Positions 1 through 64,000 of a stretch of 64,000 bases of DNA are shown here, one piece after another (the stretch's first letter is position 1; each line of letters opens with the position of its first letter). The notes beneath the pieces were generated by a model that made no database searches, had not been told where the DNA came from, and saw only the letters and a program-made list of their open reading frames with translations. The DNA lies in the NCBI RefSeq assembly GCF_947496995.1, contig NZ_CANMFD010000001.1, positions 678,692 to 742,691 on the forward strand, read 5' to 3'. The stretch is from an uncultured Roseibium sp. (GTDB lineage Bacteria > Pseudomonadota > Alphaproteobacteria > Rhizobiales > Stappiaceae). Made by a program: the position numbers and the translations under genes.

Positions 1-38
1 TTTGAAACCCGGAAACACACTCCCCGGAAACGAAAACA

Positions 39-848
39 ATGACGGCCATGGCACAAACCAACATGCAGACTGATCCGAACCCGGCGATCGTGTCCCTGAA
101 GGGTATCTCCAAGACCTTCTCAAACGGCACGGTGGCGCTCAACAACATGTCGCTCGACATCCGGCAGGGGGAGTTCGTCTCCCTGCTCGGGCCGTCGGGA
201 TGCGGCAAGTCGACGGCGCTCAGGATCATCACCGGCCTCACCGGCCCGACCTCGGGCCGGGTGGACTGGCCCCAGGAAACGGCGGGCGCCACGGAGCACG
301 AGCTTTCCTTCGTCTTCCAGGAACCGACGCTGATGCCCTGGGCAACGGTATTCGCCAATGTCTGGCTGCCGCTGCGCCTGAAGGGCATTTCTCAACGGCA
401 GGCCCACGACAGCGTCATGGAAGCGCTGGAAATGGTCGGCCTGGCGGAGTTCGCCAAAAGCTATCCGCGCGAACTCTCCGGCGGCATGAAAATGCGTGTC
501 TCCATCGCCCGGGCGCTGGTGACCAAACCGAAACTGCTGCTCATGGACGAGCCTTTTGCGGCGCTCGACGAAATCACCCGGTTCAAGCTCAACAACGACC
601 TGCTGCACCTTTGGGAGACCTTCGGCTGGACGGTCGTCTTCGTCACCCATTCGGTGTTCGAATCCGTCTATCTGTCCGACCGTATCGTCGTCATGGCGGC
701 CCGGCCCGGACGGGTGGTCAATGACATGGCGATCGACGCGCCCTATCCGCGTGACGAGAGCTTCCGCACCTCCGCCGTCTACAGCGGCTTCTGCCGCGAC
801 GTCTCCCAGGCCCTGCACGCGGCCATGGATGCGGGAGACGACATGTGA
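39..848 (+). CDS. ABC importer ATP-binding subunit (SsuB/TauB type)
   Basis: ATPase subunit of an importer of the nitrate/sulfonate/taurine/pyrimidine class, acting on the cytoplasmic face of the inner membrane. Visible motifs are Walker A GPSGCGKST at residues 51-59, the Q-loop FQEP near 93, signature LSGGM at 146-150 and Walker B LLLMDEP at 166-172. The 269-aa length is usual for the family. The permease gene follows after 40 bases and a cytosine-deaminase-like enzyme comes next, so the substrate may be an N-heterocycle (inference). No substrate-binding protein gene is in view; it may lie just left of the window. A second ATG 9 bases downstream is an alternative start. Confidence 0.93.
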   Translation: MTAMAQTNMQTDPNPAIVSLKGISKTFSNGTVALNNMSLDIRQGEFVSLLGPSGCGKSTALRIITGLTGPTSGRVDWPQETAGATEHELSFVFQEPTLMPWATVFANVWLPLRLKGISQRQAHDSVMEALEMVGLAEFAKSYPRELSGGMKMRVSIARALVTKPKLLLMDEPFAALDEITRFKLNNDLLHLWETFGWTVVFVTHSVFESVYLSDRIVVMAARPGRVVNDMAIDAPYPRDESFRTSAVYSGFCRDVSQALHAAMDAGDDM

Positions 849-888
849 CGCACACCGCCCGCGCCGTATTCCCAAAAAGGCAGACCCC

Positions 889-1782
889 ATGACCGTCGCG
901 CTGTCAGACAAGGCCAATCCGGCCAAGACTTCCTATGCCGCCTCTCTCGATGCCGCTCCTCTCGACGAGGAAGAGCTGAAGCGCGTCCGCGCCGCCCGCA
1001 TCGAATCCATCGGCCGCTGGGTCGTTCCGCTCGCCATCCTGGTGCTGTCGGTCTGGTTGTGGGACCGGATCTGCATCTGGAACGAAATTCCCCATTATAT
1101 CCTGCCCAGGCCCGGGCTGGTGTTCGAGACGCTGCTTATCGACTGGCCGATCCTGTGGGTCGCCCTTCTCAACACGCTCAAGATCACCTTCGGCGCGCTT
1201 TTCATAGCCACTGCCGGCGGTCTGGGTCTCGCGGTGCTGTTCACCCAGTCGAAGTGGATCGAGATCTCCTTCTTTCCCTTCGCAGTCATCCTGCAGGTCA
1301 CGCCGATCATCGCCATCGCGCCGCTGATCCTGATCTATGTGGATTCGCTCACCGCCAGCCTGCTGATCTGTGCCTGGATCGTGGCGTTCTTCCCGATCCT
1401 CTCCAACACGGTTCTGGGGCTGAATTCGGCCGATCACAATCTGCGCAATCTCTTCCAGCTCTACGGCGCCAGCCGTTGGCAGACGCTGCGCTACCTGCGC
1501 CTGCCGGCCGCCATGCCGTATTTTCTCGGCGGCCTGAAGATCGCCGGCGGCCTGTCGCTCATCGGCGCCATCGTCGCGGAGTTCGTGGCAGGCTCGGCCG
1601 GCTCAGGCTCCGGGCTCGCCAACCAGATCCTGGAAGCCAGCTACCGGCTCAACATGCCGCGCATGTTCGCCGCCCTGCTGATGATTTCCGTGACCGGCAT
1701 CCTGATCTTCCTCACCATGAACCTTCTGTCGCATCTGCTCCTGAGAAAGTGGCATGAGAGCGCCCTCAAGCGGGAAGTCTGA
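889..1782 (+). CDS. ABC importer permease subunit
   Basis: Inner-membrane permease of the same importer, 297 aa from the ATG at 889. After a hydrophilic N-terminus of about 45 residues come roughly six hydrophobic segments. The region around residues 185-215, with the stretch LYGASRWQTLRYLRLP, is the EAA-like loop that contacts the ATPase in BPD_transp_1 permeases. The frame is open further upstream inside the ATPase gene, but that extension is not membrane-like, so the start at 889 was chosen. The stop directly abuts the ATG of the amidohydrolase, which supports one transcript. Substrate unknown. Confidence 0.92.
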   Translation: MTVALSDKANPAKTSYAASLDAAPLDEEELKRVRAARIESIGRWVVPLAILVLSVWLWDRICIWNEIPHYILPRPGLVFETLLIDWPILWVALLNTLKITFGALFIATAGGLGLAVLFTQSKWIEISFFPFAVILQVTPIIAIAPLILIYVDSLTASLLICAWIVAFFPILSNTVLGLNSADHNLRNLFQLYGASRWQTLRYLRLPAAMPYFLGGLKIAGGLSLIGAIVAEFVAGSAGSGSGLANQILEASYRLNMPRMFAALLMISVTGILIFLTMNLLSHLLLRKWHESALKREV

Positions 1783-3129
1783 ATGGGACACATCCTCAAC
1801 GCCGGACTTCACGGATCGGGCTATCTGAAAAACGCCACCATTCCGGCCTGCCTGATTGCCGGCAATGATGGCCTGAACCCGGAAAAGCTGAACCCGGAAA
1901 AGCTGAACAATGACGACCTGATCGCCGCTGATCTGGAAATCTCGCAGGGAAAGCTGGTGCGTATCCTGCCCGCCGGAACGCCGACGGGGCTGCACGGGAC
2001 GTTCGATCTCGACGGCGGCCTGGTCCTGCCGACCCTTGTCGACATGCACACCCATCTCGACAAGGGCCATGTCTGGCCACGCAAGGCCAATCCGGACGGC
2101 AGTTTCCAGGGGGCGCTCGAGGCCGTGGGGGAAGACAGAACCGCCAACTGGTCGGCGGAGGATCTGCGTGCCCGCATCGAATTCGCGCTGAAATCCGCCT
2201 ATGCGCATGGCACCTCGGCAATCCGCACGCATCTCGACAGCCTGCCGCCGCAGGATGCGATCACCTGGCCTCTTTTTGCCGAGATCCAGGCCGAATGGGC
2301 CGACCGGATCGATCTACAGGGCGTCTGCCTCTTCGGCATCGACCGTCTGGTGGACGATGGCCGGAGTTACCTCTCTAGCATTGCCGACCGGGTCGCCGCC
2401 GCCGGCGGTGTCATGGGCGCCGTGACCTATATGGTGCCCAATATCGACATGCATCTGGAAACGGTCTTCCGCGCGGCCATGGAGCGCGGACTGGATCTCG
2501 ATTTTCACGTCGACGAAACCCTCGACCCTGCCGCCGTCACCCTGCGCCATATCGCCGAAACCGCCATCCGGCTTGGTTTCGAAGGAAAGATCGTCTGCGG
2601 ACATTGCTGTTCGCTGTCGGTTCATGAGGAAGGTGAGGCGGAAAAAACGCTGGATCTTCTCGCCGAGGCCGGGATCGCCATCGTCTCGCTGCCCATGTGC
2701 AACATGTACCTTCAGGACCGGCAGGCAGGGCGAACGCCGCGCCGGCGCGGCGTCACGCTGCTGCACGAGATGCGCGCGCGCGGCATTCCGGTCTCCGTCG
2801 CCTCCGACAACACCCGTGACCCGTTTTATGCCTATGGCGATCTGGACCTTGTCGAAGTCTATGCCCAGGCAACCCGCATCCTCCATCTGGATCACCCGAT
2901 TGCCGACTGGATCAGCAGCGTTTCGTCGACCTCGGCGGACATCATGAATGTCCCGCACGGACGGCTGCGCCCCGGAGCGCCGGCCGATCTGATTCTTTTC
3001 CGGGCGCGCAGCTGGAACGAACTGCTTTCCCGCCCGGCGGGACCGCGCGAAGTCATCCGCGAGGGCTACAGCATCGACAACACACTTCCCGACTACCGCG
3101 AGCTCGATCATCTGATGCTGGAAAGGTAA
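1783..3129 (+). CDS. Cytosine deaminase-like amidohydrolase
   Basis: Metal-dependent amidohydrolase of the CodA/cytosine deaminase type, 448 aa. Metal-ligand pattern: HxH at H89/H91 (within MHTHLDKGH), H242 in DFHVDET, H274 in CGHCCS and D342 in ASDNTRD, the order known for CodA. It probably deaminates or hydrolyses an N-heterocyclic ring; the exact substrate cannot be read. The ATG follows the permease stop without a gap, so translation is likely coupled. Residues 31-41 carry a small in-frame duplication (NPEKL twice), unusual for the family N-terminus. Membership of an importer operon suggests a catabolic role. Confidence 0.85.
   Translation: MGHILNAGLHGSGYLKNATIPACLIAGNDGLNPEKLNPEKLNNDDLIAADLEISQGKLVRILPAGTPTGLHGTFDLDGGLVLPTLVDMHTHLDKGHVWPRKANPDGSFQGALEAVGEDRTANWSAEDLRARIEFALKSAYAHGTSAIRTHLDSLPPQDAITWPLFAEIQAEWADRIDLQGVCLFGIDRLVDDGRSYLSSIADRVAAAGGVMGAVTYMVPNIDMHLETVFRAAMERGLDLDFHVDETLDPAAVTLRHIAETAIRLGFEGKIVCGHCCSLSVHEEGEAEKTLDLLAEAGIAIVSLPMCNMYLQDRQAGRTPRRRGVTLLHEMRARGIPVSVASDNTRDPFYAYGDLDLVEVYAQATRILHLDHPIADWISSVSSTSADIMNVPHGRLRPGAPADLILFRARSWNELLSRPAGPREVIREGYSIDNTLPDYRELDHLMLER
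1873..1902 (+). repeat. 15-bp in-frame tandem duplication
   Basis: Two exact copies of ctgaacccggaaaag lie head to tail inside the amidohydrolase gene, followed by six bases of a third copy. Because the unit is a multiple of three it adds five residues without breaking the frame. It looks like a recent slippage event in a surface-exposed N-terminal segment. Confidence 0.9.
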
Positions 3130-3137
3130 GCCCGACC

Positions 3138-4544
3138 ATGAGCGCCATCGCCGCCCTGAAAGCCGATCTCGAAGGACTGCAGATCGAGGATAACCCGCAG
3201 ATCGTCCGGCAGAAGAGCCGCGACTTTTTCTGGTATTCCCCGGTGCTCAAGCAGCAGCTTGAGGATGTCACCGCGGACCTGGTCGTGACGCCGAAATCCG
3301 AGGCCGAGGTCATCCGTGTCCTGAAAGCCTGCTATGCCGCCGGTGTGGCGGTGACGACGCGCGGTGCGGGAACCGGCAACTACGGCCAGGCCATGCCCCT
3401 GTCGCGCGGCGTCGTGCTAAACCTGGCGGAGATGACGGCGGTAAAGGACATCCGTCCCGGATCCGTTGTCGCCGAGGCCGGTGCGATCATAGCGGACATC
3501 GACGCGGCGGCGCGCGCCCATTCGAACCAGGAATTGCGCATGCACCCGTCCACTTACCGGACGGCGACCATCGGCGGGTTCATCGCCGGAGGGTCCGGCG
3601 GCGTAGGGTCGATCAACTGGGGCGGACTGCGCGATCTGGGCAATGTCATCCGGTTGCGAGTCATCACCATGGAGGCCGAGCCGCAAGTTCTGGAAATGAC
3701 CGGCGACGATCTGCAGAAGGTCATGCATGCATACGGCACCAACGGTGTGATCACCGAGGTCGAGATGCCGCTGACGGCCGCCTATGACTGGGTCGACGTG
3801 CTGGTCGGCTTCGACGATTTCATGGACGCCGCCGTCTTTTCCGACGAGCTGGCCAATCTCGACGGGCTGCTGGTGAAGAACATCGCCCCGATCGCCGCCC
3901 CCGTGCCTTATGATTATTTTCTGCGCCACAGGAAATTCATCCGCCGGGACCAGTCCGTCGCCGTGCTGATGGTCGCGCCTTTCGCGATGCCCGCCTTCGA
4001 GGCGTTTGTTGCCCGGCAGAAAAAGGCCGAGGTGCTCTACCGCTCGGATCGGGCCAGCGACGAAGACAGGACGCGCCTGCCGCCGGCTTATGAACTGGCG
4101 TGGAACCACACCACGCTGCGCGGCCTCAGGGTGGATCCGACCATCACCTATCTGCAGGTGCTCTATCCCTTCCCCGATCAGGTAGAGCGCGTGCGCAAGA
4201 TGCACGAGATGTTCGGTGACGAAGTGCCGGCGCATCTGGAATATGTCCGCTTCGACGGCAACATCACCTGCTTCGGTCTGCCCATCGTCCGATACACCAG
4301 TGAAGCGCGGCTCAACGAGATCATCCGCCTGCATGAGGACAACGGCTGCCCGATCTTCAATCCGCACCGCTACACGTTGGAGGAGGGCGGCATGAAGCGC
4401 ACCGACGCCGTGCAGCTTGCCTTCAAGAAGCAGGCGGACCCCAAGGGGCTGCTCAACCCGGGCAAGATGATCGCCTGGGAAAACCCGGATTACGATTTTT
4501 CCAGCGATCAGGTTTTTCTGTTTCCCGGTTTGCAGCAGGCCTGA
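3138..4544 (+). CDS. FAD-linked oxidase (PCMH/GlcD type)
   Basis: Flavoprotein oxidase or dehydrogenase of 468 aa with the PCMH-type FAD-binding fold. The N-terminal part has the family pattern VVTPKSEAEVIRVLKAC near residues 49-65 and a glycine-rich segment TTRGAGTGNYGQA around 74-86. A second glycine-rich stretch, GGFIAGGSGGVGS, lies near residue 145. The C-terminal tail LLNPGKM is typical of glycolate oxidase/D-lactate dehydrogenase relatives. It starts 8 bases after the amidohydrolase stop, so it probably oxidises a product of that enzyme (inference). Substrate not determined. Confidence 0.85.
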   Translation: MSAIAALKADLEGLQIEDNPQIVRQKSRDFFWYSPVLKQQLEDVTADLVVTPKSEAEVIRVLKACYAAGVAVTTRGAGTGNYGQAMPLSRGVVLNLAEMTAVKDIRPGSVVAEAGAIIADIDAAARAHSNQELRMHPSTYRTATIGGFIAGGSGGVGSINWGGLRDLGNVIRLRVITMEAEPQVLEMTGDDLQKVMHAYGTNGVITEVEMPLTAAYDWVDVLVGFDDFMDAAVFSDELANLDGLLVKNIAPIAAPVPYDYFLRHRKFIRRDQSVAVLMVAPFAMPAFEAFVARQKKAEVLYRSDRASDEDRTRLPPAYELAWNHTTLRGLRVDPTITYLQVLYPFPDQVERVRKMHEMFGDEVPAHLEYVRFDGNITCFGLPIVRYTSEARLNEIIRLHEDNGCPIFNPHRYTLEEGGMKRTDAVQLAFKKQADPKGLLNPGKMIAWENPDYDFSSDQVFLFPGLQQA

Positions 4545-4604
4545 CTATTCATGCCGCCGATCTCCGGCGGGCGTAACAAACACCGTGTCGCAAAGGCCAG
4601 ACCC

Positions 4605-5201
4605 ATGCGCGTTCTCGTGGTTTTCAGCCACCCCTGCAAGGAAAGTTTCAATGCCGCTCTTTGCAAGAAAGTGGTGGAGACCCTGGAGGAACAAGGCCAT
4701 GAGGTCCGCCTGACGGATCTATATGCCAAGGGCTTCGATCCGGTCATGAGTGCGGAGGAACGGCGCGGCTATCATACGCCGCAGGCCAACACGGAGCCGG
4801 TCGCCGAGGACCTTGCGGACATCATGTGGTGCGAGGCGACGGTCTTTGTCTATCCGACCTGGTGGTTCGGCCTGCCGGCGATGCTGAAGGGTTGGCTGGA
4901 GCGGGTCTGGGTGCCGCACGAGACCTTCGAGATGCCGACGGCGACCCATGGCGCGCGACCGAAAATGCAGCATATAAGACGTATCGCGGTCGTCACCACC
5001 TGCGGCGCAAGCTGGTGGCTGTCAAAGCTGATAGGTGAACCGGGCCGCAAGACGATCCTGCGCGGGATCGGGATCCTGTGCCGGCCCGGCTGCAAGACGC
5101 TGTATCTGGCCCATTACAAGATGGACAGTTCCACCCGGGAGAGCCGGGAAAGATACCTGCACAAGGTCGGACAGAAGATTGCGGCATTCACGGCGCGATA
5201 G
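4605..5201 (+). CDS. NAD(P)H dehydrogenase/quinone reductase, flavodoxin fold
   Basis: 198-aa FMN/FAD flavoprotein of the NQO1/MdaB type. It opens with MRVLVVFSHPCKESFN, the flavin-phosphate binding strand and loop, and has the family motif YPTWWFGLPAMLKGWLERV around residues 81-99. The ATG at 4605 is preferred to one 54 bases upstream because the upstream extension does not resemble the family. Last gene of the ABC importer/amidohydrolase/FAD-oxidase run, 60 bases after the oxidase. It may recycle electrons for that pathway or act in quinone detoxification; the sequence does not decide. Confidence 0.82.
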   Translation: MRVLVVFSHPCKESFNAALCKKVVETLEEQGHEVRLTDLYAKGFDPVMSAEERRGYHTPQANTEPVAEDLADIMWCEATVFVYPTWWFGLPAMLKGWLERVWVPHETFEMPTATHGARPKMQHIRRIAVVTTCGASWWLSKLIGEPGRKTILRGIGILCRPGCKTLYLAHYKMDSSTRESRERYLHKVGQKIAAFTAR

Positions 5202-5231
5202 CAGAAGGCCGCGGACCGGCATTCTTTTGCC

Positions 5232-5262
5232 TTGACCTTCCAGTAACTGGAAACTCTAGTAC
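5232..5262 (+). promoter_or_regulatory. CueR-type metal-responsive promoter/operator
   Basis: A -35 box TTGACC at 5232-5237 and a -10 box TAGTAC at 5257-5262 are separated by 19 bp, the overlong spacing diagnostic of MerR-family activated promoters. The spacer contains a perfect dyad TTCCAG-TAA-CTGGAA (5238-5252), close to known CueR boxes. It stands upstream of copA and the operon includes a CueR-like gene, so copper autoregulation is expected. Confidence 0.9.
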
Positions 5263-5337
5263 CAACCTCATCAAACAGTTCCTTGGTTTTTGAGATTGGT
5301 ACAGGTGAGGGGCGGTGCCCCGAGGCGAGAGTTCGAA

Positions 5338-7695
5338 ATGCAGAAAACAGCAGTCAAGTCCGGCCAGGCATCGGCAGCCGAAAAGGCGATTGATCCGGTC
5401 TGCGGCATGTCCGTCACGCCCGGCACGGGCAAGCCGACGCTGAACTACAAGGGGCAGGACTATCATTTCTGCAGTTCAGGCTGTCACGACAAATTCGAGA
5501 ACGATCCTTATTTCTACGTGTCCGGCAACAATGCCCGCAAAAAGGCGATGGAAGCCGAAGGCTCCGCCAACGGGGCGACATACACTTGCCCCATGCACCC
5601 TGAAATCATCCAGGAAGGACCGGGTACCTGCCCGATCTGCGGCATGGCGCTTGAGCCGACAAGTGGCGTTTCCGACGAGCCCAATCACGAACTGATCGAT
5701 TTCACCCGCCGCCTCTGGGTCAGCGCGCTGGCCTCCGTTCCGCTGCTGATCCTGACCATGGGGCCGATGCTCGGCCTTCCCGTGCGCAGCTGGATCGGCG
5801 AGGGCGTCGCGGTCTACCTGGAGGCCCTTCTGGCAACACCGGTTGTTCTCTGGGCTGCTCTGCCGTTCTTCCAGCGCGGCTGGACGTCCCTGGTCACCCG
5901 CCACCTGAACATGTGGACGCTGATCATGATCGGCGTCGGTGCGGCCTACCTCTATTCCATGGTGGCCACCTTCCTGCCCTTCCTGTTTCCGGACACGCTC
6001 AAGGGCGCGAGCGGTCACATGCCGGTCTATTTCGAGGCCGCGGCGGTGATTGTCGCGCTGGTCTTCGTTGGTCAGGTTCTGGAACTGAACGCTCGCGAGC
6101 GGACAGGCGACGCGATCCGCGCGCTCCTGGACCTGGCGCCGAAAACGGCCCGCCGCATCACGCCGGACGGCGACGAATATGACGCGCCCCTGGAAAACGT
6201 CCTGCAAGGCGACAAGCTCAGGGTGCGTCCCGGCGAGGCCGTGCCGGTCGACGGTGTGGTTCTGGAAGGCACGTCCTCGATCGATGAAAGCCTGGTGACG
6301 GGTGAACCGGTCCCGGTGCAGAAATCTGCCGGAGACAAGGTCACCGGCGGCACGCTCAACAAGACCGGCTCCTTCGTGATGCAGGCCGAACTGGTCGGCG
6401 CGGACACGATGCTTTCGAAGATTGTCGACATGGTCTCTTCAGCGCAGCGTTCGCGCGCGCCGATCCAGGGTCTTGCGGACAGGGTCGCGGGCTACTTCGT
6501 TCCCACCGTGGTCGGCGTTGCCGTGCTGGCCTTCGTCGTCTGGCTGCTTGTCGGCCCGAGCCCGTCCCTGGTGCACGCGATTGTCGCCGCCGTTTCCGTG
6601 CTGATCATCGCCTGCCCCTGTGCGCTGGGGCTGGCGACGCCCGTGTCGATCATGACGGCAACTGGGCGCGGTGCTCAGGCAGGGGTTCTGGTGAAAACCG
6701 CCGAGAGCCTGGAGCGGCTTGCCTCGGTCGACACGATTGTCGTCGACAAGACTGGAACCCTGACGGAAGGCAAACCTGCGGTCAGTGACCTCGTGACGGT
6801 GTCCGGCGTCTCGGAGGAGGACCTCCTGAGGCTGGCCGGCGCGCTGGAAAAGGGATCCGAACATCCCCTTGCCGAGGCTATTCTGGCAGAGGTGGACAAA
6901 AGGTCCGTCCAACTGGCGGACGCCGCCGATTTCGAAGCGGTGACCGGCAAGGGCGTCAGGGCCAGTGTCGGCGCCGACGAGGTGCTCTTCGGCAATGCCG
7001 CCTTCGCGGTGGAAAGCGGCGCTGACATTTCCGCAATTGAAAGCCGCGGCGAAGAACTGGCCGAACTCGGCAAGACAGTCATGTATCTGGTGAAGGTATC
7101 GGGAGGCCAAGCCGCCCTTCAGGGACTGATCGCCGTCGCCGACCCGATCAAGTCCAATGCAAGGGCCGCGATCGACGCGCTTCATCGCGACGGCATCAGG
7201 ATCGTCATGGCAACCGGCGATGCGCCGCGCACCGCACAGGCCGTGGCGGGCGTTCTCGGCATCGACGAGGTGCGCGCGGGTGTGCTGCCCGAAGGAAAGC
7301 AGAAGCTGATCGAGGAACTGAAGGCAGCCGGCGCGACGGTCGCCATGGCTGGCGACGGTGTCAACGATGCCCCGGCGCTGGCCGCAGCCGATGTCGGCCT
7401 TGCCATGGGAACGGGCGCGGATGTCGCCGTGGAAAGCGCCGGCATGACCCTTTTGAAAGGCGATCTGGAGGGCATCGTGCGGGCGCGGAAACTGGCCCGT
7501 GCGACCGTGCGCAATATCCGCCAGAACCTCTTCTTTGCCTTCATCTACAATTCTGTCGGCGTTCCGATTGCCGCGGGGATCCTCTATCCGGTCTTCGGCA
7601 TATTGCTGTCGCCCATGCTGGCCGCCGCCGCCATGAGCCTGTCTTCGGTCTCGGTGATCAGCAACGCGCTGCGGCTGCGCAGGCTGAAACTTTAG
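5338..7695 (+). CDS. copA: Copper-exporting P1B-type ATPase with YHS domain
   Basis: 785-aa Cu(+)-transporting P-type ATPase of the inner membrane. Order: a YHS-like metal domain with PVCGM near residue 20 and a CSSGCH motif near 45-50; a heavy-metal binding segment YTCPMHPE...CPICGM at 82-103; then membrane helices with the ion-binding CPC at 426-428, the phosphorylated Asp in DKTGT at 470-474, HP in the nucleotide domain (HPLAEA), GDGVNDAP and a C-terminal helix pair. It lacks a classic N-terminal CxxC HMA domain; the YHS and CPMHP units take its place. The ATG at 5338 has a purine-rich GAGGCGAGAG upstream; an in-frame TTG at 5290 is less likely. Confidence 0.95.
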
Positions 7696-7735
7696 CTCAC
7701 GCCGCGGGTTCGCGCGTGAATTGGCAGGTGCCACG

Positions 7736-8149
7736 ATGAATATAGGTACAGCATCCCGGCAAAGCCGGCTTCCGGTGAAGACGATCCGCTATTACGAGGA
7801 GATCGGCCTCGTCCGTCCTCTGCGCGGCGAGAACGGCTACCGTGATTTTTCGCAGACGGACCTGGAGCGCCTCAAATTCCTGCAGCGATCCCGCAGCCTG
7901 GGGTTTTCCATAGAGGAGTGCCGCGATCTGCTGTCACTCTATGAGGACACCAACCGCGCAAGCGCCGATGTCAAAGCCATCACGCGGCAGAAGATACAGC
8001 AAGTCGACCGCAAGATCGCCGAACTGAAGTCACTCAAGCGGGTCCTCCTGGAGATGGTGGAAGCGTGTCACGGAGACGACCGGCCGGAGTGTCCCATCAT
8101 GGACGACTTGTCCGGACGTGCGCGCGCTCCAGAAGGCGGGGGGCATTGA
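7736..8149 (+). CDS. cueR: CueR-type MerR family regulator
   Basis: 137-aa copper-sensing transcription activator. The N-terminal winged helix includes TIRYYEEIGLVRP (residues 16-28), followed by the dimerisation helix and a C-terminal metal loop with C111 and C119 separated by seven residues (CHGDDRPEC), the CueR signature for a two-coordinate Cu(I)/Ag(I)/Au(I) site. It lies 40 bases after copA and probably binds the dyad at 5238-5252. The ATG at 7736 is preferred to an in-frame TTG at 7721. Its stop overlaps the next start by one base (TGATG), implying coupled translation with a cytochrome c. Confidence 0.93.
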   Translation: MNIGTASRQSRLPVKTIRYYEEIGLVRPLRGENGYRDFSQTDLERLKFLQRSRSLGFSIEECRDLLSLYEDTNRASADVKAITRQKIQQVDRKIAELKSLKRVLLEMVEACHGDDRPECPIMDDLSGRARAPEGGGH

Positions 8150-8574
8150 TGCGGCGGATATTCTTGCTGATCTCGATGGTGCTTTCCCTGATCGTTCTTG
8201 GCGTCCTGGCGTGGGCACTGGTGTCGGGGCGGACCGACACCGCGCCGGCAAGCGGAGCTGCTCTCGTTGCGGTCACCGTGCCTGCGCTGAATGCGGAAAT
8301 GCGTGCAGGAGAAGCACTTTTTGAGGAGAACTGTGCGGCTTGTCACGGCGACAATGCCGCCGGCCGCGATGGTTTCGGTCCGCCGCTGGTGCACAGGATC
8401 TACGAGCCCGGACATCACAGCGACGGGGCCTTCCATCTGGCGGCGGCCCGGGGCGTGCGCGCGCACCACTGGCCGTTCGGCGACATGCCCCCTGTCGAAA
8501 ACGTGAGCGAAGGGGATGTGGGAAGAATTATAGCTTATTTGCGCGCGCTTCAGCGCGCCAACGGGATCAATTGA
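8149..8574 (+). CDS. Membrane-anchored c-type cytochrome
   Basis: 141-aa single-haem cytochrome c. Residues 1-25 form a hydrophobic N-terminal anchor or signal. The haem site is CAACH at 62-66, and the distal methionine is probably in FGDMPP about 50 residues later. Typical class I small cytochrome fold in the periplasm. The start codon overlaps the cueR stop (TGATG), so it is transcribed with the copper operon. Its role there is not known: electron transfer to or from a periplasmic copper protein, or repair of respiratory haem/copper stress, are possibilities. Confidence 0.85.
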   Translation: MRRIFLLISMVLSLIVLGVLAWALVSGRTDTAPASGAALVAVTVPALNAEMRAGEALFEENCAACHGDNAAGRDGFGPPLVHRIYEPGHHSDGAFHLAAARGVRAHHWPFGDMPPVENVSEGDVGRIIAYLRALQRANGIN

Positions 8575-8589
8575 AGGAGTGGCAGCGGC

Positions 8590-9045
8590 ATGCGGTTGAA
8601 ACTGGCGGGAGTATGCATGGGTTTGGCCCTGGCAGGTGCAGGGGCGGCCTTCGCCCATGGCGGGGCGACCGGTATCGTCAAGGAGCGGATGGATGCCATG
8701 TCCGAAATCGGTGACAGCATGAAAGCCGTTGGCCGCATGCTGAAGAGCGGCCCCTACGATCCTCAGGTGGCAATTGCTGCCGGCAACGCGATTGCCGGTC
8801 ATGCCGGCGAGGCGCTGACCGAATTGTTTCCCGAAGGCAGTCTTCAGCCGCAAAGCGAAGCGAACCCGGCGATCTGGAACGACTGGCCGGCTTTCGAGGA
8901 CCATGCCGGCGATCTGCAGTCAGCGGCTCTCGCCCTCAAAACGCTGGCAGAAGCCGGGGCAAACAAGCAGCAACTGGCGGGCGCGTTCGGTGACTTAGCG
9001 GGCACCTGCAAAGCCTGCCACCAGGAATTCCGCGTCAAAAAGTAG
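8590..9045 (+). CDS. Cytochrome c' (class II)
   Basis: 151-aa periplasmic four-helix-bundle cytochrome c'. A signal peptide is visible at residues 1-22 (cut after FA). The family features are an early helix containing ERMDAM near 32-37 and the C-terminal haem site CKACH at 140-144 close to the end, as in all cytochromes c'. A strong AAGGAGTGG ribosome site precedes the ATG. In the family the haem is five-coordinate and binds NO or CO. Placement 15 bases behind another cytochrome in a copper-resistance operon is unusual and hints at combined copper and NO stress defence (inference). Confidence 0.9.
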   Translation: MRLKLAGVCMGLALAGAGAAFAHGGATGIVKERMDAMSEIGDSMKAVGRMLKSGPYDPQVAIAAGNAIAGHAGEALTELFPEGSLQPQSEANPAIWNDWPAFEDHAGDLQSAALALKTLAEAGANKQQLAGAFGDLAGTCKACHQEFRVKK

Positions 9046-9177
9046 GGGTGTTGCGGGCCGCCGCTGCGGACGTCGCGGCAATTTGCTTGCCACATTCGGT
9101 GCCATGTTCTACCAGACGATCAAATTCTTCGGTTATTCCAGCGCCGGGCGTGGACCGGAAACAGGAGACGACGCGAC

Positions 9178-9798
9178 ATGACCATCCGCTACCACAAGGG
9201 CGACCTTCCCGACCTGAAGGCCTATGAAACGGCAAGCGCGGTGGCAGTCGATTCCGAAACCCTTGGTCTTAATCCGCACCGCGACCGTCTGTGCGTGGTG
9301 CAGCTTTCTCCGGGCGACGGCACTGCCGATGTGGTACAGATCGCCCGCGGCCAGAAAGATGCGCCCAATCTGGCGGCGCTGATGACCGATCCGTCAAAAC
9401 CGAAGATTTTTCACTTCGCCCGATTTGATGTTGCCATGTTGCGGCACTATCTGGGCATTGAGGTCTCGCCGGTGTGGTGCACCAAGATCGCGTCCAAACT
9501 GGTGCGCACCTATACCGACCGGCACGGATTGAAGGATATCTCGCGCGAACTGCTCGGCGTCGAATTGTCCAAGCAGCAGCAAAGTTCGGACTGGGCAGCG
9601 GAAACCTTGTCCGATGCGCAGCTCGCATATGCGGCCTCGGACGTGCTTTATCTGCACGGGCTGAAGGAAAAACTGGAATTCATGCTCGCCCGGGAAGGGC
9701 GGGAACATATCGCAAAGGCGTGTTTCGACTTTCTTCCCGTTCGGGCGGAACTCGACCTTAAGGGATGGGACGAAACGGATATCTTCGCCCATTCCTGA
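9178..9798 (+). CDS. RNase D-like DEDDy 3'-5' exonuclease
   Basis: 206-aa exonuclease consisting of the DEDD domain only. The acidic residues are D25 and E27 (AVDSETLGL), D84 (HFARFD) and Y151/D155 (YAASD), the DEDDy pattern of RNase D. The C-terminal HRDC domains of enterobacterial RNase D are absent, giving the short form common in alphaproteobacteria. Probable role in RNA 3'-end trimming in the cytoplasm. It stands just before the lpt genes, a frequent arrangement in this class of bacteria. Confidence 0.87.
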   Translation: MTIRYHKGDLPDLKAYETASAVAVDSETLGLNPHRDRLCVVQLSPGDGTADVVQIARGQKDAPNLAALMTDPSKPKIFHFARFDVAMLRHYLGIEVSPVWCTKIASKLVRTYTDRHGLKDISRELLGVELSKQQQSSDWAAETLSDAQLAYAASDVLYLHGLKEKLEFMLAREGREHIAKACFDFLPVRAELDLKGWDETDIFAHS

Positions 9799-9853
9799 TT
9801 TTTGCGGGCTGTTCTGAGCCCCGGGCCTGTCGGCCCTTTGGTTTTCGGAGACC

Positions 9854-10525
9854 TTGTTGAGCGTTGTCAGCGAACATCCGGGAGTTGGAGCTCCCAGGCC
9901 CGCCCTGCGCAGGCCGCAGAGCCGGGTACAGCGGGCTGCGCGCAGGCACAGTCTGCTTGTCCGCATCCTGCGCTGGGTCTTTCCGCTGGTCGGGTTCCTG
10001 ATTTTCGCCGGCATGGCCGGTATGGTTGTTCTGTTCAACATCCTCAGCGGCTTCGGCGCCTCGAATGTGATGCTGACCAGCGAAGGCCTGGTCATGGATC
10101 AGCCGGAGTTGTCCGGCCATGACGGCGAGCGCTCCTACAAGGTGACCGCGCGCCGCGCCATTCAGCGCCTGACCGATCCGCGCATCATCGATCTGGAGAC
10201 GATCCGGGCCGACATCGTCCTGAGTGCCGACCAGAGCGCTGAAGTCGTCGCGCTCAAGGGAACCTACAACAACGCGTCCGAAACCCTGCGTCTCTATGAA
10301 GGCATTCAGCTTGACTGGAGCGAAGGCTACAAGGTGGATCTGAAGGACGTGGAGATTGATTTGAGCAATGGCGCATTGACCACGTCGGAACCTGTTTCAA
10401 TCCGCTCCGATCAGGGGCATGTTGTTGCAGGCAGACTTTCCTATGACGAGAACAAGGGTCTCGTCAGGTTTTCCGATGGTATCAGGATGACCATCAATCC
10501 GGTTTCGAAGGACGGTGAGCAATGA
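9854..10525 (+). CDS. lptC: LptC, LPS transport periplasmic/inner-membrane protein
   Basis: About 223-aa component of the Lpt bridge that passes LPS from the inner-membrane LptBFG complex to LptA. After a basic cytoplasmic N-terminus of about 40 residues there is one membrane span (near residues 40-63, rich in F, I, V and G), then a beta-rich periplasmic LptC/DUF1239 domain with the typical YKVTARRA and LKGTYNN stretches. Start codon uncertain: adjacent TTG codons at 9854 and 9857 follow a CGGAG. The stop overlaps the lptA ATG by four bases (ATGA). Confidence 0.88.
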   Translation: MLSVVSEHPGVGAPRPALRRPQSRVQRAARRHSLLVRILRWVFPLVGFLIFAGMAGMVVLFNILSGFGASNVMLTSEGLVMDQPELSGHDGERSYKVTARRAIQRLTDPRIIDLETIRADIVLSADQSAEVVALKGTYNNASETLRLYEGIQLDWSEGYKVDLKDVEIDLSNGALTTSEPVSIRSDQGHVVAGRLSYDENKGLVRFSDGIRMTINPVSKDGEQ

Positions 10526-11088
10526 TATTTTTCAAACGCATATTGATAGCGTCTGCAGCGGTCCTGTTTTTTGGCTCCGCGCAGGCGCAGACTTTTTCCG
10601 ATGCTTTTGCGGGGTTTGGATCGAACGAGGGTGAGCCGATCGAGATCGAGGCCGGCGAACTGCGTGTCGAAGACGGCAACAACACGGCGACCTTTGTCGG
10701 CGACGTGGTTGTCATCCAGGGCGAAACGAGCCTGAAAACACAACGCCTGAAGGTCTTTTATGCCGGCGACGGTGAGAACCAGGCCGAGGGTTCGGTCCAG
10801 CAGAAGATCTCCCGTCTGGAAGCGGCCGGAGGCGTCTTCATTTCCTCCAAGGACCAGACGGCCAAGGGTGATGAAGCCAGCTTCGACATGAACCGGGAAT
10901 TCATGGTGATGACCGGCAACGAGGTCGTGCTCAGCCAGGGTCCGAACGTGGTTGTCGGCAAGAGGCTGACCGTCAACCTGAAGACCGGTCAGGCGAACCT
11001 GACAGCCGGGCAGGGAAGCGGCTCGGGCCAGGGGAGCGGCAGGGTGAAGGTCCGCATTCAGCCGAACAGCGTAGAAGACAGCAATTGA
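10522..11088 (+). CDS. lptA: LptA, periplasmic LPS transport protein
   Basis: 188-aa periplasmic OstA/LptA beta-jellyroll protein. Residues 1-22 are a signal peptide ending in SAQA. The mature part shows the OstA-like pattern IEIEAGELRVEDGNNTATF followed by repeated beta-strand motifs (GDVVVIQGETSLKT). The C-terminal tail is rich in Gly, Ser and Gln. Translationally coupled to lptC. It polymerises into the bridge that carries LPS to LptD at the outer membrane (family knowledge). Confidence 0.9.
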   Translation: MIFFKRILIASAAVLFFGSAQAQTFSDAFAGFGSNEGEPIEIEAGELRVEDGNNTATFVGDVVVIQGETSLKTQRLKVFYAGDGENQAEGSVQQKISRLEAAGGVFISSKDQTAKGDEASFDMNREFMVMTGNEVVLSQGPNVVVGKRLTVNLKTGQANLTAGQGSGSGQGSGRVKVRIQPNSVEDSN

Positions 11089-11199
11089 ACCTTGAACCGG
11101 CCGGCATCGACAAGAATGCGGGTTGCCCCGGGTGCGAAACCCTGATCTGACTCGACACAGCCTGTCGCAGATCTTATGTGAACCTGCGGCAAGGATTGG

Positions 11200-12012
11200 A
11201 TGGACGACACATCGGTGAAGATAACCTCCATGGATTATGACGGGCCGCAGGCAAGCGCGCCGGAACCGGCTGGGCGGGAGGAAGATCTTTCCCGGGCTCT
11301 GGTCGTCGAGGGCATCGGCAAGACCTATGGTCGCCGTCAGGTCGTGAAATATGTCAGCCTGACCGTGAGACCCGGCGAAGCTGTCGGTCTCCTCGGACCG
11401 AACGGCGCCGGCAAGACGACGACATTCTACATGATCACCGGGTTGATCCGTCCGGATCAGGGCAAGATCTTTCTGGACGGCTTCGACATCACCCGCATGC
11501 CCATGTACCGGCGTGCCCGCCTCGGCATTGGCTACCTGCCTCAGGAAGCGTCGATCTTTCGCGGGCTGACCGTGGAGGAGAACATTCGCGCGGTTCTGGA
11601 AGTGATCGAACCCAGCCGCCAGAAACGCCGGGAAGAACTCGATTCGCTCCTTGCGGAATTCGGCCTGACCCATTTGCGCAAGGCGCCGAGCATTTCACTC
11701 TCGGGTGGTGAGCGCCGCCGAGTGGAAATTGCCCGTGCCCTGGCAAGCCGGCCGTCCTTCATGCTGCTCGACGAACCCTTTGCCGGCATCGACCCGATCG
11801 CCGTCGGGGACATCCAGCAGCTTGTGCGTCACCTGACGCAGCGCGGTATCGGCGTTCTGATCACCGATCACAATGTGCGCGAAACACTGGGCCTGATCGA
11901 CCGGGCCTATATCATCGCGTCCGGTGAGGTTCTCACCGAAGGCCTTCCGCAGGAAATCGTCACCAACCCGGATGTCCGGCGATTGTACCTGGGTGAACAA
12001 TTTACGCTTTGA
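11200..12012 (+). CDS. lptB: LptB, LPS export ABC ATPase
   Basis: 270-aa ATPase driving LPS extraction. Walker [11 protein letters not shown] lies near residues 66-75, signature [15 protein letters not shown] near 167-181, and Walker [15 protein letters not shown], with the DEPFAGIDP run characteristic of LptB, near 188-201. An N-terminal extension of about 35 residues (Asp/Pro/Glu-rich) precedes the ATPase core, as in many alphaproteobacterial LptB proteins. It is separated from lptA by 111 bases in which no gene is seen. Followed by rpoN, the conserved alphaproteobacterial order. Confidence 0.95.
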
Positions 12013-12105
12013 TGACAGGTGGCTGCCTAGGTTATAAGGTCTGTAACAAGCGATAAGCAAAAACCAGACCAATCGCCTTTCACTCAAACGGCGCCCGGGA
12101 CATTA

Positions 12106-13671
12106 ATGGCCATTTCGACAAAGCTGGAGATGCGACAGAGCCAGTCGCTGATCATGACGCCGCAATTGATGCAGGCGATCAAGCTTCTGCAAATGTCCAA
12201 TCTCGACCTTGTCGACTATGTCGAAGCCGAGCTTGAACGCAATCCGCTTCTCGAAAAGTCGGACGTGGGAGACAACGACGCCGGCGGATCCGCGGGCGAC
12301 GGAGACACCGCAGGCTTGTCTGATCAGGGCTCGCAGGGCGATGAAAGCGTTGCCCCGGCCGGTGACGAAGCTGTTGCGAGCGATTGGATGCAAAGCGATC
12401 TGGAGACCGGGTCGGAAGCCATCGCCTCCCGCATGGATACCGATCTCGGCAATGTGTTTCCCGATGAGCCAGGTGTTCCCGCGTCGCCCGATCCGGCCCT
12501 TCTCAAGTCCGGCGACAGCTACAAGAATGCCTCCAGCGGCAGCGCCTCGGATGACTACAACCTCGAGGCTTTCGTTGCCGAGGAAATATCTCTGAGTGCC
12601 TGGCTCGAAGAGCAGATGCATCTTGCCCTGAGCGACGCGGCGGACAAGCTGATCGGCGGCCATCTGATCAATTCCCTCGACGAGAACGGCTATCTCTATC
12701 TGGATCTCGACGAGGCGGCGGAACAGCTCGGCGTCGACACGGACCGTTTGGAACGGGTGCTGAGCGTGCTTCAGACCTTTGAACCTGCCGGTGTCTTTGC
12801 GCGCAATCTGGCCGAATGCCTGAAGCTGCAACTGATCGACAAGAACCGTTTCGATCCGGCGATGGAAGCGCTGATCGACAACATCGAGCTGCTTGCCAGG
12901 CGTGATCTTGCCGCGTTGAGGAAAACCTGCGGTGTGGATGACGAGGATCTCATGGAGATGATCGCGGAGATCCGCGCGCTCGATCCGAAACCCGGCAGCG
13001 TGTTCGGCTCATCTCTCGTACAACCCGTCGTCCCGGATGTCTTTGTGCGTCCCGCCAACGACGGCAGCTGGACGGTGGAGCTGAATTCCGACACCTTGCC
13101 CAGGGTGCTCGTCAACCAGACCTACTATGCGAAGGTCATCAAGACAGCGCGCAACGATACGGAAAAGGAATACCTCACTGACTCGCTGCAGACGGCCAAC
13201 TGGCTGGCGAAAAGCCTGGACCAGCGCGCCCGGACCATCCTCAAGGTCTCGACGGAAATTGTCCGGCAGCAGGACGGCTTTCTTACCTATGGCATTGCGC
13301 ACTTGCGCCCCCTGAACCTGAAGACCGTAGCCGAAGCCATCAGCATGCACGAATCCACGGTCAGCCGCGTGACGTCCAACAAGTACATGTCGACGCCGCG
13401 CGGCATCTATGAACTGAAGTACTTCTTCTCCTCCGCCATTTCGGCGACGGTGGGCGGCGACGATGCGCATTCGGCGGAAGCCGTGCGCCACAGAATCCGG
13501 CAGATGATCGACGCCGAAGACGTCAAGGCGATCCTGTCCGACGATACTATTGTCAAAATTCTGAGGGATGACGGCATCGATATCGCCCGCAGGACGGTAG
13601 CAAAATATCGTGAAGCGATGAAAATCGGATCTTCGGTACAGCGCCGGCGCGAGAAGAACTCGCAAATTTGA
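12106..13671 (+). CDS. rpoN: RNA polymerase sigma-54 factor
   Basis: 521-aa sigma-54. Region I is the Gln/Leu-rich activator-interacting segment (RQSQSLIMTPQLMQAIKLLQ, residues 8-27), followed by an acidic linker to about residue 150, the core-binding domain, the helix-turn-helix around ESTVSRVTSNKYM and the RpoN box ARRTVAKYRE near the C-terminus that reads the -24 element. It directs transcription of nitrogen and other activator-dependent genes. Lies 93 bases after lptB and is followed by hpf and ptsN, as in most Proteobacteria. Confidence 0.97.
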   Translation: MAISTKLEMRQSQSLIMTPQLMQAIKLLQMSNLDLVDYVEAELERNPLLEKSDVGDNDAGGSAGDGDTAGLSDQGSQGDESVAPAGDEAVASDWMQSDLETGSEAIASRMDTDLGNVFPDEPGVPASPDPALLKSGDSYKNASSGSASDDYNLEAFVAEEISLSAWLEEQMHLALSDAADKLIGGHLINSLDENGYLYLDLDEAAEQLGVDTDRLERVLSVLQTFEPAGVFARNLAECLKLQLIDKNRFDPAMEALIDNIELLARRDLAALRKTCGVDDEDLMEMIAEIRALDPKPGSVFGSSLVQPVVPDVFVRPANDGSWTVELNSDTLPRVLVNQTYYAKVIKTARNDTEKEYLTDSLQTANWLAKSLDQRARTILKVSTEIVRQQDGFLTYGIAHLRPLNLKTVAEAISMHESTVSRVTSNKYMSTPRGIYELKYFFSSAISATVGGDDAHSAEAVRHRIRQMIDAEDVKAILSDDTIVKILRDDGIDIARRTVAKYREAMKIGSSVQRRREKNSQI

Positions 13672-13888
13672 GGCACATGATGCTGGTTAGCCGGGTTCCG
13701 GCCATGTGGTTTCACTTCTTTTCCGCAGATGTCCACTGAAAGAAAACACTGAATTCGCTCCGTGTTTCTTTGGCGCGGGGATTCTTTTCCCGAAACGTTT
13801 GACTCTTCGCGTTGACGCAATTATAGGACCGCCCTCGTGAGGTAAACAGGGGATGGCGCTTCGGCGCTGACTGGTCCATTCTGCAAGC

Positions 13889-13929
13889 TTGAAACGTATC
13901 GCGTTTCAACACCGGCGACATTGCCGGTG
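13889..13929 (+). promoter_or_regulatory. Twin hairpins in the hpf leader
   Basis: Two adjacent perfect inverted repeats sit 30-70 bases upstream of hpf. The first is TTGAAACG-TATCG-CGTTTCAA (13889-13909); the second is CACCGGC-GACATT-GCCGGTG (13910-13929). There is no spacer between them. They could be an operator plus a leader hairpin, or two stems of a 5' UTR that control stability or translation. Function unknown. The rest of the 290-base rpoN-hpf gap shows nothing gene-like. Confidence 0.6.
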
Positions 13930-13961
13930 ACCTGTCGGTCAATAGAAAAGAAGAGGTCCCC

Positions 13962-14549
13962 ATGGCTTTGCGGATTTCGGGTAAGAATGTCGATGTCGGT
14001 GACGCACTGCGCGTCCACATCACAGACCGAATTGAAGATGCCCTGTCAAAATACTTCACGGGCGGTTACACAGGCCACGTTACGCTCAGCAGGGAGGGCG
14101 CCGGCTTCAAGTCGGAATGCAACCTGCATCTCGATACCGGGATACTGTTGCAGGTCTCTGCGCAGGACCAGGATCCGCGCAATAGCTTCGATCTTGCTGC
14201 GGAAAAGATCGAGAAAAGGTTGCGGCGCTACAAGCGCAAGCTGAAGGACCATCATAGCCACAGCGGCAACGGCCGTGAGGCACTCGAGGCGGCATCTTAC
14301 GTGCTCGCCTCACCGGAAGAGGATGAGGAAGTGCCGGTGGATTTCAATCCGCTCGTCATTGCCGAGACCTCTGCGAAAATCAAGACAATGACCGTCGGCA
14401 TGGCGGTCATGGAGCTGGATCTGACCGAAGCACCGGTTGTCATGTTCAAAAATGCGGCAAACGGCGGTGTCAACGTTGTTTACCGCCGGCCGGATGGCAA
14501 TATAGGCTGGATTGACCCGGCGTTGGTGGCCAGTGTGGCCGCCGAATAA
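13962..14549 (+). CDS. hpf: Ribosome hibernation promoting factor, long form
   Basis: 195-aa S30AE/RaiA-family protein. The N-terminal beta-alpha fold (residues 1-100) opens with MALRISGKNVDVGDALRVHI, followed by a linker and the C-terminal S30AE_C domain (about 130-190, with MAVMELDLTEAPVVMFKN) that mediates ribosome dimerisation in long HPFs. It binds 30S subunits in stationary phase. A purine-rich AAGAAGAGG precedes the ATG. It lies between rpoN and ptsN, the conserved arrangement. Confidence 0.94.
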   Translation: MALRISGKNVDVGDALRVHITDRIEDALSKYFTGGYTGHVTLSREGAGFKSECNLHLDTGILLQVSAQDQDPRNSFDLAAEKIEKRLRRYKRKLKDHHSHSGNGREALEAASYVLASPEEDEEVPVDFNPLVIAETSAKIKTMTVGMAVMELDLTEAPVVMFKNAANGGVNVVYRRPDGNIGWIDPALVASVAAE

Positions 14550-14562
14550 AGATGCGGACGAG

Positions 14563-14586
14563 GTCGGCTTCCCCAGGGAAGCCGAC
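14563..14586 (+). other. Perfect 10-bp stem-loop between hpf and ptsN
   Basis: GTCGGCTTCC-CCAG-GGAAGCCGAC forms a perfect 10-bp stem with a 4-base loop. It begins 14 bases after the hpf stop and ends 24 bases before the ptsN ATG. There is no following T-tract, so it is not a canonical intrinsic terminator. It may stabilise the upstream mRNA or attenuate readthrough to ptsN. Confidence 0.6.
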
Positions 14587-14609
14587 TTCCGAAACTTGTA
14601 GGCGAACGA

Positions 14610-15077
14610 ATGGATCTTAGTGATCTTCTGGGTAAAGACGCGGTCATTGCCGACCTGAAGGCCAAAAGCAAGAAACAGGCTATCCAGGAACTCGCGTCCA
14701 GGGCAGCGGAGCTGACCGGTCTTTCCGAACGCGAAATTTTCGATACGCTTCTTCAGCGTGAGCGTCTGGGCTCCACCGGTGTCGGTCATGGCATTGCCAT
14801 CCCGCACGGCAAGCTCATCCGTCTCGACAGGCTTGTCGGCCTGTTTGCCAAGCTCAAGAAGCCGGTCGAATTCGATTCTCTCGATGACGAACCTGTGGAC
14901 CTGATCTTTCTGCTGCTGGCACCCGAAGGCGCTGGCGCCGATCACCTCAAGGCTCTGGCCAGGATTGCGCGGCAATTGAGGGACACTGTCGTCACGCAGG
15001 GCATCCGCAGCTCCTCCGACGCGGAAGAGATCTACGCCCTCCTGACCCAGCCCCTAGCATCGTCCAACGCCGCCTGA
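14610..15077 (+). CDS. ptsN: PTS IIA-like nitrogen regulatory protein (EIIA-Ntr)
   Basis: 155-aa EIIA-Ntr. The phosphorylatable histidine is H66 in GIAIPHGKL, surrounded by the conserved ERLGSTGVGHG stretch. It is phosphorylated by EINtr/NPr and regulates nitrogen, potassium and other responses in the cytoplasm (family knowledge). Placement behind rpoN and hpf is the classic arrangement. It ends 55 bases before the convergent opgH-like gene. Confidence 0.95.
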   Translation: MDLSDLLGKDAVIADLKAKSKKQAIQELASRAAELTGLSEREIFDTLLQRERLGSTGVGHGIAIPHGKLIRLDRLVGLFAKLKKPVEFDSLDDEPVDLIFLLLAPEGAGADHLKALARIARQLRDTVVTQGIRSSSDAEEIYALLTQPLASSNAA

Positions 15078-15132
15078 GTTTTCAATAGGTCAATTTGAAC
15101 GCAAAGCGCTTCCGGCTGCTTTCGTGACAGGA

Positions 15133-16950
15133 TCAGGCTTCCGCCGGATTGGCGTCGCCCTGAACGAGATCCTTCGGAGCTGTTGTCGGAACACGGCTCT
15201 TTGCGAGCGCGGGAAGATGCAGGTCGCCGAGCTCGGCAGGCGGTGCGGTTTCTTCCGGGATGCACCACAGCGTCGAGCGCAGCGCGAGCATGCCGAGTGT
15301 CCGGGTTGACGTCGTCACCGCAATCACGATCGCCAGGAGCGGCCCAAGGGCGACCGGAATAACCGGCCAGACCAGGCCGATCTGCTGCCCCGAGAGCCAT
15401 GCCAGCCCGGCCAGCCCGAACAGGGTCTGCGGCCAGAGCTTGCGGGCGGTGAGCAGCACCGGCAACCGCGAAACACCCCGTGCCTGTGCACCCCAGCCGA
15501 TGGTCTTGCCGAAGATGAGCCCGCCCATGAACAGGGTATGGGCGACGGCCATCACAGGCGCCAGCATGGCTGCATAAAGAATTTCCGTGAAAACGCTGAT
15601 CAGAACGCGCAGCGGTCCACCGAACGCCTTGCGCAGATCCGCCCGTGCCAGAACATCGGCGACCGTCGCCAGCTTGGCGGCGAACACCATTGTCAGCACG
15701 CTGAAGAACAGGAGCGCACCGGTGTCGGCACGATAGGGCATTTCATCGGCCACCATTCCAAGTATGGCAGCGGCGGTCATGAAGCCGATCCATGCCGGGG
15801 ATCCCAGGAACATCAGAATCGCCAGAAAGAGTTGCACACGGCTGACGGCCTTCAATCCCGGCATGCCGAGCAGCCGGCGGTATTGCAGGTTGCCCTGGCA
15901 CCAGCGCAGGTCGCGGCGGATGAATTCCAGCAGATGCGGCGGATTGACCTCATAGCTGCCGGTTTCAAGCGGCAGGACACGCACTTCGTATCCGGCACGG
16001 CGCATCAGCACCGCTTCCACCTGGTCGTGCGACAGGATTGGACCGGCCAGCGGACCTTTTCCCGGCAGCTCCGGCAGTTTGCAATGGTCGGTGAACGGCT
16101 TCAGGCGGAGGATGGCGTTATGGCCCCAATAGGGTCCGCAATCGCCCTGCCACCAGGCACTGCCCATTGTATAGGAGCGCATACCGAGCCGCATGCCGAA
16201 CTGGAAGACACGGGCAAAGGCGCTCTCGGTCGGCAACCCGACTACGAGGCTCTGCAGAATTCCGACCCTGGGATTGGCTTCCATGCGTCTGACAAGGCCG
16301 GTAATGGCCTCCGCCGACATGAAGCTGTCCGCATCGAGCACCAGCGCGAAATCGTGCCTGTCGCCCCAGCGCCGGCAGAAGTCTTCGATGTTTCCGGCCT
16401 TGTAGCCGGTGTTCTTGGCGCGCCGCCGGTAATGAACTTCCATCTGGCCCTGGAACCTCTCCCCAAGGCGGGCCGCCATCTGCTGTTCCCTGAGGGCGAT
16501 GTCGTCCATCGAGGTGTCGCTGAGCACGTAAAAAGTGAAGTGTTCCGCCTCGCCTGCCCGGACCAGATGCGTCATCATGGCGCTGAGACTGATTTCCAGG
16601 CTGGCAACGTCCTCGTCGCGAATACACGACAACAGCGCCGTCGAACTTGTCAGCGGACCCGCGCCCGGGTTGATCGGGCAAACGGTCTCTATCGGATTTC
16701 GGGCCAGCCGCATCACCAGAAGGCCGATGACCGCATTCCAGAATCCGATGATCGTCCAGGGCAGCGTCACCATGAAACAAAACAGGATGAACAGGTCGAG
16801 CGCCGAATATCCGCCGGGCGAAAGCGTGACCGTCATCAGTGCGGCCAGTCCGATGAAACTGGCAATGACGAGCACGGAGAAGATACCGCGTCTTGCGGTC
16901 ATGCCGGCAGCTGCTTTATCGGATAAAGTCATGTCAAAGACCCGAAACAT
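15133..16950 (-). CDS. opgH: Glucans biosynthesis glucosyltransferase H (OpgH/MdoH)
   Basis: About 605-aa inner-membrane GT2 enzyme that makes the beta-glucan backbone of osmoregulated periplasmic glucans. There are N-terminal hydrophobic spans (about residues 20-75), then the catalytic domain with DADSF and the acceptor motif RRDLRWCQGNLQY (a Q/RxxRW-type signature), and several C-terminal membrane spans. It is shorter than the E. coli protein (about 850 aa), which is common in alphaproteobacteria. The ATG at 16950 has GGAAG upstream; an in-frame TTG at 16965 is possible. Encoded alone, with no opgG next to it. Confidence 0.9.
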   Translation of the reverse strand: MFRVFDMTLSDKAAAGMTARRGIFSVLVIASFIGLAALMTVTLSPGGYSALDLFILFCFMVTLPWTIIGFWNAVIGLLVMRLARNPIETVCPINPGAGPLTSSTALLSCIRDEDVASLEISLSAMMTHLVRAGEAEHFTFYVLSDTSMDDIALREQQMAARLGERFQGQMEVHYRRRAKNTGYKAGNIEDFCRRWGDRHDFALVLDADSFMSAEAITGLVRRMEANPRVGILQSLVVGLPTESAFARVFQFGMRLGMRSYTMGSAWWQGDCGPYWGHNAILRLKPFTDHCKLPELPGKGPLAGPILSHDQVEAVLMRRAGYEVRVLPLETGSYEVNPPHLLEFIRRDLRWCQGNLQYRRLLGMPGLKAVSRVQLFLAILMFLGSPAWIGFMTAAAILGMVADEMPYRADTGALLFFSVLTMVFAAKLATVADVLARADLRKAFGGPLRVLISVFTEILYAAMLAPVMAVAHTLFMGGLIFGKTIGWGAQARGVSRLPVLLTARKLWPQTLFGLAGLAWLSGQQIGLVWPVIPVALGPLLAIVIAVTTSTRTLGMLALRSTLWCIPEETAPPAELGDLHLPALAKSRVPTTAPKDLVQGDANPAEA

Positions 16951-17060
16951 TTTTTTGACTTCCAATCAGGGCGATCATGGCGTTAGTGCGCATGTCAAAG
17001 TGTCCTTACGTTGACAGAGGCGGTGCGGATGATCATGAACGGTAAAGGAAGAGCGGAATT

Positions 17061-18062
17061 ATGGCGGTGACGGGCAACACACCCCTCTCGCAGGCGCTCT
17101 GGTATACCGGCCCGGCGCAATGCGCAATCGATGTCGTGCCGTGCGAAGTGCCGCAGGCCGGCGATGTTCTGGTCCGGACTCTCTTCAGCGGTATCAGCCG
17201 GGGCACCGAAGGCCTGGTTTTCCGCGGAGAAGTTCCTGAAAGCGAATGGCAACGGATGCGGGCTCCCTTTCAGGCCGGTGACTTTCCTTTCCCGGTCAAA
17301 TACGGCTACGCCAACGTGGGCCGGGTGCTTGAAGGCGATCCTGACCTGGCCGGGCGTCTCGTTTTTTCGCTCTATCCGCATCAAAGCGTTTTTGTTCTCC
17401 CATCCAGTGCCTGCGTGCCTGTTCCGGCCGGCATTCCGGCCGAAAGAGCGGTTCTGGCGGCCAATATGGAAACCGCGATCAACGCTTTATGGGACGGAAA
17501 ACCATCACCTGGGGATCACATCTGCGTGGTTGGCGGCGGAGTTGTCGGATTGTTGACCGCCTATCTGGCAAGCAGGCTTCCCGGAACGAGGGTGACGCTG
17601 ATTGACACGAATGCCGCCAGGGCAGGAACGGCCGCGGATCTGGACCTGGACTTCGCGCTTCCCGAACAGGCTCCGCGCGATCAGGACCTCGTGTTTCACA
17701 CCAGCGCCAGCTCGGCCGGTCTTGCCACGGCGCTGGGCTGCGCCGGCGACGGAACCACCGTTATTGAAATGAGCTGGTATGGCTCCGGCGATGTTCTGGC
17801 GCCGCTGGGCGCGGATTTCCATTGCCGCCGGTTGAAGCTGGTCTCCAGTCAGGTGGGCACCATCCCGGTGGAGCGGCAGGCCCGCTGGACATTCCGGCGT
17901 CGGCTGGAAACCGCCCTGTCCCTGTTGCAGGACCCGGCTCTGGACCGGCTGATCAGCCACCGGGTGGATTTTCCGGATCTTCCCGCGCAGCTTCCCGAAT
18001 TGTTGAACAAGGCTTCCGATGTGCTGACGGCTCTGGTCGTCTATGAAGACGCGCCGGGCTGA
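17061..18062 (+). CDS. Zinc-type alcohol dehydrogenase-like (MDR) oxidoreductase
   Basis: 333-aa medium-chain dehydrogenase/reductase. The N-terminal GroES-like part is shortened. The Rossmann nucleotide-binding motif VVGGGVVGLLTAYLAS lies at about residues 156-171, followed by an acidic end of the second strand (LIDTN), which suggests NAD(H) preference. The usual GHE zinc-site pattern is not apparent. First gene of a four-gene run with a PTPS-fold protein, a glycosyltransferase and a methyltransferase; it is likely to reduce or oxidise the same small molecule (inference). Exact substrate unknown. Confidence 0.8.
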   Translation: MAVTGNTPLSQALWYTGPAQCAIDVVPCEVPQAGDVLVRTLFSGISRGTEGLVFRGEVPESEWQRMRAPFQAGDFPFPVKYGYANVGRVLEGDPDLAGRLVFSLYPHQSVFVLPSSACVPVPAGIPAERAVLAANMETAINALWDGKPSPGDHICVVGGGVVGLLTAYLASRLPGTRVTLIDTNAARAGTAADLDLDFALPEQAPRDQDLVFHTSASSAGLATALGCAGDGTTVIEMSWYGSGDVLAPLGADFHCRRLKLVSSQVGTIPVERQARWTFRRRLETALSLLQDPALDRLISHRVDFPDLPAQLPELLNKASDVLTALVVYEDAPG

Positions 18063-18110
18063 TCCCTTCACACCTCCATTCTCCCACTGAAATTTCAGGA
18101 TCCTAGTGAC

Positions 18111-18509
18111 ATGTATGCTGTTGAAGTTCGCGACCACGTGATGATTGCCCACTCTTTCAAGGGCGAGCTTTTCGGCCCCGCACAGGCGCTTCACGGGGCG
18201 ACATTCGTCATCGACGCGGCCTTTCTGGCCGAAACGCTGGATGCAAACGGCGTTGTCATCGACATCGGCCGCGCGCATGACGCCCTGAAGGAAGTGCTGC
18301 AGCCGCTCAATTACAAGAACCTCGACGAAGTACCCGCGTTTACCGGTACCAACACCACGACGGAGTTTCTCACCAAACATATTCACGACCATCTGGCGAA
18401 AGCCGCACGGGAGGACCGGCTCGGCCGGCCGGGAAGCGAGCTCGGCGCGATCCGGGTGACGATCTCGGAATCCCATGTCGCCCGAGCCTGGTATGAAGCC
18501 GCGATCTGA
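18111..18509 (+). CDS. PTPS/QueD-fold protein with altered active site
   Basis: 132-aa member of the 6-pyruvoyl-tetrahydropterin synthase/6-carboxytetrahydropterin synthase family. By-eye alignment to QueD keeps the first zinc His (H14, in MIAHSF), the second (H28, in LHGATF) and the C-terminal Glu (E120, in TISES). The catalytic Cys position is A24, the third zinc His is A30 and the Asp-His pair of DHxxLN is replaced by N67-Y68. It may therefore bind a pterin or GTP derivative without the usual chemistry, or catalyse a different step. It lies 48 bases after the MDR gene and 7 before the glycosyltransferase. Confidence 0.78.
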   Translation: MYAVEVRDHVMIAHSFKGELFGPAQALHGATFVIDAAFLAETLDANGVVIDIGRAHDALKEVLQPLNYKNLDEVPAFTGTNTTTEFLTKHIHDHLAKAAREDRLGRPGSELGAIRVTISESHVARAWYEAAI

Positions 18510-18516
18510 CCTCGGC

Positions 18517-19569
18517 ATGAAACAGCTCTTCTTCGCCTTTCCGGGAAACCTGGAGACGCCGACCGGCGGTTATGGCTACGACCGGCGGATCATTGCCGGG
18601 TTGCGCGATCTCGGCTGGCGGGTAGAGCTTGTGCCTCTCGGTGAGGAGTTTCCCCAAGCTTCGGAGATGACCCTGGCTTCGGCGGAAAAGCAGCTCGCTG
18701 CACTGCCTTCAGGCGCACTTGTGGTGATCGACGGGCTGGCCTTCGGCGTGATGGCGGCCGCAGCGGAGGCGCTTGGCAATCACCTGTGCCTGGTCGCGCT
18801 CGTCCATCATCCGCTGTGCCTGGAAAATGGCCTGACACCGGAAAAGGCCGAGGCAATGCGCGAAAGCGAGCACAAGGCGCTTGCCTTCGCCCGGCACGTG
18901 ATCGTCACCAGTCCCGCAACCGCCCGCCAGGTGGCCGATCTGTTTGAATATCCGCCAGACCGGATAACCGTTGTCCTGCCCGGAACCGACCACCCGAAAG
19001 CCGTTCCGGGTGAGCGCTCGAATGTGGTCAGGCTGCTTGCCGTCGGAACAATTGTGCCGAGAAAAGGCTATGACCTGCTGTTTCAGGGCCTCTCCGGACT
19101 ACCGGACAACAATTGGCATCTTGAGATTGTCGGAGGTCTGGAGGCCGATCCCGCCTGCTATCGTTCTTTGCTTCGCCAGATCGAGGATCTGAACCTTGCC
19201 GGGCGGATTACGTTTCGCGGCGCCGTTTCGCCTGAGGACCTCACGAGCTATTACAGCAATGCGGAAATCTTCGTGCTTGCCAGCCGTTACGAGGGATACG
19301 GCATGGCCTATACGGAAGCCCTGGCCCACGGCCTGCCGGTTATCGGCAGCGGCGACGGCGCCGTGCGGGACACCTTGCCTGAAGGGGCTTCGATTTATTG
19401 CGGCGTTGAAAACGTCGGAGCGCTGCGCGACGCCTTGGAACTTTTGATCACCGATGCTGCGGCACGCTCGCAAATGGCGGCTGCCGCCCGGATCGCCGCC
19501 GCAGCGCTTCCAGGTTGGCCGGACGCTGCCGCGCAATTTTCCCGAACCCTGCAGGAGCTTGCCGAATGA
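18517..19569 (+). CDS. GT4-type glycosyltransferase
   Basis: 350-aa retaining glycosyltransferase with a GT-B fold. The N-terminal domain opens with a glycine-rich acceptor loop (PTGGYGYDRR). The C-terminal domain has the GT4 patterns LAVGTIVPRKGYDLL (about residues 171-185) and the donor-binding EX7E-like segment ASRYEGYGMAYTEALAHGLPVI (about 255-276). The ATG at 18517 is preferred; in-frame ATGs at 18475 and 18493 would overlap the PTPS gene. It overlaps the methyltransferase start by four bases. Position in this operon suggests a small-molecule acceptor, perhaps a pterin, rather than a polysaccharide (inference). Confidence 0.82.
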   Translation: MKQLFFAFPGNLETPTGGYGYDRRIIAGLRDLGWRVELVPLGEEFPQASEMTLASAEKQLAALPSGALVVIDGLAFGVMAAAAEALGNHLCLVALVHHPLCLENGLTPEKAEAMRESEHKALAFARHVIVTSPATARQVADLFEYPPDRITVVLPGTDHPKAVPGERSNVVRLLAVGTIVPRKGYDLLFQGLSGLPDNNWHLEIVGGLEADPACYRSLLRQIEDLNLAGRITFRGAVSPEDLTSYYSNAEIFVLASRYEGYGMAYTEALAHGLPVIGSGDGAVRDTLPEGASIYCGVENVGALRDALELLITDAAARSQMAAAARIAAAALPGWPDAAAQFSRTLQELAE

Positions 19570-20372
19570 GCGGATTTTCATCTGAATGGCTGGCCTTGCG
19601 CGAGCCGCTCGACCTTGCGGCGAGAAATGCCGAAGTCGAGGAGGCATTTCTGGCGCAGTTGCCCGAAAGACCCCTGCGTATCCTCGATCTGGCGAGCGGC
19701 GCCGGATCGACGGTCGCCGCCCTGCACGGCAAGTTTCGCCAGCCGGTGACCTGGTTGCTCACCGATCATGATCCGGCCCTTCTGGAGGTCGCGGCTTCGC
19801 GCTGGAAAAAAGCAACCGGTGAAAGGTTGGAAACCCGTCAGCTCGATCTTTCCGGGAACCTTGAGGATCTGCCGCTCGCGGATGTGGATGCGGTGACGAC
19901 ATCGGCTTTTCTGGATCTTGTTTCAGACGGTTTCCTGCGCCGTCTCACCGACCGGATCGTCCGGGCCGGAAAACCGTTTCTTGCCAGCCTGACATATGAC
20001 GGACGCACGGCATTCGAACCTTCCCATCCCTTTGATGCGATCCTGGGCGCGGCCTTGAACGCACATCAGAAATCCGACAAGGGCTTCGGTCCGGCGCTTG
20101 GACCGGACGCCGCGGAGCGGGCCGCCGGCCTTTTTGAAGCGCAAGGATACAGCGTGGTTCGCGGATCGTCCGACTGGCAGGTTGGATCCGCTTCTGAAGG
20201 GTTCCTGTTGGAATTTCTGCAGGGCTGGCGTCGTGTCGGCCAAGAACTCGGGCTGGACGAAAGTTCTCTGAATGCATGGTGGGCTGATCGTCAGCGGAAG
20301 ATCCGCTCCGGCGAGCTTCACGTGGAGGTCGGCCACATCGATTTCGCAGCCTTTCCGCCATCCGCTCCTTGA
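19566..20372 (+). CDS. Class I SAM-dependent methyltransferase
   Basis: 268-aa methyltransferase. Motif I ILDLASGAGSTVAAL lies at residues 39-53, the acidic residue ending strand 2 in LLTDHD near 69, and DVDAVTTSAFLDLV near 105-118. The start overlaps the glycosyltransferase stop (ATGA). Last gene of the MDR/PTPS/glycosyltransferase operon, so it probably methylates the same product. Target atom unknown. The C-terminal part carries an AWWADRQRKI stretch that I do not recognise. Confidence 0.8.
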   Translation: MSGFSSEWLALREPLDLAARNAEVEEAFLAQLPERPLRILDLASGAGSTVAALHGKFRQPVTWLLTDHDPALLEVAASRWKKATGERLETRQLDLSGNLEDLPLADVDAVTTSAFLDLVSDGFLRRLTDRIVRAGKPFLASLTYDGRTAFEPSHPFDAILGAALNAHQKSDKGFGPALGPDAAERAAGLFEAQGYSVVRGSSDWQVGSASEGFLLEFLQGWRRVGQELGLDESSLNAWWADRQRKIRSGELHVEVGHIDFAAFPPSAP

Positions 20373-20460
20373 TCGGGGCCGGTAACTTTTCTGCGTTCCC
20401 CTGTTTCAAAGTGAAAGCCGGTTGATCTAAGGTAGAGGAGACATTGAGGGAGAGACCGGC

Positions 20461-20991
20461 ATGGCCGAAGTGAATGAGCGTTACAGCCTTATTGCGCGTT
20501 CCATCCACTGGCTGACGGCGCTTCTGGTGCTGTCGATGGTGCCGGCCGGTCTGATCATGATCCGGATCAGCGGCGGACCGCTGCAGAACCAGCTCTTCGA
20601 CTTCCATCGCTCTGTCGGAGTGGTTCTGATGATCCTGACGGTCATCCGGCTGGCTTATCGGCTGACCCACCCTCCGGCACCCCTTCCGGCCGATATTCCC
20701 CCTGTGCAACAGTTGGCGGCGAAGGCCACTCACGTCTTTTTATATCTCTTCCTGCTGGTCAATCCGTTCATCGGATGGGTGGCGACATCCGCCTATGGAG
20801 CTTCGATATCGGTCTTCGGCGTGTTCACCATGCCTGCCATCGTTGCCAAGGACCGCGCCCTCGCAGAGCAGCTTTTCGCGGTCCACGAAATTCTCGGCCT
20901 GCTCTTTACGGCCGCAGTCCTGATGCACATCGCTGCGGCGCTCTATCACGGTATAATCCGCCGGGACGGCGTGCTGAGCCGGATGGTTTGA
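20461..20991 (+). CDS. Cytochrome b561-type di-haem membrane protein
   Basis: 176-aa inner-membrane b-type cytochrome with four hydrophobic helices. Candidate haem ligands are H16 (SIHWL), the His in DFHRSVG near 49, the His in AVHEILG near 143 and the His in LMHIAAALYH near 158. This is the YodB/CybB pattern. It carries electrons between quinol and a periplasmic partner such as superoxide or a c-type protein (family knowledge). It stands alone, preceded by 88 bases that include a GGAGAGACCGGC ribosome site. Confidence 0.88.
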   Translation: MAEVNERYSLIARSIHWLTALLVLSMVPAGLIMIRISGGPLQNQLFDFHRSVGVVLMILTVIRLAYRLTHPPAPLPADIPPVQQLAAKATHVFLYLFLLVNPFIGWVATSAYGASISVFGVFTMPAIVAKDRALAEQLFAVHEILGLLFTAAVLMHIAAALYHGIIRRDGVLSRMV

Positions 20992-21236
20992 GTGCCGCAA
21001 AGGTACTTGAAAACATAATTTTATAGATACTTCTGCTGATGCGCTGAAATCGAAGCCGATTTCCGGGGTGTGGTCAGTGATGTTTACACTTTGTTTACTT
21101 AACAAAATTTAACTAAAGTTGATTTGTAATTTTTTACCATGCCTCTTAAGTACAGTTTATTCTTTTTTTGCGAGAAATAGTGCTTCTAAACACAGTCATC
21201 GGTTCACGGTAACCGGCAGATATGGCAAGGATTGAC
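20992..21236. promoter_or_regulatory. AT-rich upstream region of the carrier-protein operon
   Basis: A 245-base gap, markedly A/T-rich from about 21080 to 21195 compared with flanking genes, with long T runs (21129-21135 and 21163-21170). It very probably holds the promoter of the ACP-ligase operon. I cannot assign -35/-10 boxes with confidence. No gene is seen. Confidence 0.5.
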
Positions 21237-21485
21237 ATGAAACAGGCTATTCGGACCCTCCTGGCGAAACACGGCAACCTGCCCGGCGCAATTGAAAGCA
21301 TCGATGACGGTGCGGATCTTTACGACGCCGGTCTGTCTTCCTTTGCATCGGTTCAGGTGATGCTGGCTCTCGAAGAGGAATTCGACATCGAGTTTCCCGA
21401 GCATCTGCTGAACCGCAAGTCGTTCTCCTCCGTCGACGCCATTGCGGCGGCGCTTTCCGAAATCGTCGAAGAACAGGCTGCCTGA
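21237..21485 (+). CDS. Acyl/aminoacyl carrier protein
   Basis: 82-aa carrier protein. The 4'-phosphopantetheine attachment serine lies in the pattern YDAGLSSFASVQVMLALEEEF, at the first or second Ser of GLSS. An AAGGA ribosome site precedes the ATG at 21237; an in-frame ATG at 21222 is less likely. It is followed within 3 bases by an acyl-CoA dehydrogenase and then an amino acid:[carrier protein] ligase, so it is expected to carry an amino acid rather than a fatty acid (inference from characterised homologues in Bradyrhizobium and Agrobacterium). Confidence 0.9.
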   Translation: MKQAIRTLLAKHGNLPGAIESIDDGADLYDAGLSSFASVQVMLALEEEFDIEFPEHLLNRKSFSSVDAIAAALSEIVEEQAA

Positions 21486-21488
21486 TCG

Positions 21489-22670
21489 ATGACCGCTGCC
21501 AGCAAGATCACCGCTCTGGCTCTGACAGACCGGGCCAAACGCGCCGCCAAGGTCGCTGCCGAATTTGCCGATCGGGTCGATACCGAGGGCCGGTTCCCCG
21601 CCGAGGGCATGGAAGCGCTGAAAGCCGAGCGGCTGCTGGGCATCATGATCCGTCCGGAGTTCGGCGGCGAGGGGGCAAGCCTCACCGAAGTCGCCAATGT
21701 CTGCGCGATCCTCGGCCAGGCCTGCGCCGCCACCGCCATGACCTACGCCATGCACCAGATCCAGATCGCGAGCCTTGCCGATTACGCGCCGGGTAGCAAC
21801 TGGCATGAGGCGTTCCAGAAACGGATCTGCGACGACCAGCTCCTGATTGCCTCCGCGACCAGTGAAGCGGGCATTGGCGGCAACCTTCGCAACTCGCTGT
21901 GTGCGACCGAGGTCGAGGGGGACATTGTCCGCCTGACCAAGGATGCCACCGTGATCTCCTACGGCGCCAAGGCCGATGCCATCATGGTCACCTCCCGCCG
22001 TCATCCGGACGCCGCCCATTCCGATCAGGTCGCGACGATTTTCCTGAAGGATCAATACACGCTCGAGCAGACCAGCAAATGGGACACGCTCGGCATGCGC
22101 GGCACCTGTTCCGACGGCTATATCTTCAAGGCGGAAGCGCCCGCCGAACAGATCCTGCCGCGTCCCTTCGCCGAGATTGCCGCCCAGTCCATGCTGGCCG
22201 TGTCTCACCTGTTGTGGGGTGCGCTCTGGTACGGGATCGCCGCGGATGCGGTGGCGCGCGCCCAGAGCTTCGTCAAGGCCGCCGCGCGCAAGACGCCGGG
22301 TCAGGTGCCTCCCGGCGCACTGCGCCTCGCCGAGGCCTCAAGCCTGTTGCAACTGGTCAAGGCCAATGTGGTCGCCGGCCTCAAGCAGTTCGAGGGCGCC
22401 AAGGGCGACGGCGATGCGCTGAACGCGATGAGTTTCTCGGTCGCCATGAACAACATCAAGATCGGCACCTCGCAGACCATCCTGACGATCATCAACCACT
22501 GCATGCTGATCTGCGGCATTGCCGGATACAAGAACGGCACGCCTTTCAGCCTCGGCCGGCATCTGCGCGATGCCCATTCCGCCCAGTTGATGATTTCCAA
22601 CGACCGCATTCTGGGCAACACGTCGACAATGCTGCTGGTCAACAAGCAAGACACAAGCCTTTTGGGGTAA
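21489..22670 (+). CDS. Acyl-CoA dehydrogenase family flavoprotein
   Basis: 393-aa flavin-dependent dehydrogenase with the three-domain ACAD layout: a helical N-terminus; a beta domain with SATSEAGIGGNLRNS near 120-134 and KWDTLGMRGTCSDG near 198-211; and C-terminal helices with RHLRDAHSAQLMISNDRI at the end, which is the FAD/active-site region of the family. Lies 3 bases after the ACP. The likely substrate is an aminoacyl or acyl group on that carrier, giving an alpha,beta-unsaturated or imino product (inference). The catalytic base cannot be assigned by eye. Confidence 0.87.
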   Translation: MTAASKITALALTDRAKRAAKVAAEFADRVDTEGRFPAEGMEALKAERLLGIMIRPEFGGEGASLTEVANVCAILGQACAATAMTYAMHQIQIASLADYAPGSNWHEAFQKRICDDQLLIASATSEAGIGGNLRNSLCATEVEGDIVRLTKDATVISYGAKADAIMVTSRRHPDAAHSDQVATIFLKDQYTLEQTSKWDTLGMRGTCSDGYIFKAEAPAEQILPRPFAEIAAQSMLAVSHLLWGALWYGIAADAVARAQSFVKAAARKTPGQVPPGALRLAEASSLLQLVKANVVAGLKQFEGAKGDGDALNAMSFSVAMNNIKIGTSQTILTIINHCMLICGIAGYKNGTPFSLGRHLRDAHSAQLMISNDRILGNTSTMLLVNKQDTSLLG

Positions 22671-23582
22671 ATGATGGACGCGCAAGTCTCTTTTCTGGAT
22701 CAGCTCTTCTCCAAAGGGGTGCTGCACGATAGCGGTGTCGACGGTCTTTATGCCCGCAGCGGTGAATTCGAGGATGTTATTTCGAGGTTCGAAACCTTCG
22801 CGCTTTCCTACGGCAAGGACGAGATTTCCGAAGCCATGGTCTTCCCGCCCGGCATGACCATGCAGGATTTCGAAACCAGCGGTTACATGAAGAGCTTCCC
22901 CCAGCTGGCGGGAACGGTTCATGCCTTTTGTGGCAACGATCACGACCATATGGGTCTGTTGCAATGTATGGCCGCCGGCGAGGACTGGTCGAAGGGCCAG
23001 AAACCGACCCAGGTCGCGCTCACGCCTGCCGCCTGCTATCCGCTTTACCCGATCCTCTCCCGGCGGGGTCCTCTGGCGGAGGAGGGGGCTTATGTCGCTC
23101 TTCAGTCCTACTGTTTCCGGCACGAACCTTCCAAGGATCCGGCGCGGATGCAGATGTTCCGCCAGCGCGAATATGTACGTGTCGGCTCCGCGGACCAGAC
23201 CATGGCTTTCCGGGAAACCTGGAAGAAGCGCGGCCAGGACATGATGCAACGGCTGGAGCTGCCGCATTACGTCGATGTCGCCAACGATCCTTTTTTCGGC
23301 CGCGCCGGCAAGATCATGGCGTCAGGTCAGCGCGAACAGGAACTGAAGTTCGAAATGCTGGTGCCGATCACCTCGCAGGAAAATCCGACCGCCTGCATGA
23401 GCTTCAACTATCACATGGACAATTTCGGCAAGGCCTGGGACATCCGTCAGGCGGACGGCGCTCCCGCGCACACCGCTTGTGTCGGCTTCGGTCTCGAGCG
23501 GATTGCCCTCGCTCTTTTCCGCCATCACGGCTTCGACACGGCCAGTTGGCCTGAAGGCGTCAGATCGGCCCTTTGGGGCTGA
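22671..23582 (+). CDS. Amino acid:[carrier protein] ligase (class II aaRS-like)
   Basis: 303-aa homologue of the catalytic core of the unusual methanogen-type seryl-tRNA synthetase, without a tRNA-binding arm. Visible motif 2 is CFRHE...QREYVR (148-170) and motif 3 is GFGLERIALALF (272-283). Probable zinc ligands are C122, E167 and C270; the spacing of 45 and 103 residues matches what I recall for Bradyrhizobium Bll0957. Family members activate Gly, Ala or a similar small amino acid and load it on a dedicated carrier protein. It abuts the dehydrogenase stop. The next-codon ATG (22674) is an equal start candidate. Confidence 0.9.
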   Translation: MMDAQVSFLDQLFSKGVLHDSGVDGLYARSGEFEDVISRFETFALSYGKDEISEAMVFPPGMTMQDFETSGYMKSFPQLAGTVHAFCGNDHDHMGLLQCMAAGEDWSKGQKPTQVALTPAACYPLYPILSRRGPLAEEGAYVALQSYCFRHEPSKDPARMQMFRQREYVRVGSADQTMAFRETWKKRGQDMMQRLELPHYVDVANDPFFGRAGKIMASGQREQELKFEMLVPITSQENPTACMSFNYHMDNFGKAWDIRQADGAPAHTACVGFGLERIALALFRHHGFDTASWPEGVRSALWG

Positions 23583-23598
23583 GAGGATCGAGCACCCC

Positions 23599-24621
23599 AT
23601 GACGCAAGCCGTCTTTGACACTTTGAGTGCAGACACCTACGTGCGCAGCCCGCTGCATGCGCAGGAGCGCGACTGGCCCGAGACCAACTGCTATCTTGAT
23701 GTCTGGATCGAGGTTCTGCCGTCGCTCGGCCTGCCGCCGGAAGCCTGCCTTGCCTATTCGCTCACCCAGGACTTCGAAGGCGATCAGTTCACCTTCTTCA
23801 AGGTTCCTCTGGAGGATCTGGAAGCGCTCTATGGCCTGAAGGTCACCGAACTGGCGATCTACGACCGGGTGGAAAACCACGTTCAGCAGCAGATCGAACG
23901 CGGCCGCCTGTCGCTGGTCGAGGTGGACAGCTATTTCCTGCCCGACACACAGGGCGTCGGCTACCACGCGACCCACGGCAAGACGACCGTCGCCGTCAAC
24001 CGGATGGACTTCGAAAACCGGACGATGGACTATTTCCACGGCCTCGGCCTGCACCGTCTGGAAGGCGACGATTTCGACGGCGTGTTCCAGCGCGGCGCGC
24101 ATGCCGGCCCAATGCCGTTCCTGCCCTACACCGAGTTCGTGAAATTCCCCGACAGGCTGCCGTCGCAGCAGCATATTCTGGCTGTTTCCGAGGATCTGTT
24201 GCGCCATCACCTGAAGCGCAGGCCGGCCGAAAATCCGGTGGCGGCATTCGCCGCGGTGTTCCCGGCGCAGGTCGAGAAGGTGAGCGAGCGCGCGTTCGAT
24301 TTCTTCCATCTTTATGCCTTCAATACGCTGCGCCAGCTCGGCGCCAATTTCGAGCTGTTTTCCTCATATCTGGACTGGTTGACTGCGCAGGGACGGCCCG
24401 GACTTGCCGAAGCCGCTGTCGAGGCCAAGGCGATTTCCACCACCTGCAAGACGGTTCAGTTCAAGCTGGCCAGGGCGGTGATGCGCAAGAAGTTCCAGGG
24501 GCTTGACGAAAGTCTGCTTCCGGCGGTGACCGCCTGGGACAGCCTGATGAGCCATCTTGACCGGCACTATGGTGACGGCGAGGCAAGCCTTGCGCCCGTG
24601 GTCAGCGCAGCCGAGGCCTGA
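23599..24621 (+). CDS. DUF1839 family protein
   Basis: 340-aa cytoplasmic-looking protein with no signal or membrane segment. It matches the DUF1839 pattern I associate with carrier-protein ligase clusters. Visible features are an N-terminal TNCYLDVWIEVL, a central stretch with HATHGKTT and FENRTMDYFHGLGLHRL, and a helical C-terminus. Function unknown; the conserved location between ligase and GH2-like genes suggests it receives or transfers the carrier-bound aminoacyl group (inference). The ATG at 23599 was chosen because the earlier in-frame region overlaps the ligase. Stop abuts the next start. Confidence 0.75.
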   Translation: MTQAVFDTLSADTYVRSPLHAQERDWPETNCYLDVWIEVLPSLGLPPEACLAYSLTQDFEGDQFTFFKVPLEDLEALYGLKVTELAIYDRVENHVQQQIERGRLSLVEVDSYFLPDTQGVGYHATHGKTTVAVNRMDFENRTMDYFHGLGLHRLEGDDFDGVFQRGAHAGPMPFLPYTEFVKFPDRLPSQQHILAVSEDLLRHHLKRRPAENPVAAFAAVFPAQVEKVSERAFDFFHLYAFNTLRQLGANFELFSSYLDWLTAQGRPGLAEAAVEAKAISTTCKTVQFKLARAVMRKKFQGLDESLLPAVTAWDSLMSHLDRHYGDGEASLAPVVSAAEA

Positions 24622-27039
24622 ATGGCCGATTTAGCCGCAGCGCAATGGACCGTCGCGCTAAGTTCGCCTGGCTCTGAAGAGGCCGGGGACATGCGATTGC
24701 AAGACGTTCCGGCGAAAGTTCCCGGAACGGTCGCCTCAGCCCTTGCCGCCGCCGGTCTTTACGATCCTGAAAATCCGCACCCGCTGCATGACAGGGACGC
24801 CTGGTACCGGACGGAATTCGACGCCGAACCGGGCCGCTACCGGCTGGCGTTCGACGGCCTTGCGACGATCACCGAAGTCTGGCTGAACGGCGAACGTCTT
24901 CTGGACAGCCGGAACATGTTCCGAAGATATGAGGCTGAAGCCGAGCTGTCGGAAAGCAACAGACTGGAAATCTGCTTCCGGGCGCTGGAACCGCATCTGA
25001 ACGCCAGGGGGCCGCGCGCCCGCTGGAAGCCGCAACTGGCGACCTCGCAGGGCTTGCGCCTGATCCGCACCACGCTTCTGGGCCACATGCCCGGCTGGTG
25101 CCCGGAGATACACGCCGTCGGCCCCTATCGGCCGATCCGGATTGAACCGGCTGACGCGCCCCGGATCACCGGCACGCACATCCTCGCCGATCTCGCTCCG
25201 GACGGCAGCGCAACCCTCACGGTGTCACTGAAACTCGAAAACGCCGGCGGTACGCCCGAGCTGTCCTGTGCGGGAACCACAGCCGAAATGATCCGGCAGG
25301 AGGACGGCCGCTGGACGGCGGTGCTGAGACCGGCTGATGTCACCGCCTGGATGCCGCACACCCATGGCACGCCTGCGCTGTATGATGTCTCTGTAAAAGA
25401 GGGTGACCAGCGGTTTTCCCTCGGAAAAACCGGCTTCCGCCGCCTGGACGTCGATCACGGCCTGGACGGCAAGGGGTTCGGCCTGAAGGTCAACGGTGTG
25501 TCCGTTTTCTGCCGTGGCGCCGTGTGGACCTGTGCCGATCTGCTCAACCTGCCCGGCGATGCGGACAGCTACCGGCCGCTTCTGGAAGCGGCCCGCGACG
25601 CAGGCATGAACATGCTGCGCATCGGCGGCACCATGCTCTACGAGACCAGGGCATTTTTCGACATTTGCGACGATCTGGGCCTGCTGATCTGGCAGGATTT
25701 CCAGTTCGCCAATTACGACTACCCGGTCAAGGACGAGGCGTTCGTCCAGGAGGTTCGCGCCGAGGTCCACGACCAACTTGCCAAAACCCAAGGGAGCCCG
25801 TCGCTGGCTGTTCTGTGCGGAGGCAGCGAGATCTATCAGCAGGGGGCCATGATGGGCCTGCCGGAAGAGCGCTGGAAAGGTCCGCTGTGCGAGGAAATCC
25901 TGCCGGAACTGGCTGGCCGCCTCCGGCCCGACGTGCCTTACGTGCCGAATGCGCCATCAGGTGGCGTGCTGCCGTTTTCACCTGGAGAAGGCATCGCCCA
26001 CTACTACGGCGTCGGTGCCTATCTGCGCCCGCTGGAGGACGCTCGCCGCGCCAATGTCCGCTTCGCCGCCGAGTGCCTGGCTTTTTCCAACATCCCCGAA
26101 CAGCGCAGCCTCGACGAAGGCCTGCCTGGCATCAAACCCGGGCACGATCCGCGCTGGAAAGCGCGTGTCCCGCGCGATCGCGGCGCGGGCTGGGACTTCG
26201 AGGATGTCCGCGACCACTATCTGAAAACGCTATACGGGATCGACCCGGCAGCCCTGCGCTACGGCGATCCGGATCGTTACCTCGATCTCGGCAGGGCGGT
26301 GACCGGCGAGCTCATGGAACAGACATTTGCCGAATGGCGGCGCGAAGGCTCCTCCTGTCAGGGGGCGCTGGTCTGGACCTTCCAGGATCTCGCCATGGGA
26401 GCGGGCTGGGGTGTGATCGACGCGGCCGGCAGGCCGAAGCCGGCCTTCTACGCCCTGAAGCGGGCCTTCCGTCCTCTTCAGGTCTCGCTCACCGACGAAG
26501 GCACCGGCGGCCTTGCCATTCATGTCATCAACGAAAGACCCGAGGAAAAGCAGGTCACGCTCTCGCTTGAGTGCCTGCGGGACGGTCAGGTGCCGGTGGT
26601 CTCGGGACGAAAGGATCTGATCCTCAACCCGCACAGCATGCAGTCCCTCAACGCGGTTGAGCTGATCGGTGCGTTCTTCGACGTCACCTATGCCTACCGC
26701 TTCGGCCCGCCCTCGCATGATGTGACAGCGGTGAGGATGCTGGACACGGAGACAGGTGAAGTCCTGGCCGAGACGTTTCATTTTCCGGACCGTTTTGATC
26801 GTGGGCTGCATCAGCTGGAGATCAGGTCGGAGTTAAGCAGAAGCCGGACAGGGCTTTTTCAATTGGAAATTGAGACGGACCGGCTAATCAGGTTCGTGCA
26901 GATCAACTGCGATACGCATCAGCCGGAGGAGAACTGGTTCCCTCTTGCTCCCGGCGCCAAAAAGAAGATCGGTTTGCAGCCAACCGCCGGATCTGGCGCT
27001 CTTGATGAGCCCCCAAAGTGTCAGGTCTCAGTGCTTTAA
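24622..27039 (+). CDS. GH2 family-like glycoside hydrolase (beta-mannosidase type)
   Basis: 805-aa protein with GH2 architecture: a galactose-binding-like jellyroll (about 1-170), an immunoglobulin-like sandwich, a TIM barrel (about 285-560) and C-terminal beta domains. No signal peptide is seen, so it is probably cytoplasmic. The acid/base region reads LCGGSEIYQQ with E403; clan GH-A enzymes normally have Asn before this Glu, here Ser. E484 in FAAECLAFS is the probable nucleophile. It starts directly at the DUF1839 stop, so it belongs to the ACP-ligase operon. Its substrate may be a glycoconjugate made by that pathway (inference). Confidence 0.8.
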   Translation: MADLAAAQWTVALSSPGSEEAGDMRLQDVPAKVPGTVASALAAAGLYDPENPHPLHDRDAWYRTEFDAEPGRYRLAFDGLATITEVWLNGERLLDSRNMFRRYEAEAELSESNRLEICFRALEPHLNARGPRARWKPQLATSQGLRLIRTTLLGHMPGWCPEIHAVGPYRPIRIEPADAPRITGTHILADLAPDGSATLTVSLKLENAGGTPELSCAGTTAEMIRQEDGRWTAVLRPADVTAWMPHTHGTPALYDVSVKEGDQRFSLGKTGFRRLDVDHGLDGKGFGLKVNGVSVFCRGAVWTCADLLNLPGDADSYRPLLEAARDAGMNMLRIGGTMLYETRAFFDICDDLGLLIWQDFQFANYDYPVKDEAFVQEVRAEVHDQLAKTQGSPSLAVLCGGSEIYQQGAMMGLPEERWKGPLCEEILPELAGRLRPDVPYVPNAPSGGVLPFSPGEGIAHYYGVGAYLRPLEDARRANVRFAAECLAFSNIPEQRSLDEGLPGIKPGHDPRWKARVPRDRGAGWDFEDVRDHYLKTLYGIDPAALRYGDPDRYLDLGRAVTGELMEQTFAEWRREGSSCQGALVWTFQDLAMGAGWGVIDAAGRPKPAFYALKRAFRPLQVSLTDEGTGGLAIHVINERPEEKQVTLSLECLRDGQVPVVSGRKDLILNPHSMQSLNAVELIGAFFDVTYAYRFGPPSHDVTAVRMLDTETGEVLAETFHFPDRFDRGLHQLEIRSELSRSRTGLFQLEIETDRLIRFVQINCDTHQPEENWFPLAPGAKKKIGLQPTAGSGALDEPPKCQVSVL

Positions 27040-27055
27040 CGCGACAGGCTACAAC

Positions 27056-28828
27056 TCATGACTGGCTGCGCGTTGCCGTCGATTGAAGTGAGTGCGCGGC
27101 CTTGAGAAGCAGATCCGTAAGGGCATGACGCGCGTGGTCTGGCATCAGGCAATGATCCGAGTCCCCAATGGTGCTGTAGGAAATATTTCGAAACTGAGAA
27201 AAAGCTTCAAACTTGGGCCCGAAATGGACTTTGAGCAGGTTGATGCTTTCATCTCCAAGGGTACAGAAAATGTGAACGGGGATATTTCGATCTCGTAGCG
27301 TTTCGAACATATCCAAAGCTTCGAGCCTCATTCTACCAAGGCTGGTCATGCGCGGAAAGAAAGGCGTGATCTTTTCCGCGGTCCTTTGTTTGAGCAGCCT
27401 TGCGATGCCGAGCGATGCAGCGCGGATATTGATCTGTCCTTTGAATAGCCTCTTGAATATTTGAGGGTCGAGGAGGCGTTTTTTGTATTCTTCGGTCGAT
27501 CTGTGACCCATATATTTCAAGTTGACCGGAACTTTCGGATCCCAGATATATTTCAGTTGGTTCACGAGTATCAGTTGGCGAACCCTTTGATCGCGCGCGG
27601 CTAAATGAAACGCCGAGTAGGCACTGCTGCAACGGCCGACCAGCGTTATGGGGCCCTCGAACCGGGCTGCCGCAAAATCAACGATGTTTTTAAAATCCTG
27701 GATTGAGGTTTCGGAATAGAGGGTTTCCTCGCCCGCAGGTAGGTCCGGATAGCTGTCACCGGTGTTCGAACCATCAAAGCGGATGGATATGGCGCCCGCC
27801 TCGGCCAGAGCCCGGGCCGCGGTCACGGAATCCCGCGCCAGACCGCCGTGATGATCATACCCGCCAGTGTTACCGAAAATAAAAACTGGAGCATCTGGCG
27901 AGCAGGACACCGGGCGTGTCGTGACCGTCAGCAACTTCTTTTTCCTGGTCTCGACAAATGCAGCTGTTTCAGTAAAGTTGTCTGCCGTCAGAACCGGAGG
28001 ATATTTGTCGGCGTTGACGGGAGCCGGAAAACTTTTCCGCGCAGGTTGCGTTTCTCTCATCCAACCAAGACAGCTTTCGATCAGGTCGAAGGGCACTTTC
28101 GAAGTCAATACCTCCGCTGTCAGGTCCTCGAACTCGTGAAATTCTTTAACTGTAACATGTCTCGACCGCGCCTTTAGATCTTTAGCGTAGCTGCAGTCGC
28201 TCTTGTTCTTTCCTCTGGAAAAGAACAAGAGCGGAATTTGTGTCAGTGTGGCCGGATCGTCCAGCTTCTTGCGCGACACATCTTCCGCGACTTTTCCGGG
28301 CATCACGTTTCCCAGAACGGATGTCTTTCTGGTATCCAGAAGGTTGAGCGGAATATGCTCCGTCTCGTAAAGCATCTTGGCGAGAAGGTTTATTTCCCGG
28401 ATATATCGGCGCCCGTTGACGATGGGCGCAGCGATGATGGCCCCCGACAAATCATGCCGCCTCCCGGCCAACTCATGAGACACAACGGCACCGAGGCCCA
28501 ATCCGAAGACCACGATCCTTTCACAGCCGGAGATGTCCTTCAGAACATCAGCACTTTTTTCGGCTCCCCGCACCCAGTCTTCAAGGCCTTCATCCGCATC
28601 GGGATCGAGCGAGTCGACAGTTCCTGAATAGTCGAAGCGCAAAGTGGGATAACCGGACGCGGCCAGGACGTCGGCCAGGGTGCGGTAGAACTTTCTGCAA
28701 CAGACCTCGTCGCGCCCCCAGGGGCGGCAAAGCAGGACACCTGTCTCACACCGGACTCTGCCCACCGGATAAGATACGAGTGCCGAAAGGCCTTCATAGG
28801 CAACTGGGCACGTATCGGTTTCAGACAT
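27056..28828 (-). CDS. Tandem alpha/beta-hydrolase protein in EPS locus
   Basis: 590-aa protein built of two alpha/beta-hydrolase domains (about 15-260 and 300-580). The first nucleophile elbow reads GLGLG at 109-113, with Gly where Ser is expected, so it is probably inactive. The second reads GRCSS at 398-402, placing Cys400 at the nucleophile position, with a late His in DSDHCLMP as catalytic His candidate. It resembles hydrolases that accompany exopolysaccharide/exosortase loci. It starts 14 bases downstream of the flippase end on the same strand, so the two are probably co-transcribed. Substrate unknown. Confidence 0.7.
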   Translation of the reverse strand: MSETDTCPVAYEGLSALVSYPVGRVRCETGVLLCRPWGRDEVCCRKFYRTLADVLAASGYPTLRFDYSGTVDSLDPDADEGLEDWVRGAEKSADVLKDISGCERIVVFGLGLGAVVSHELAGRRHDLSGAIIAAPIVNGRRYIREINLLAKMLYETEHIPLNLLDTRKTSVLGNVMPGKVAEDVSRKKLDDPATLTQIPLLFFSRGKNKSDCSYAKDLKARSRHVTVKEFHEFEDLTAEVLTSKVPFDLIESCLGWMRETQPARKSFPAPVNADKYPPVLTADNFTETAAFVETRKKKLLTVTTRPVSCSPDAPVFIFGNTGGYDHHGGLARDSVTAARALAEAGAISIRFDGSNTGDSYPDLPAGEETLYSETSIQDFKNIVDFAAARFEGPITLVGRCSSAYSAFHLAARDQRVRQLILVNQLKYIWDPKVPVNLKYMGHRSTEEYKKRLLDPQIFKRLFKGQINIRAASLGIARLLKQRTAEKITPFFPRMTSLGRMRLEALDMFETLRDRNIPVHIFCTLGDESINLLKVHFGPKFEAFSQFRNISYSTIGDSDHCLMPDHARHALTDLLLKAAHSLQSTATRSQS

Positions 28829-28842
28829 TAAACTTCCTCAAT

Positions 28843-30348
28843 TCAGTTCCGGGGAGTTGCCCCCAGAACGGCAATCACAGGCTTCACTAGGGCTCTGAAA
28901 CGCGTTGGAGTGTAGGTATTGAGCGCGGTTCCGACTATTTCCAGTTCTTCGCCCGGAATGGATTTCGTGATCCTGAGTGCGATCAAATAGACGACGGCTG
29001 CCACCGGTATCGCAAGTAGCACACCGGAGAGCCCGCCCAACTCCGCCAGAACGAGGTAGGCGCATAGCGCGCAGGCCAGCCCGGAAACAAGAGTTCTTGC
29101 CAGCGAGTTGAGATTGATATTCAGGCCAAGACGGGTGTGGCAGTGATAAATCAGCCAGAGGAACGTTGCTAAACCTGTAGCGCCCCTGATCAATGCCGCT
29201 GCCAGACCGCCGAACATCGGCGTAAAAATCAGGTTCAGAGTTATCAGGATGAATGCGGCCAATCCATTGATATAAAGAATTTTTCTGTCTTTTTCGAAGG
29301 CGAGCATCGCGGAAAGGGGGACAGAGGAAAGAGCCGGTGGCAAGGAGAAGAGCACAAGAGTGTACGCTACGGGGATTGCAGGCAAGAAGTCACTTCCGTA
29401 TGCCAGCGGAATAAGCTCCGGCATGATTACGGCTCCTCCCAAGCTGACAGGCAACAGCAGTAGTGTGAGCCACCTTATCGAGCGGTCGTAGGAAACCTTC
29501 AGTTGCTCGGTGGCACCATCGTCAAAGAACTTGCCAAAGCTTGGGGTCAGGCCTGCGGCCAAATAGAGAGAAAGCTGGAGAATCAGACTGGAAAATGTCA
29601 CCCCGGCCGCAAAATAACCCACTTCGACGACGGTAAAAAAGTAGCCGATGAACAAGAGTTCGACGCGTGTCTTGACCAAAGTGTCGAGCAGGACGGATAT
29701 CCAGTTGCTTTGACCATATCTGACCATCTGGTCCGTGATCTCGACATCCGCAGTGCCGGATTTGGATCTGTAATCCCTCAAACCCACAGCTTGGGGAACG
29801 TAGCGCGCGAGATAGCCCAGCATCGCGCCCGCAGGCCCCAGGAAAAAAGCACCTGCAATCGTGGTGGGAATTTGCAGGGCGCATCCGATCGCGGTCTTCT
29901 GAGCGGTTCTATGAAAGTGCCCAAGACCATGGTCGGCAGCGACTACGAAATGGCCTTGAGCGTAAGCAAGGCAAATGAGCCCGGCAATCGCCCAGACGAA
30001 CGCGTTGTTTATGTCGATCGTGAAATAATCATAGAGGCCGTAAAGCAGAAAGCTGAAGCAGACTATCAGAACGAGGCGGATATATTTCCTGTAGAGCTGT
30101 GTCACAAGGCCGGTCTGATCTTCCGGCGTTTCTTTTTTGCGTGAGATGTACCGCAATATGATTGCGGGAATTCCCCTGCCGGCCACAATGGCTCCGGTGA
30201 TCGCCACCCATGACGCCAAGGCGGTCAGCCCCGTACCTTCTGCTCCGAGCAGGCGGGCAATCACGATAGAGCAGAAAAAACCCGCAATCATCGACATAAG
30301 CCCGGACGCGGAAACAAAGAAACTCGCACTGAGAATGGACTGCATCAC
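28843..30348 (-). CDS. Polysaccharide flippase (Wzx/MOP family)
   Basis: 501-aa integral membrane protein with about 12-14 hydrophobic helices. The N-terminal SILSASFFVSASGLMSMIAG and the next helix SIVIARLLGAEGTGL match the O-antigen/EPS flippase signature. It moves undecaprenyl-linked repeat units across the inner membrane (family knowledge). Located with GT4 enzymes, a Wzy-like polymerase and a chain-length regulator. Codon usage looks less GC-rich than the housekeeping genes, common for surface-polysaccharide loci. A 240-base gap with no gene precedes the next unit (30349-30588). Confidence 0.88.
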   Translation of the reverse strand: MMQSILSASFFVSASGLMSMIAGFFCSIVIARLLGAEGTGLTALASWVAITGAIVAGRGIPAIILRYISRKKETPEDQTGLVTQLYRKYIRLVLIVCFSFLLYGLYDYFTIDINNAFVWAIAGLICLAYAQGHFVVAADHGLGHFHRTAQKTAIGCALQIPTTIAGAFFLGPAGAMLGYLARYVPQAVGLRDYRSKSGTADVEITDQMVRYGQSNWISVLLDTLVKTRVELLFIGYFFTVVEVGYFAAGVTFSSLILQLSLYLAAGLTPSFGKFFDDGATEQLKVSYDRSIRWLTLLLLPVSLGGAVIMPELIPLAYGSDFLPAIPVAYTLVLFSLPPALSSVPLSAMLAFEKDRKILYINGLAAFILITLNLIFTPMFGGLAAALIRGATGLATFLWLIYHCHTRLGLNINLNSLARTLVSGLACALCAYLVLAELGGLSGVLLAIPVAAVVYLIALRITKSIPGEELEIVGTALNTYTPTRFRALVKPVIAVLGATPRN

Positions 30349-30588
30349 TTACCCCGGAGCCTGTATGTCAGGCTCTTAGTCGAAGGCCGATTGGCCATGG
30401 GTTTTTTAGCGGGAACATCTTAAGAATTGATACTTGCTCCGGACAGGCTTTCAGGCAATCAATTTCTAGAAACAAAAAAGGGGGCTTGTGCAAGCACTGC
30501 CGCCCTTAAGTGATGTGCGCAAAACGGTCAGTTTACGACCAGGCTCAGCTGTTCTGTATGTCGGCCCGAGGACGCAGCCCGGCCAGTT

Positions 30589-31788
30589 TCATACCGGACC
30601 TTTGTTACGATCTACCGCGGCACCCAGCGCTTGCGTATAGGCTGTGCCTATCCTGGAAGCCCTGTAGTCATCTGCGCTGGAAAGAGCACCTCTGGAGAAG
30701 GCTTCGTACATCTGCGGGGCTGAGGCTATCTGCCACAAGGCGTTCTTGAGAGCGAGAGGGTCCTGTGGAGGCACATGAAGGCCGTTGATGCCCGGAACGA
30801 TGGTTTCGGCAATTCCGCCCAGACTGGAGCCGATGACTGGAATCGCGTGAGAAAAGGCCTCCACGGCAACCCTTCCGAACGCTTCGCGACCGATCGAAGG
30901 AAACGCCAGCAGGTCGATCTGCGGAAAGAAAATTTCCGGCTCGATCCAGCCAAGAAATTTTGTCGTTCGAGCCGGAAAACGGGCCCGAACCTCCTCGGCA
31001 AAGGCATCGCGGCCAGTTCCCGCAATGTAAAACTCAAGAGGGTATTCCTTCGGAAGTAGCCGCACGGCTTCCGCAAGGACATCTATTCCCTTGAATTGCG
31101 TATGCGCGCCTATGAAGCCAATACGGAACGGCCGGCCGGCTGGATAGGATCTAGCCATCATCGCGCACTCGTCGGGAATGGCACCCGGAATACGTTGTGG
31201 CACGGCATTGCGGAAATAGCCCTCTTTCAAGTGGCGTTGAAGGATATCGTCGGATTCGCCTATCGCCAGATCCACGAATCTGGAGAAAAAAAGTTTCCCG
31301 ATGGCGGTCAGGCGGCAGCTCCCGCATTGCCTGTCGCATGCGTGCCCGGATTTTTGCATAACACCTTTCCAGCAGAGCAGAAATGCGCTGCGGATCGTAT
31401 GAGCAACCGGTAGCCCTAGCGATTTTGCGGCTGCCCAAGTCGCCACATTGATGTTCTCGATGCTGTCCGTCAAAACGATATCGGGATTGAAGCTTTGTAT
31501 TTCCCGCCGCATGAAGCTGTAGGCACGCGGATTTCCGTTTTCCAGCATGTGCCAGCATGCTTTTTTCCAGCTCGGTCGGGGCAAGTGATAGTTCCAATAG
31601 AGATTGAGCGGTTTTATCCGATGGACCGGAATGCCCTGATAGGTCTCAAACTTCTCTTCATCGCTGGCATTTACGACCCGAACGTCGTGCCCTTCGTTTT
31701 TAAGAAGCGTTGCGACCACGAGAGCGGAAACAGGTCCCCCGCCGTCGACAAAGGGTGGGAATGCTGCGCACGGCATCAAAATTCGCAT
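30589..31788 (-). CDS. GT4 family glycosyltransferase
   Basis: 399-aa GT-B glycosyltransferase of the EPS locus. The N-terminal acceptor domain opens with MRILMPCAAFPPFVDGGGP. The donor domain includes RIGFIGAHTQFKGIDVLAEA (about 222-241) and the GT4 segment FPSIGREAFGRVAVEAFSHA (about 296-315, an EX7E-type pattern). A cysteine cluster near 137-152 (CWKGVMQKSGHACDRQCGSC) suggests a small metal-binding loop, a trait of a GT4 subgroup. Adds a sugar to a lipid-linked intermediate in the cytoplasm. Divergent from the deacetylase gene across an AT-rich 243-base gap. Confidence 0.87.
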   Translation of the reverse strand: MRILMPCAAFPPFVDGGGPVSALVVATLLKNEGHDVRVVNASDEEKFETYQGIPVHRIKPLNLYWNYHLPRPSWKKACWHMLENGNPRAYSFMRREIQSFNPDIVLTDSIENINVATWAAAKSLGLPVAHTIRSAFLLCWKGVMQKSGHACDRQCGSCRLTAIGKLFFSRFVDLAIGESDDILQRHLKEGYFRNAVPQRIPGAIPDECAMMARSYPAGRPFRIGFIGAHTQFKGIDVLAEAVRLLPKEYPLEFYIAGTGRDAFAEEVRARFPARTTKFLGWIEPEIFFPQIDLLAFPSIGREAFGRVAVEAFSHAIPVIGSSLGGIAETIVPGINGLHVPPQDPLALKNALWQIASAPQMYEAFSRGALSSADDYRASRIGTAYTQALGAAVDRNKGPV

Positions 31789-32031
31789 GGACGACAGAGT
31801 CTCTCAACCGGTTGTAGGAAATCGCATAACCTGAATGAAACGTTGCCTGAAATTTGTTACACAAGTGTATGCTGAATTATTTTTTCCGATCGGGCGCATT
31901 TTTGGTTTATTTGGCAAAAAAGTATTTAGAAAATAGCTTTAGAGCATGGTTCTGATATCTGAAAATGTAGTAAGAGCATTGGAAAAGATATTAAATATAT
32001 AAGAGAAAAACATAAGGTCTTGTAAAATAGC
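31789..32031. promoter_or_regulatory. AT-rich divergent intergenic region
   Basis: 243 bases between the divergent glycosyltransferase and deacetylase genes, strikingly A/T-rich from 31850 to 32025. It must hold promoters for both directions. Several TATAAT-like strings (such as tatattaaatatataag at 31988-32003) are present, but none can be paired with a -35 box securely. No gene is seen. Confidence 0.5.
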
Positions 32032-33141
32032 ATGAATGTGGACTTGCTACCCGCCAAAAACTCTGGAGATCGAAGCTTTTCGGAAGTTTCGCTACGCTTG
32101 TCCGCCGGGGCCAAGGCGCGGGGCCAGATAAAAGCACTTGGACTGAAATCTGTCGCCAAAAGCGGTCTCGCCACCCTCGTGGGTAAAGTTTACGGCGGTA
32201 AGGGCGTCATCCTGATGTTTCACGAGTTCACACACTGCCTGAGGAAAAAGCTGGGCAGTGGATGTCACGTGGATGACTTCGAGGCGATTCTACGCAGCCT
32301 CCGGAGGAGCGGGCGCGATATCGTCAGCCTGTCCGAGGCGGTTCACAGGATAGAGGATCCGGCAAGCCGGCCGTTTGCGGTTCTGACCTTTGATGACGGC
32401 TACCTGTGCAATACTGAACTGGCCTTACCGATCATGGAACGATACGAGGCGCCCGCAGCTATTTTTGTGCCGACGGAGGCCATTACCAGGACGATCAATG
32501 CTTGGTGGCTGGGTTTACGCGATATCGTTCAGAAAAATGACAGCGTGGATTTTGCGCCTATGAAAACCCGGTTCCTTTGCCCGGACTATGCAAGCAAGGT
32601 TGCGACGCTTCGCCATCTCGTGGCCTGGGTTTGGGAAGATTTCCACCGTGCCGATATGCTTGAAGAGGTATTCAGGGAAAATGGCGCTTCTCTTCCGGAT
32701 CTGGCTGAAGAATTCTTCATGACTGAAAATCAGATGATCGAGGCCGACCGGCATCCCTTGATCGAGATCGCCGCGCATACGACGACACACCGGGCGTTGG
32801 GGCTGTTGTCCGAGGAAGAGGTGCGGCGGGATATAGGGGACAATAAGGAATTCCTGGAAGAAAGGCTTGAGCGCGACGTGCCTCACTTCGCATTTCCCTA
32901 CGGTCGTCCGTCGCTGACGGGCCGCCGTGAAGCCGGCATCGCAAAGGAATTCGGGTTTCAAACCTCCGTTACAACAGATCCCGGGTGCCTTTTCCCCCAG
33001 CATGGGGATGAGCTTCATATGCTTCCAAGGGATGACGGCGAGTATGCGGGCGACGGCTATACAACTGCGGTATGCTCCATGAACGGAGTGTTCAGGGCAA
33101 TCTCCAGCCGCGGTGGATCGCCTGTGGTAAATTGCTCCTGA
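32032..33141 (+). CDS. Polysaccharide deacetylase (NodB homology, CE4)
   Basis: 369-aa protein with a NodB-type domain. The metal-binding Asp pair is in LTFDDGY (about 119-125), and the His motif HTTTHRAL (about 245-252) supplies the two zinc histidines. An upstream segment MFHEFTH (about 62-68) precedes it. No clear signal peptide, so it may act in the cytoplasm on lipid-linked intermediates or be exported another way. Removes N- or O-acetyl groups from the EPS repeat unit (inference from family). Followed after 36 bases by a GT4 gene on the same strand. Confidence 0.85.
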   Translation: MNVDLLPAKNSGDRSFSEVSLRLSAGAKARGQIKALGLKSVAKSGLATLVGKVYGGKGVILMFHEFTHCLRKKLGSGCHVDDFEAILRSLRRSGRDIVSLSEAVHRIEDPASRPFAVLTFDDGYLCNTELALPIMERYEAPAAIFVPTEAITRTINAWWLGLRDIVQKNDSVDFAPMKTRFLCPDYASKVATLRHLVAWVWEDFHRADMLEEVFRENGASLPDLAEEFFMTENQMIEADRHPLIEIAAHTTTHRALGLLSEEEVRRDIGDNKEFLEERLERDVPHFAFPYGRPSLTGRREAGIAKEFGFQTSVTTDPGCLFPQHGDELHMLPRDDGEYAGDGYTTAVCSMNGVFRAISSRGGSPVVNCS

Positions 33142-33177
33142 TTTGATCACTGAATTATCGCTGCGAAAGACTTTCCG

Positions 33178-34326
33178 TTGCTGGCTAACCTTGAAAATGT
33201 TTCAGTAGTGCATGTGGTACGCCAGTTCGCGCCAATGGTCGGCGGGCTGGAGGATTTCGTTCTGCAAATGGTAAGGCAGCAAGCTGGTCGGTTCCCCGGC
33301 GTGCGGGTTGTCACGCTCGATCGTCTGTTCGTTCAGCCGGACCTGTATCTGCCCCGGGACGAGGTCATTGACGGCGTTCCGGTGCTCCGGATCCCTTACT
33401 GGGGCAGCAGCCGGTATCCGCTTGCACCTTCTGTCTGGTCCAGTCTGGCAGGTGCGGACCTTGTTCATGTACACGGCGTCGATTTCTTCTTCGATGCGCT
33501 TGCCGTCTCCAAGCCGATCCATCGTTGCAAGCTCGTTGCGACAACACATGGCGGCTTCTTTCACACCGATGCCTATTTACAATTGAAAAAGATCTGGCTG
33601 AATACCGCGACGCGGCTGTCTGCGTCGCAATATGACGGCATTGCATGTTGTTCGGACAATGACCTGGCGCTGTTTCAGAAAATAGCGCCAAACAGAGTGC
33701 GCCTGATTGAAAACGGTGTCGATCTCGACAAGTTCAAAGGCGGATCGGCCCTCCAACCGGCTAAGAGACTGGTCACGATCGGTCGGTTTTCCACGAACAA
33801 GCGATTGGACAGGCTGCTGCAGGTCGTTCAGCATTTGACGAGGATCGATTCAGACTGGCATCTGGACATTATAGGTGCTCCATCTGATCTGACCGTCGAG
33901 GGCCTTCAGGAAATGATTTCCGGGCTCGGTTTGAAAAACAATGTTTCCCTTCACATAAAGGTTCCCGACAGCCGCGTTCGAGAAATCATGTCGCGATGCA
34001 GCCTGTTCGTCAGTGCATCTGAATACGAGGGATTTGGCATTGCGATGATCGAAGCTCTGAGTGCAGGTTTGATACCGGTCGTGGCGGCAAATAAGGCTTT
34101 CCAGGCGCTGGCGCACAAGCATTCCATGGTCCGGCTTGCGGATTTTGCGGATCCTGCGCGGGCGGCTGGCAGCATCATTGCCGCCAAGGGTGGGCTTGAC
34201 GAAACTCCGGGACTGCGCGAAGCCGCAATGGTTTCTGCGGCTCAACACGGCTGGGAGAGCGCAATTCGCCGCTATGATGAATTGTACCAGGATGTTCTAT
34301 TCACCGAGAATTTCAAGGGTGAATAG
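33178..34326 (+). CDS. GT4 family glycosyltransferase
   Basis: 382-aa GT-B enzyme. The N-terminal domain has VRQFAPMVGGLEDFV (acceptor loop). The donor domain has LVTIGRFSTNKRLDRLL (about 198-214) and SEYEGFGIAMIEALSAGLIP (about 281-300), the EX7E motif. The start is TTG at 33178; an in-frame ATG-less region upstream gives no better choice, and a GTG further in is possible. Co-directional with the deacetylase and convergent with the GH5 gene. Confidence 0.85.
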   Translation: MLANLENVSVVHVVRQFAPMVGGLEDFVLQMVRQQAGRFPGVRVVTLDRLFVQPDLYLPRDEVIDGVPVLRIPYWGSSRYPLAPSVWSSLAGADLVHVHGVDFFFDALAVSKPIHRCKLVATTHGGFFHTDAYLQLKKIWLNTATRLSASQYDGIACCSDNDLALFQKIAPNRVRLIENGVDLDKFKGGSALQPAKRLVTIGRFSTNKRLDRLLQVVQHLTRIDSDWHLDIIGAPSDLTVEGLQEMISGLGLKNNVSLHIKVPDSRVREIMSRCSLFVSASEYEGFGIAMIEALSAGLIPVVAANKAFQALAHKHSMVRLADFADPARAAGSIIAAKGGLDETPGLREAAMVSAAQHGWESAIRRYDELYQDVLFTENFKGE

Positions 34327-34365
34327 GCGAAGTCGGCAAGGGTCGAGCACCCGGAAAACGTCTTG

Positions 34366-35442
34366 TCACCGCGCGCACTGCGAGGAATTGCCTTTGGGAA
34401 GCAGGTAGGGCAGGAGCGCCCGCATTTGAGGTTTGTCTATTTTTCCGACCGGTTGAAGGGACAACGGGTAGTCTCCCCACCATTCGCCCGCCGCCCATGC
34501 AGTCCATCCAATCCAGATGGTGTGATGACGGTTTACGTAGTCCGCGACTGTCATCAGACCGGTCAGGCACTCGGGTGATGTCGACGCACCGAATTCACCC
34601 AGAAAACCTCTGAAGCTGTTCCGGTCCAGCCACTCTGTGACTTTTTTCAGGGCCAGAATGGCATCGTCTACGCGAGAACAATTGTTCTTCGTGCCTGAGA
34701 AGTCACTATCCATGTACTGGTGAAACTCGAAAGCCAAATTGTCTGCCGGGTCTGAGATTTGTTCAAACAGCTGCGCATTTGAGCCCCCCTCCTGCTCGTC
34801 GAACCAATGTGAGGCCCCGGTCCACATGTTACCGGGAATCAGAACAAGATTTTCGGCATTTGCCTGGCGAATTGCTGCAAGGGCTTCCTGGGCCGCATCG
34901 AACCAGACCTTCGATGGAATGTCGGCGGGTTCGTTCATCACCCCGAAGACAACTTCATTATTGCCCGCGAAATGATGCGCAAGACGACCCCAGAAATCCG
35001 CTAGCGCCTTTGCAGGCACCTCCCCGGCACCGATTTTCTGCCCCCTGAATGACGCATAATTGTGAGGATCCAAAACGACGGAGAGACCCCTGATGTTTGC
35101 ACGTTTGACTGTGTCCTGAAGGCGTGCGAGCTCGGCGGCGTCAAGATCAGTAAAGAGGTACGGTTGCAGCCGTTCCCAGAGAAAGGGGAGGCGAATTGCG
35201 TTCATATGCCTGGATACAGCCCAATCCAGGGTACCATCGGACGGGTAGATATAGGCGGTTTCGTAGATTCCTTCAGCATCGCCATATTCACCTCCTGAAA
35301 CGTTGACGCCGCGCAGGCAGCCAATCTCTTCCGCCTGCAGCATCGAGGACATGATTATGATGGCAGCCAGAGCTGCGATTACTGCCGCAAAAAACCGTGC
35401 GTGTCGCTTTTCGGACGGGCAGTAAGGAAAAACCAGTATCAT
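34366..35442 (-). CDS. GH5 family endoglucanase (cellulase-like)
   Basis: 358-aa secreted glycoside hydrolase of family 5. The N-terminal signal peptide is long (about residues 1-37, hydrophobic core 18-34). The acid/base is E171 in GVMNEP and the nucleophile E283 in FLGEFG, both in the canonical context; HNY near 127-129 and HQY near 241-243 match conserved GH5 barrel positions. Likely trims or degrades the exopolysaccharide in the periplasm, as GH enzymes inside EPS loci often do (inference). A run of eight G lies just upstream of its start. Confidence 0.9.
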   Translation of the reverse strand: MILVFPYCPSEKRHARFFAAVIAALAAIIIMSSMLQAEEIGCLRGVNVSGGEYGDAEGIYETAYIYPSDGTLDWAVSRHMNAIRLPFLWERLQPYLFTDLDAAELARLQDTVKRANIRGLSVVLDPHNYASFRGQKIGAGEVPAKALADFWGRLAHHFAGNNEVVFGVMNEPADIPSKVWFDAAQEALAAIRQANAENLVLIPGNMWTGASHWFDEQEGGSNAQLFEQISDPADNLAFEFHQYMDSDFSGTKNNCSRVDDAILALKKVTEWLDRNSFRGFLGEFGASTSPECLTGLMTVADYVNRHHTIWIGWTAWAAGEWWGDYPLSLQPVGKIDKPQMRALLPYLLPKGNSSQCAR

Positions 35443-35462
35443 TCAGCCAATACTCACGCTTT

Positions 35463-35470
35463 GGGGGGGG
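35463..35470. repeat. G8 homopolymer upstream of the GH5 gene
   Basis: Eight consecutive G on the plus strand (eight C on the coding strand), about 20 bases upstream of the GH5 start codon. Long G/C tracts at such distances can vary in length and alter expression. The rest of 35443-35711 shows no gene. Confidence 0.85.
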
Positions 35471-35711
35471 CTTGCGGATGGCAATGCTATGTTCCGGAGT
35501 AACTGAATGTAAACGTCGTTTTCCCGCCTTCCATTATAATGCCATATTGTGCGACAGGTGCAAAAGAGAGAGCTCAAATCCGTGTCATCGCCAATGACTC
35601 TCATCGTTGTTCGGCACACTTCCTACCGAACAGCGTCAAATCACGATCAGACAAGTACTTGCTGTTGTCGGTTCGTATCTGAACGGGTCGGATAGACTCA
35701 TATGCCGTGGG

Positions 35712-36974
35712 TCAGATCTTTTGAGAACCATTCGTTCCGGTGCAGCTCCGAAACGTCCCCATGGCATCGGCGGCACCGGCCGCAATCCAGAAGAGCGCCG
35801 CCATTTTGATGGAGTAAAACGAATTTGAAACGGTCATGAGCAGAGAGATATATGTGATCGCAAGGGCCTTGAATTGCAGGGCTTTCGGATTGTTGTAAGG
35901 GGCAAACACAAAAAGAGACCACAAGGCAAGCAGCCCGATCCCGCCGATCTGCACGATGGAATATGCAAAGCCATTGTCCGCAAGAATAGGACCAAAGGCC
36001 TGAACCCCGAAGAACGCTTCCATCGTGACATATTGCAACAGCTGGCTGGCGCGCAGAAGTCTGCCGGTGAAATCGTCCTCCCAGATGATTTGCGACGACC
36101 AGCCGCCATAAAGCGCAAGGGCCAGGACAATGAGCAACGGAAGCGGCCACCAGAGAATTCTTGGGATGATGAGCCCGGCTGCAGCCGCGGCAAAAAGTGC
36201 GAAAGAAACGAACATTCCGAATCGGGCGTCGGGCATCACGATGGCGATGAAGGCGGCAACGAACATCAGGACCCGATAGCGCATGCCGGAGCGAAAGAGA
36301 GCCCAAAGGCATAAAAATGCGCCGAAGTTACCCATGGTGACTGGTTCCAGAAACACGGAAGATGCGCGCAGAGTTCCAAGAAAGTTAAGGAAATTCCGGC
36401 CTTCGAGACGGGTGCTGGAAATGAAGAGGTTCGATCCTTCGACGAAGTTCGAACCCGCTTCAAGCGTGCCGCGGGCCACGTAGTAACCAAAGATATCGAT
36501 GAATTGCGTATAGAGCTCCAGAAAGAAGAATTCGAAAAAGCCGATAGCGAGAATGAGTATGGCACTTAACCAGATAAGCCTGTCGGCGTCCTCGATACGG
36601 CGAAATTTTCTGCCGATGAAGTAGAACACGATGGGTATCAGGAAGTCTCTTATCGCCTTGAGATCGAGTTCCGGCCGCAGCGCCAGGATGAAGGCCATGT
36701 AGCTTATGTAGATGGCCAGAATGACATAGAGCGCGGCGTTTCTGCTGAGCGCGAGCAGAAGAGCGGCTCCCAGCAACGCCATCTCCGCCAGAATGACATG
36801 GCTCTCGGAAATTGTGAAAACGTTCGAGTTGACGAACGCGAGCATCAGATTGAACGTCAGCGTTCCGAAGGCGATCAGATAGACCGCGTTCAGCCAAAGG
36901 CGGTAGCGGTCCCGGTCGCGCTCGCCGAGCGCCCTGGAAAGCTCCCGGCGGTCAAGGGTGTTATAGGACAACAT
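35712..36974 (-). CDS. Wzy/O-antigen polymerase-like membrane protein
   Basis: About 420-aa polytopic membrane protein with roughly 10-11 hydrophobic spans and a large central periplasmic loop (about 145-200) containing polar and Arg residues, as in Wzy polymerases and GumE. It polymerises repeat units delivered by the flippase (family knowledge). The ATG at 36974 overlaps the chain-length gene stop by 14 bases, implying coupling; a further 24 codons upstream are open but hydrophilic and unlike the family. Assignment rests on topology and context. Confidence 0.78.
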   Translation of the reverse strand: MLSYNTLDRRELSRALGERDRDRYRLWLNAVYLIAFGTLTFNLMLAFVNSNVFTISESHVILAEMALLGAALLLALSRNAALYVILAIYISYMAFILALRPELDLKAIRDFLIPIVFYFIGRKFRRIEDADRLIWLSAILILAIGFFEFFFLELYTQFIDIFGYYVARGTLEAGSNFVEGSNLFISSTRLEGRNFLNFLGTLRASSVFLEPVTMGNFGAFLCLWALFRSGMRYRVLMFVAAFIAIVMPDARFGMFVSFALFAAAAAGLIIPRILWWPLPLLIVLALALYGGWSSQIIWEDDFTGRLLRASQLLQYVTMEAFFGVQAFGPILADNGFAYSIVQIGGIGLLALWSLFVFAPYNNPKALQFKALAITYISLLMTVSNSFYSIKMAALFWIAAGAADAMGTFRSCTGTNGSQKI

Positions 36975-39024
36975 TCCCGATAATCCGGTCCTGCCAGGGT
37001 TCCAGGTAGGCGAGGGTCCGCTTGCAATCTTGCATGCTGATGCCATCGAGCGCCGTGATCAGTATGATGGTGTCGCAGTGGCGCAGCAGCACCGGCAGCA
37101 GCGGGCTCTTGTCGATATTGCCCGCGTCGACCAGGAGAAAAGCTTCGTTCGCAGTGTTCAGATCGCCGCTCGAGGCATATTTCCGGCGTGGGTTGATCTG
37201 TTCGACCTGCAGGTATTTGCTGAGCCCCGAGTGGCCGGGCAGGTCAGGTTGCCGGTCCTGGTTTTCGGGCGATCCGCTGGCACCCCCGGCACCTCCGGAG
37301 AGCTTGGCGGTGAGCCGGTTGAGCAAACCCGGGTTGCCGTTTTCAGAGAGCGCGGGTGTCTGACGAGCGGGCTGCTCGTGCCCCGTGGTATGCGCGAACA
37401 GCACCTCCTGCCCCATCTCGTGCAGCTCTTCTGCAACCTTGCGGGTAAACTTGAAGGTGTCGCCTGTTTCCCCGATGGAAAGCACCAGGATATTGGCCGA
37501 CCTGCTATCGGGAAGGCTCTGCCGGATTGCATAGGCAACGCGGGTCTGGGCAATACCCTGCAGCGAGGAACTTGATGTCCTGCCGCCGAACAGGCCTTTC
37601 AAAGGCCGGAATGAGCCGGAACGGTCGCCGGTTTCATTCAGCTTGGCGAGAATTGGAATGCCCGTTTCGGCAACCAGTTGCCGTTCGGATGCGACCGGCC
37701 CCTTGAGAATGGCAAGCCCGAGAATGCCTGCCGCGGCAGTCATGAAGCCGAAAACCATGGCCGCCGCCAGCACGATGCTGCCGCGCGGTCCGTTCGGAGA
37801 AGAAGGGACAGTCGCGGTGGACAGGATGCGCGAGGAATTGGTGTCCAGTTCGGGCAGTTCTTCCAGCTCCCGCGCCCGCTTCAGGAAGGCATCGTAGACC
37901 GCGCGGCTGGCATCCGCGTCGCTCTGCAGCTGCCGCAGTTCAATGAGCGCCTGACCCTGGGTGGTGTTTTGCGACTGAAGATACTCCGACTGCCGTTCCA
38001 GGGCGTCGAGCGTTGCCTGCGCCTGCTCGTACTGGCTGCGGACGTTGGTCTTGATCCTCTGCAGCTCGTCCTGGATCTGGCGTTTGGTGTTGTTCACCTG
38101 GGAACGGAGTTCAAGCAGGGTGGGGTGGTTGGCACCGAGTGTGGTTGCCGCTTCGGCTTCCTGCTGGGCTGCGCGCGCATATTGTACGCGCAGGGAGTTC
38201 AGAACGGAATCGGAGGCACTTTGAGGCAGTGCGCCCGATTCCACGTCGACAAGCGTAAGCGGGGCAATTCGCTCGTTGGTGGCCTTGGCGCGCTCCAGTT
38301 CGACCCGGGCTTCGGTGATCTGCGTGTTGAGCGATTCGATCTGCTGATCGACAATACTGCCGCCGCTGGTGCTGATGAGCCCCTGGCTGGCCTTGTAGGC
38401 CTCTATCGCGGCTTCGGCCTGATCGACACGGGTGCGGAGCTGGCTCGCCTGTTTGGTCAGGGAGGTGCTGGCCCGACCAAGGGATTCAGCCCGGCTGCTC
38501 TGGATCTGCTCGATATAGGCCGTCGCGGTCTCGTTGGCGATCGCCGCGGCGAGCTGTGCGTCCGGATGCGTTACCTGGATCAGAAAGACCAGCGACTGGT
38601 TGAGCCGCACGACCTCCAGGATATCCCTCAGGATTGCGAGCGTTTCTTCGCGGGCTTCGCTCGACGAGCGCGTATTGGTGGCAGACCCGAGCAGCCTCCT
38701 CAGCAGCCCGGGCCGCTTGAACGTGGGGGAATCGTCGAGATTGAGATTGTTGGCGACCTGGTTCAGGACGGGTGAGGAAAGAATGATGTAGGCCTGACTC
38801 AAGAGGTCCATGCCCTGCAGCGACTGGTTGGCAACTGTACCGGCGGGGTCGTTCTGGATCACCTGCACGCTTTCCGGCTGGATGATCAGCTCCGCACTCG
38901 TCCGGTATTGCGGTGTCTTGAGCGCCAGAAATACAACGGCAAGAGCGGCAAACAGAATGGGAAAAGCGATCAGCCAGATGATATGGCGTCTCAGGATCGC
39001 AGGGATGTCCAGGATATCAATCAT
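36961..39024 (-). CDS. GumC/Wzc-like chain-length protein with degenerate kinase domain
   Basis: 687-aa polysaccharide co-polymerase. Membrane spans lie at about 14-36 and 416-440, with a long periplasmic coiled-coil region (about 150-400) between them. The C-terminal cytoplasmic part (about 510-687) resembles a BY-kinase. The P-loop position reads SIGETGDTFKF (516-526), lacking the GKST core, and there is no terminal Tyr cluster; LLVDAG near 630-635 is the Walker A'/B-like strand. It is therefore likely a non-catalytic regulator of chain length. Divergent from the WecG-type gene. Confidence 0.85.
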   Translation of the reverse strand: MIDILDIPAILRRHIIWLIAFPILFAALAVVFLALKTPQYRTSAELIIQPESVQVIQNDPAGTVANQSLQGMDLLSQAYIILSSPVLNQVANNLNLDDSPTFKRPGLLRRLLGSATNTRSSSEAREETLAILRDILEVVRLNQSLVFLIQVTHPDAQLAAAIANETATAYIEQIQSSRAESLGRASTSLTKQASQLRTRVDQAEAAIEAYKASQGLISTSGGSIVDQQIESLNTQITEARVELERAKATNERIAPLTLVDVESGALPQSASDSVLNSLRVQYARAAQQEAEAATTLGANHPTLLELRSQVNNTKRQIQDELQRIKTNVRSQYEQAQATLDALERQSEYLQSQNTTQGQALIELRQLQSDADASRAVYDAFLKRARELEELPELDTNSSRILSTATVPSSPNGPRGSIVLAAAMVFGFMTAAAGILGLAILKGPVASERQLVAETGIPILAKLNETGDRSGSFRPLKGLFGGRTSSSSLQGIAQTRVAYAIRQSLPDSRSANILVLSIGETGDTFKFTRKVAEELHEMGQEVLFAHTTGHEQPARQTPALSENGNPGLLNRLTAKLSGGAGGASGSPENQDRQPDLPGHSGLSKYLQVEQINPRRKYASSGDLNTANEAFLLVDAGNIDKSPLLPVLLRHCDTIILITALDGISMQDCKRTLAYLEPWQDRIIGNVVL

Positions 39025-39373
39025 GTTCGCGTCTGTTGTGCCTTGTTGCAGGCTGCTCTGTGGCCCGCATTATCTTGCCTGCGGAAAAGGTCGAAATTCC
39101 CACGCGTGGCGCCAATCGCGCAGCGACCGTCCGAGTATATTCGTAAACAAACATGTTTAACGCATCGCAAACGGTCTGTGTCGCAAACGTGATTATCACT
39201 TGAAACTGGTTTGAATTGGGCAATAGTCCCACCGGCGTTGCCGTTACGGTCGCGCCAGCACCATCATGATGATCCCGTCAGCTCCGACCTTGCACGATCA
39301 TGGTGCAATTCCTTCCAAGGGTCGGGTATCTTGCATGAAAATCGGAATGGCCACGGAAGTTGGATCTTGAGCT
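39025..39373. promoter_or_regulatory. Divergent promoter region of the EPS locus
   Basis: 349 bases between the minus-strand chain-length operon and the plus-strand WecG-type gene. No gene is supported. An imperfect palindromic patch lies near the plus-strand start: TTGCAC-7-GTGCAA at 39290-39308, which could be an operator. Promoter boxes cannot be fixed. Confidence 0.45.
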
Positions 39374-40156
39374 TTGATAAACAGCGCTGAACCGCAATCT
39401 GCGTCTGAAATCGACCGCACCGAGATTGGCCCGTTCGCCATCGCGTGCCTGACATCGGAAGATTTCATTGCACGTGTCCGGGCAGCCGTCCGTCGGCGGA
39501 GCCAACTCGATATCGCGATCTGCAATGCCCACACCATCCTGACGGCGCTGGACGATCCGGGCTACGCTGACACCCTGCAGCAGATGACCCTTCTGAACGA
39601 CGGTGTCGGCATCGGACTCGCAAGCCGGTTTCTGGGGGGACGAAGCTTTCCGGAAAACCTCAACGGCACGGATCTCGTTCCTCGATTGCTGAGGGATATC
39701 GATGTGCCGTTGCGCCTGTATCTTCTCGGGGCAGGGGAGCCGCAGGTCCTGGGGGCCAAAGCGCATCTGGAAGCCGTCTATCCGCAGCATCAAGTCGTCG
39801 GCTATCGCAACGGCTATTTCGAAGACAAGGATGTCGCCGGCATCCGCGCGGATATCAGCGGGTCCGGAGCGGATCTGCTCCTGGTCGCCATGGGCAATCC
39901 GCGTCAGGAGATCTTCATCACCCGCAATCGTTCTGAGCTGAAAGTACCGGTGGCGATCGGTGTCGGCGCGCTGTTCGACTTCATGTCGGGTTCCGTTGTT
40001 CGCGCACCGAAACTTGTCCGGGCGGTCGGCCTCGAGTGGCTGTTCCGGCTGCTTCAGGAACCGCGCCGCCTGTTCCGCCGCTACATCATCGGAATTCCGC
40101 GCTTTCTGGCCCTGCTGGTAAAACTGAAATTCCGCCGGATTGCCGGCAGGTCCTGA
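39374..40156 (+). CDS. WecG/TagA/CpsF family glycosyltransferase (GT26)
   Basis: 260-aa inverting glycosyltransferase of the WecG/TagA/GumM family. Family patterns seen are CNAHTILTAL near 51-60, LLNDGVGIGLASRFLG near 73-88 (catalytic Asp), GTDLVPRLL, LLGAGEPQV near 117-125 and AMGNPRQEIFI near 172-182. It adds a sugar to a polyprenyl-linked EPS intermediate; GumM of xanthan synthesis is a relative. The start is probably TTG at 39374. It ends 13 bases before the convergent cobK, marking the EPS/B12 boundary. Confidence 0.87.
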   Translation: MINSAEPQSASEIDRTEIGPFAIACLTSEDFIARVRAAVRRRSQLDIAICNAHTILTALDDPGYADTLQQMTLLNDGVGIGLASRFLGGRSFPENLNGTDLVPRLLRDIDVPLRLYLLGAGEPQVLGAKAHLEAVYPQHQVVGYRNGYFEDKDVAGIRADISGSGADLLLVAMGNPRQEIFITRNRSELKVPVAIGVGALFDFMSGSVVRAPKLVRAVGLEWLFRLLQEPRRLFRRYIIGIPRFLALLVKLKFRRIAGRS

Positions 40157-40169
40157 TTGCGCTCAGCCC

Positions 40170-40931
40170 CTAGATGCTCTTGGAGAGATACGGCTGAAGG
40201 CAGCGTATCAACCCGGCGACACTGTCCGCGCTCGGTGCTTCCGGCAGGTCGGGCCGCCGGACCATGATGACCGGCAGGCCGAGGTGCCTGGCCGCCTTGA
40301 TCTTGGCGCTGGAGCGTTTGCCGCCGCTGTTCTTGGTGACGACATGCGTGATCCGCCGGTCCTTGAAGAGAGCGATTTCCTTTTCCGCCAGTTTCGGCGG
40401 GCGGGACAGGATCAGTTCCCAGTGATCCGGTAGCACTGCCTCGGGTGGTTCGATCATGCGGACAACGGCATGGATATCCGGTCGCCGCGTGAAACAGCCG
40501 ATGTCCTTCCGGCCGATTGCCAGAAACGCGCGGGCATCGGAGGGCAGGGCCGAGGCCGCTTCTTCCATGGAGGCGGCATTCACCCAGATATCCCCCTCGA
40601 CCGGCACCCATCCCTGGCGCTCAAGCCGGAGCAGAGGAATATCGGTCGATGTTGCCGCCGCCACCGCGTTGCAGCTCATCTGTGCCGCGAACGGATGAGT
40701 GGCATCGACAATCACCGAAACAGCCTCCCCGATCAGGTAGTTGGAGAGGCCTTCGACCCCGCCAAAGCCGCCGACACGCACCGGAACGCCGGGATCGGGC
40801 AGGTCGCGCACCACGCCCGCATAGGACGCCGTGATCCGGGTCTTTGGGAACGTTTCCGCCAGCGCGCCGGCAAGCAGGCGCGCCTCCCGGGTGCCTGCAA
40901 GCAGGAGAATGTGATCAGGCTTGGCTGTCAA
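40170..40931 (-). CDS. cobK: Precorrin-6A reductase
   Basis: 253-aa NADPH-dependent reductase of the corrin ring (CobK/CbiJ). Opening ILLLAGTREARLLAGALAE (9-27) is the Rossmann-like signature; DATHPFAAQMS near 76-86 and KNSGGKRSSAKIKAA near 199-213 are conserved in the family. It reduces precorrin-6A (or the cobalt form) to 6B. The start overlaps the cbiD 3' end by 17 bases, so the two are co-translated. Confidence 0.92.
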   Translation of the reverse strand: MTAKPDHILLLAGTREARLLAGALAETFPKTRITASYAGVVRDLPDPGVPVRVGGFGGVEGLSNYLIGEAVSVIVDATHPFAAQMSCNAVAAATSTDIPLLRLERQGWVPVEGDIWVNAASMEEAASALPSDARAFLAIGRKDIGCFTRRPDIHAVVRMIEPPEAVLPDHWELILSRPPKLAEKEIALFKDRRITHVVTKNSGGKRSSAKIKAARHLGLPVIMVRRPDLPEAPSADSVAGLIRCLQPYLSKSI

Positions 40932-42015
40932 AACCGCATTCTCCCAGCACCTTGCCCTCGCGGTCCGTGATCAGCACTTCCACCGCAACCGGTGCCTCCT
41001 TGAGGATACCGCGGACGGCGGTTTTCGTCTTTTTGGCCAGAGCGTTACTGAGGCCGATCCCCGCTTCAAGCGAATGATCAAGCACTTCCTTGGCCGTGTT
41101 GGCGGACCCGGCCGCTGAAATCATCGCAGCCGGCGCATCGCATTCCCTCAAGAGTTCCTGAAGAAACCAGAAGTTTACGGAACTGCGAGCGGAGTGGAGA
41201 TCCAGCGCCCCCTGTGCCAGTTTGGAAAACTTGGCGAAGCCGCCAGCAAGCGTCAGCTTGTCGATCGGATGGTGGCGCAGATATTTCAAGAGACCACCGG
41301 CAAAATCTCCCATGTCCAGATAGGCAGCGTCCGGCAAGTCGTAGCGGCTGCGGATTGCGTCTTCCGAGGCAGCGCCCGTCGCCCCGGCGACATGGGTCAG
41401 TCCGATGGCCCGGGCGACATCGACGCCGCGATGGATCGAGGCGATCCAGGACGCACAGGAAAACGGCCGCACGATGCCTGTCGTCCCGAGTACGGAAAGA
41501 CCGCCGGCGATACCGAGGCGCGGGTTCATTGTCTTCAGCGCAAGCGCCGCGCCTCCCTCGATGGAAATCTCGATCTCGACATCGCCGGAAGCGTCATGGA
41601 GGCAGGCGACTTCATCGATCGCTGTCTGCATCATCCGGCGCGGCACCGGATTGATCGCGGGTTCGCCGGGAGGAATAGGCAGGCCAGGAAGCGTGACGGT
41701 GCCCACGCCTTCACCCGCCTTGAAATGCACCCCGTCGCCCTTGCCAAGCAGGCGGACTGTCGAGGAGATGAGCGCCCCATGGGTAACATCGGGGTCGTCA
41801 CCGGCGTCCTTGGTGATCGTCGCCGTGGCTTCTTCCGCCGAGTGGCTGTGCCGGGTCAGCACGAAACTTGCGGTTCCGCCCTTGGGCAGCGTGATCTCCA
41901 CGGGATCGGGAAACGCGCCGGTCAGAAGCGCGGTGTAGGCGGCCTTTGCCGCCGCCGTGGCGCAGGCGCCCGTCGTCCACCCGCGCCGAAGCTCTTTTGG
42001 CTCAACAATCGACAT
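40915..42015 (-). CDS. cbiD: Cobalt-precorrin-5B C1-methyltransferase (CbiD)
   Basis: 366-aa CbiD. Family motifs include LRRGWTTGACATAAAKAA (9-26) and GEPAINPVPRRMM near 117-129. CbiD methylates C-1 and replaces CobF of the oxygen-dependent route; it belongs to the cobalt-early pathway (family knowledge). First gene of a two-gene minus-strand unit with cobK, divergent from cobA across 110 bases that probably hold the promoters. Confidence 0.94.
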   Translation of the reverse strand: MSIVEPKELRRGWTTGACATAAAKAAYTALLTGAFPDPVEITLPKGGTASFVLTRHSHSAEEATATITKDAGDDPDVTHGALISSTVRLLGKGDGVHFKAGEGVGTVTLPGLPIPPGEPAINPVPRRMMQTAIDEVACLHDASGDVEIEISIEGGAALALKTMNPRLGIAGGLSVLGTTGIVRPFSCASWIASIHRGVDVARAIGLTHVAGATGAASEDAIRSRYDLPDAAYLDMGDFAGGLLKYLRHHPIDKLTLAGGFAKFSKLAQGALDLHSARSSVNFWFLQELLRECDAPAAMISAAGSANTAKEVLDHSLEAGIGLSNALAKKTKTAVRGILKEAPVAVEVLITDREGKVLGECGFDSQA

Positions 42016-42125
42016 GATCCCTCTATAGCGAATGTCGCGCGGCTTTGCGCTGAAATGTCGTTTTCGGCGTGTTCCGCATCGCGGAATCGCTTGGCGCTTG
42101 CCGCTCAGCCGGGTAAACAGGACCC

Positions 42126-42992
42126 ATGAACGGCAATGAAAGCAACATCACTGTGCCTGCCGGCCTGCCGGAATTCGAGCCCGGCTGGGTGTGGCTTGCT
42201 GGCGCAGGTCCTGGAGACCCGGGCCTGTTGACCCTGCACGCCCTGAACGGTCTGCGGCAGGCCGACGTGATCGTCTACGATGCGCTTGTCGACCAAAGTA
42301 TTCTCAGCTGGGCAAAACCCGGCGCGGTGACCGACTATGCCGGCAAGCGCGGCGGCAAGCCGAGCCCCCAGCAGCGCGACATAACCCTGAAGCTGATCGA
42401 CCACGCCCGCAAGGGCAAACGGGTTCTGCGTCTCAAAGGGGGCGATCCGTTCGTGTTCGGCCGGGGCGGCGAAGAAGCGCTGGGCCTGGTTGCGGCAGGC
42501 GTGCCGTTTCGGGTCATCCCCGGGATCACCGCCGGCATCGGCGGCCTGGCTTACGCGGGCATCCCGGCAACCCATAGGGACTGCAACCAGGCGGTCACCT
42601 TTCTCACCGGCCATGACCAGACCGGCCTGACGCCGGACGCGGTCAATTGGGACGGCATTGCAAAGGGCTCGCCGGTGATCGTCATGTACATGGCGATGAA
42701 GCATCTGGAAGCCATAGCCGGCAAACTGATTGCCGGTGGACGGTCTGTGGATGAGCCTGTGGGTATCGTGTGCAATGCGTCCCTGGCCGGTCAACGGGTT
42801 CTGGAGACGACCCTGGGCCGCTGTTTCGAAGACGCGGCCGAGGCGAAGCTGGAGCCGCCGGCAATCGTCTGTGTCGGCGAAGTGGTCCGTCTGCGCAGCG
42901 GGCTCGACTGGCTCGGCGCACTCTCCGGAAAGGAGTTGATCTCCGATCCGCTCGGGCTTCGGGCAGACCGGCAGACGGCTGATGCCGGGTAA
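42126..42992 (+). CDS. cobA: Uroporphyrinogen-III C-methyltransferase
   Basis: 288-aa SUMT that makes precorrin-2 from uroporphyrinogen III with two SAM. The signatures are VWLAGAGPGDPGLLTLHA (22-39) and RLKGGDPFVFGRGGEEA near 101-117, both diagnostic. It lacks the CysG oxidase/chelatase module, so this is the stand-alone form. The stop region overlaps the cobB start by 11 bases. Supplies the entry substrate for the cluster. Confidence 0.95.
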   Translation: MNGNESNITVPAGLPEFEPGWVWLAGAGPGDPGLLTLHALNGLRQADVIVYDALVDQSILSWAKPGAVTDYAGKRGGKPSPQQRDITLKLIDHARKGKRVLRLKGGDPFVFGRGGEEALGLVAAGVPFRVIPGITAGIGGLAYAGIPATHRDCNQAVTFLTGHDQTGLTPDAVNWDGIAKGSPVIVMYMAMKHLEAIAGKLIAGGRSVDEPVGIVCNASLAGQRVLETTLGRCFEDAAEAKLEPPAIVCVGEVVRLRSGLDWLGALSGKELISDPLGLRADRQTADAG

Positions 42993-44307
42993 ACTGAACG
43001 TGAAGGAAGCAAAAGGACTGCTGGTCGCCGCGCCTTCCTCCGGAGCCGGCAAGACAACGCTGACGCTTGCGCTGCTCCGCGCGCTGAAAAACGCCGGCCG
43101 CTCCGTTGCCTCGGCCAAGTCCGGCCCGGATTATATTGATCCGAAATTTCACGAGGCGGCCAGCGGCAGTCCCTGCATCAATCTCGATGCCTGGGCGATG
43201 ACCGGCGAAACGCTGCGCGCGCTCGCCCACCATCAGGCACAGGGACATGATCTTCTGCTCGTGGAGGGGGCCATGGGCCTGTTCGATGGCGCGGCCAACG
43301 GTACCGGCTCGGCGGCCGATCTCGCGGTGGCTCTGGGGTTGCCGGTGGTGCTGGTCGTCGATTGCGCCAGACAGGCGCAATCCATCGCGGCTCTGGTTCA
43401 CGGCTTTGCCGGTTTCCGAGAAGACGTGCGCCTTGCTGGTGTGATCCTCAACCGGGTTGGCAGTGCCCGGCACGAAAAGATGCTGCGCTCTGCCCTGGAA
43501 CCGTTGAAGGTGGATGTTCTCGGAGCTCTGCCGCGCTCCGATGATCTGATCTTGCCGGAACGCCATCTGGGTCTCGTCCAGGCGGGCGAACATCCGGATT
43601 TGGAAGCCTTTCTGGACCGGGCAGCGGTGCTATGCGCGCGGCATGTCGATATCGCGCGGTTGGCGGAGACTGCGGGCGGCCTGACGCCGGAGCATGGTGA
43701 CGGCTTGTGTCTTCCCCCGCCGCCGGGACAGAATATCGCCATTGCCCGCGACGTGGCGTTCGCTTTTGCCTATCCGCATCTTTTGGAGCACTGGCATCGT
43801 GCAGGCGCCGGTCTTTCGTTCTTCTCCCCGCTGGCGGACGAAGCCCCGGCCCCGGATGCCGACGCGATTTGTCTGCCCGGAGGCTATCCTGAACTTCATG
43901 CTGCGCGGCTCAGCGCTGCCAGGCGTTTCAGGGACGGCATGAAAGGCGCTGCGGACGCCGGAAAGCTGATCTACGGTGAGTGCGGCGGCTACATGACCCT
44001 TGGTGCCGGTCTCGTCGATGCGGACGGTGCCCGCCATCAGATGCTCGGTCTGCTGCCGCTTGAAACCTCCTTCAAGACCCGCAAACGTCACCTCGGTTAC
44101 CGCAGGCTCGAACCGCTGGCCGGATTGCCCTGGAACGGCGCATTGACGGCGCATGAATTCCACTATGCGTCCATCGTCTCCGAAGGGGCGGCGGATCGGC
44201 TCTTTCGCGCGCGGGATGCGGAAGGAGTGGCGCTTTCAGATATGGGTCTGCGGCGCGGATCGGTCATGGGGTCCTTCGGGCATGTGATCGCGGCTGCCCC
44301 AGGTTAA
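42982..44307 (+). CDS. cobB: Cobyrinic acid a,c-diamide synthase
   Basis: 441-aa amidotransferase that adds amide groups at positions a and c of (hydrogeno)cobyrinic acid, using ATP and glutamine. P-loop APSSGAGKTTL lies at 13-23; the glutaminase domain has the nucleophile Cys in GECGGYM near 332-338 and a catalytic His region near AHEFHYAS. Start overlaps cobA. Whether it acts before or after cobalt insertion (CobB or CbiA) cannot be told from sequence alone. Confidence 0.94.
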   Translation: MPGKLNVKEAKGLLVAAPSSGAGKTTLTLALLRALKNAGRSVASAKSGPDYIDPKFHEAASGSPCINLDAWAMTGETLRALAHHQAQGHDLLLVEGAMGLFDGAANGTGSAADLAVALGLPVVLVVDCARQAQSIAALVHGFAGFREDVRLAGVILNRVGSARHEKMLRSALEPLKVDVLGALPRSDDLILPERHLGLVQAGEHPDLEAFLDRAAVLCARHVDIARLAETAGGLTPEHGDGLCLPPPPGQNIAIARDVAFAFAYPHLLEHWHRAGAGLSFFSPLADEAPAPDADAICLPGGYPELHAARLSAARRFRDGMKGAADAGKLIYGECGGYMTLGAGLVDADGARHQMLGLLPLETSFKTRKRHLGYRRLEPLAGLPWNGALTAHEFHYASIVSEGAADRLFRARDAEGVALSDMGLRRGSVMGSFGHVIAAAPG

Positions 44308-44334
44308 GCAGATCTACCTCAAGCCGGATCAGCC

Positions 44335-44964
44335 CTAAACGACCTCCAGCACGACAAGCTGGCAGAAGATGTCTTCCTTGGTGTGATACGGGCTGTGGGT
44401 GATCTCCACCGTCTTCGTTCGGCCGTCCGTTTCAAGTTGCCCGACCTTGGCCTTGAACCCGTCCGTCTCCCATGCACTGTCGCGCACGGTCAGAACGACA
44501 GGCGCGCCTGGCCTGGTGATCCGGATGAGTTCATCGATCCCATCGGGGCCCACATGGCCGTTGGTGAAGACGCCGGCGCTGACCACGCCGTCATAGCTAT
44601 CGTCGTCGATATCCTCAAGCCGTGCGCTCATGTCCGCTTCGCTCAGCTTGCGGTAAACTTCCTTGCGGCGGGACACCTCCAGCATTTCCGGTGTCAGGTC
44701 GATCCCGTCAACGCTCAGATTTTGCTTGCGCTTGATGAGTTCGATGCCTACCAGCCCGGTACCGCAACCGGCATCAAGGATAGTCGCCGTATCGGACACG
44801 CGCCGGCAGAGAGCTTCCGCGGTGATTTGCGGTGCCACATAACCGATGTCGAGCAGCAGGTCGCTGTCGTAGCTGTCCGACCAGTTCTTGTAGAAGTCCC
44901 GGATCGCGTCGGGGTCACCGCCAAGGGTGACCGACTGTTTCAGCAACGGGTTTTCAGCGCTCAT
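44335..44964 (-). CDS. Class I SAM-dependent methyltransferase of unknown target
   Basis: 209-aa Rossmann methyltransferase. Motif I ILDAGCGTGLVGIEL lies at about 63-77, and GIDLTPEMLEVSRRK near 87-101 ends with the ribose-binding acidic residue. The ATG at 44964 has a good AGAGGCAGG ribosome site; the longer upstream frame is Arg-rich and unlikely to be coding. It lies inside the B12 cluster but 145 bases from cobM and is not a recognised corrin methylase (those are tetrapyrrole-methylase fold), so the link may be positional only. Confidence 0.78.
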   Translation of the reverse strand: MSAENPLLKQSVTLGGDPDAIRDFYKNWSDSYDSDLLLDIGYVAPQITAEALCRRVSDTATILDAGCGTGLVGIELIKRKQNLSVDGIDLTPEMLEVSRRKEVYRKLSEADMSARLEDIDDDSYDGVVSAGVFTNGHVGPDGIDELIRITRPGAPVVLTVRDSAWETDGFKAKVGQLETDGRTKTVEITHSPYHTKEDIFCQLVVLEVV

Positions 44965-45109
44965 GCCTGCCTCTTTCTGGTGTGGTGAGGTCAGGATAGG
45001 CGTATCCGATGCTGCAATGCAAATGCGCGCACGTTGGCGATGGAATGCCGGCTCACGCCTGCCGAGACACCGGTCGATGAGATAGGCGCTTGTTCCTGGC
45101 GGCGCGGAA

Positions 45110-45883
45110 TCAGCCCTTCGCCTTCTTCTTCGGACGCAGCACGTGCACGTGGTCGGCGTCGTAAAGCGCACTGTCGCGGAAGTCTTCGCCCGGCTTGAGA
45201 GCGTGGCCGACGAAGATCAGCGCCGTACGGGTGATCTTCGAGGCGCGCACCTTGCCTGCGATTGTCGACAGCGTGCCGTGAATGAAGGCCTGGTCCGGCC
45301 AGCCGACGCGGTAGGCGACAATCACCGGACAGTCCGGTCCGTAATGGGGCACGAGCTGGCGCTCGACCTCGCGCAGGTTGCGGATCGACAGGTGAATGGC
45401 GAGAGTCGCACCGCTTTTGCCGAGCGTGTCCAGATCCTCGTTGTTGGGCATGGCCGAGGACTGCATGGCAGTGCGGGTGACGATGATCGTCTGCGCGACT
45501 TCCGGAATGGTCAGCTCGGTCTTGAGAGCGGCGGCGGCGGCTGCGAACGCCGGCACGCCGGGCGTGACGTCATAGTCGATGCCGAGTGCATCCAGCCGGC
45601 GCATCTGCTCCGCCGTGGCGCCATAGATGGAGGGATCGCCGGAATGGACCCGGGCGACATCCTGCCCTTTCGCGTGGGCGGTTTCGATCTCGCCGATGAT
45701 CTCGTCCAGCGTCATCGGTGCGGTGTCGACCACGCGCGCGCCTTCCGGGGCCGCGGCGACGATCTGTTCCGGCACCAGCGAGCCGGCATAAAGACAGACG
45801 GGGCAGGACTGGATCAGCCTAAGGCCCCGTACGGTGATGAGGTCCGGATCGCCCGGTCCCGCGCCGATGAAATGAACGGTCAT
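45110..45883 (-). CDS. cobM: Precorrin-4 C11-methyltransferase
   Basis: 257-aa tetrapyrrole methylase (CobM/CbiF). Opening [21 protein letters not shown] (3-23) and [17 protein letters not shown] near 78-94 are diagnostic. It methylates C-11 of the contracted ring. The gene overlaps the upstream cbiG-cobJ stop by 4 bases (ATGA), so it is part of that operon. Can act in either the aerobic or cobalt-early route. Confidence 0.95.
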
Positions 45884-47766
45884 TGAGTGTCTTCCGGGGT
45901 CTGGGGATCGCTCTGATCCGTGGATTGAGGTGTGTCGTCCTGCCGGGCTTTGGGAGCGTCGATGCGCTTGGCATAACCGCGCGGCGTATAGACGAAGGGC
46001 TTGCCGTCGCCTTTCATCACCGTCCTGGTGTTCGACGAGCCGACGAGAACCGTGGTCAGCATGTCGACGTCATCCACTTTCAGCGCTTCCAGGGTTGTCA
46101 CCCGCACGGTTTCTTCAGGCCGCCCGAGGTTGACGCCGAGAATGACGGGAGTGGCGGCGGACCGGTGCTGCAGCAGTATCTCGCGCGCTTCCGCCAACTG
46201 GGTCCTGCGGCGCCTGGAGACCGGATTGTAGAAGGCGATGACGAAATCGCCCTCGGCGGCCGCTTTCAGGCGTTTTTCGATCACTTCCCAGGGCGTCAGG
46301 AGATCGGACAGGGAAATGGCGCAGAAATCGTGACCGAGCGGCGCGCCGATACGGGCCGAACAGGCCTGCAGAGCGGAAATTCCGGGCGCATTGGTGATGC
46401 TGACACGCTTTGCCGCATCCGAAACGCCGCCGAAGGCCTCCTCGCGGTGGAGCAACTCGTACACCAGTGTGCCCATCGCATAGATGCCGGCATCTCCTGA
46501 GGAGATCAGCGCGACAGTCTTGCCCTTGCCCGCTTCTTCAAGGGCAAAGCGCACCCGGTCTTCCTCCGCGCCGAGCGGGAAGTTGTGGAGGGTCTTGCCG
46601 GCAATGTGGCGTTCGACGATATCCAGATAAAGCGAATAGCCGACGACATCGGTCGCCTGTGTCAGCAGTGCGGTCGCCTCGGGGGTCCGCCAGTCGTCCT
46701 TGCCCGGTCCGATGCCGATGACCGAAAGGTGCCCGCGTGCGCGGCCGACATTTTCCGCATCGATGAAATTGGGCGTCCGTGCGATGGCGCATGTGGCGTT
46801 GTCGGTCTTCTGCTTTTCAACCGTCAGCGTTCCGAAGGCGCCGGAAGCCGCAAGGGCCGCCCCTTCCGAAACGCCATGGCAGCCGACCTCCGCGAACACC
46901 ACGTTGGACGGGTTTTTCAGCCGCGGTGTTTCGCGCTGCAACTCGACCGCCGAAAAGACCCGCAGCGGCACATCAAGATGCTCCGCAAGCGCGGTGACAG
47001 CGGCTTCGTCGGCCTTCAGGTCGATGGAGGCGACGCAGGCGACAGCGCCTCTGGCGATATTCGCCTCGGCAAGGTTCTGCTCGACCAGGTCGATCAGTTC
47101 CTCAGGCGAGCACCCGCGGGCACAGCCGACGCCAACGGCATATTTCAACGGATTGTAGACGAGCCGCGTCGGGCTGCCGTCCAGGGGATATTCCGTTGCG
47201 GCCAGGGTGATGGCGGCGTCCTCTGCCTGCAGCAGCTTTGCCTCTCGCAGCCAGTCCGCCTTGCCCTCGATGCGCACAGGCGCACCGGAAAGCAGTTCGG
47301 CCATCACCGGTTTGGCGTCGTCCGGGTTCGCAAGACGCCAGCCTTTCGGGGGCACGTCGAGGGCAATCCCCAGCTTGGTATCGCCAGCGGTGGTGATCGC
47401 CGCATGGCCGCCAAGGGCCTTGGCCAGCAGACGTGCCAGTTCATTGGCGCCGCGATGGCCGCCGAGAAGCGGCACGATGCTTGAGCCGTCCTCGGAGACG
47501 GCGATCACCGGAGGCTCGTTGCGTTTGTCCGACAGGATCGGGGCGAGGGCGCGGATCAGAATTCCGCTGGCGCAGAACCCGACGATTGGGTGCCCCGCCT
47601 TGAACAGCAGTTGCAGATGCTCGACGGTCTCGTTGAACTGCGTGTCGGCCGTCGGCACACGGCCGGCAAGACCGTGAATGCGCGCGGTTGAAAACCGGCC
47701 TGCAATGTCCTGGGCGGTGTCGAGGCCGGCCTGGTTCAGGACGAATAGGATGGGGGAAGCGTCCAC
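45880..47766 (-). CDS. CbiG-CobJ/CbiH fusion protein
   Basis: 628-aa fusion. Residues 1 to about 340 match CbiG (cobalt-precorrin-5A hydrolase): N-terminal domain with [19 protein letters not shown] (58-76) and [16 protein letters not shown] near 95-110, linker, then the CobE/CbiG C-terminal unit with [14 protein letters not shown] near 211-224. Residues about 345-590 are a CobJ/CbiH precorrin-3B C17-methyltransferase with [18 protein letters not shown] and [14 protein letters not shown]. Joining ring contraction and acetaldehyde removal in one chain ties CbiG chemistry to this pathway. The tail is Asp/Gln/Thr-rich. Confidence 0.92.
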
Positions 47767-48461
47767 GCTTCTTCTCCCTTGTAGATGAGGATCATGGAAA
47801 AATAGGGGGCGGTTTCCGCATCGAGGTCAACGAGGCGGTGCACTTTTTGCTCAGGTAAGCTTGCACGCTCCACATACCCCGCCTTGTCGATGAGGTCCAT
47901 CTCGGCGAGCAGGGCCTTGAGACGGGCGAGGTGGCGGCCGACCTTCATGATGACGACCGCCTGAGCCTGATCGATCCTGCTGCGGATCTCGGCATCGGGC
48001 AGGGGACCGGGAATGACCGTCATCACGTCGTTTCGCGATGTCAGCGGCCGGCGGAGCTGTGCCGCGCAGGCGGTCAGCGACGTGACCCCGGGCACGATCT
48101 CGATGGAAAATCTGTCGGCGAGGCGTTCGAACAGATACATGAAGGAGCCGTAGAAAAACGGGTCGCCCTCGCAGAGTGTGACCACATCCTGTCCGGTTTC
48201 CAGAACCGCCGCGATTTCCTTCGCGGCACGGTCGTAGATCTCCTGCGCCGGAAACCGGTCGGTGCGCATCGGCACGACGATCGGGATCTCGCGGACGCCA
48301 GACGGCAGCGCACCGGCGGCGATGGAGCGGGCGAAGCTTTCGCCGCTGTCGGGAGCCGGATAGGCGATCACTTCGGCGCTGGAAATCAGCCGGTGGGCTT
48401 TCAGGGTCATCAGCTCCGGATCGCCGGGGCCGAGACCGATGCCGTAAAGGGTTCCGCTCAT
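47736..48461 (-). CDS. cobI: Precorrin-2 C20-methyltransferase
   Basis: 241-aa tetrapyrrole methylase (CobI/CbiL). Opening GTLYGIGLGPGDPELMTLKA (3-22) and TLCEGDPFFYGSFMYLFERL near 95-114 are typical of the C20 enzymes. The ATG at 48461 overlaps the cobL stop (ATGA); an ATG 18 bases further upstream is less favoured. The 3' end overlaps the cbiG-cobJ start by 31 bases. Converts precorrin-2, or its cobalt form, to the tri-methylated intermediate. Confidence 0.94.
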   Translation of the reverse strand: MSGTLYGIGLGPGDPELMTLKAHRLISSAEVIAYPAPDSGESFARSIAAGALPSGVREIPIVVPMRTDRFPAQEIYDRAAKEIAAVLETGQDVVTLCEGDPFFYGSFMYLFERLADRFSIEIVPGVTSLTACAAQLRRPLTSRNDVMTVIPGPLPDAEIRSRIDQAQAVVIMKVGRHLARLKALLAEMDLIDKAGYVERASLPEQKVHRLVDLDAETAPYFSMILIYKGEEAWTLPPSYSS

Positions 48462-49657
48462 GCTCTGGTGAGGCTCCATTGGGTGACCGGCATCGACGGG
48501 CGCCAGCCGGTCAGGCCGCCGACGGCGCTTGCCCGGTGAACGGAGAGCTTTTTCAAGCTGCCGCCAAGGCTTTGGTAGGCCGACATGAGGATCGCCTCGC
48601 TTTCCAGCGTGACGGCGTTGGCGACAAGCCGCCCGCCGGGCTCAAGCGCATTGAGGGCCGTCTCGACGATCCCGGGCGCGGTCAGGCCGCCGCCGATGAA
48701 GATCGCATCCGGCTGCGGCAGTCCTTCCAGTCCTTCGGGAGCCTGAACATCCTTCAGTTCAAGCTGCGGCACTCCGAGTGCAATGGCGTTTTCAGCCGCC
48801 ATCTGTCGGCGCTCCGCGTGGGGCTCCAGTCCGATGGCCCGCGTCCGGTCCGCTGCGCGCAGCCACTCGATGGCAATCGATCCGCACCCGGCGCCGATAT
48901 CCCACAGGAGTGCGCCCGGAAACGGCTTCAGTTCGGCGAGCGTGACCGCGCGGATATCCTGCTTGGTCATCTTGCCGTCATGGCGGAAGGCTTCATCGGG
49001 CAGGCCCGGTGTTCGGGCGCGCACCCGCAGGCCCGGATCGGCAACGGCCTCGATTGCCAGCGTATGGAAGTCGGCAACCTCGCCGGACCAGTCTTCCGCC
49101 GTCGCCGTGACGATGCGTTCCTTTTCCCCGCCAAGATGTTCCAGAACGGTCATCCGTGTCCGGCCGTATCCCTCATCGGCAAGAAGATCCGCTACCTGGC
49201 GCGGAGCGTCCGCGTTGCTGGTAAGCGCCAGAATGCGTGCTCGCGGATAAAGCGCGGCGCGCAGCAGATCGACGGAACGGCCGTGAACCGAAAGACACTC
49301 GGTGTCCTGCAACGCCCAGCCGAGGCGGGATGCCGCGAGCTGGAAAGCGGAAAGAGACGGCAGCACCGTCATCTCTTCCGCACTGAAGTGTTTGAGGAGC
49401 GAAGCGCCGATCCCGTACCACATCGGATCTCCGGTCGCGAGCACGGCAACCTTGCTGTTCGTGCAGGTTTTCAGATCCTCGAAAACGGACGAGAACGGGC
49501 TCGGCCAGGCTCTCTTTTCAGCCTTCAGCGGCCCGGCCAGCTCGAGGTGGCGGGTGCCGCCATAGACGATGTCGGCCGAAGACAACGCCTCCGCGCCGCC
49601 CGGCGCTGGCACGCCGTCCTCGCCGATACCGATCAGCGTCAGCCATGGCGAACTCAT
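48458..49657 (-). CDS. cobL: Precorrin-6Y C5,15-methyltransferase (decarboxylating)
   Basis: 399-aa CbiE-CbiT fusion. The N-terminal CbiE half is a tetrapyrrole methylase with LTLIGIGEDG (7-16) and VLATGDPMWYGIGASLL near 74-90. The C-terminal CbiT half is a Rossmann methyltransferase with LLWDIGAGCGSIAIEWL near 253-269. It methylates C-5 and C-15 and decarboxylates the acetate side chain. Overlaps both neighbours by four bases in ATGA fashion, so it is translationally coupled. Confidence 0.95.
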   Translation of the reverse strand: MSSPWLTLIGIGEDGVPAPGGAEALSSADIVYGGTRHLELAGPLKAEKRAWPSPFSSVFEDLKTCTNSKVAVLATGDPMWYGIGASLLKHFSAEEMTVLPSLSAFQLAASRLGWALQDTECLSVHGRSVDLLRAALYPRARILALTSNADAPRQVADLLADEGYGRTRMTVLEHLGGEKERIVTATAEDWSGEVADFHTLAIEAVADPGLRVRARTPGLPDEAFRHDGKMTKQDIRAVTLAELKPFPGALLWDIGAGCGSIAIEWLRAADRTRAIGLEPHAERRQMAAENAIALGVPQLELKDVQAPEGLEGLPQPDAIFIGGGLTAPGIVETALNALEPGGRLVANAVTLESEAILMSAYQSLGGSLKKLSVHRASAVGGLTGWRPSMPVTQWSLTRA

Positions 49658-49920
49658 TTGTCCTCCAGCACGTAGGGCTTGACCTTTGCCTTGACCGGAA
49701 GCGTTTGCGGTTTGCCGTCGGAAGTTACGGAAACCGGACGCGAACCACGGGACCTGTGGTGTTTGTGCTCCGGCTCGCCAGGCGCTCCCGGTCCGGCCTT
49801 TGCCTGACTGCCGGGCTGCGACAGGAAGCCGAGCGAGCGCAGGGGCTTGTTGCCGGCGCGCGATTTTAGTCCCTGTTCCGGCGCCTGTTTCCGCCCCAAT
49901 TTCCGGTTGTCTTCCGCCAT
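49654..49920 (-). CDS. Small basic protein in the cob operon, unknown function
   Basis: 88-aa protein rich in Lys, Arg, Pro and Gly, with no membrane segment or recognised motif; it reads like an unstructured linker protein. Evidence for reality is positional: its ATG begins one base after the cobH stop and its stop overlaps the cobL ATG (ATGA), the same packing as the known genes here. A patch HKHHRSR near residue 52 could bind metal or nucleic acid. I do not recognise it. It could instead be a translational spacer between cobH and cobL. Confidence 0.6.
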   Translation of the reverse strand: MAEDNRKLGRKQAPEQGLKSRAGNKPLRSLGFLSQPGSQAKAGPGAPGEPEHKHHRSRGSRPVSVTSDGKPQTLPVKAKVKPYVLEDK

Positions 49921-49921
49921 C

Positions 49922-50578
49922 TCACTTTTCCTCCGGCAGACCGGCGGCAAGTGCATTGACAGCGGCAGCGGCCATCGCGGACCCGCCACGGCGGCCTTTG
50001 ACGGCCAGAAAGGGAATACCGAACGGATTGGCGATCAGCGCGTCCTTGGATTCCGCCGCGCCGACAAATCCGACGGGGAACCCGAGAATGAGCGCCGGTT
50101 TCGGAGCGCCTGCTGCAATTGCTTCCAGAAGATGGAACAGGGCGGTCGGCGCATTTCCGATCGCCACCACGGCCCCTTCGAGCCGGCTTCGCCACAACTC
50201 CACCGCCGCAGCGGAGCGGGTCGTGCCCAGCTTTGCCGCAAGACCGGGAACGGCGGCGTCGTTCAAGGTGCACCGGACGTCGGTACCTTCCGGCAGGCGG
50301 GAGCGGATGATGCCGTGCGCCACCATTTCAACGTCGCAGAGAACCGCGCTCCCCTTCGTGAAGGCATCCTGCGCCGCGGCAGACACACCATCGGACCAGG
50401 CGAGATCCTGCGGCAGATCCGTCATGCCGCAGGCATGGATCAGGCGGATGACCACCGGATGCAGGTCCTCGGGAAGGCGTGAAAGGTCGGCCTCCGCCCG
50501 CACGATCGAAAAGGACTGCCGGTAAATCGCCGCAGGGTCCTTTTCATAGGCGTAGGGCTGGCAGGGCTCACTGTTCAC
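49922..50578 (-). CDS. cobH: Precorrin-8X methylmutase
   Basis: 218-aa CobH/CbiC, which migrates the methyl group from C-11 to C-12 to give hydrogenobyrinic or cobyrinic acid. The opening YEKDPAAIYRQSFSIVRAEAD (11-31) contains the R-S-F-x-I-x-R signature, and HACGM near 48-52 holds the catalytic His. ALILGFPVGFVGAAESK near 161-177 is the conserved C-terminal block. Start overlaps the cbiX stop (ATGA). Confidence 0.95.
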   Translation of the reverse strand: MNSEPCQPYAYEKDPAAIYRQSFSIVRAEADLSRLPEDLHPVVIRLIHACGMTDLPQDLAWSDGVSAAAQDAFTKGSAVLCDVEMVAHGIIRSRLPEGTDVRCTLNDAAVPGLAAKLGTTRSAAAVELWRSRLEGAVVAIGNAPTALFHLLEAIAAGAPKPALILGFPVGFVGAAESKDALIANPFGIPFLAVKGRRGGSAMAAAAVNALAAGLPEEK

Positions 50579-51699
50579 GGTTTCCCCGATCCTTGCCGGT
50601 TCAGCGACTTCGGTCCGTGCGGGTGGTCCGCATGCGGATAGGGAGGGTGGTGGTGACCGTGGTCGTGCCCATGTGCATGGTCGTGATCATGTGTGTGGCC
50701 ATGCCCGTGCTCATGCGTGTGCGGGTGATCATGCGCGTGATCATGATGATGATGGCTGGCGGCCTGCACCTGTTTCTCGCAGGCACCGGTGCAGATTTCC
50801 TCGCAAAGCCGGCATTCGGCTTCCGCGCCGAGGCCTTCCACATGATGGTGGTGGCTTTCTTGCGCGAGGCCCACCTCCGCCTCGAAGCCGAGCACCTGTT
50901 CGCGGTACTTGCACAACTGGCAGTTCATCAGGTTGGCGCCCTGCAGGATTTCCTGCACCCTGTCCGCCATGGTGTCGATCACCTGGGGGTGATCGTTCAG
51001 GTAGCCCGCCTTCAGAAACTCGATATCGGGATGCCCGGCCGCGACCTCGTCGGTCGTGCCGTAAATCCGTTGCACCAGAACGCCGGTGAAAAGGAAATAG
51101 GGAAAAACGATGACGCGCTTGTAGCCGAGCTTCGCCGCGTGCTCCAGGCCGGCGCCAACGAGCGGGAAGGTGACGCCCGAATAGCAGGTCTCCGCCCAGC
51201 CGAAGCCGAAGCCTTCCCACAGCATGCGCGTGATCTTGGAGACATTGGAATTGGCGTCCGGATCGGAAGCTCCGCGCCCCACCACCATCAACAGCGTTTG
51301 ATGCAGCGGGACGTCGCTGTTGGCCGTGTCGATGGCCTCCTGGATGCGTGCCGCGGCGGCTTTCACCATGCGCGTGTCGACAGCCAGTTCCCGGCCATAG
51401 GAGATCGTCATCTCCGGATGTTTGGCCTGATAGGTGTTCAGCACGGAAGGTATGTCGTTCTTGGCGTGACCGGCGGCAAACAGCATGCCCGGCACCGCCA
51501 GAACGCGCGTGCATCCGGCTTCCCGCAGCCTGTTCAGGCCGTCATGGATGACCGGATTGGCAAATTCCAGATAGCCGTATTCCACCGGCCAGTCCGGGAA
51601 ACGGGCCTTGAGGCCTTTCGCAAGCTGGGCGAACTGCTTGACGGCACCCTTGTTGCGGCTGCCGTGACCGCAGATCATAAGCCCGAGTTTGTCAGCCAT
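50575..51699 (-). CDS. cbiX: Sirohydrochlorin cobaltochelatase CbiX with His-rich tail
   Basis: 374-aa long-type CbiX that inserts Co(II) into sirohydrochlorin. The chelatase opens with LGLMICGHGSRNKGAVKQF (catalytic His in GHGSR), followed by a second domain. After about residue 258 come MNCQLC and a C-x2-C-x3-C-x3-C cluster (ECRLCEEICTGACEKQ), compatible with an Fe-S or metal site. A tail with dozens of His alternating with Asp and Gly fills about the last 60 residues and probably stores or delivers cobalt. Start ATG 51699; the longer upstream frame is Arg/Cys-rich and not chelatase-like. Confidence 0.92.
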   Translation of the reverse strand: MADKLGLMICGHGSRNKGAVKQFAQLAKGLKARFPDWPVEYGYLEFANPVIHDGLNRLREAGCTRVLAVPGMLFAAGHAKNDIPSVLNTYQAKHPEMTISYGRELAVDTRMVKAAAARIQEAIDTANSDVPLHQTLLMVVGRGASDPDANSNVSKITRMLWEGFGFGWAETCYSGVTFPLVGAGLEHAAKLGYKRVIVFPYFLFTGVLVQRIYGTTDEVAAGHPDIEFLKAGYLNDHPQVIDTMADRVQEILQGANLMNCQLCKYREQVLGFEAEVGLAQESHHHHVEGLGAEAECRLCEEICTGACEKQVQAASHHHHDHAHDHPHTHEHGHGHTHDHDHAHGHDHGHHHPPYPHADHPHGPKSLNRQGSGKP

Positions 51700-51938
51700 C
51701 AGGCGGTCTCTCCGGCGGTCTCTTCCTCGGCCGTTTCGGCTTCCGGAGCCTCGTCTGTCTGCTTCTTCTTGCGGCCCTGAAGCGCAATGATACCGGCAAC
51801 AAGAGCCGCTCCGGCCAGCGCCGCGGCACCGATCCAGTGGGAATGGCCCGCAAGCTCGCCCAGATGCCCGCCATGAGCGAAGGCGGACGTGGGAATGAAT
51901 ACGGCGGCGAGGCCGGCAAGAATGGTCCGGTGGAACAT
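51699..51938 (-). CDS. Small His-bearing membrane protein in the B12 operon
   Basis: 79-aa protein with a signal peptide (about 1-22, cut after FA), a short mature start AHGGHLGELAGHSHW containing four His, one membrane helix (about 36-54) and a Lys- then Glu-rich tail. It resembles small DUF6732-type proteins I associate with cobalt or B12 loci, an assignment of modest certainty. The stop overlaps the cbiX ATG (TGATG). The N-terminal His cluster after signal cleavage suggests periplasmic metal capture. Confidence 0.68.
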   Translation of the reverse strand: MFHRTILAGLAAVFIPTSAFAHGGHLGELAGHSHWIGAAALAGAALVAGIIALQGRKKKQTDEAPEAETAEEETAGETA

Positions 51939-52328
51939 GAGTCTCCCCCATTTGGCAGGTGCCGGGACGGCGGTTGATGGTGCCGGCGGTAAGGGAGATG
52001 AAAGCAAACAAGAACAAAAAGCCGGCCGCGAGCCATTCTGCCGCGAAACATGCTTTTGCAAATGCCCTGGACAGCTCCGGCCTTGGTCCCCTGAATGGGT
52101 CAACCGCATCCGGAATCGCTTTCAGTCCCTTGCAAGGACGCCGTCAGTTTGCGGCACCTTAGGGGAGGCCTTCTGGCGGATCAAGCGCGAATCCGACATC
52201 CCCTGTCCGGAAAAGGCAGCCGGAGGTTTCCTCACGAAAACACCTTGGCGATTTCGCCGATTTCAGCATTTGTCTTTCCCGCCCCGTTGAATTAGAGAAG
52301 GACCATTCTCGAACTGGGGTATTGGGGC
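51939..52328. promoter_or_regulatory. Divergent region upstream of the cob operon
   Basis: 390 bases between the minus-strand cob operon and the plus-strand DUF2946 gene. No gene is supported. This is where a cobalamin riboswitch would be expected for the cob operon, but only a B12-box-like string (52163-52177, minus strand) was found and the rest of the fold is not convincing. Promoters for both directions presumably lie here. Confidence 0.45.
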
Positions 52329-52736
52329 GTGAGGCGTTTCCGGCGGCAATTTCCGGATATGAAGATGGCAGTCAGGGCATTGCTCCTGCTGCCGTTCCTG
52401 CTTGCCGGGCTGGTGCCGCAGGGCTACATGCCGGCGGTGCAGGCCGACGGCGGTTTCACGGTCACGCTGTGCACCACCGAAGGCCTCAAATCCATAACGC
52501 TTGACGCCAACGGCGTCGAAATCCCCCCTGGTTCCGGGCAGGACGACCCGGACCGCAGCGCGTCCGGACACTGCCTTTTTGCAGGTGTCGGCGCATTTGC
52601 CGTCCTTCACGAAACGCCCAAGTTTCCGATCGCCGTCTCCGCCGCGCCGAGTGGCCGACCAGCGCTGTCCGACGTCCGGCTTTCCTATCTGGTCCGGGGA
52701 CAGAACGACGCCCGGGCGCCGCCGCTCGCAGGCTGA
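52329..52736 (+). CDS. DUF2946 family exported protein
   Basis: Up to 135-aa protein with a signal-like hydrophobic helix (about 16-30) followed by VPQGYMPAV and VTLCTTEG, the pattern of DUF2946/DUF2947-like small proteins often found next to copper or TonB genes. A Cys at CLFAG near residue 82 is conserved in that context. The start is either GTG at 52329 or the ATG at 52359, which gives a better-proportioned signal peptide. Function unknown. It sits upstream of a PepSY protein on the same strand (85 bases). Confidence 0.65.
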   Translation: MRRFRRQFPDMKMAVRALLLLPFLLAGLVPQGYMPAVQADGGFTVTLCTTEGLKSITLDANGVEIPPGSGQDDPDRSASGHCLFAGVGAFAVLHETPKFPIAVSAAPSGRPALSDVRLSYLVRGQNDARAPPLAG

Positions 52737-52820
52737 TCTTCCTTTTCGAATTCAAATGCAAATTGATACCGGGTCGTCCCTGTGGCTTCACAGCGGACAA
52801 CACCCGTTTATGGAGATCTC

Positions 52821-54227
52821 ATGAGCGAGACACTTGAGAGCGCACGGCCTATGCCGGTGCCGAACCGGTTTTATCTGGCTGCCTGGCGGTGGCACTTCTA
52901 TTCGGGCATTTTTGTCGTACCGTTTCTGATGGTCCTCGCCGTCACCGGAATGATGATGATGTACATCGGCTATTTCGACGGTCGGGACGGCGAAAATATT
53001 ACGGTTCCGGTCCCGCAGGACCAAACGCCCCTGAGCGTTTCCGCGCAAGGGGAAGCGGCCCTGAAAACCTTGCCCGGCGGCACCATCGTCGAATGGCTCA
53101 AGGGACGTGCCGCCGACAATGTTTCGGTGTTCAGGATCAATGAGGGAGGCGTCCAGACGATGGTCGCCGTCGATCCCTACAAGGGGGAGGCCGTTGACAG
53201 CTGGGTCCGCCGGCAGGGCTGGTATGATTTCGCCGACAACATTCACAGCGAACTGCTTCTGGGCACGACGGGTGACAGGCTGCTGGAAATCGCCGCGGGC
53301 TTGTCGATCGTGCTTATTGCAACAGGTCTTTACCTGTGGTGGCCTCGGGACAGATCGTTCCTGCGCGCACTCGTTCCCGACCTTGCGGGCAAGGGGCGGT
53401 CGTTCTGGAAGGAGCTTCATTCCAGCGTCGGCGTGACTGTTTCCGTCTTGCTGCTGGTATTCCTCATTACAGGCATGTCCTGGACCGGGATATGGGGCGG
53501 CAAGATCGTTCAGGCCTGGAGCACGTTTCCGGCGGAAAAATGGGACAATGTCCCGCTGTCCGATGACACGCACGCATCCATGAACCACGGGGCGATCTCC
53601 GACGTGCCCTGGGCGCTGGAACAGACACCCATGCCAGCCTCCGGGTCGAAAGCAGGCGAGTCCGGTACCCCGCCCGGCGTTCCGGTCAACATCGACAGTG
53701 TGGCTCTGCTCGCTGGGGATATCGGCTTCAACGCCCGCTACCGCATTTCCTATCCCAATGGCAATCAGGGCGTCTGGACCATCAACCAGGACACGATGAG
53801 CGCGGATGCGGAAGATCCGTTCTCCGACCGCACGGTGCATGTGGATCGGCACACGGGCCGTGTTCTGGCGAATGTGGCCTTCGCTGACTATTCGCTCGCC
53901 GGCAAGGCGATGGCTGTCGGAATCCCTTTTCACATGGGCCTGATGGGGATCTGGAACCTGGTGCTCAACACCCTGGTGTGTCTTGCCGTCATGACGCTGT
54001 GTGTCAGCGGCATTGTCATGTGGTGGCTTCGCCGCCCGAAAAAGGCCGCGCTCAGGCTGTTCGCGCCAAGGGCTCCCGCCGATATGCCCCACTGGCGCGG
54101 TGCCATGGTCCTGATGCTGTTCCTGTCGCTGATGTTTCCGTTGGTCGGACTTACGCTCCTGTGCGCCCTTGCACTGGAGTATTTCGTCGTGGAACGCGTT
54201 TCGGCGCTGCGAAAAGCCCTGGGCTGA
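52821..54227 (+). CDS. PepSY-associated TM domain protein
   Basis: 468-aa inner-membrane protein of the COG3182 PepSY_TM type. The first helix follows WRWHFYSGIFVVPFLMVLA (about 18-36). There are four or five membrane spans overall, with two large periplasmic regions (about 50-150 and 250-375) and a C-terminal RRPKK loop before the last helices. Members are tied to siderophore or ferric reductase systems and copper genes. The ATG at 52821 follows a GGAG ribosome site; an in-frame ATG at 52782 lacks one. Likely co-transcribed with the DUF2946 gene. Confidence 0.85.
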   Translation: MSETLESARPMPVPNRFYLAAWRWHFYSGIFVVPFLMVLAVTGMMMMYIGYFDGRDGENITVPVPQDQTPLSVSAQGEAALKTLPGGTIVEWLKGRAADNVSVFRINEGGVQTMVAVDPYKGEAVDSWVRRQGWYDFADNIHSELLLGTTGDRLLEIAAGLSIVLIATGLYLWWPRDRSFLRALVPDLAGKGRSFWKELHSSVGVTVSVLLLVFLITGMSWTGIWGGKIVQAWSTFPAEKWDNVPLSDDTHASMNHGAISDVPWALEQTPMPASGSKAGESGTPPGVPVNIDSVALLAGDIGFNARYRISYPNGNQGVWTINQDTMSADAEDPFSDRTVHVDRHTGRVLANVAFADYSLAGKAMAVGIPFHMGLMGIWNLVLNTLVCLAVMTLCVSGIVMWWLRRPKKAALRLFAPRAPADMPHWRGAMVLMLFLSLMFPLVGLTLLCALALEYFVVERVSALRKALG

Positions 54228-54234
54228 CACGGGG

Positions 54235-54256
54235 TTCCAGGCGCCGGCGTCTGGAA
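54235..54256. terminator. Palindrome between convergent genes
   Basis: TTCCAG-G-CGCC/GGCG-T-CTGGAA, a 22-base near-perfect palindrome with one G/T mismatch pair, placed between the PepSY gene stop and the convergent phosphatase stop. It can fold the same way on both strands and is a good candidate for a bidirectional terminator, although no T-run follows. Confidence 0.4.
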
Positions 54257-54257
54257 A

Positions 54258-55820
54258 CTATTTGTGGCGGATCACCAGAAGGGTGATGTCGTCATGCACC
54301 GTCTGACTGCCAATATGGTCCTTGAGGTCGCTGAGTACGCCCTCAAGGATCAGGGACGCCTTCGGCGCGCGATGCTTGCGGACGCTGCCCACCAGCCGGT
54401 CCAGACCGTAAAGTTCGCCGTCCGGGCTTTCGGCTTCGGTCACGCCGTCCGTATAGAGGACGATCATGTCGCCGGGACCGAATGGCAGGTCCCTGGTTTT
54501 GATGAAGGGTTCGATATCCTCGTCAAGACCGATGGGAAAGCCGAGATCGACCGTATCGACGATTTCGCAATCGCCGTTTTCCTTCAGCAGGATCAGTTCT
54601 TCGTGCTGGCCGGACAGGGTGACCTTGTCCCCCCCGAAATCCAGGAACGACAGGGTCAGGTGCTTGTCGGTTTTGGTGCGTTTGATGTTGCGGCAGACCG
54701 CGGTGTTGAGCGCGACGAGGAATTGCCTCGGATCGGACGGCCCGCGCTCCTGCAGCGCGACGGCGATGGACTGAACCATGAGCATCAGCACACCGCTTTC
54801 CAGTCCGTGTCCCGTGACATCGCCGATGCCGATCTTGACCCGGTCATCGAGCTGCAGGACATCGTAATAATCGCCGCCGACCTCATCGGCAGGTTCCATG
54901 AACGCGGCGATCTCCAGTTGATGAATGCCGCCGAGTTCGTCCTTGGTCGGCAGGACCATCATCTGGATCCGGCGGGCGACCTCGATTTCCGCCCCCAGGC
55001 GCAGGTTTTCCGAGGTGAGCTGCTCGTTCAGCCTGGCGATCTTGGTATTTGCCTGCGCCAGGTTGATGTTCATCTTGTGGAAGCGGGTGGCCTGGTGCCA
55101 TTGCAGGCCGGTTACGGCGGCTCCGATCGCTCCGGCGCCTGCGAAATACAGCAGCAGGAACTTGAAGGACCAGAGGTTGGCGGCAATTGGCTGACTGATG
55201 GTGATGGCCTGAATGCCGCGCACATCGCCGACCGCCCAGTCTGTCTTCGGGCTTTCCGGATGGCTGTTGTGGCAGGAGACACAGGCTTCTCCCATCATGA
55301 CGGGGGAGGCGATCTGGATCTTCCGGTCAAAGAATGACCCCGCGTACCCGATGACGACATCTTCCGGGTCCCGGCTTTTGCGGAAATCGACGAGTGCGGT
55401 CTGTTCGAACGCGCCGAGGTCGTGAGACTGGCGCTCTCTGAACGGCAGGTCCGAGACGAAGCGGTATTTCAGATTGCCTGCATCGCCGCCGATCACCTCG
55501 CCCAGTTCAATGGACAGCGTGGCCGGAATCGGAATGCCGCCGGGCGTATCGTGATACTCATGCGTCGGCGTCACCGTGCCGGGATTGTCCAAAACGCGCG
55601 CCACGACATTTTGTGCGTAATAGGTTCTGATCTTGCTGATCGCCTGGTCCAGATCGACAGCCTGTGACTTCAGCGAATCGTCCGAGAGGGCGCGCAGGTC
55701 CAGCCACACGGCAACCGGAAGCAGCGCCAGTCCGGCAACAACCAGCACCAGGAAAACCGCCGGGCGCTCGATGAGCGTAAGCCAGAACCTGTCTACACGG
55801 CGACGTTTTATCTGCTGCAT
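54258..55820 (-). CDS. Haem-domain (DUF3365) SpoIIE-type phosphatase
   Basis: About 520-aa membrane signalling protein. Span one lies at about 20-40, then a periplasmic DUF3365/Tll0287-like domain with a c-type haem motif CVSCH (180-184), span two at about 221-239, a short coiled coil (about 245-285) and a C-terminal PP2C/SpoIIE Ser phosphatase with EVGGDYYDV and IGIGDVTGHGLESGVLM near 325-355. It likely couples redox or gas sensing to dephosphorylation of an anti-sigma antagonist (inference). The ATG at 55820 was chosen; the frame is open further upstream, with another ATG at 55868. No partner gene is adjacent. Confidence 0.85.
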   Translation of the reverse strand: MQQIKRRRVDRFWLTLIERPAVFLVLVVAGLALLPVAVWLDLRALSDDSLKSQAVDLDQAISKIRTYYAQNVVARVLDNPGTVTPTHEYHDTPGGIPIPATLSIELGEVIGGDAGNLKYRFVSDLPFRERQSHDLGAFEQTALVDFRKSRDPEDVVIGYAGSFFDRKIQIASPVMMGEACVSCHNSHPESPKTDWAVGDVRGIQAITISQPIAANLWSFKFLLLYFAGAGAIGAAVTGLQWHQATRFHKMNINLAQANTKIARLNEQLTSENLRLGAEIEVARRIQMMVLPTKDELGGIHQLEIAAFMEPADEVGGDYYDVLQLDDRVKIGIGDVTGHGLESGVLMLMVQSIAVALQERGPSDPRQFLVALNTAVCRNIKRTKTDKHLTLSFLDFGGDKVTLSGQHEELILLKENGDCEIVDTVDLGFPIGLDEDIEPFIKTRDLPFGPGDMIVLYTDGVTEAESPDGELYGLDRLVGSVRKHRAPKASLILEGVLSDLKDHIGSQTVHDDITLLVIRHK

Positions 55821-56072
55821 CGGCGAACCTGAATTTTTCAACGGATCTGTATTAGGTAGAAGTATCATGAATGGCAACCGAACCAGAATTAGCCTTTCCC
55901 GGGCTCGGCAATGTGAGGTGTTCCATCTCCAGAGTGCGGGATCGGCGGCGAAATTCAGGCTCGTTTTGAACAGTCTGAATTTGTCTGGTTCAACCTGCAT
56001 TCATATGAAATCATAGGGAAGCAGAAAAACCGACCCGATGAGGTCACTGCTCAGGAAACACCAAGAGGCGGC

Positions 56073-56591
56073 ATGCAGACACATCTTGTTTTCACGGTCA
56101 TAGCCCGGGACCGGCCGGGTCTTGTGGAACGCGTGGCCGACATCATCGCCGGTATGGGCGGAAACTGGATCGAAAGCTCCATGGCCCGCCTTGGCGGCGA
56201 ATTTGCCGGCATTGTGCGCATAGTCATCGCCGGCGACAAGGCGGACGAGCTGGTTGTAAAGCTGCGGGCGCTGTCCGCGGACGGTATCGACATCACGCTC
56301 CGCTCCGACCAGACCGGCGCCGATGTGCCCCAGGGCGCGTTTGCCCATCTCGATCTCGTGTCCCAGGACCATCCGGGCATCCTGCGGGACATTACCCGCG
56401 TGCTGAGCGAGCAGGGCGTCAGCATCGAGCATCTGGAAACCGAAGTCGCGAGCGGTTCCATGCAGGGCGAAGCCCTGTTCAAGGCCTCCGCCGATCTGCG
56501 TCTGCCGTCCGGCCTGGCCCCGGCGGAGCTGAGCGAAGCGCTGCAGGAAACAGCGGCCGACCTGATGGCCGACGTCAAGCTGATCGACTGA
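56073..56591 (+). CDS. GcvR-like double ACT domain protein
   Basis: 172-aa protein of two ACT domains. The first opens LVFTVIARDRPGLVERVADIIA (5-26) and the second HLDLVSQDHPGILRDITRVLSE (91-112), each with the D-x-P-G ligand loop. This is the arrangement of GcvR, the glycine-cleavage regulator, which has no DNA-binding domain. It probably senses an amino acid and acts through a partner. Stands alone after a 253-base gap with no gene. Confidence 0.85.
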   Translation: MQTHLVFTVIARDRPGLVERVADIIAGMGGNWIESSMARLGGEFAGIVRIVIAGDKADELVVKLRALSADGIDITLRSDQTGADVPQGAFAHLDLVSQDHPGILRDITRVLSEQGVSIEHLETEVASGSMQGEALFKASADLRLPSGLAPAELSEALQETAADLMADVKLID

Positions 56592-56607
56592 CAAAGGCGC
56601 CGCAAAA

Positions 56608-56625
56608 GGCAATCGCATGATTGCC
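56608..56625. terminator. Hairpin between convergent genes
   Basis: GGCAATC-GCAT-GATTGCC, a perfect 7-bp stem with a 4-base loop, lies between the GcvR-like stop and the Hsp70 stop. No T-tract follows on either strand, so termination is only a possibility. Confidence 0.35.
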
Positions 56626-56676
56626 GGACATGCTCGTCGGAGCTTTCTGCCGTCGGTCAACTGAGGGCAGGCAGTT

Positions 56677-57969
56677 TCAGGCGGCGACCGCCCAGTCCGC
56701 CGCGTCTTCACGCGCACCGATCAGCGCCAGGCCGTTGGCAACGGAGGTCAGTTCGTTACCGCCGGAGGTTTTCTCCGCGCCGAACCGGTTGGCGAACTGC
56801 CGGCGGACGGCCGGCACAAAGGAAGTGCCGCCGGTCATGAACACCCGGTCGATATCCGCTTCCCGCAATCCGGCCTTTTCCAGGGCTGTGTCCAGCGCCT
56901 TGTCCATCTTCTGCAGGTCCGGTGCGATCCAGCTTTCGAAATCGCGGCGCGTGACACTCGCTCTGAAGTCCTTGCCAAGCGGGGCGAAGACGAGCTCCGT
57001 TTCTTCTTCGCATGACAGCGCGGCTTTCGTCTCGGAGACGGACTTGTAGAGCGGATAGCCCTGGTCTTCCTCGACAAGATCGATAAACAGCTCGATCTTT
57101 TCCGGCGCCAGGCACCAGCGCAGCAGTTTCTTCATTTCCCGAAAATCATCGGACGTCTTGAAGATCGACAGAAGGTGCCAGCGGGCGAAATTGGAAAACA
57201 GGTTCGGCGGAATTTCCAGCACCTTGCCCATGCTCTTGTACATGGATCCCTTGCCCAGCCTCGGCAGCACCACGTTGTCGATGATCCGGTAGTCGAACGT
57301 ATCGCCAGCAATGCCGATCCCGCCGCGCCCGAGCGGCGTTGCCGACAGGTGACCGGCATGGGTGTGAAAGCGCATCAGGGAATAGTCTGTCGTGCCGCCG
57401 CCAAGATCGGCAACCAGGATCGTGGTGTCCCTGTCCAGCGACTGCGCATAGGAAAACGCCGCGCCGACCGGTTCCATCACGAAGAGGATGTCCTCAAAGC
57501 CGAGCTTGCCGAAGGCGGCGCGGTAACGCGCCATGGCAAGTGTCTCGTTCGGATTATATCCGGCAAATTCCACCGGCCGCCCGACGACCAGCCGCACCGA
57601 AGACGGCTCGACGGCGGTGCCGGCCCGCTCGAAGGCGCACCTCAGGAAGGTCGCCATCAGGTCTTCGAACTCGAATCTGCTGCCATAGATGCCGGTGCCC
57701 TTGAACGCGGCACTCGCCGCGAAGGTTTTCAACGACTGAATGAAACGCACATCGCCGTAACTTTCCAGAAACTGCCGGATCGCCCAGGGCCCGACCTCCG
57801 GATGCGGCCGCTTCGCCGGCCCCATGTCCAGAAAGCTCAGCACCGTCGGCAACGACGCAAACGCCTCCTCCCCATCCCGAAACCCCATCGCCCGCGTCCC
57901 CCCGCCCCCATCCGCCGAAACGGCAACGGTGTTCGAGGTCCCGAAATCAAGGCCGATGGTGCGGATCAT
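56677..57969 (-). CDS. Hsp70 family protein, short YegD-like
   Basis: 430-aa actin/Hsp70-fold ATPase consisting of the nucleotide-binding domain without the peptide-binding domain. The first phosphate loop is TIGLDFGTSNTVAV (4-17), phosphate 2 is LVADLGGGTTDYSLM near 185-199, and the C-terminal MTGGTSFVPAVRRQF near 383-397 is the adenosine motif. These YegD-like proteins are widespread but uncharacterised. The ATG at 57969 is preferred, with AAGGACC upstream. An IS630-type element lies about 175 bases upstream of its start. Confidence 0.9.
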   Translation of the reverse strand: MIRTIGLDFGTSNTVAVSADGGGGTRAMGFRDGEEAFASLPTVLSFLDMGPAKRPHPEVGPWAIRQFLESYGDVRFIQSLKTFAASAAFKGTGIYGSRFEFEDLMATFLRCAFERAGTAVEPSSVRLVVGRPVEFAGYNPNETLAMARYRAAFGKLGFEDILFVMEPVGAAFSYAQSLDRDTTILVADLGGGTTDYSLMRFHTHAGHLSATPLGRGGIGIAGDTFDYRIIDNVVLPRLGKGSMYKSMGKVLEIPPNLFSNFARWHLLSIFKTSDDFREMKKLLRWCLAPEKIELFIDLVEEDQGYPLYKSVSETKAALSCEEETELVFAPLGKDFRASVTRRDFESWIAPDLQKMDKALDTALEKAGLREADIDRVFMTGGTSFVPAVRRQFANRFGAEKTSGGNELTSVANGLALIGAREDAADWAVAA

Positions 57970-58208
57970 GGGACAGGTCCTTTTGGTAAATAAGACGGGC
58001 CTTATGTACATTCCGCAAAGGGGCAGACAAACAGAATTTAGGATACTTCCATACTTTCTCGAAATCCTTCGAGGGTGACTCGCACTGGAGTTTCGGAATA
58101 GTCTGTTCGATTCCCTACGGCCTCTTCAATTATAGGCTCTTTTTACCAAGCCCAATTGGTTGTGACTCATATTTGAGCTTCCCTTTTCAGGGCAAATCAT
58201 GATTCACG

Positions 58209-58231
58209 ATGGCAAACAGGGAGTTTGCCAT
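58209..58231 (+). promoter_or_regulatory. Hairpin over the IS630 transposase start
   Basis: ATGGCAAAC-AGGGA-GTTTGCCAT is a perfect 9-bp inverted repeat. Its loop and the following base form the AGGGAG ribosome site for the ATG at 58230, and that ATG starts in the right arm. An RNA hairpin of this kind would hide the start during readthrough transcription, a known self-limiting device in insertion sequences. Confidence 0.55.
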
Positions 58232-59279
58232 GGGTAGCCGGATTTCACTTCGCGATGATTTTGATGGCGGGACGCTGCGGCGTCTGGCCAAACAATCAAG
58301 CGATGCCAATCGAATGCGGCGTTCGCTGGCGCTTGCCTCGATCTACGACGGTGGCAAGCGCCTTGAGGCGGCCAGGATCGGCGGGGTGACCCTTCAAATT
58401 GTTCGAGACTGGGTGTTGCGCTTCAACTCTGAAGGCTCGGAGGGGCTCGTTGACCGCAAACCTCCCGGTGCTGTGCCCAAGCTGACACCTGAACACCGCA
58501 CGGCCTTGGCGCGGATTGTTGAAGACGGGCCGATCCCGGCAGTCCATGGCGTGGTCCGTTGGCGGATCAAGGATCTGGTCGTCTGGCTCCATGAGGAGTT
58601 CGGCTTGAGCGTGGCCGAAAGCACGGTGCGTGGAACCTTGAAGGATATGGGCTTTGTGAAGCTGACGGCCCGTCCGCGCCACCATGGCCAGAACGAAGAT
58701 GCGCTGGAGGCTTTTAAAAAAAGGTTCCCCGCAGAACTCAAGGCCCTCAAAGCTCGTCTGGGTCTGCGGACACCGGTAGAGATCTGGTGGCAAGACGAGG
58801 CCCGGGTCGGTCAGAAGACAAAGATCACAAGGCAGTGGGCGCACAAGGGAACCCGGCATGTCGCCCCAAAGGACCGGCGGACGAAATCAGTATGGATCTT
58901 CGGCGCCATATGCCCGGCAGCCGGTCTTGTTGTCCTCCGGTGCAACACGGCCATGATGCAGCTTCACCTTGATGAAATCTCCGCTCATGTTGCTCCCGGG
59001 GCGCATGCGGTTCTGATTATGGACCGGGCTGAATGGCACATGACCGGAAAGCTTCAAGTGCCCGACAACATCACGATCCTGCATTTGCCGCCCAAAGCGC
59101 CGGAGCTCAATCCGGTAGAGAATGTCTGACAGTTCATGCGCGAAAACTGGCTCTCAAACCGCGTCTTCATGTCCTGCAAGGAGATCCTCGACCTGTGCTG
59201 CAGGGCTTGGAACAAGCTTGTCGAGCAACCATGGACCATAATGTCAATCGGCCGCCGGCAATGGGCTCATCTGTTCTGA
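58230..59279 (+). pseudogene. IS630 family transposase, interrupted by one opal codon
   Basis: Transposase with an N-terminal helix-turn-helix (about 20-60) and a DDE catalytic core: D in WWQDEARVGQ, D in VLIMDRAEWH and E in LNPVENV. Directly after PVENV the frame hits TGA at 59127-59129 where family members have Trp (PVENVWQFM); it then continues for 49 further sense codons in the same frame (beginning QFMRENWLSNRVF) to a natural stop at 59279. A single TGG to TGA change explains this. It would be intact if TGA were read through. Start ATG 58230 with AGGGAG upstream; an in-frame ATG at 58209 is the alternative. Confidence 0.9.
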
Positions 59280-59403
59280 TCAATTGCGCTTGGTATTAAT
59301 TATTCTGCACAATAATATTATTAGTTTTTATTTTCAAGTTCTTTAGTTATTCTATGAAGGCTGCCGGTGATTTTAAAAAAATTAATATCAATACTGCGGC
59401 TAT

Positions 59404-60167
59404 CTAGCTGAACTTCGATATTTGATCCGGAAAAAAAGTGCATCCTGACAAGGCATACTCAGCCACTTTGTTAAATCCTTTAATATATTTATTATCTACA
59501 AGCAATCGCACTACAACGCTATTCGGATACTTTCCGTTTGTTGGTGGTCCTATGACTGAACTATCTAAGCAGAACTGATAGCTGCCTGGTACATCCTTAG
59601 TTAGGATCACATTGTGGTGAGAGCCTTGTTTTTTCTCCCAAGTCATTGACCAGTTAGATACTTTTTCAACTTTAAAGGCTCTAAGGAAATCCTTGTCGAT
59701 TTTTGTGATCGATCCCCAGAAAAAATCGCTCAAAGTAACATCATTCTCAGAGTACCTAAGCGCCAAGTGTTTTGCTTCAACAAGTATAAAAGAGCTTATA
59801 TCTAAGCTGTATCTTGTCGAAGGATAGCCACGCAGTTCTGAATTGTTTGCATATACAAATAGTTCTGATGTTCCGGTTCCAGCGGTGGTGGCACCTACGC
59901 GACAAAGCCTATAAAGGCTGTCCTCGTTTTCGGACACAAGGATTTCGCCATATTCATAGGGAGAGCTTGCACCTACCCACCTTTGGGTAAGAGCCCATCT
60001 TCCCGGACTGTTGCCAATGACATTTGTCGCGGTTGCTTCCAGAGCACCAAACACCACAGAACTTTGAATTCTTACAGAGCGATCATCTTCTTCTGCTACG
60101 GCGAAGTAACTGGAACTAAAAAGGATCAAAAAAACTTGGCAAGAGTTCCCGCAAGTTTGAGAAACAT
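59404..60167 (-). pseudogene. Secreted protein of unknown function, frameshifted at a T7 run
   Basis: A low-GC gene unlike its neighbours. ATG at 60167 has a perfect AGGAG site and starts a signal peptide (MFLKLAGTLAKFF) but the frame closes after 13 codons at a run of seven T (60128-60134 on plus). With one more T the frame continues LILFSSSYFAVA-EEDD and stays open for about 240 residues to 59404. The mature protein has two Cys near the C-terminus (CLDSS and SGCTFF) and no domain I recognise. It is either a decayed gene, a phase-variable or slippery gene, or a sequencing error at the homopolymer. Confidence 0.72.
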
Positions 60168-60252
60168 TGTCGTCTCCTAACAATTATAACGTACAAAATT
60201 AGCGTTATTTTAACGCTGGCGTGCAAAGATAAAACTCTACAATTAATATCAG

Positions 60253-60500
60253 CCGCAATAAATAAGAACCTATTTGACCATGACATGAGCGCGTTCCGCG
60301 AGGAGCGTGTCGCAGGGCGATGCGTGGCATCGGCCAAGACGCGCGAAGCTGCGGAGCGCGCTCATGTCATGGCCTCCGGTGGTTTGTTCAGGTCCGCCTG
60401 ACTACGTTGCGTCCCTGGACCGGGCAACCAGGCCGATCTGCGTGCCGCGCCTTGCAGACGGTCCTGAACAAGCCATCCAATAAGTTCTTATTTGTTGCGG
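60253..60500. repeat. Nested inverted-repeat element (MITE/RIME-like)
   Basis: A roughly 248-bp element with outer inverted repeats of 22 bp at 60253-60274 and 60479-60500 (20/22 match, CCGCAAYAAATAAGAAC core). Inside are two further stem-loops: a perfect 16-bp repeat CCATGACATGAGCGCG at 60278-60293 with its complement at 60357-60372, and 60381-60395 paired with 60460-60474 (13/15). It has no coding capacity. The AT-rich ends and GC-rich double-hairpin centre recall the intergenic mosaic elements described in Rhizobiales. Confidence 0.78.
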
Positions 60501-60746
60501 TTAGTATAAACTAAATTTCATCAACAGATTGAAGTCAATACGAATTACTCGTTTTGGTGTCACTTCTATCTCGGTACGGTCAAAATTTAACGATCATGCT
60601 GGACTGCTCAATGGGGAATTTAAGCGGGTGAATGACGCGCCGGTGGCCGTCCATGCTCGTTCACGGGCATGACCCTTCAGGGGCTTGCCCGCAGGCCGAC
60701 AGGCCGAACGAGACGGCCAGAGGTGGGGCAAGGGCGGTGTCAGGAT
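60501..60746. other. Intergenic stretch with no recognised gene
   Basis: 246 bases between the inverted-repeat element and the left end of the IS5-type element. The left half is AT-rich, the right half GC-rich. No ORF with family resemblance and no promoter could be supported; it may contain debris of a lost gene. Confidence 0.5.
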
Positions 60747-60766
60747 CTAGCAGGCTGTTGAAGAAG

Positions 60767-60979
60767 TCAGTCGCGCTCGCAGGCTGATCCGTCGCGTGCG
60801 CCGTAGCGAACGTCGAGAAAGCCCTTGAGCGCGCCGAAGGCGTTCTCGCCATCCGCCGCGCCGTCAAAGGTGAGATGCGCTTCTTCGACAAGGTCGAGGA
60901 AGTCATTGTCCCAGTTGTCCATCTCGACGATGCGCCAGCGGCCGGCGAAGGCCTTCGCGAAGGCGGGAACTCTAGCCAT
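60767..60979 (-). CDS. IS5 passenger protein, about 70 aa
   Basis: 70-aa protein encoded between the transposase and the left IS end. It starts in a TAATG overlap with the transposase stop, so it is translationally coupled. Its central part MDNWDNDFLDLVEEAHLTF and the later GALKGFLDVRYG match a conserved hypothetical protein family that I recall from free-standing genes too; the C-terminus after GSACERD looks cut short by the IS end. No known function. It may be a captured host fragment or a transposition accessory factor. Confidence 0.65.
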   Translation of the reverse strand: MARVPAFAKAFAGRWRIVEMDNWDNDFLDLVEEAHLTFDGAADGENAFGALKGFLDVRYGARDGSACERD

Positions 60980-62082
60980 TAGCCGGTCTCCGCGATGAGC
61001 CTGGGCAGCCGCACCAGCTTGTAGGCGGCTGCGGCGAAGGTGAAGGCCCATCCGACACGGTCGCGGCCACGGAACTTCGTCTTGTCCTGCCCGGCGATCG
61101 TCTTGATCCAGCCGAACGCCTCCTCGATGCGCTTGCGGATGCGTTGGCTGACAGCATAGCCGTCATGGCGCGTCGTGCGTCCGTCGATTGCCGAACGGCG
61201 CCCACTCATGTTCTGAGCCACGTGCGGCGATACATTCATCGCGCGCAATTCATTGACGAAGTCCTGTGTGTCGTAGGCCTTGTCAGCCCCCAGCGTGACC
61301 GCTCGCGGCCGGTCGGCGCGGGGCTCGATCATGTGCAATGCGGCCACTCGTTCGCCATGACCGTCGGCCAGTGTCAGGCAGGCATCGACCAAAAGGCCGT
61401 TGCGGTTCTCCATCAGCCCATGCCCGAGGAAGCAGAGCTTCGCCTCCTTGCCTTTGCCCTTCTTGTAGAGCCTTGCTTGCGGATCGGTGGTCGAGGCATG
61501 CGTATCGTTCGACCGCTTCTGGCCATGGAAATCCGCCTCGATGTTGCGCCCGCCGCCAGCAGCCGGCGGTTCACCCGAACCGTCTTTGGGGGCCTCTTTC
61601 GGCCTGACGCTCTTCATCGACGCCCAGGCCTCGATCAGCGTGCTGTCGACCGAGAAGTGATCGGTCGACAAAAGCTTCTTCACCCTGGGTTGGGCCAGCA
61701 CTGCCGCCAGGAATTTCGCGGCAATGTCACCTTCCAGAAGCCGGTCGCGGTTCTTCGAGAAGGTCGAGTGGTCCCACGCTGGATCATCAACGCCGATGCC
61801 GACGAACCAGCGGAACAGACGATCGTACTCCAGCCGCTCCATCAGAAGCCGCTCCGACCGGATAGAATAGAACGCTTGCAGCAGCATCGCCCGCAAAAGC
61901 TTCTCCCGCGGGATCGACGGGCGCCCAATCGGTGAATACAGAGCAGCGAACTCCCGCTCCAGAATAGTCAGGGCCGCGCTCACGATCTCTCGGATCGAAC
62001 GGAGAGGATGATCCCGCCGAACCCGCGCCTCAAGATCGACATAGCTGAAAAGCTCACCCGTCTGTTCGTCCCCGCCACGCAT
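60979..62082 (-). CDS. IS5 family transposase
   Basis: 367-aa DDE transposase. An N-terminal DUF772-like domain covers about 1-95 (PSIPREKLLRAMLLQAFYSIRS). The catalytic Asp is in HFSVDSTLIEAW (about 142-153), the second in LGADKAYDTQDF near 268-279, and the Glu in RKRIEEAFGWIK near 325-336. No frameshift or early stop. The stop overlaps the start of the small downstream gene by one base (TAATG). Confidence 0.93.
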   Translation of the reverse strand: MRGGDEQTGELFSYVDLEARVRRDHPLRSIREIVSAALTILEREFAALYSPIGRPSIPREKLLRAMLLQAFYSIRSERLLMERLEYDRLFRWFVGIGVDDPAWDHSTFSKNRDRLLEGDIAAKFLAAVLAQPRVKKLLSTDHFSVDSTLIEAWASMKSVRPKEAPKDGSGEPPAAGGGRNIEADFHGQKRSNDTHASTTDPQARLYKKGKGKEAKLCFLGHGLMENRNGLLVDACLTLADGHGERVAALHMIEPRADRPRAVTLGADKAYDTQDFVNELRAMNVSPHVAQNMSGRRSAIDGRTTRHDGYAVSQRIRKRIEEAFGWIKTIAGQDKTKFRGRDRVGWAFTFAAAAYKLVRLPRLIAETG

Positions 62083-62163
62083 CCATCACCTTCCAAATCA
62101 TCTTCGGGAACAATGAATCACGGCAAGGCGTTCGAAACGAGTCCTTTTTCAACAGCCTGCTAG

Positions 62164-62368
62164 AGGTGGCGTCGTAGTTGATCGTAGCTGTCGTAAAAGC
62201 AGCGACTTTTTGCAGCGGAGTAAATCGATTCCTTCGGGGGGCATCTTGCTGATCGAGGCTGCCGAGCAGGAATTCTGCATCAAGTTGGATGGAGACGATT
62301 TTCAGAACTGTACCTTCTGGAAGGTCTCCAGCCTGGCCAGCATCATCCGGGACAAACGGACACCATGA
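62164..62368 (+). pseudogene. Acyl carrier protein-like remnant
   Basis: Reading from the IS5 right border, the frame stays open to TGA at 62366-62368. The last 40 codons give LIEAAEQEFCIKLDGDDFQN and a helix ending SLASIIRDKRTP, which resemble the second half of an acyl carrier protein. The N-terminal half, including a clear DSL phosphopantetheine motif, is missing or scrambled. The stop overlaps the ATG of the next remnant (ATGA), as in an operon. Probably cut off by IS insertion or earlier deletion. Confidence 0.5.
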
Positions 62369-63087
62369 CCGGAATTACTGCAGATGGCCTGTCCGAGACG
62401 CTCTCGCGCTGCTGCATAAAGCCAAGCGACATAATCTTCATGCATACCAATGCAGGTTATTCCGGCAAGATGGAGGGGCCCCGGTCGCTGGACGAGCTTC
62501 ACGGCAGAACGGTCGTTGCGCTGTTCGACTTGATCTGAGCGGAAGTTTAGGTTATTCGTTTGGATCGGGTTAGGCTGAATGCCTGTTTAATGCCGCGGTC
62601 GCCCCGTCCGCATGCGGTTCCCAGTCGAGATGTTCGCTCAAGCTGTAGCAAACCTGCAGGTCCGTCGGTCTGATGCGTTTGATCGCGGCCGTCGGTGCAA
62701 TGAAAGAGCAGTTGACGGAAGGCGAATCCAGAGAGCGCTTAGGTGCGGGTACCGTCTTGGAGCGATTTCTCGACGTCAACGGCAAGGTCTGAAATATCAA
62801 CTTCGATACAGGTTCAACCTCATCCATAATGTCAAGCGAAAGTTGAAGGTTCCTTTCCGCCAGGACCGCACCATCCAGGGCAAATAGTTTGGCGGCGCGA
62901 GTTGGCAGTGCACTTCTTCAACTACGTAATAAGAAGACACGGCGCCGTAGCAAAATTCAAGCTATTCGATGAACTGGTATGCGAAGCCAGCATCGTAGCA
63001 AACCTGCCGGTCGGTAGCGACAGCGTGGTCGCCATCACCACGCGATATGCAGCATTTTGTGTCCTGCCAAATCAGCAGGTTGCCTGA
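62365..63087 (+). pseudogene. AAC(3)-family N-acetyltransferase, decayed
   Basis: Fragments in order read like an aminoglycoside 3-N-acetyltransferase-type enzyme of the sort found in surface-glycan clusters. N-terminus LSRCCIKPSDIIFMHTNAGY (62365-62538, closed by TGA); then YSFGSG and PSACG in another frame; VGAMKEQLTEGES...VLERFLDVNGKV (62673-62789) closed by TGA where family members have Cys; then NINFDTGST, a frameshift, and LIHNVKRKLKVPFRQDRTIQG to 62887; lastly VHFFNYVIRRHG...LFDELVCEASI to 63087. Total length is near that of an intact gene, so this is point decay more than deletion. Confidence 0.68.
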
Positions 63088-63175
63088 ATTCTTAATCTCG
63101 CGCGGAATGTCCACTTGACAGTCCCCGACAATTACGGGATTTAAACGCCGCCTCCCAGATTCCATAGAGAAGTAG

Positions 63176-64000
<825 letters not shown>

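Follow-up and report, generated by a model that had tools for sequence, protein, structure and literature searches.

The window analysed here, a stretch of 64,000 nucleotides from an uncultured Roseibium sp., carries a five-gene operon which, judged by analogy with the condensation step of lincosamide biosynthesis, may well encode a carrier-protein (CP) line for attaching an amino acid to a sugar as a tag (we put the probability of this reading at about 0.55). The operon itself is real and goes beyond a chance arrangement. Its neighbourhood has been known since 2010 and the papain-like fold of its fourth protein, DUF1839, since 2023; new here are the CcbD-like match of DUF1839, an alpha/beta hydrolase (ABH) partner, and an apparent swap of the ligase for another loading enzyme, with a suggested cargo. 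With the CcbD match and the ABH, what had been predicted in loose terms becomes a pathway of ordered, testable steps. To our knowledge, the amino acid:CP ligases are enzymes without a known product, and the literature searched (mostly without subscription journals) yielded neither a product for such a pathway nor a case of a replaced ligase.

A fuller version of the proposal is tentative, and we would not rate it above one chance in three or so. Here the ligase and an NRPS adenylation (A) domain would be natural stand-ins for each other, swapped at least twice among close relatives. Their shared cargo would be L-serine; once this is oxidised on the CP, DUF1839 would couple it to an amino sugar that forms part of a lipid-linked glycan, and a flippase-coupled Cys hydrolase would complete and export the product, in a logic like that of MprF with a CP in place of tRNA.

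Layout and conservation of the operon

All five genes lie on the + strand, with intergenic gaps of 3, 0, 16 and 0 bases. They encode a CP of 87 aa (21222–21485; PF00550, NF005480), an ACAD-fold flavoprotein of 393 aa without the catalytic Glu (21489–22670; PF02771/PF00441), a SerRS-like amino acid:[carrier protein] ligase of 303 aa (22671–23582; NF005479), DUF1839, a predicted papain-like transferase with C31/T130/H147 (23599–24621; PF08893), and a GH2-like glycosidase of 805 aa, related to beta-mannosidases and carrying E403 and E484 (24622–27039; PF22666). The packed genes are those of the initial annotation, which had placed the CP start at a later, alternative ATG (21237). No sigma-70-like promoter was found in 20900–27200, and terminator-like sites in the same interval were not above those of shuffled sequences. 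By eye, no NRPS was recognised among the ORFs of the window (family scans covered a minority of them), and the earlier suggestion that the operon's loading line does without an NRPS module is supported. NRPS genes are present elsewhere in the genome, on contig 5.

The order CP-ACAD-ligase-DUF1839-GH2, all on one strand, is found in 79 of the best 80 of 590 loci of ligase relatives, a set biased to near kin because it holds the best matches. Several matches among the ligase loci are partial (e.g. L055, L058, L070, L094, L115, L120), owing to contig ends or split genes. Of 385 genomes sampled evenly across the class, 5 have DUF1839, which adjoins the ligase in all five; the ligase itself was above cut-off in 10 of the 385, five of these being without DUF1839. 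A phylum sample gave DUF1839 in 16 of 398 genomes, and the seven loci taken from these 16 (L140–L146) all have the five genes in order. Within the family, with related species counted as separate genomes as in all co-occurrence figures given here, ACAD is present in 51/51 DUF1839 genomes versus 0/36 others (E <= 1e-40), and GH2 likewise in 51/51. The conserved order and the joint presence of ACAD and GH2 with DUF1839 rule out chance neighbours and support the five genes as one functional unit, as had been proposed; the genome survey named earlier as a refuter, should the genes rarely co-occur, finds them nearly always together. The upstream block at 17061–20372 (BchC-like dehydrogenase, PTPS family, GT4, methyltransferase) was rejected as part of the operon core because 7 of the best 80 of 590 loci have relatives of the dehydrogenase, PTPS and methyltransferase genes at a distance of up to 10 kb. 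For GT4 relatives the figure is 23 of these 80, many being weak matches. A DUF1839 locus can also decay, as in genome G003.

The neighbourhood set out in 2010, in which Atu2573 is presumably the ligase, shares with this operon an ACP, a redox enzyme, a conserved ORF and a glycosidase beside the SerRS-like ligase. The description, a note in proof by Iyer et al., lists these genes (the uncharacterised ORF being Atu2574) together with liposaccharide genes, and predicts an amide bond between the amino acid and a cell-surface amino sugar (PMC2922099). The system is therefore not undescribed, as had been thought. Unlike the present account, the text of 2010, in the part available and Additional file 1 apart, does not contain the ABH, the flippase fusion, the replaced ligase or serine (PMC2922099).

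Proposed sugar acceptor and export

The GH2-like protein matches the PF22666 GH2 N-domain (62.8 bits) and a beta-mannosidase of the PDB (E 2.2e-47). E403 and E484, the pair of catalytic Glu expected of a GH2 beta-mannosidase, are present in 76/76 sequences and lie opposite the Glu of GNNE and of SEFG in 2vjx, and GWCPEI replaces the WDWG motif, which we take to be the sugar-site motif of GH2 beta-mannosidases. Next to it, on the - strand, is the double ABH (27056–28828), recognised by co-occurrence as a sixth partner that was missing from the initial annotation. It has a strong match in all 68 DUF1839 genomes tested (51/51 in the family, 15 candidates being scored per genome, and 17/17 in a second search with 33) versus 2 of 59 others, among them 23 DUF1839-negative genomes hand-picked to stand beside the 17 (20 of the same order and 3 ligase genomes). 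C400, D526 and H559, in its C half, are conserved in 53, 52 and 52 of 53 sequences. Its resemblance to exosortase-associated hydrolases stays below the cut-offs (TIGR03100, 79.1 of 168.45 bits; TIGR03101, 53.3 of 202.75). In a rhizobial cluster of 24 loci the ABH is fused to a flippase in an ORF of about 1103 aa (domains checked in L073). In L126 and L129, no Pfam family was matched by the sequence that separates the ligase from the ABH.

In the window a Wzx/MOP-type flippase (28843–30348, - strand; PF13440/PF01943) lies beside the ABH. The surroundings include a GT4 glycosyltransferase (30589–31788, - strand; PF13692/PF00534), a polysaccharide deacetylase (32032–33141, + strand; PF01522) that could free an amine on a hexosamine, and a relative (33178–34326, + strand) of a GT4-type protein encoded downstream of the operon in 35 of the best 80 of 590 loci. 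This relative is 53.7% identical over 365 aa to L060:15514-16695, which matches GT4 models. Glycosyltransferases, flippases and deacetylases also lie downstream of the operon in other genera, and ABC-transport components are among the first 25 downstream families.

Neighbours, co-occurrence and the gene fusion would place the tagged sugar in a lipid-linked surface glycan, this last step being the weakest of the proposal. GH2 might trim the glycan in the cytosol and the Cys-type ABH carry out a further acyl step, both roles being guesses, and the Wzx-type flippase would move the product outward. A hydrophobic N-terminus is absent from CP, ACAD, ligase, DUF1839, GH2 and ABH. MprF and Dlt put cytosol-activated amino acids on surface molecules by means of a flippase or a membrane acyltransferase; in the operon, by comparison, neither a tRNA step nor a gene resembling DltB or DltD was recognised. 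The same chemistry could instead yield an exported soluble small molecule, such as an amino-acid/amino-sugar conjugate, a signal or a metal binder, with the polysaccharide genes as mere neighbours. All three proteins that DUF1839 resembles in structure come from the biosynthesis of small natural products, and downstream genes differ between genera, with ABC-transport components among them. However, the flippase–ABH fusion in 24 loci, the finding, in several genera, of glycosyltransferase and flippase genes downstream of the operon, and the likeness of the ABH to hydrolases named for exosortase systems make a soluble product a minority option, of perhaps one chance in four.

Probable loading of the carrier and apparent replacement of the ligase

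The CP scores 117.4 bits against NF005480 (cut-off 72), and its phosphopantetheine serine, S40 in the motif DAGLSS, shows a conservation of 98% or more across 75 sequences. The ligase, with 487.9 bits against NF005479 (amino acid--[ACP] ligase; cut-off 357) and a match to the Bll0957 structures at E 8e-87, is a catalytic core only (303 aa, where related SerRS models have 518 positions and 3w3s has 527 aa). C122, E167 and C270, presumably zinc-binding by comparison with Bll0957, do not vary among 10 diverse ligases, and in a set of 81 their conservation is 98% or higher; the spacing remarked on earlier holds. The assignment to the Bll0957 type with a carrier of its own is supported. As is known for its relatives, the ligase would activate an amino acid with ATP and load it onto the neighbouring CP.

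Among the family's 51 genomes with DUF1839, 4 lack the ligase. A search with 12 candidates scored per genome found a stand-alone NRPS A domain in exactly these four: 47 genomes have the ligase without the A domain, and 4 the A domain without the ligase. The four A domains (L152–L155) score 294–300 bits against PF00501, have no carrier domain by Pfam, and lie away from the operon in four unrelated neighbourhoods; in 4/4 the specificity code equals the serine code of EntF at 10/10 positions. The CPs of these species have the same motif with S40. From its mutual exclusion with the ligase, the A domain appears to load the operon's carrier in ligase-less species, the code predicting L-serine. Because of this exclusion and the EntF code, the two loaders seem interchangeable and serine a likely cargo, which leaves the earlier expectation of Gly or Ala in doubt. 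Bll0957-type ligases favour Gly or Ala in vitro, and serine may therefore represent a change of cargo, not the common one. An A domain with a readable code in place of the ligase permits sequence-based prediction of the cargo, and the replacement, if true, would be a case from nature in which loading of the tRNA-synthetase-like kind and of the NRPS-like kind can be exchanged.

In the tree, L149 groups with L046, and L150 groups with L047, each time with support of 100; L046 and L047 carry the ligase. Elsewhere the placement of branches is supported at 43–100, and a tree built from DUF1839 alone has low support near the ligase-less tips. These pairings rule out a single loss of the ligase, and the change took place at least two separate times; possibly both loaders were held early and one was lost later. 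That the A domain is unrelated to the operon, the ligase-less operons being loaded by some other enzyme or decaying, seems improbable. It does lie elsewhere in the genome, and occurs also in 2 of the 36 family genomes without DUF1839 (G066 and G068), with the same serine code in both and in the vicinity of an MBOAT and of a protein of ACP size that has no Pfam match; the decay in G003 offers a precedent for the second possibility. Set against this are its presence in 4/4 ligase-less versus 0/47 ligase-bearing DUF1839 genomes, the repeated change, and ACADs in the four genomes that are still 88–93% identical to that of the window, with no stops.

Proposed oxidation and transfer on the carrier

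At the place of the ACAD catalytic Glu (the YEGT place, located by alignment), 76 of 79 sequences have Ile and 3 have Val, and H89 is conserved in 79/79. Since the catalytic Glu is missing, plain alpha,beta-desaturation is unlikely, and the second step, oxidation of the carrier-bound amino acid, would more probably be an oxygenation or Calpha-N oxidation. The initial annotation had read ACAD as a dehydrogenase of the ordinary alpha,beta type acting on amino acids bound to the carrier, to which we would give about one chance in five. The fold is equally close to dehydrogenases and monooxygenases (Z 40.0 to the acyl-CoA dehydrogenase ACADSB and 39.2 to monooxygenases, a tie within the range 38–40), and the structural matches include ColB1, a carrier-dependent relative that dehydrogenates cysteine. 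Besides the replacement of Glu in every sequence, the best PDB sequence matches, which by a small margin are nitrososynthases (3mxl, E 4e-11, versus 2e-9 for a dehydrogenase), argue against it, as does CaeB1, for which use of a Glu at that place has been proposed (PMC8149447).

DUF1839 scores 433.9 bits against PF08893. Its structure model (pLDDT 87.7) matches CcbD, AziU3 and CtaG over the whole length with Z of 16.5–19.5, the next match being at 8.4. The closest is CcbD (Z 19.5, rmsd 3.5, 289 aligned), followed by AziU3 (Z up to 18.5) and CtaG (up to 18.0), at 11–15% identity. When the PDB sequences were searched with a profile at E <= 10, CcbD was not among the matches, and no residue alignment was obtained. 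C31, T130 and H147 are invariant in 34 sequences, as are K284, Q287, R292 and R296 of a helix; the canonical-order Cys-His-Glu triad of the CcbD/LmbD type is absent, with C31-T130-H147 instead. DUF1839 was put in the papain-like fold in 2023, with its His and Ser/Thr in swapped places (PMC10318531). CcbD joins a CP-bound amino acid, via its Cys, to an amino sugar, and its carrier-binding arginines resemble the DUF1839 helix by position only (PMC12945683). DUF1839 is thus predicted to be a papain-like transferase; of the release or transfer envisaged earlier, the whole-length match of the model favours transfer. By fold and residues, Cys31 would accept the acyl group, which would then be passed on to an amino sugar at its amine.

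Proteins of the papain-like fold are most commonly hydrolases, and a thioesterase that frees the modified amino acid, with no sugar acceptor, would suit the fold and invariant Cys, yet this is unlikely, as the close structural relatives reported so far include carrier-to-amine condensing enzymes, above all CcbD, and the GH2 found in every one of the family's 51 genomes with DUF1839 points to a sugar. Closthioamide CtaG and azinomycin AziU3, at their low identity, are likened to DUF1839 by fold alone. The lincosamide condensation (LmbC/CcbC, carrier, LmbD/CcbD) shares with the proposed transfer a stand-alone adenylating enzyme, a carrier, a papain-like Cys transferase and an amino sugar acceptor (PMC12945683, PMC4351081). 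DUF1839 has no detectable sequence similarity to a solved CcbD, and the operon further differs in its tRNA-synthetase-like loader in most species and in its additional flavoprotein, GH2 and ABH.

A conserved five-gene operon

Genes for a carrier protein, an ACAD-fold flavoprotein (ACAD), an amino acid:[carrier protein] ligase, DUF1839 and a GH2-like enzyme lie on the plus strand at 21222–27039, with gaps of only 3, 0, 16 and 0 bases. The operon coordinates, gene families and Cys/Glu/Cys residues of the ligase in the initial annotation are correct. Among named relatives of the ligase, the closest comes from Labrenzia sp. OB1 (97%), and the genome is of the Roseibium/Labrenzia type. With an alignment of ten ligases as query and one genome per species, the best 80 of 590 ligase relatives were taken, a list skewed toward near kin. 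Co-occurrence of the five genes was found at 79 of these 80 loci, in identical order and strand, the exception (L105) being a locus where carrier and ligase alone were detected. Median intergenic gaps across the ligase loci are -1, 4, 8 and 28 bases. An even sample of the class (385 genomes) gave DUF1839 in five genomes, with the ligase adjacent in all five, and the ligase above cut-off in ten. Within a phylum sample of 398 genomes, DUF1839 is present in 16, four of them belonging to one family outside the class, and the complete ordered set was seen at all seven loci inspected from these 16 (L140–L146). The five-gene pathway is real and conserved. DUF1839 is duplicated within 6 kb in one genome, G766 (L140:7437–8366 and 12241–13197), and a second, G699, also carries two copies.

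Other layouts occur among the relatives. DUF1839, GH2 and the hydrolase gene ABH described below are all missing from three loci that have ACAD and ligase (L125, L127 and L128), the carrier being detected in L125 and L127 and not in L128. L126 and L129 have an ABH relative together with carrier and ligase, and no ACAD. A homoserine O-succinyltransferase and a PLP enzyme of Cys/Met metabolism adjoin two of the ligase loci that lack DUF1839 (L127:14338–16610 and L128:5700–8010), a hint that these belong to another pathway, one linked to sulphur.

The system had been proposed as undescribed, a view that does not stand, as its outline was in print in 2010: a note in proof (PMC2922099) places ACP, a redox enzyme, a glycosidase, liposaccharide genes and the highly conserved, uncharacterised Atu2574 in the ligase neighbourhood. 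Amino acid:carrier protein ligases are also covered by a review (PMC9437257), and the literature searched reports no product of the pathway. New here are support from structure for the amide-forming step that had been predicted, a further gene that co-occurs with the five (ABH, the sixth), and an apparent natural swap of loaders, which points to serine.

Predicted roles of ACAD, DUF1839 and GH2

DUF1839 is present in 51 of the 87 genomes of the window's family. ACAD (E <= 1e-40) occurs in all 51 and in none of the other 36. Its canonical base is absent, the place, as set by alignment, being taken by Ile or Val in 79/79 sequences, and H89 is invariant. E372 has been proposed as the base of CaeB1, an enzyme whose substrate is cysteine bound to a carrier (PMC8149447). 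The top PDB sequence matches of ACAD are nitrososynthases, by the small margin of 46 bits vs 40 for a dehydrogenase, and in structure comparison the dehydrogenase and monooxygenase relatives tie.

PMC10318531 places DUF1839 in the papain-like fold and gives its triad as C(T/S)H. Its structure, predicted here from 34 sequences (pLDDT 87.7), gave 18 Foldseek matches at E up to 0.001, exclusively to AziU3, CtaG and CcbD. By VIA-align the model matches CcbD with Z 19.5 (rmsd 3.5, 289 aligned), AziU3 with Z 18.5 and CtaG with Z 16.5–18.0, the best after these three being 8.4. Residues C31, T130 and H147 are invariant in the 34 sequences. According to a 2025 review (PMC12945683), carrier-tethered proline passes to the cysteine of CcbD and then to the amine of a thiooctose. 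From the predicted fold and these residues we infer that DUF1839 may work like CcbD; family membership is not claimed, and a DUF1839 profile search did not recover any CcbD sequence.

The GH2-like enzyme is related to beta-mannosidases (E 2.2e-47). Both catalytic glutamates are invariant in 76 sequences and a hydrophobic N-terminus is absent; judged from its sequence, it is cytosolic and probably active as a glycosidase. Because the WDWG motif is replaced, its sugar is probably other than mannose. All 51 DUF1839 genomes of the family carry it at 53% identity or more, the copy in G010 being in two pieces, one of 48%, and distant relatives alone (30–37% identity) occur in five genomes without DUF1839.

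A sixth partner and an apparent exchange of loaders

Immediately downstream, on the minus strand (27056–28828), ABH encodes two alpha/beta-hydrolase halves. The nucleophile of the N half is lost (Gly in 48/53), and the C half has Cys400 in 53/53, Asp526 in 52/53 and His559 in 52/53. ABH lies within 10 kb at 58 of the best 80 of 590 ligase loci. A strong match (E <= 3e-97) is present in every one of the family's 51 DUF1839 genomes, including G037, where the reading frame crosses a stop, and G062, where the gene is spread over contigs. The 36 genomes without DUF1839 have weak matches only, save a broken copy in G003. There, adjoining broken remnants of GH2 and ABH are found (L151:9310–16669), with no match in that region to carrier, ACAD, ligase or DUF1839, and the gene set seems to decay together. 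Outside the family, ABH occurs in 17/17 genomes with DUF1839 and in 2/23 without, both of the latter (G217 and G402) being ligase loci. Since ABH is at least 70 kb away in four family genomes, and on another contig in three of the 17, the co-occurrence goes beyond what linkage alone explains. In a cluster of ORFs of ~1103 aa (24 loci), ABH is joined to a Wzx-type flippase, the domains having been confirmed by family search in L073 alone.

The ligase scores above cut-off in 47 of the 87 family genomes, all within the 51 with DUF1839. The remaining four (G031, G038, G052 and G060) lack a ligase above cut-off and keep the usual placement of carrier, ACAD, DUF1839 and GH2, the ends of ACAD and DUF1839 being 18 to 123 bases apart. 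When these four genomes and six ligase-bearing ones were searched for amino-acid adenylation domains, the top four matches were one short protein (728–754 aa) from each ligase-less genome. By Pfam this protein has AMP-binding domains and lacks a carrier domain. At E <= 1e-150 this A domain occurs in six of the 87 genomes: 4/4 ligase-less, 0/47 ligase-bearing and 2/36 without DUF1839. The coincidence with ligase absence has a chance of 1 in 249,900 if genomes are assumed to be independent, which they are not. In a nine-gene tree two ligase-less species pair with ligase-bearing ones at support 100, implying at least two changes, and no flanking genes are common to the four A domains. The A domains would have taken over carrier loading, and the loader appears exchangeable. 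The two A-domain genomes without DUF1839 have an ACP-sized protein without Pfam match and an MBOAT nearby (L156:8616–18703 and L157:811–10905).

All six A domains carry the code DVWHFSLVDK, the same as that of EntF, at the ten specificity positions, located by alignment from E. coli EntF; this suggests a serine cargo. In vitro, ligases of the Bll0957 type reportedly favour Gly or Ala, so the cargo may have changed.

Genomic surroundings

At 16 loci, most of them from different genera, 66 ORFs lie 3' of GH2; alpha/beta hydrolases, GT4 glycosyltransferases, flippases and GT2 enzymes are the most frequent families among these ORFs, with three occurrences each of GumK and polysaccharide deacetylase and four of ABC-transport components. 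Many rhizobia (e.g. L060:6282–8400) have EpmA (EF-P lysine ligase) and a lysine-2,3-aminomutase-like gene immediately 5' of the operon; the clusters of these two genes, with names taken from L060 only, are found at 40 and 34 of the best 80 of 590 ligase loci. Upstream in the window, a block at 17061–20372 codes for a BchC-like dehydrogenase, a PTPS-family protein, a GT4 and a methyltransferase; it is retained at seven of these best 80 loci, as well as in the four ligase-less species. A GT2-family glycosyltransferase (Pfam) at 15133–16965, reminiscent of OpgH, lies within 10 kb of the operon at eight of the same best 80. Another contig of the window's genome (G000:C5:249663–274432) holds large NRPS genes, with ORFs of 1633 to 7599 aa.
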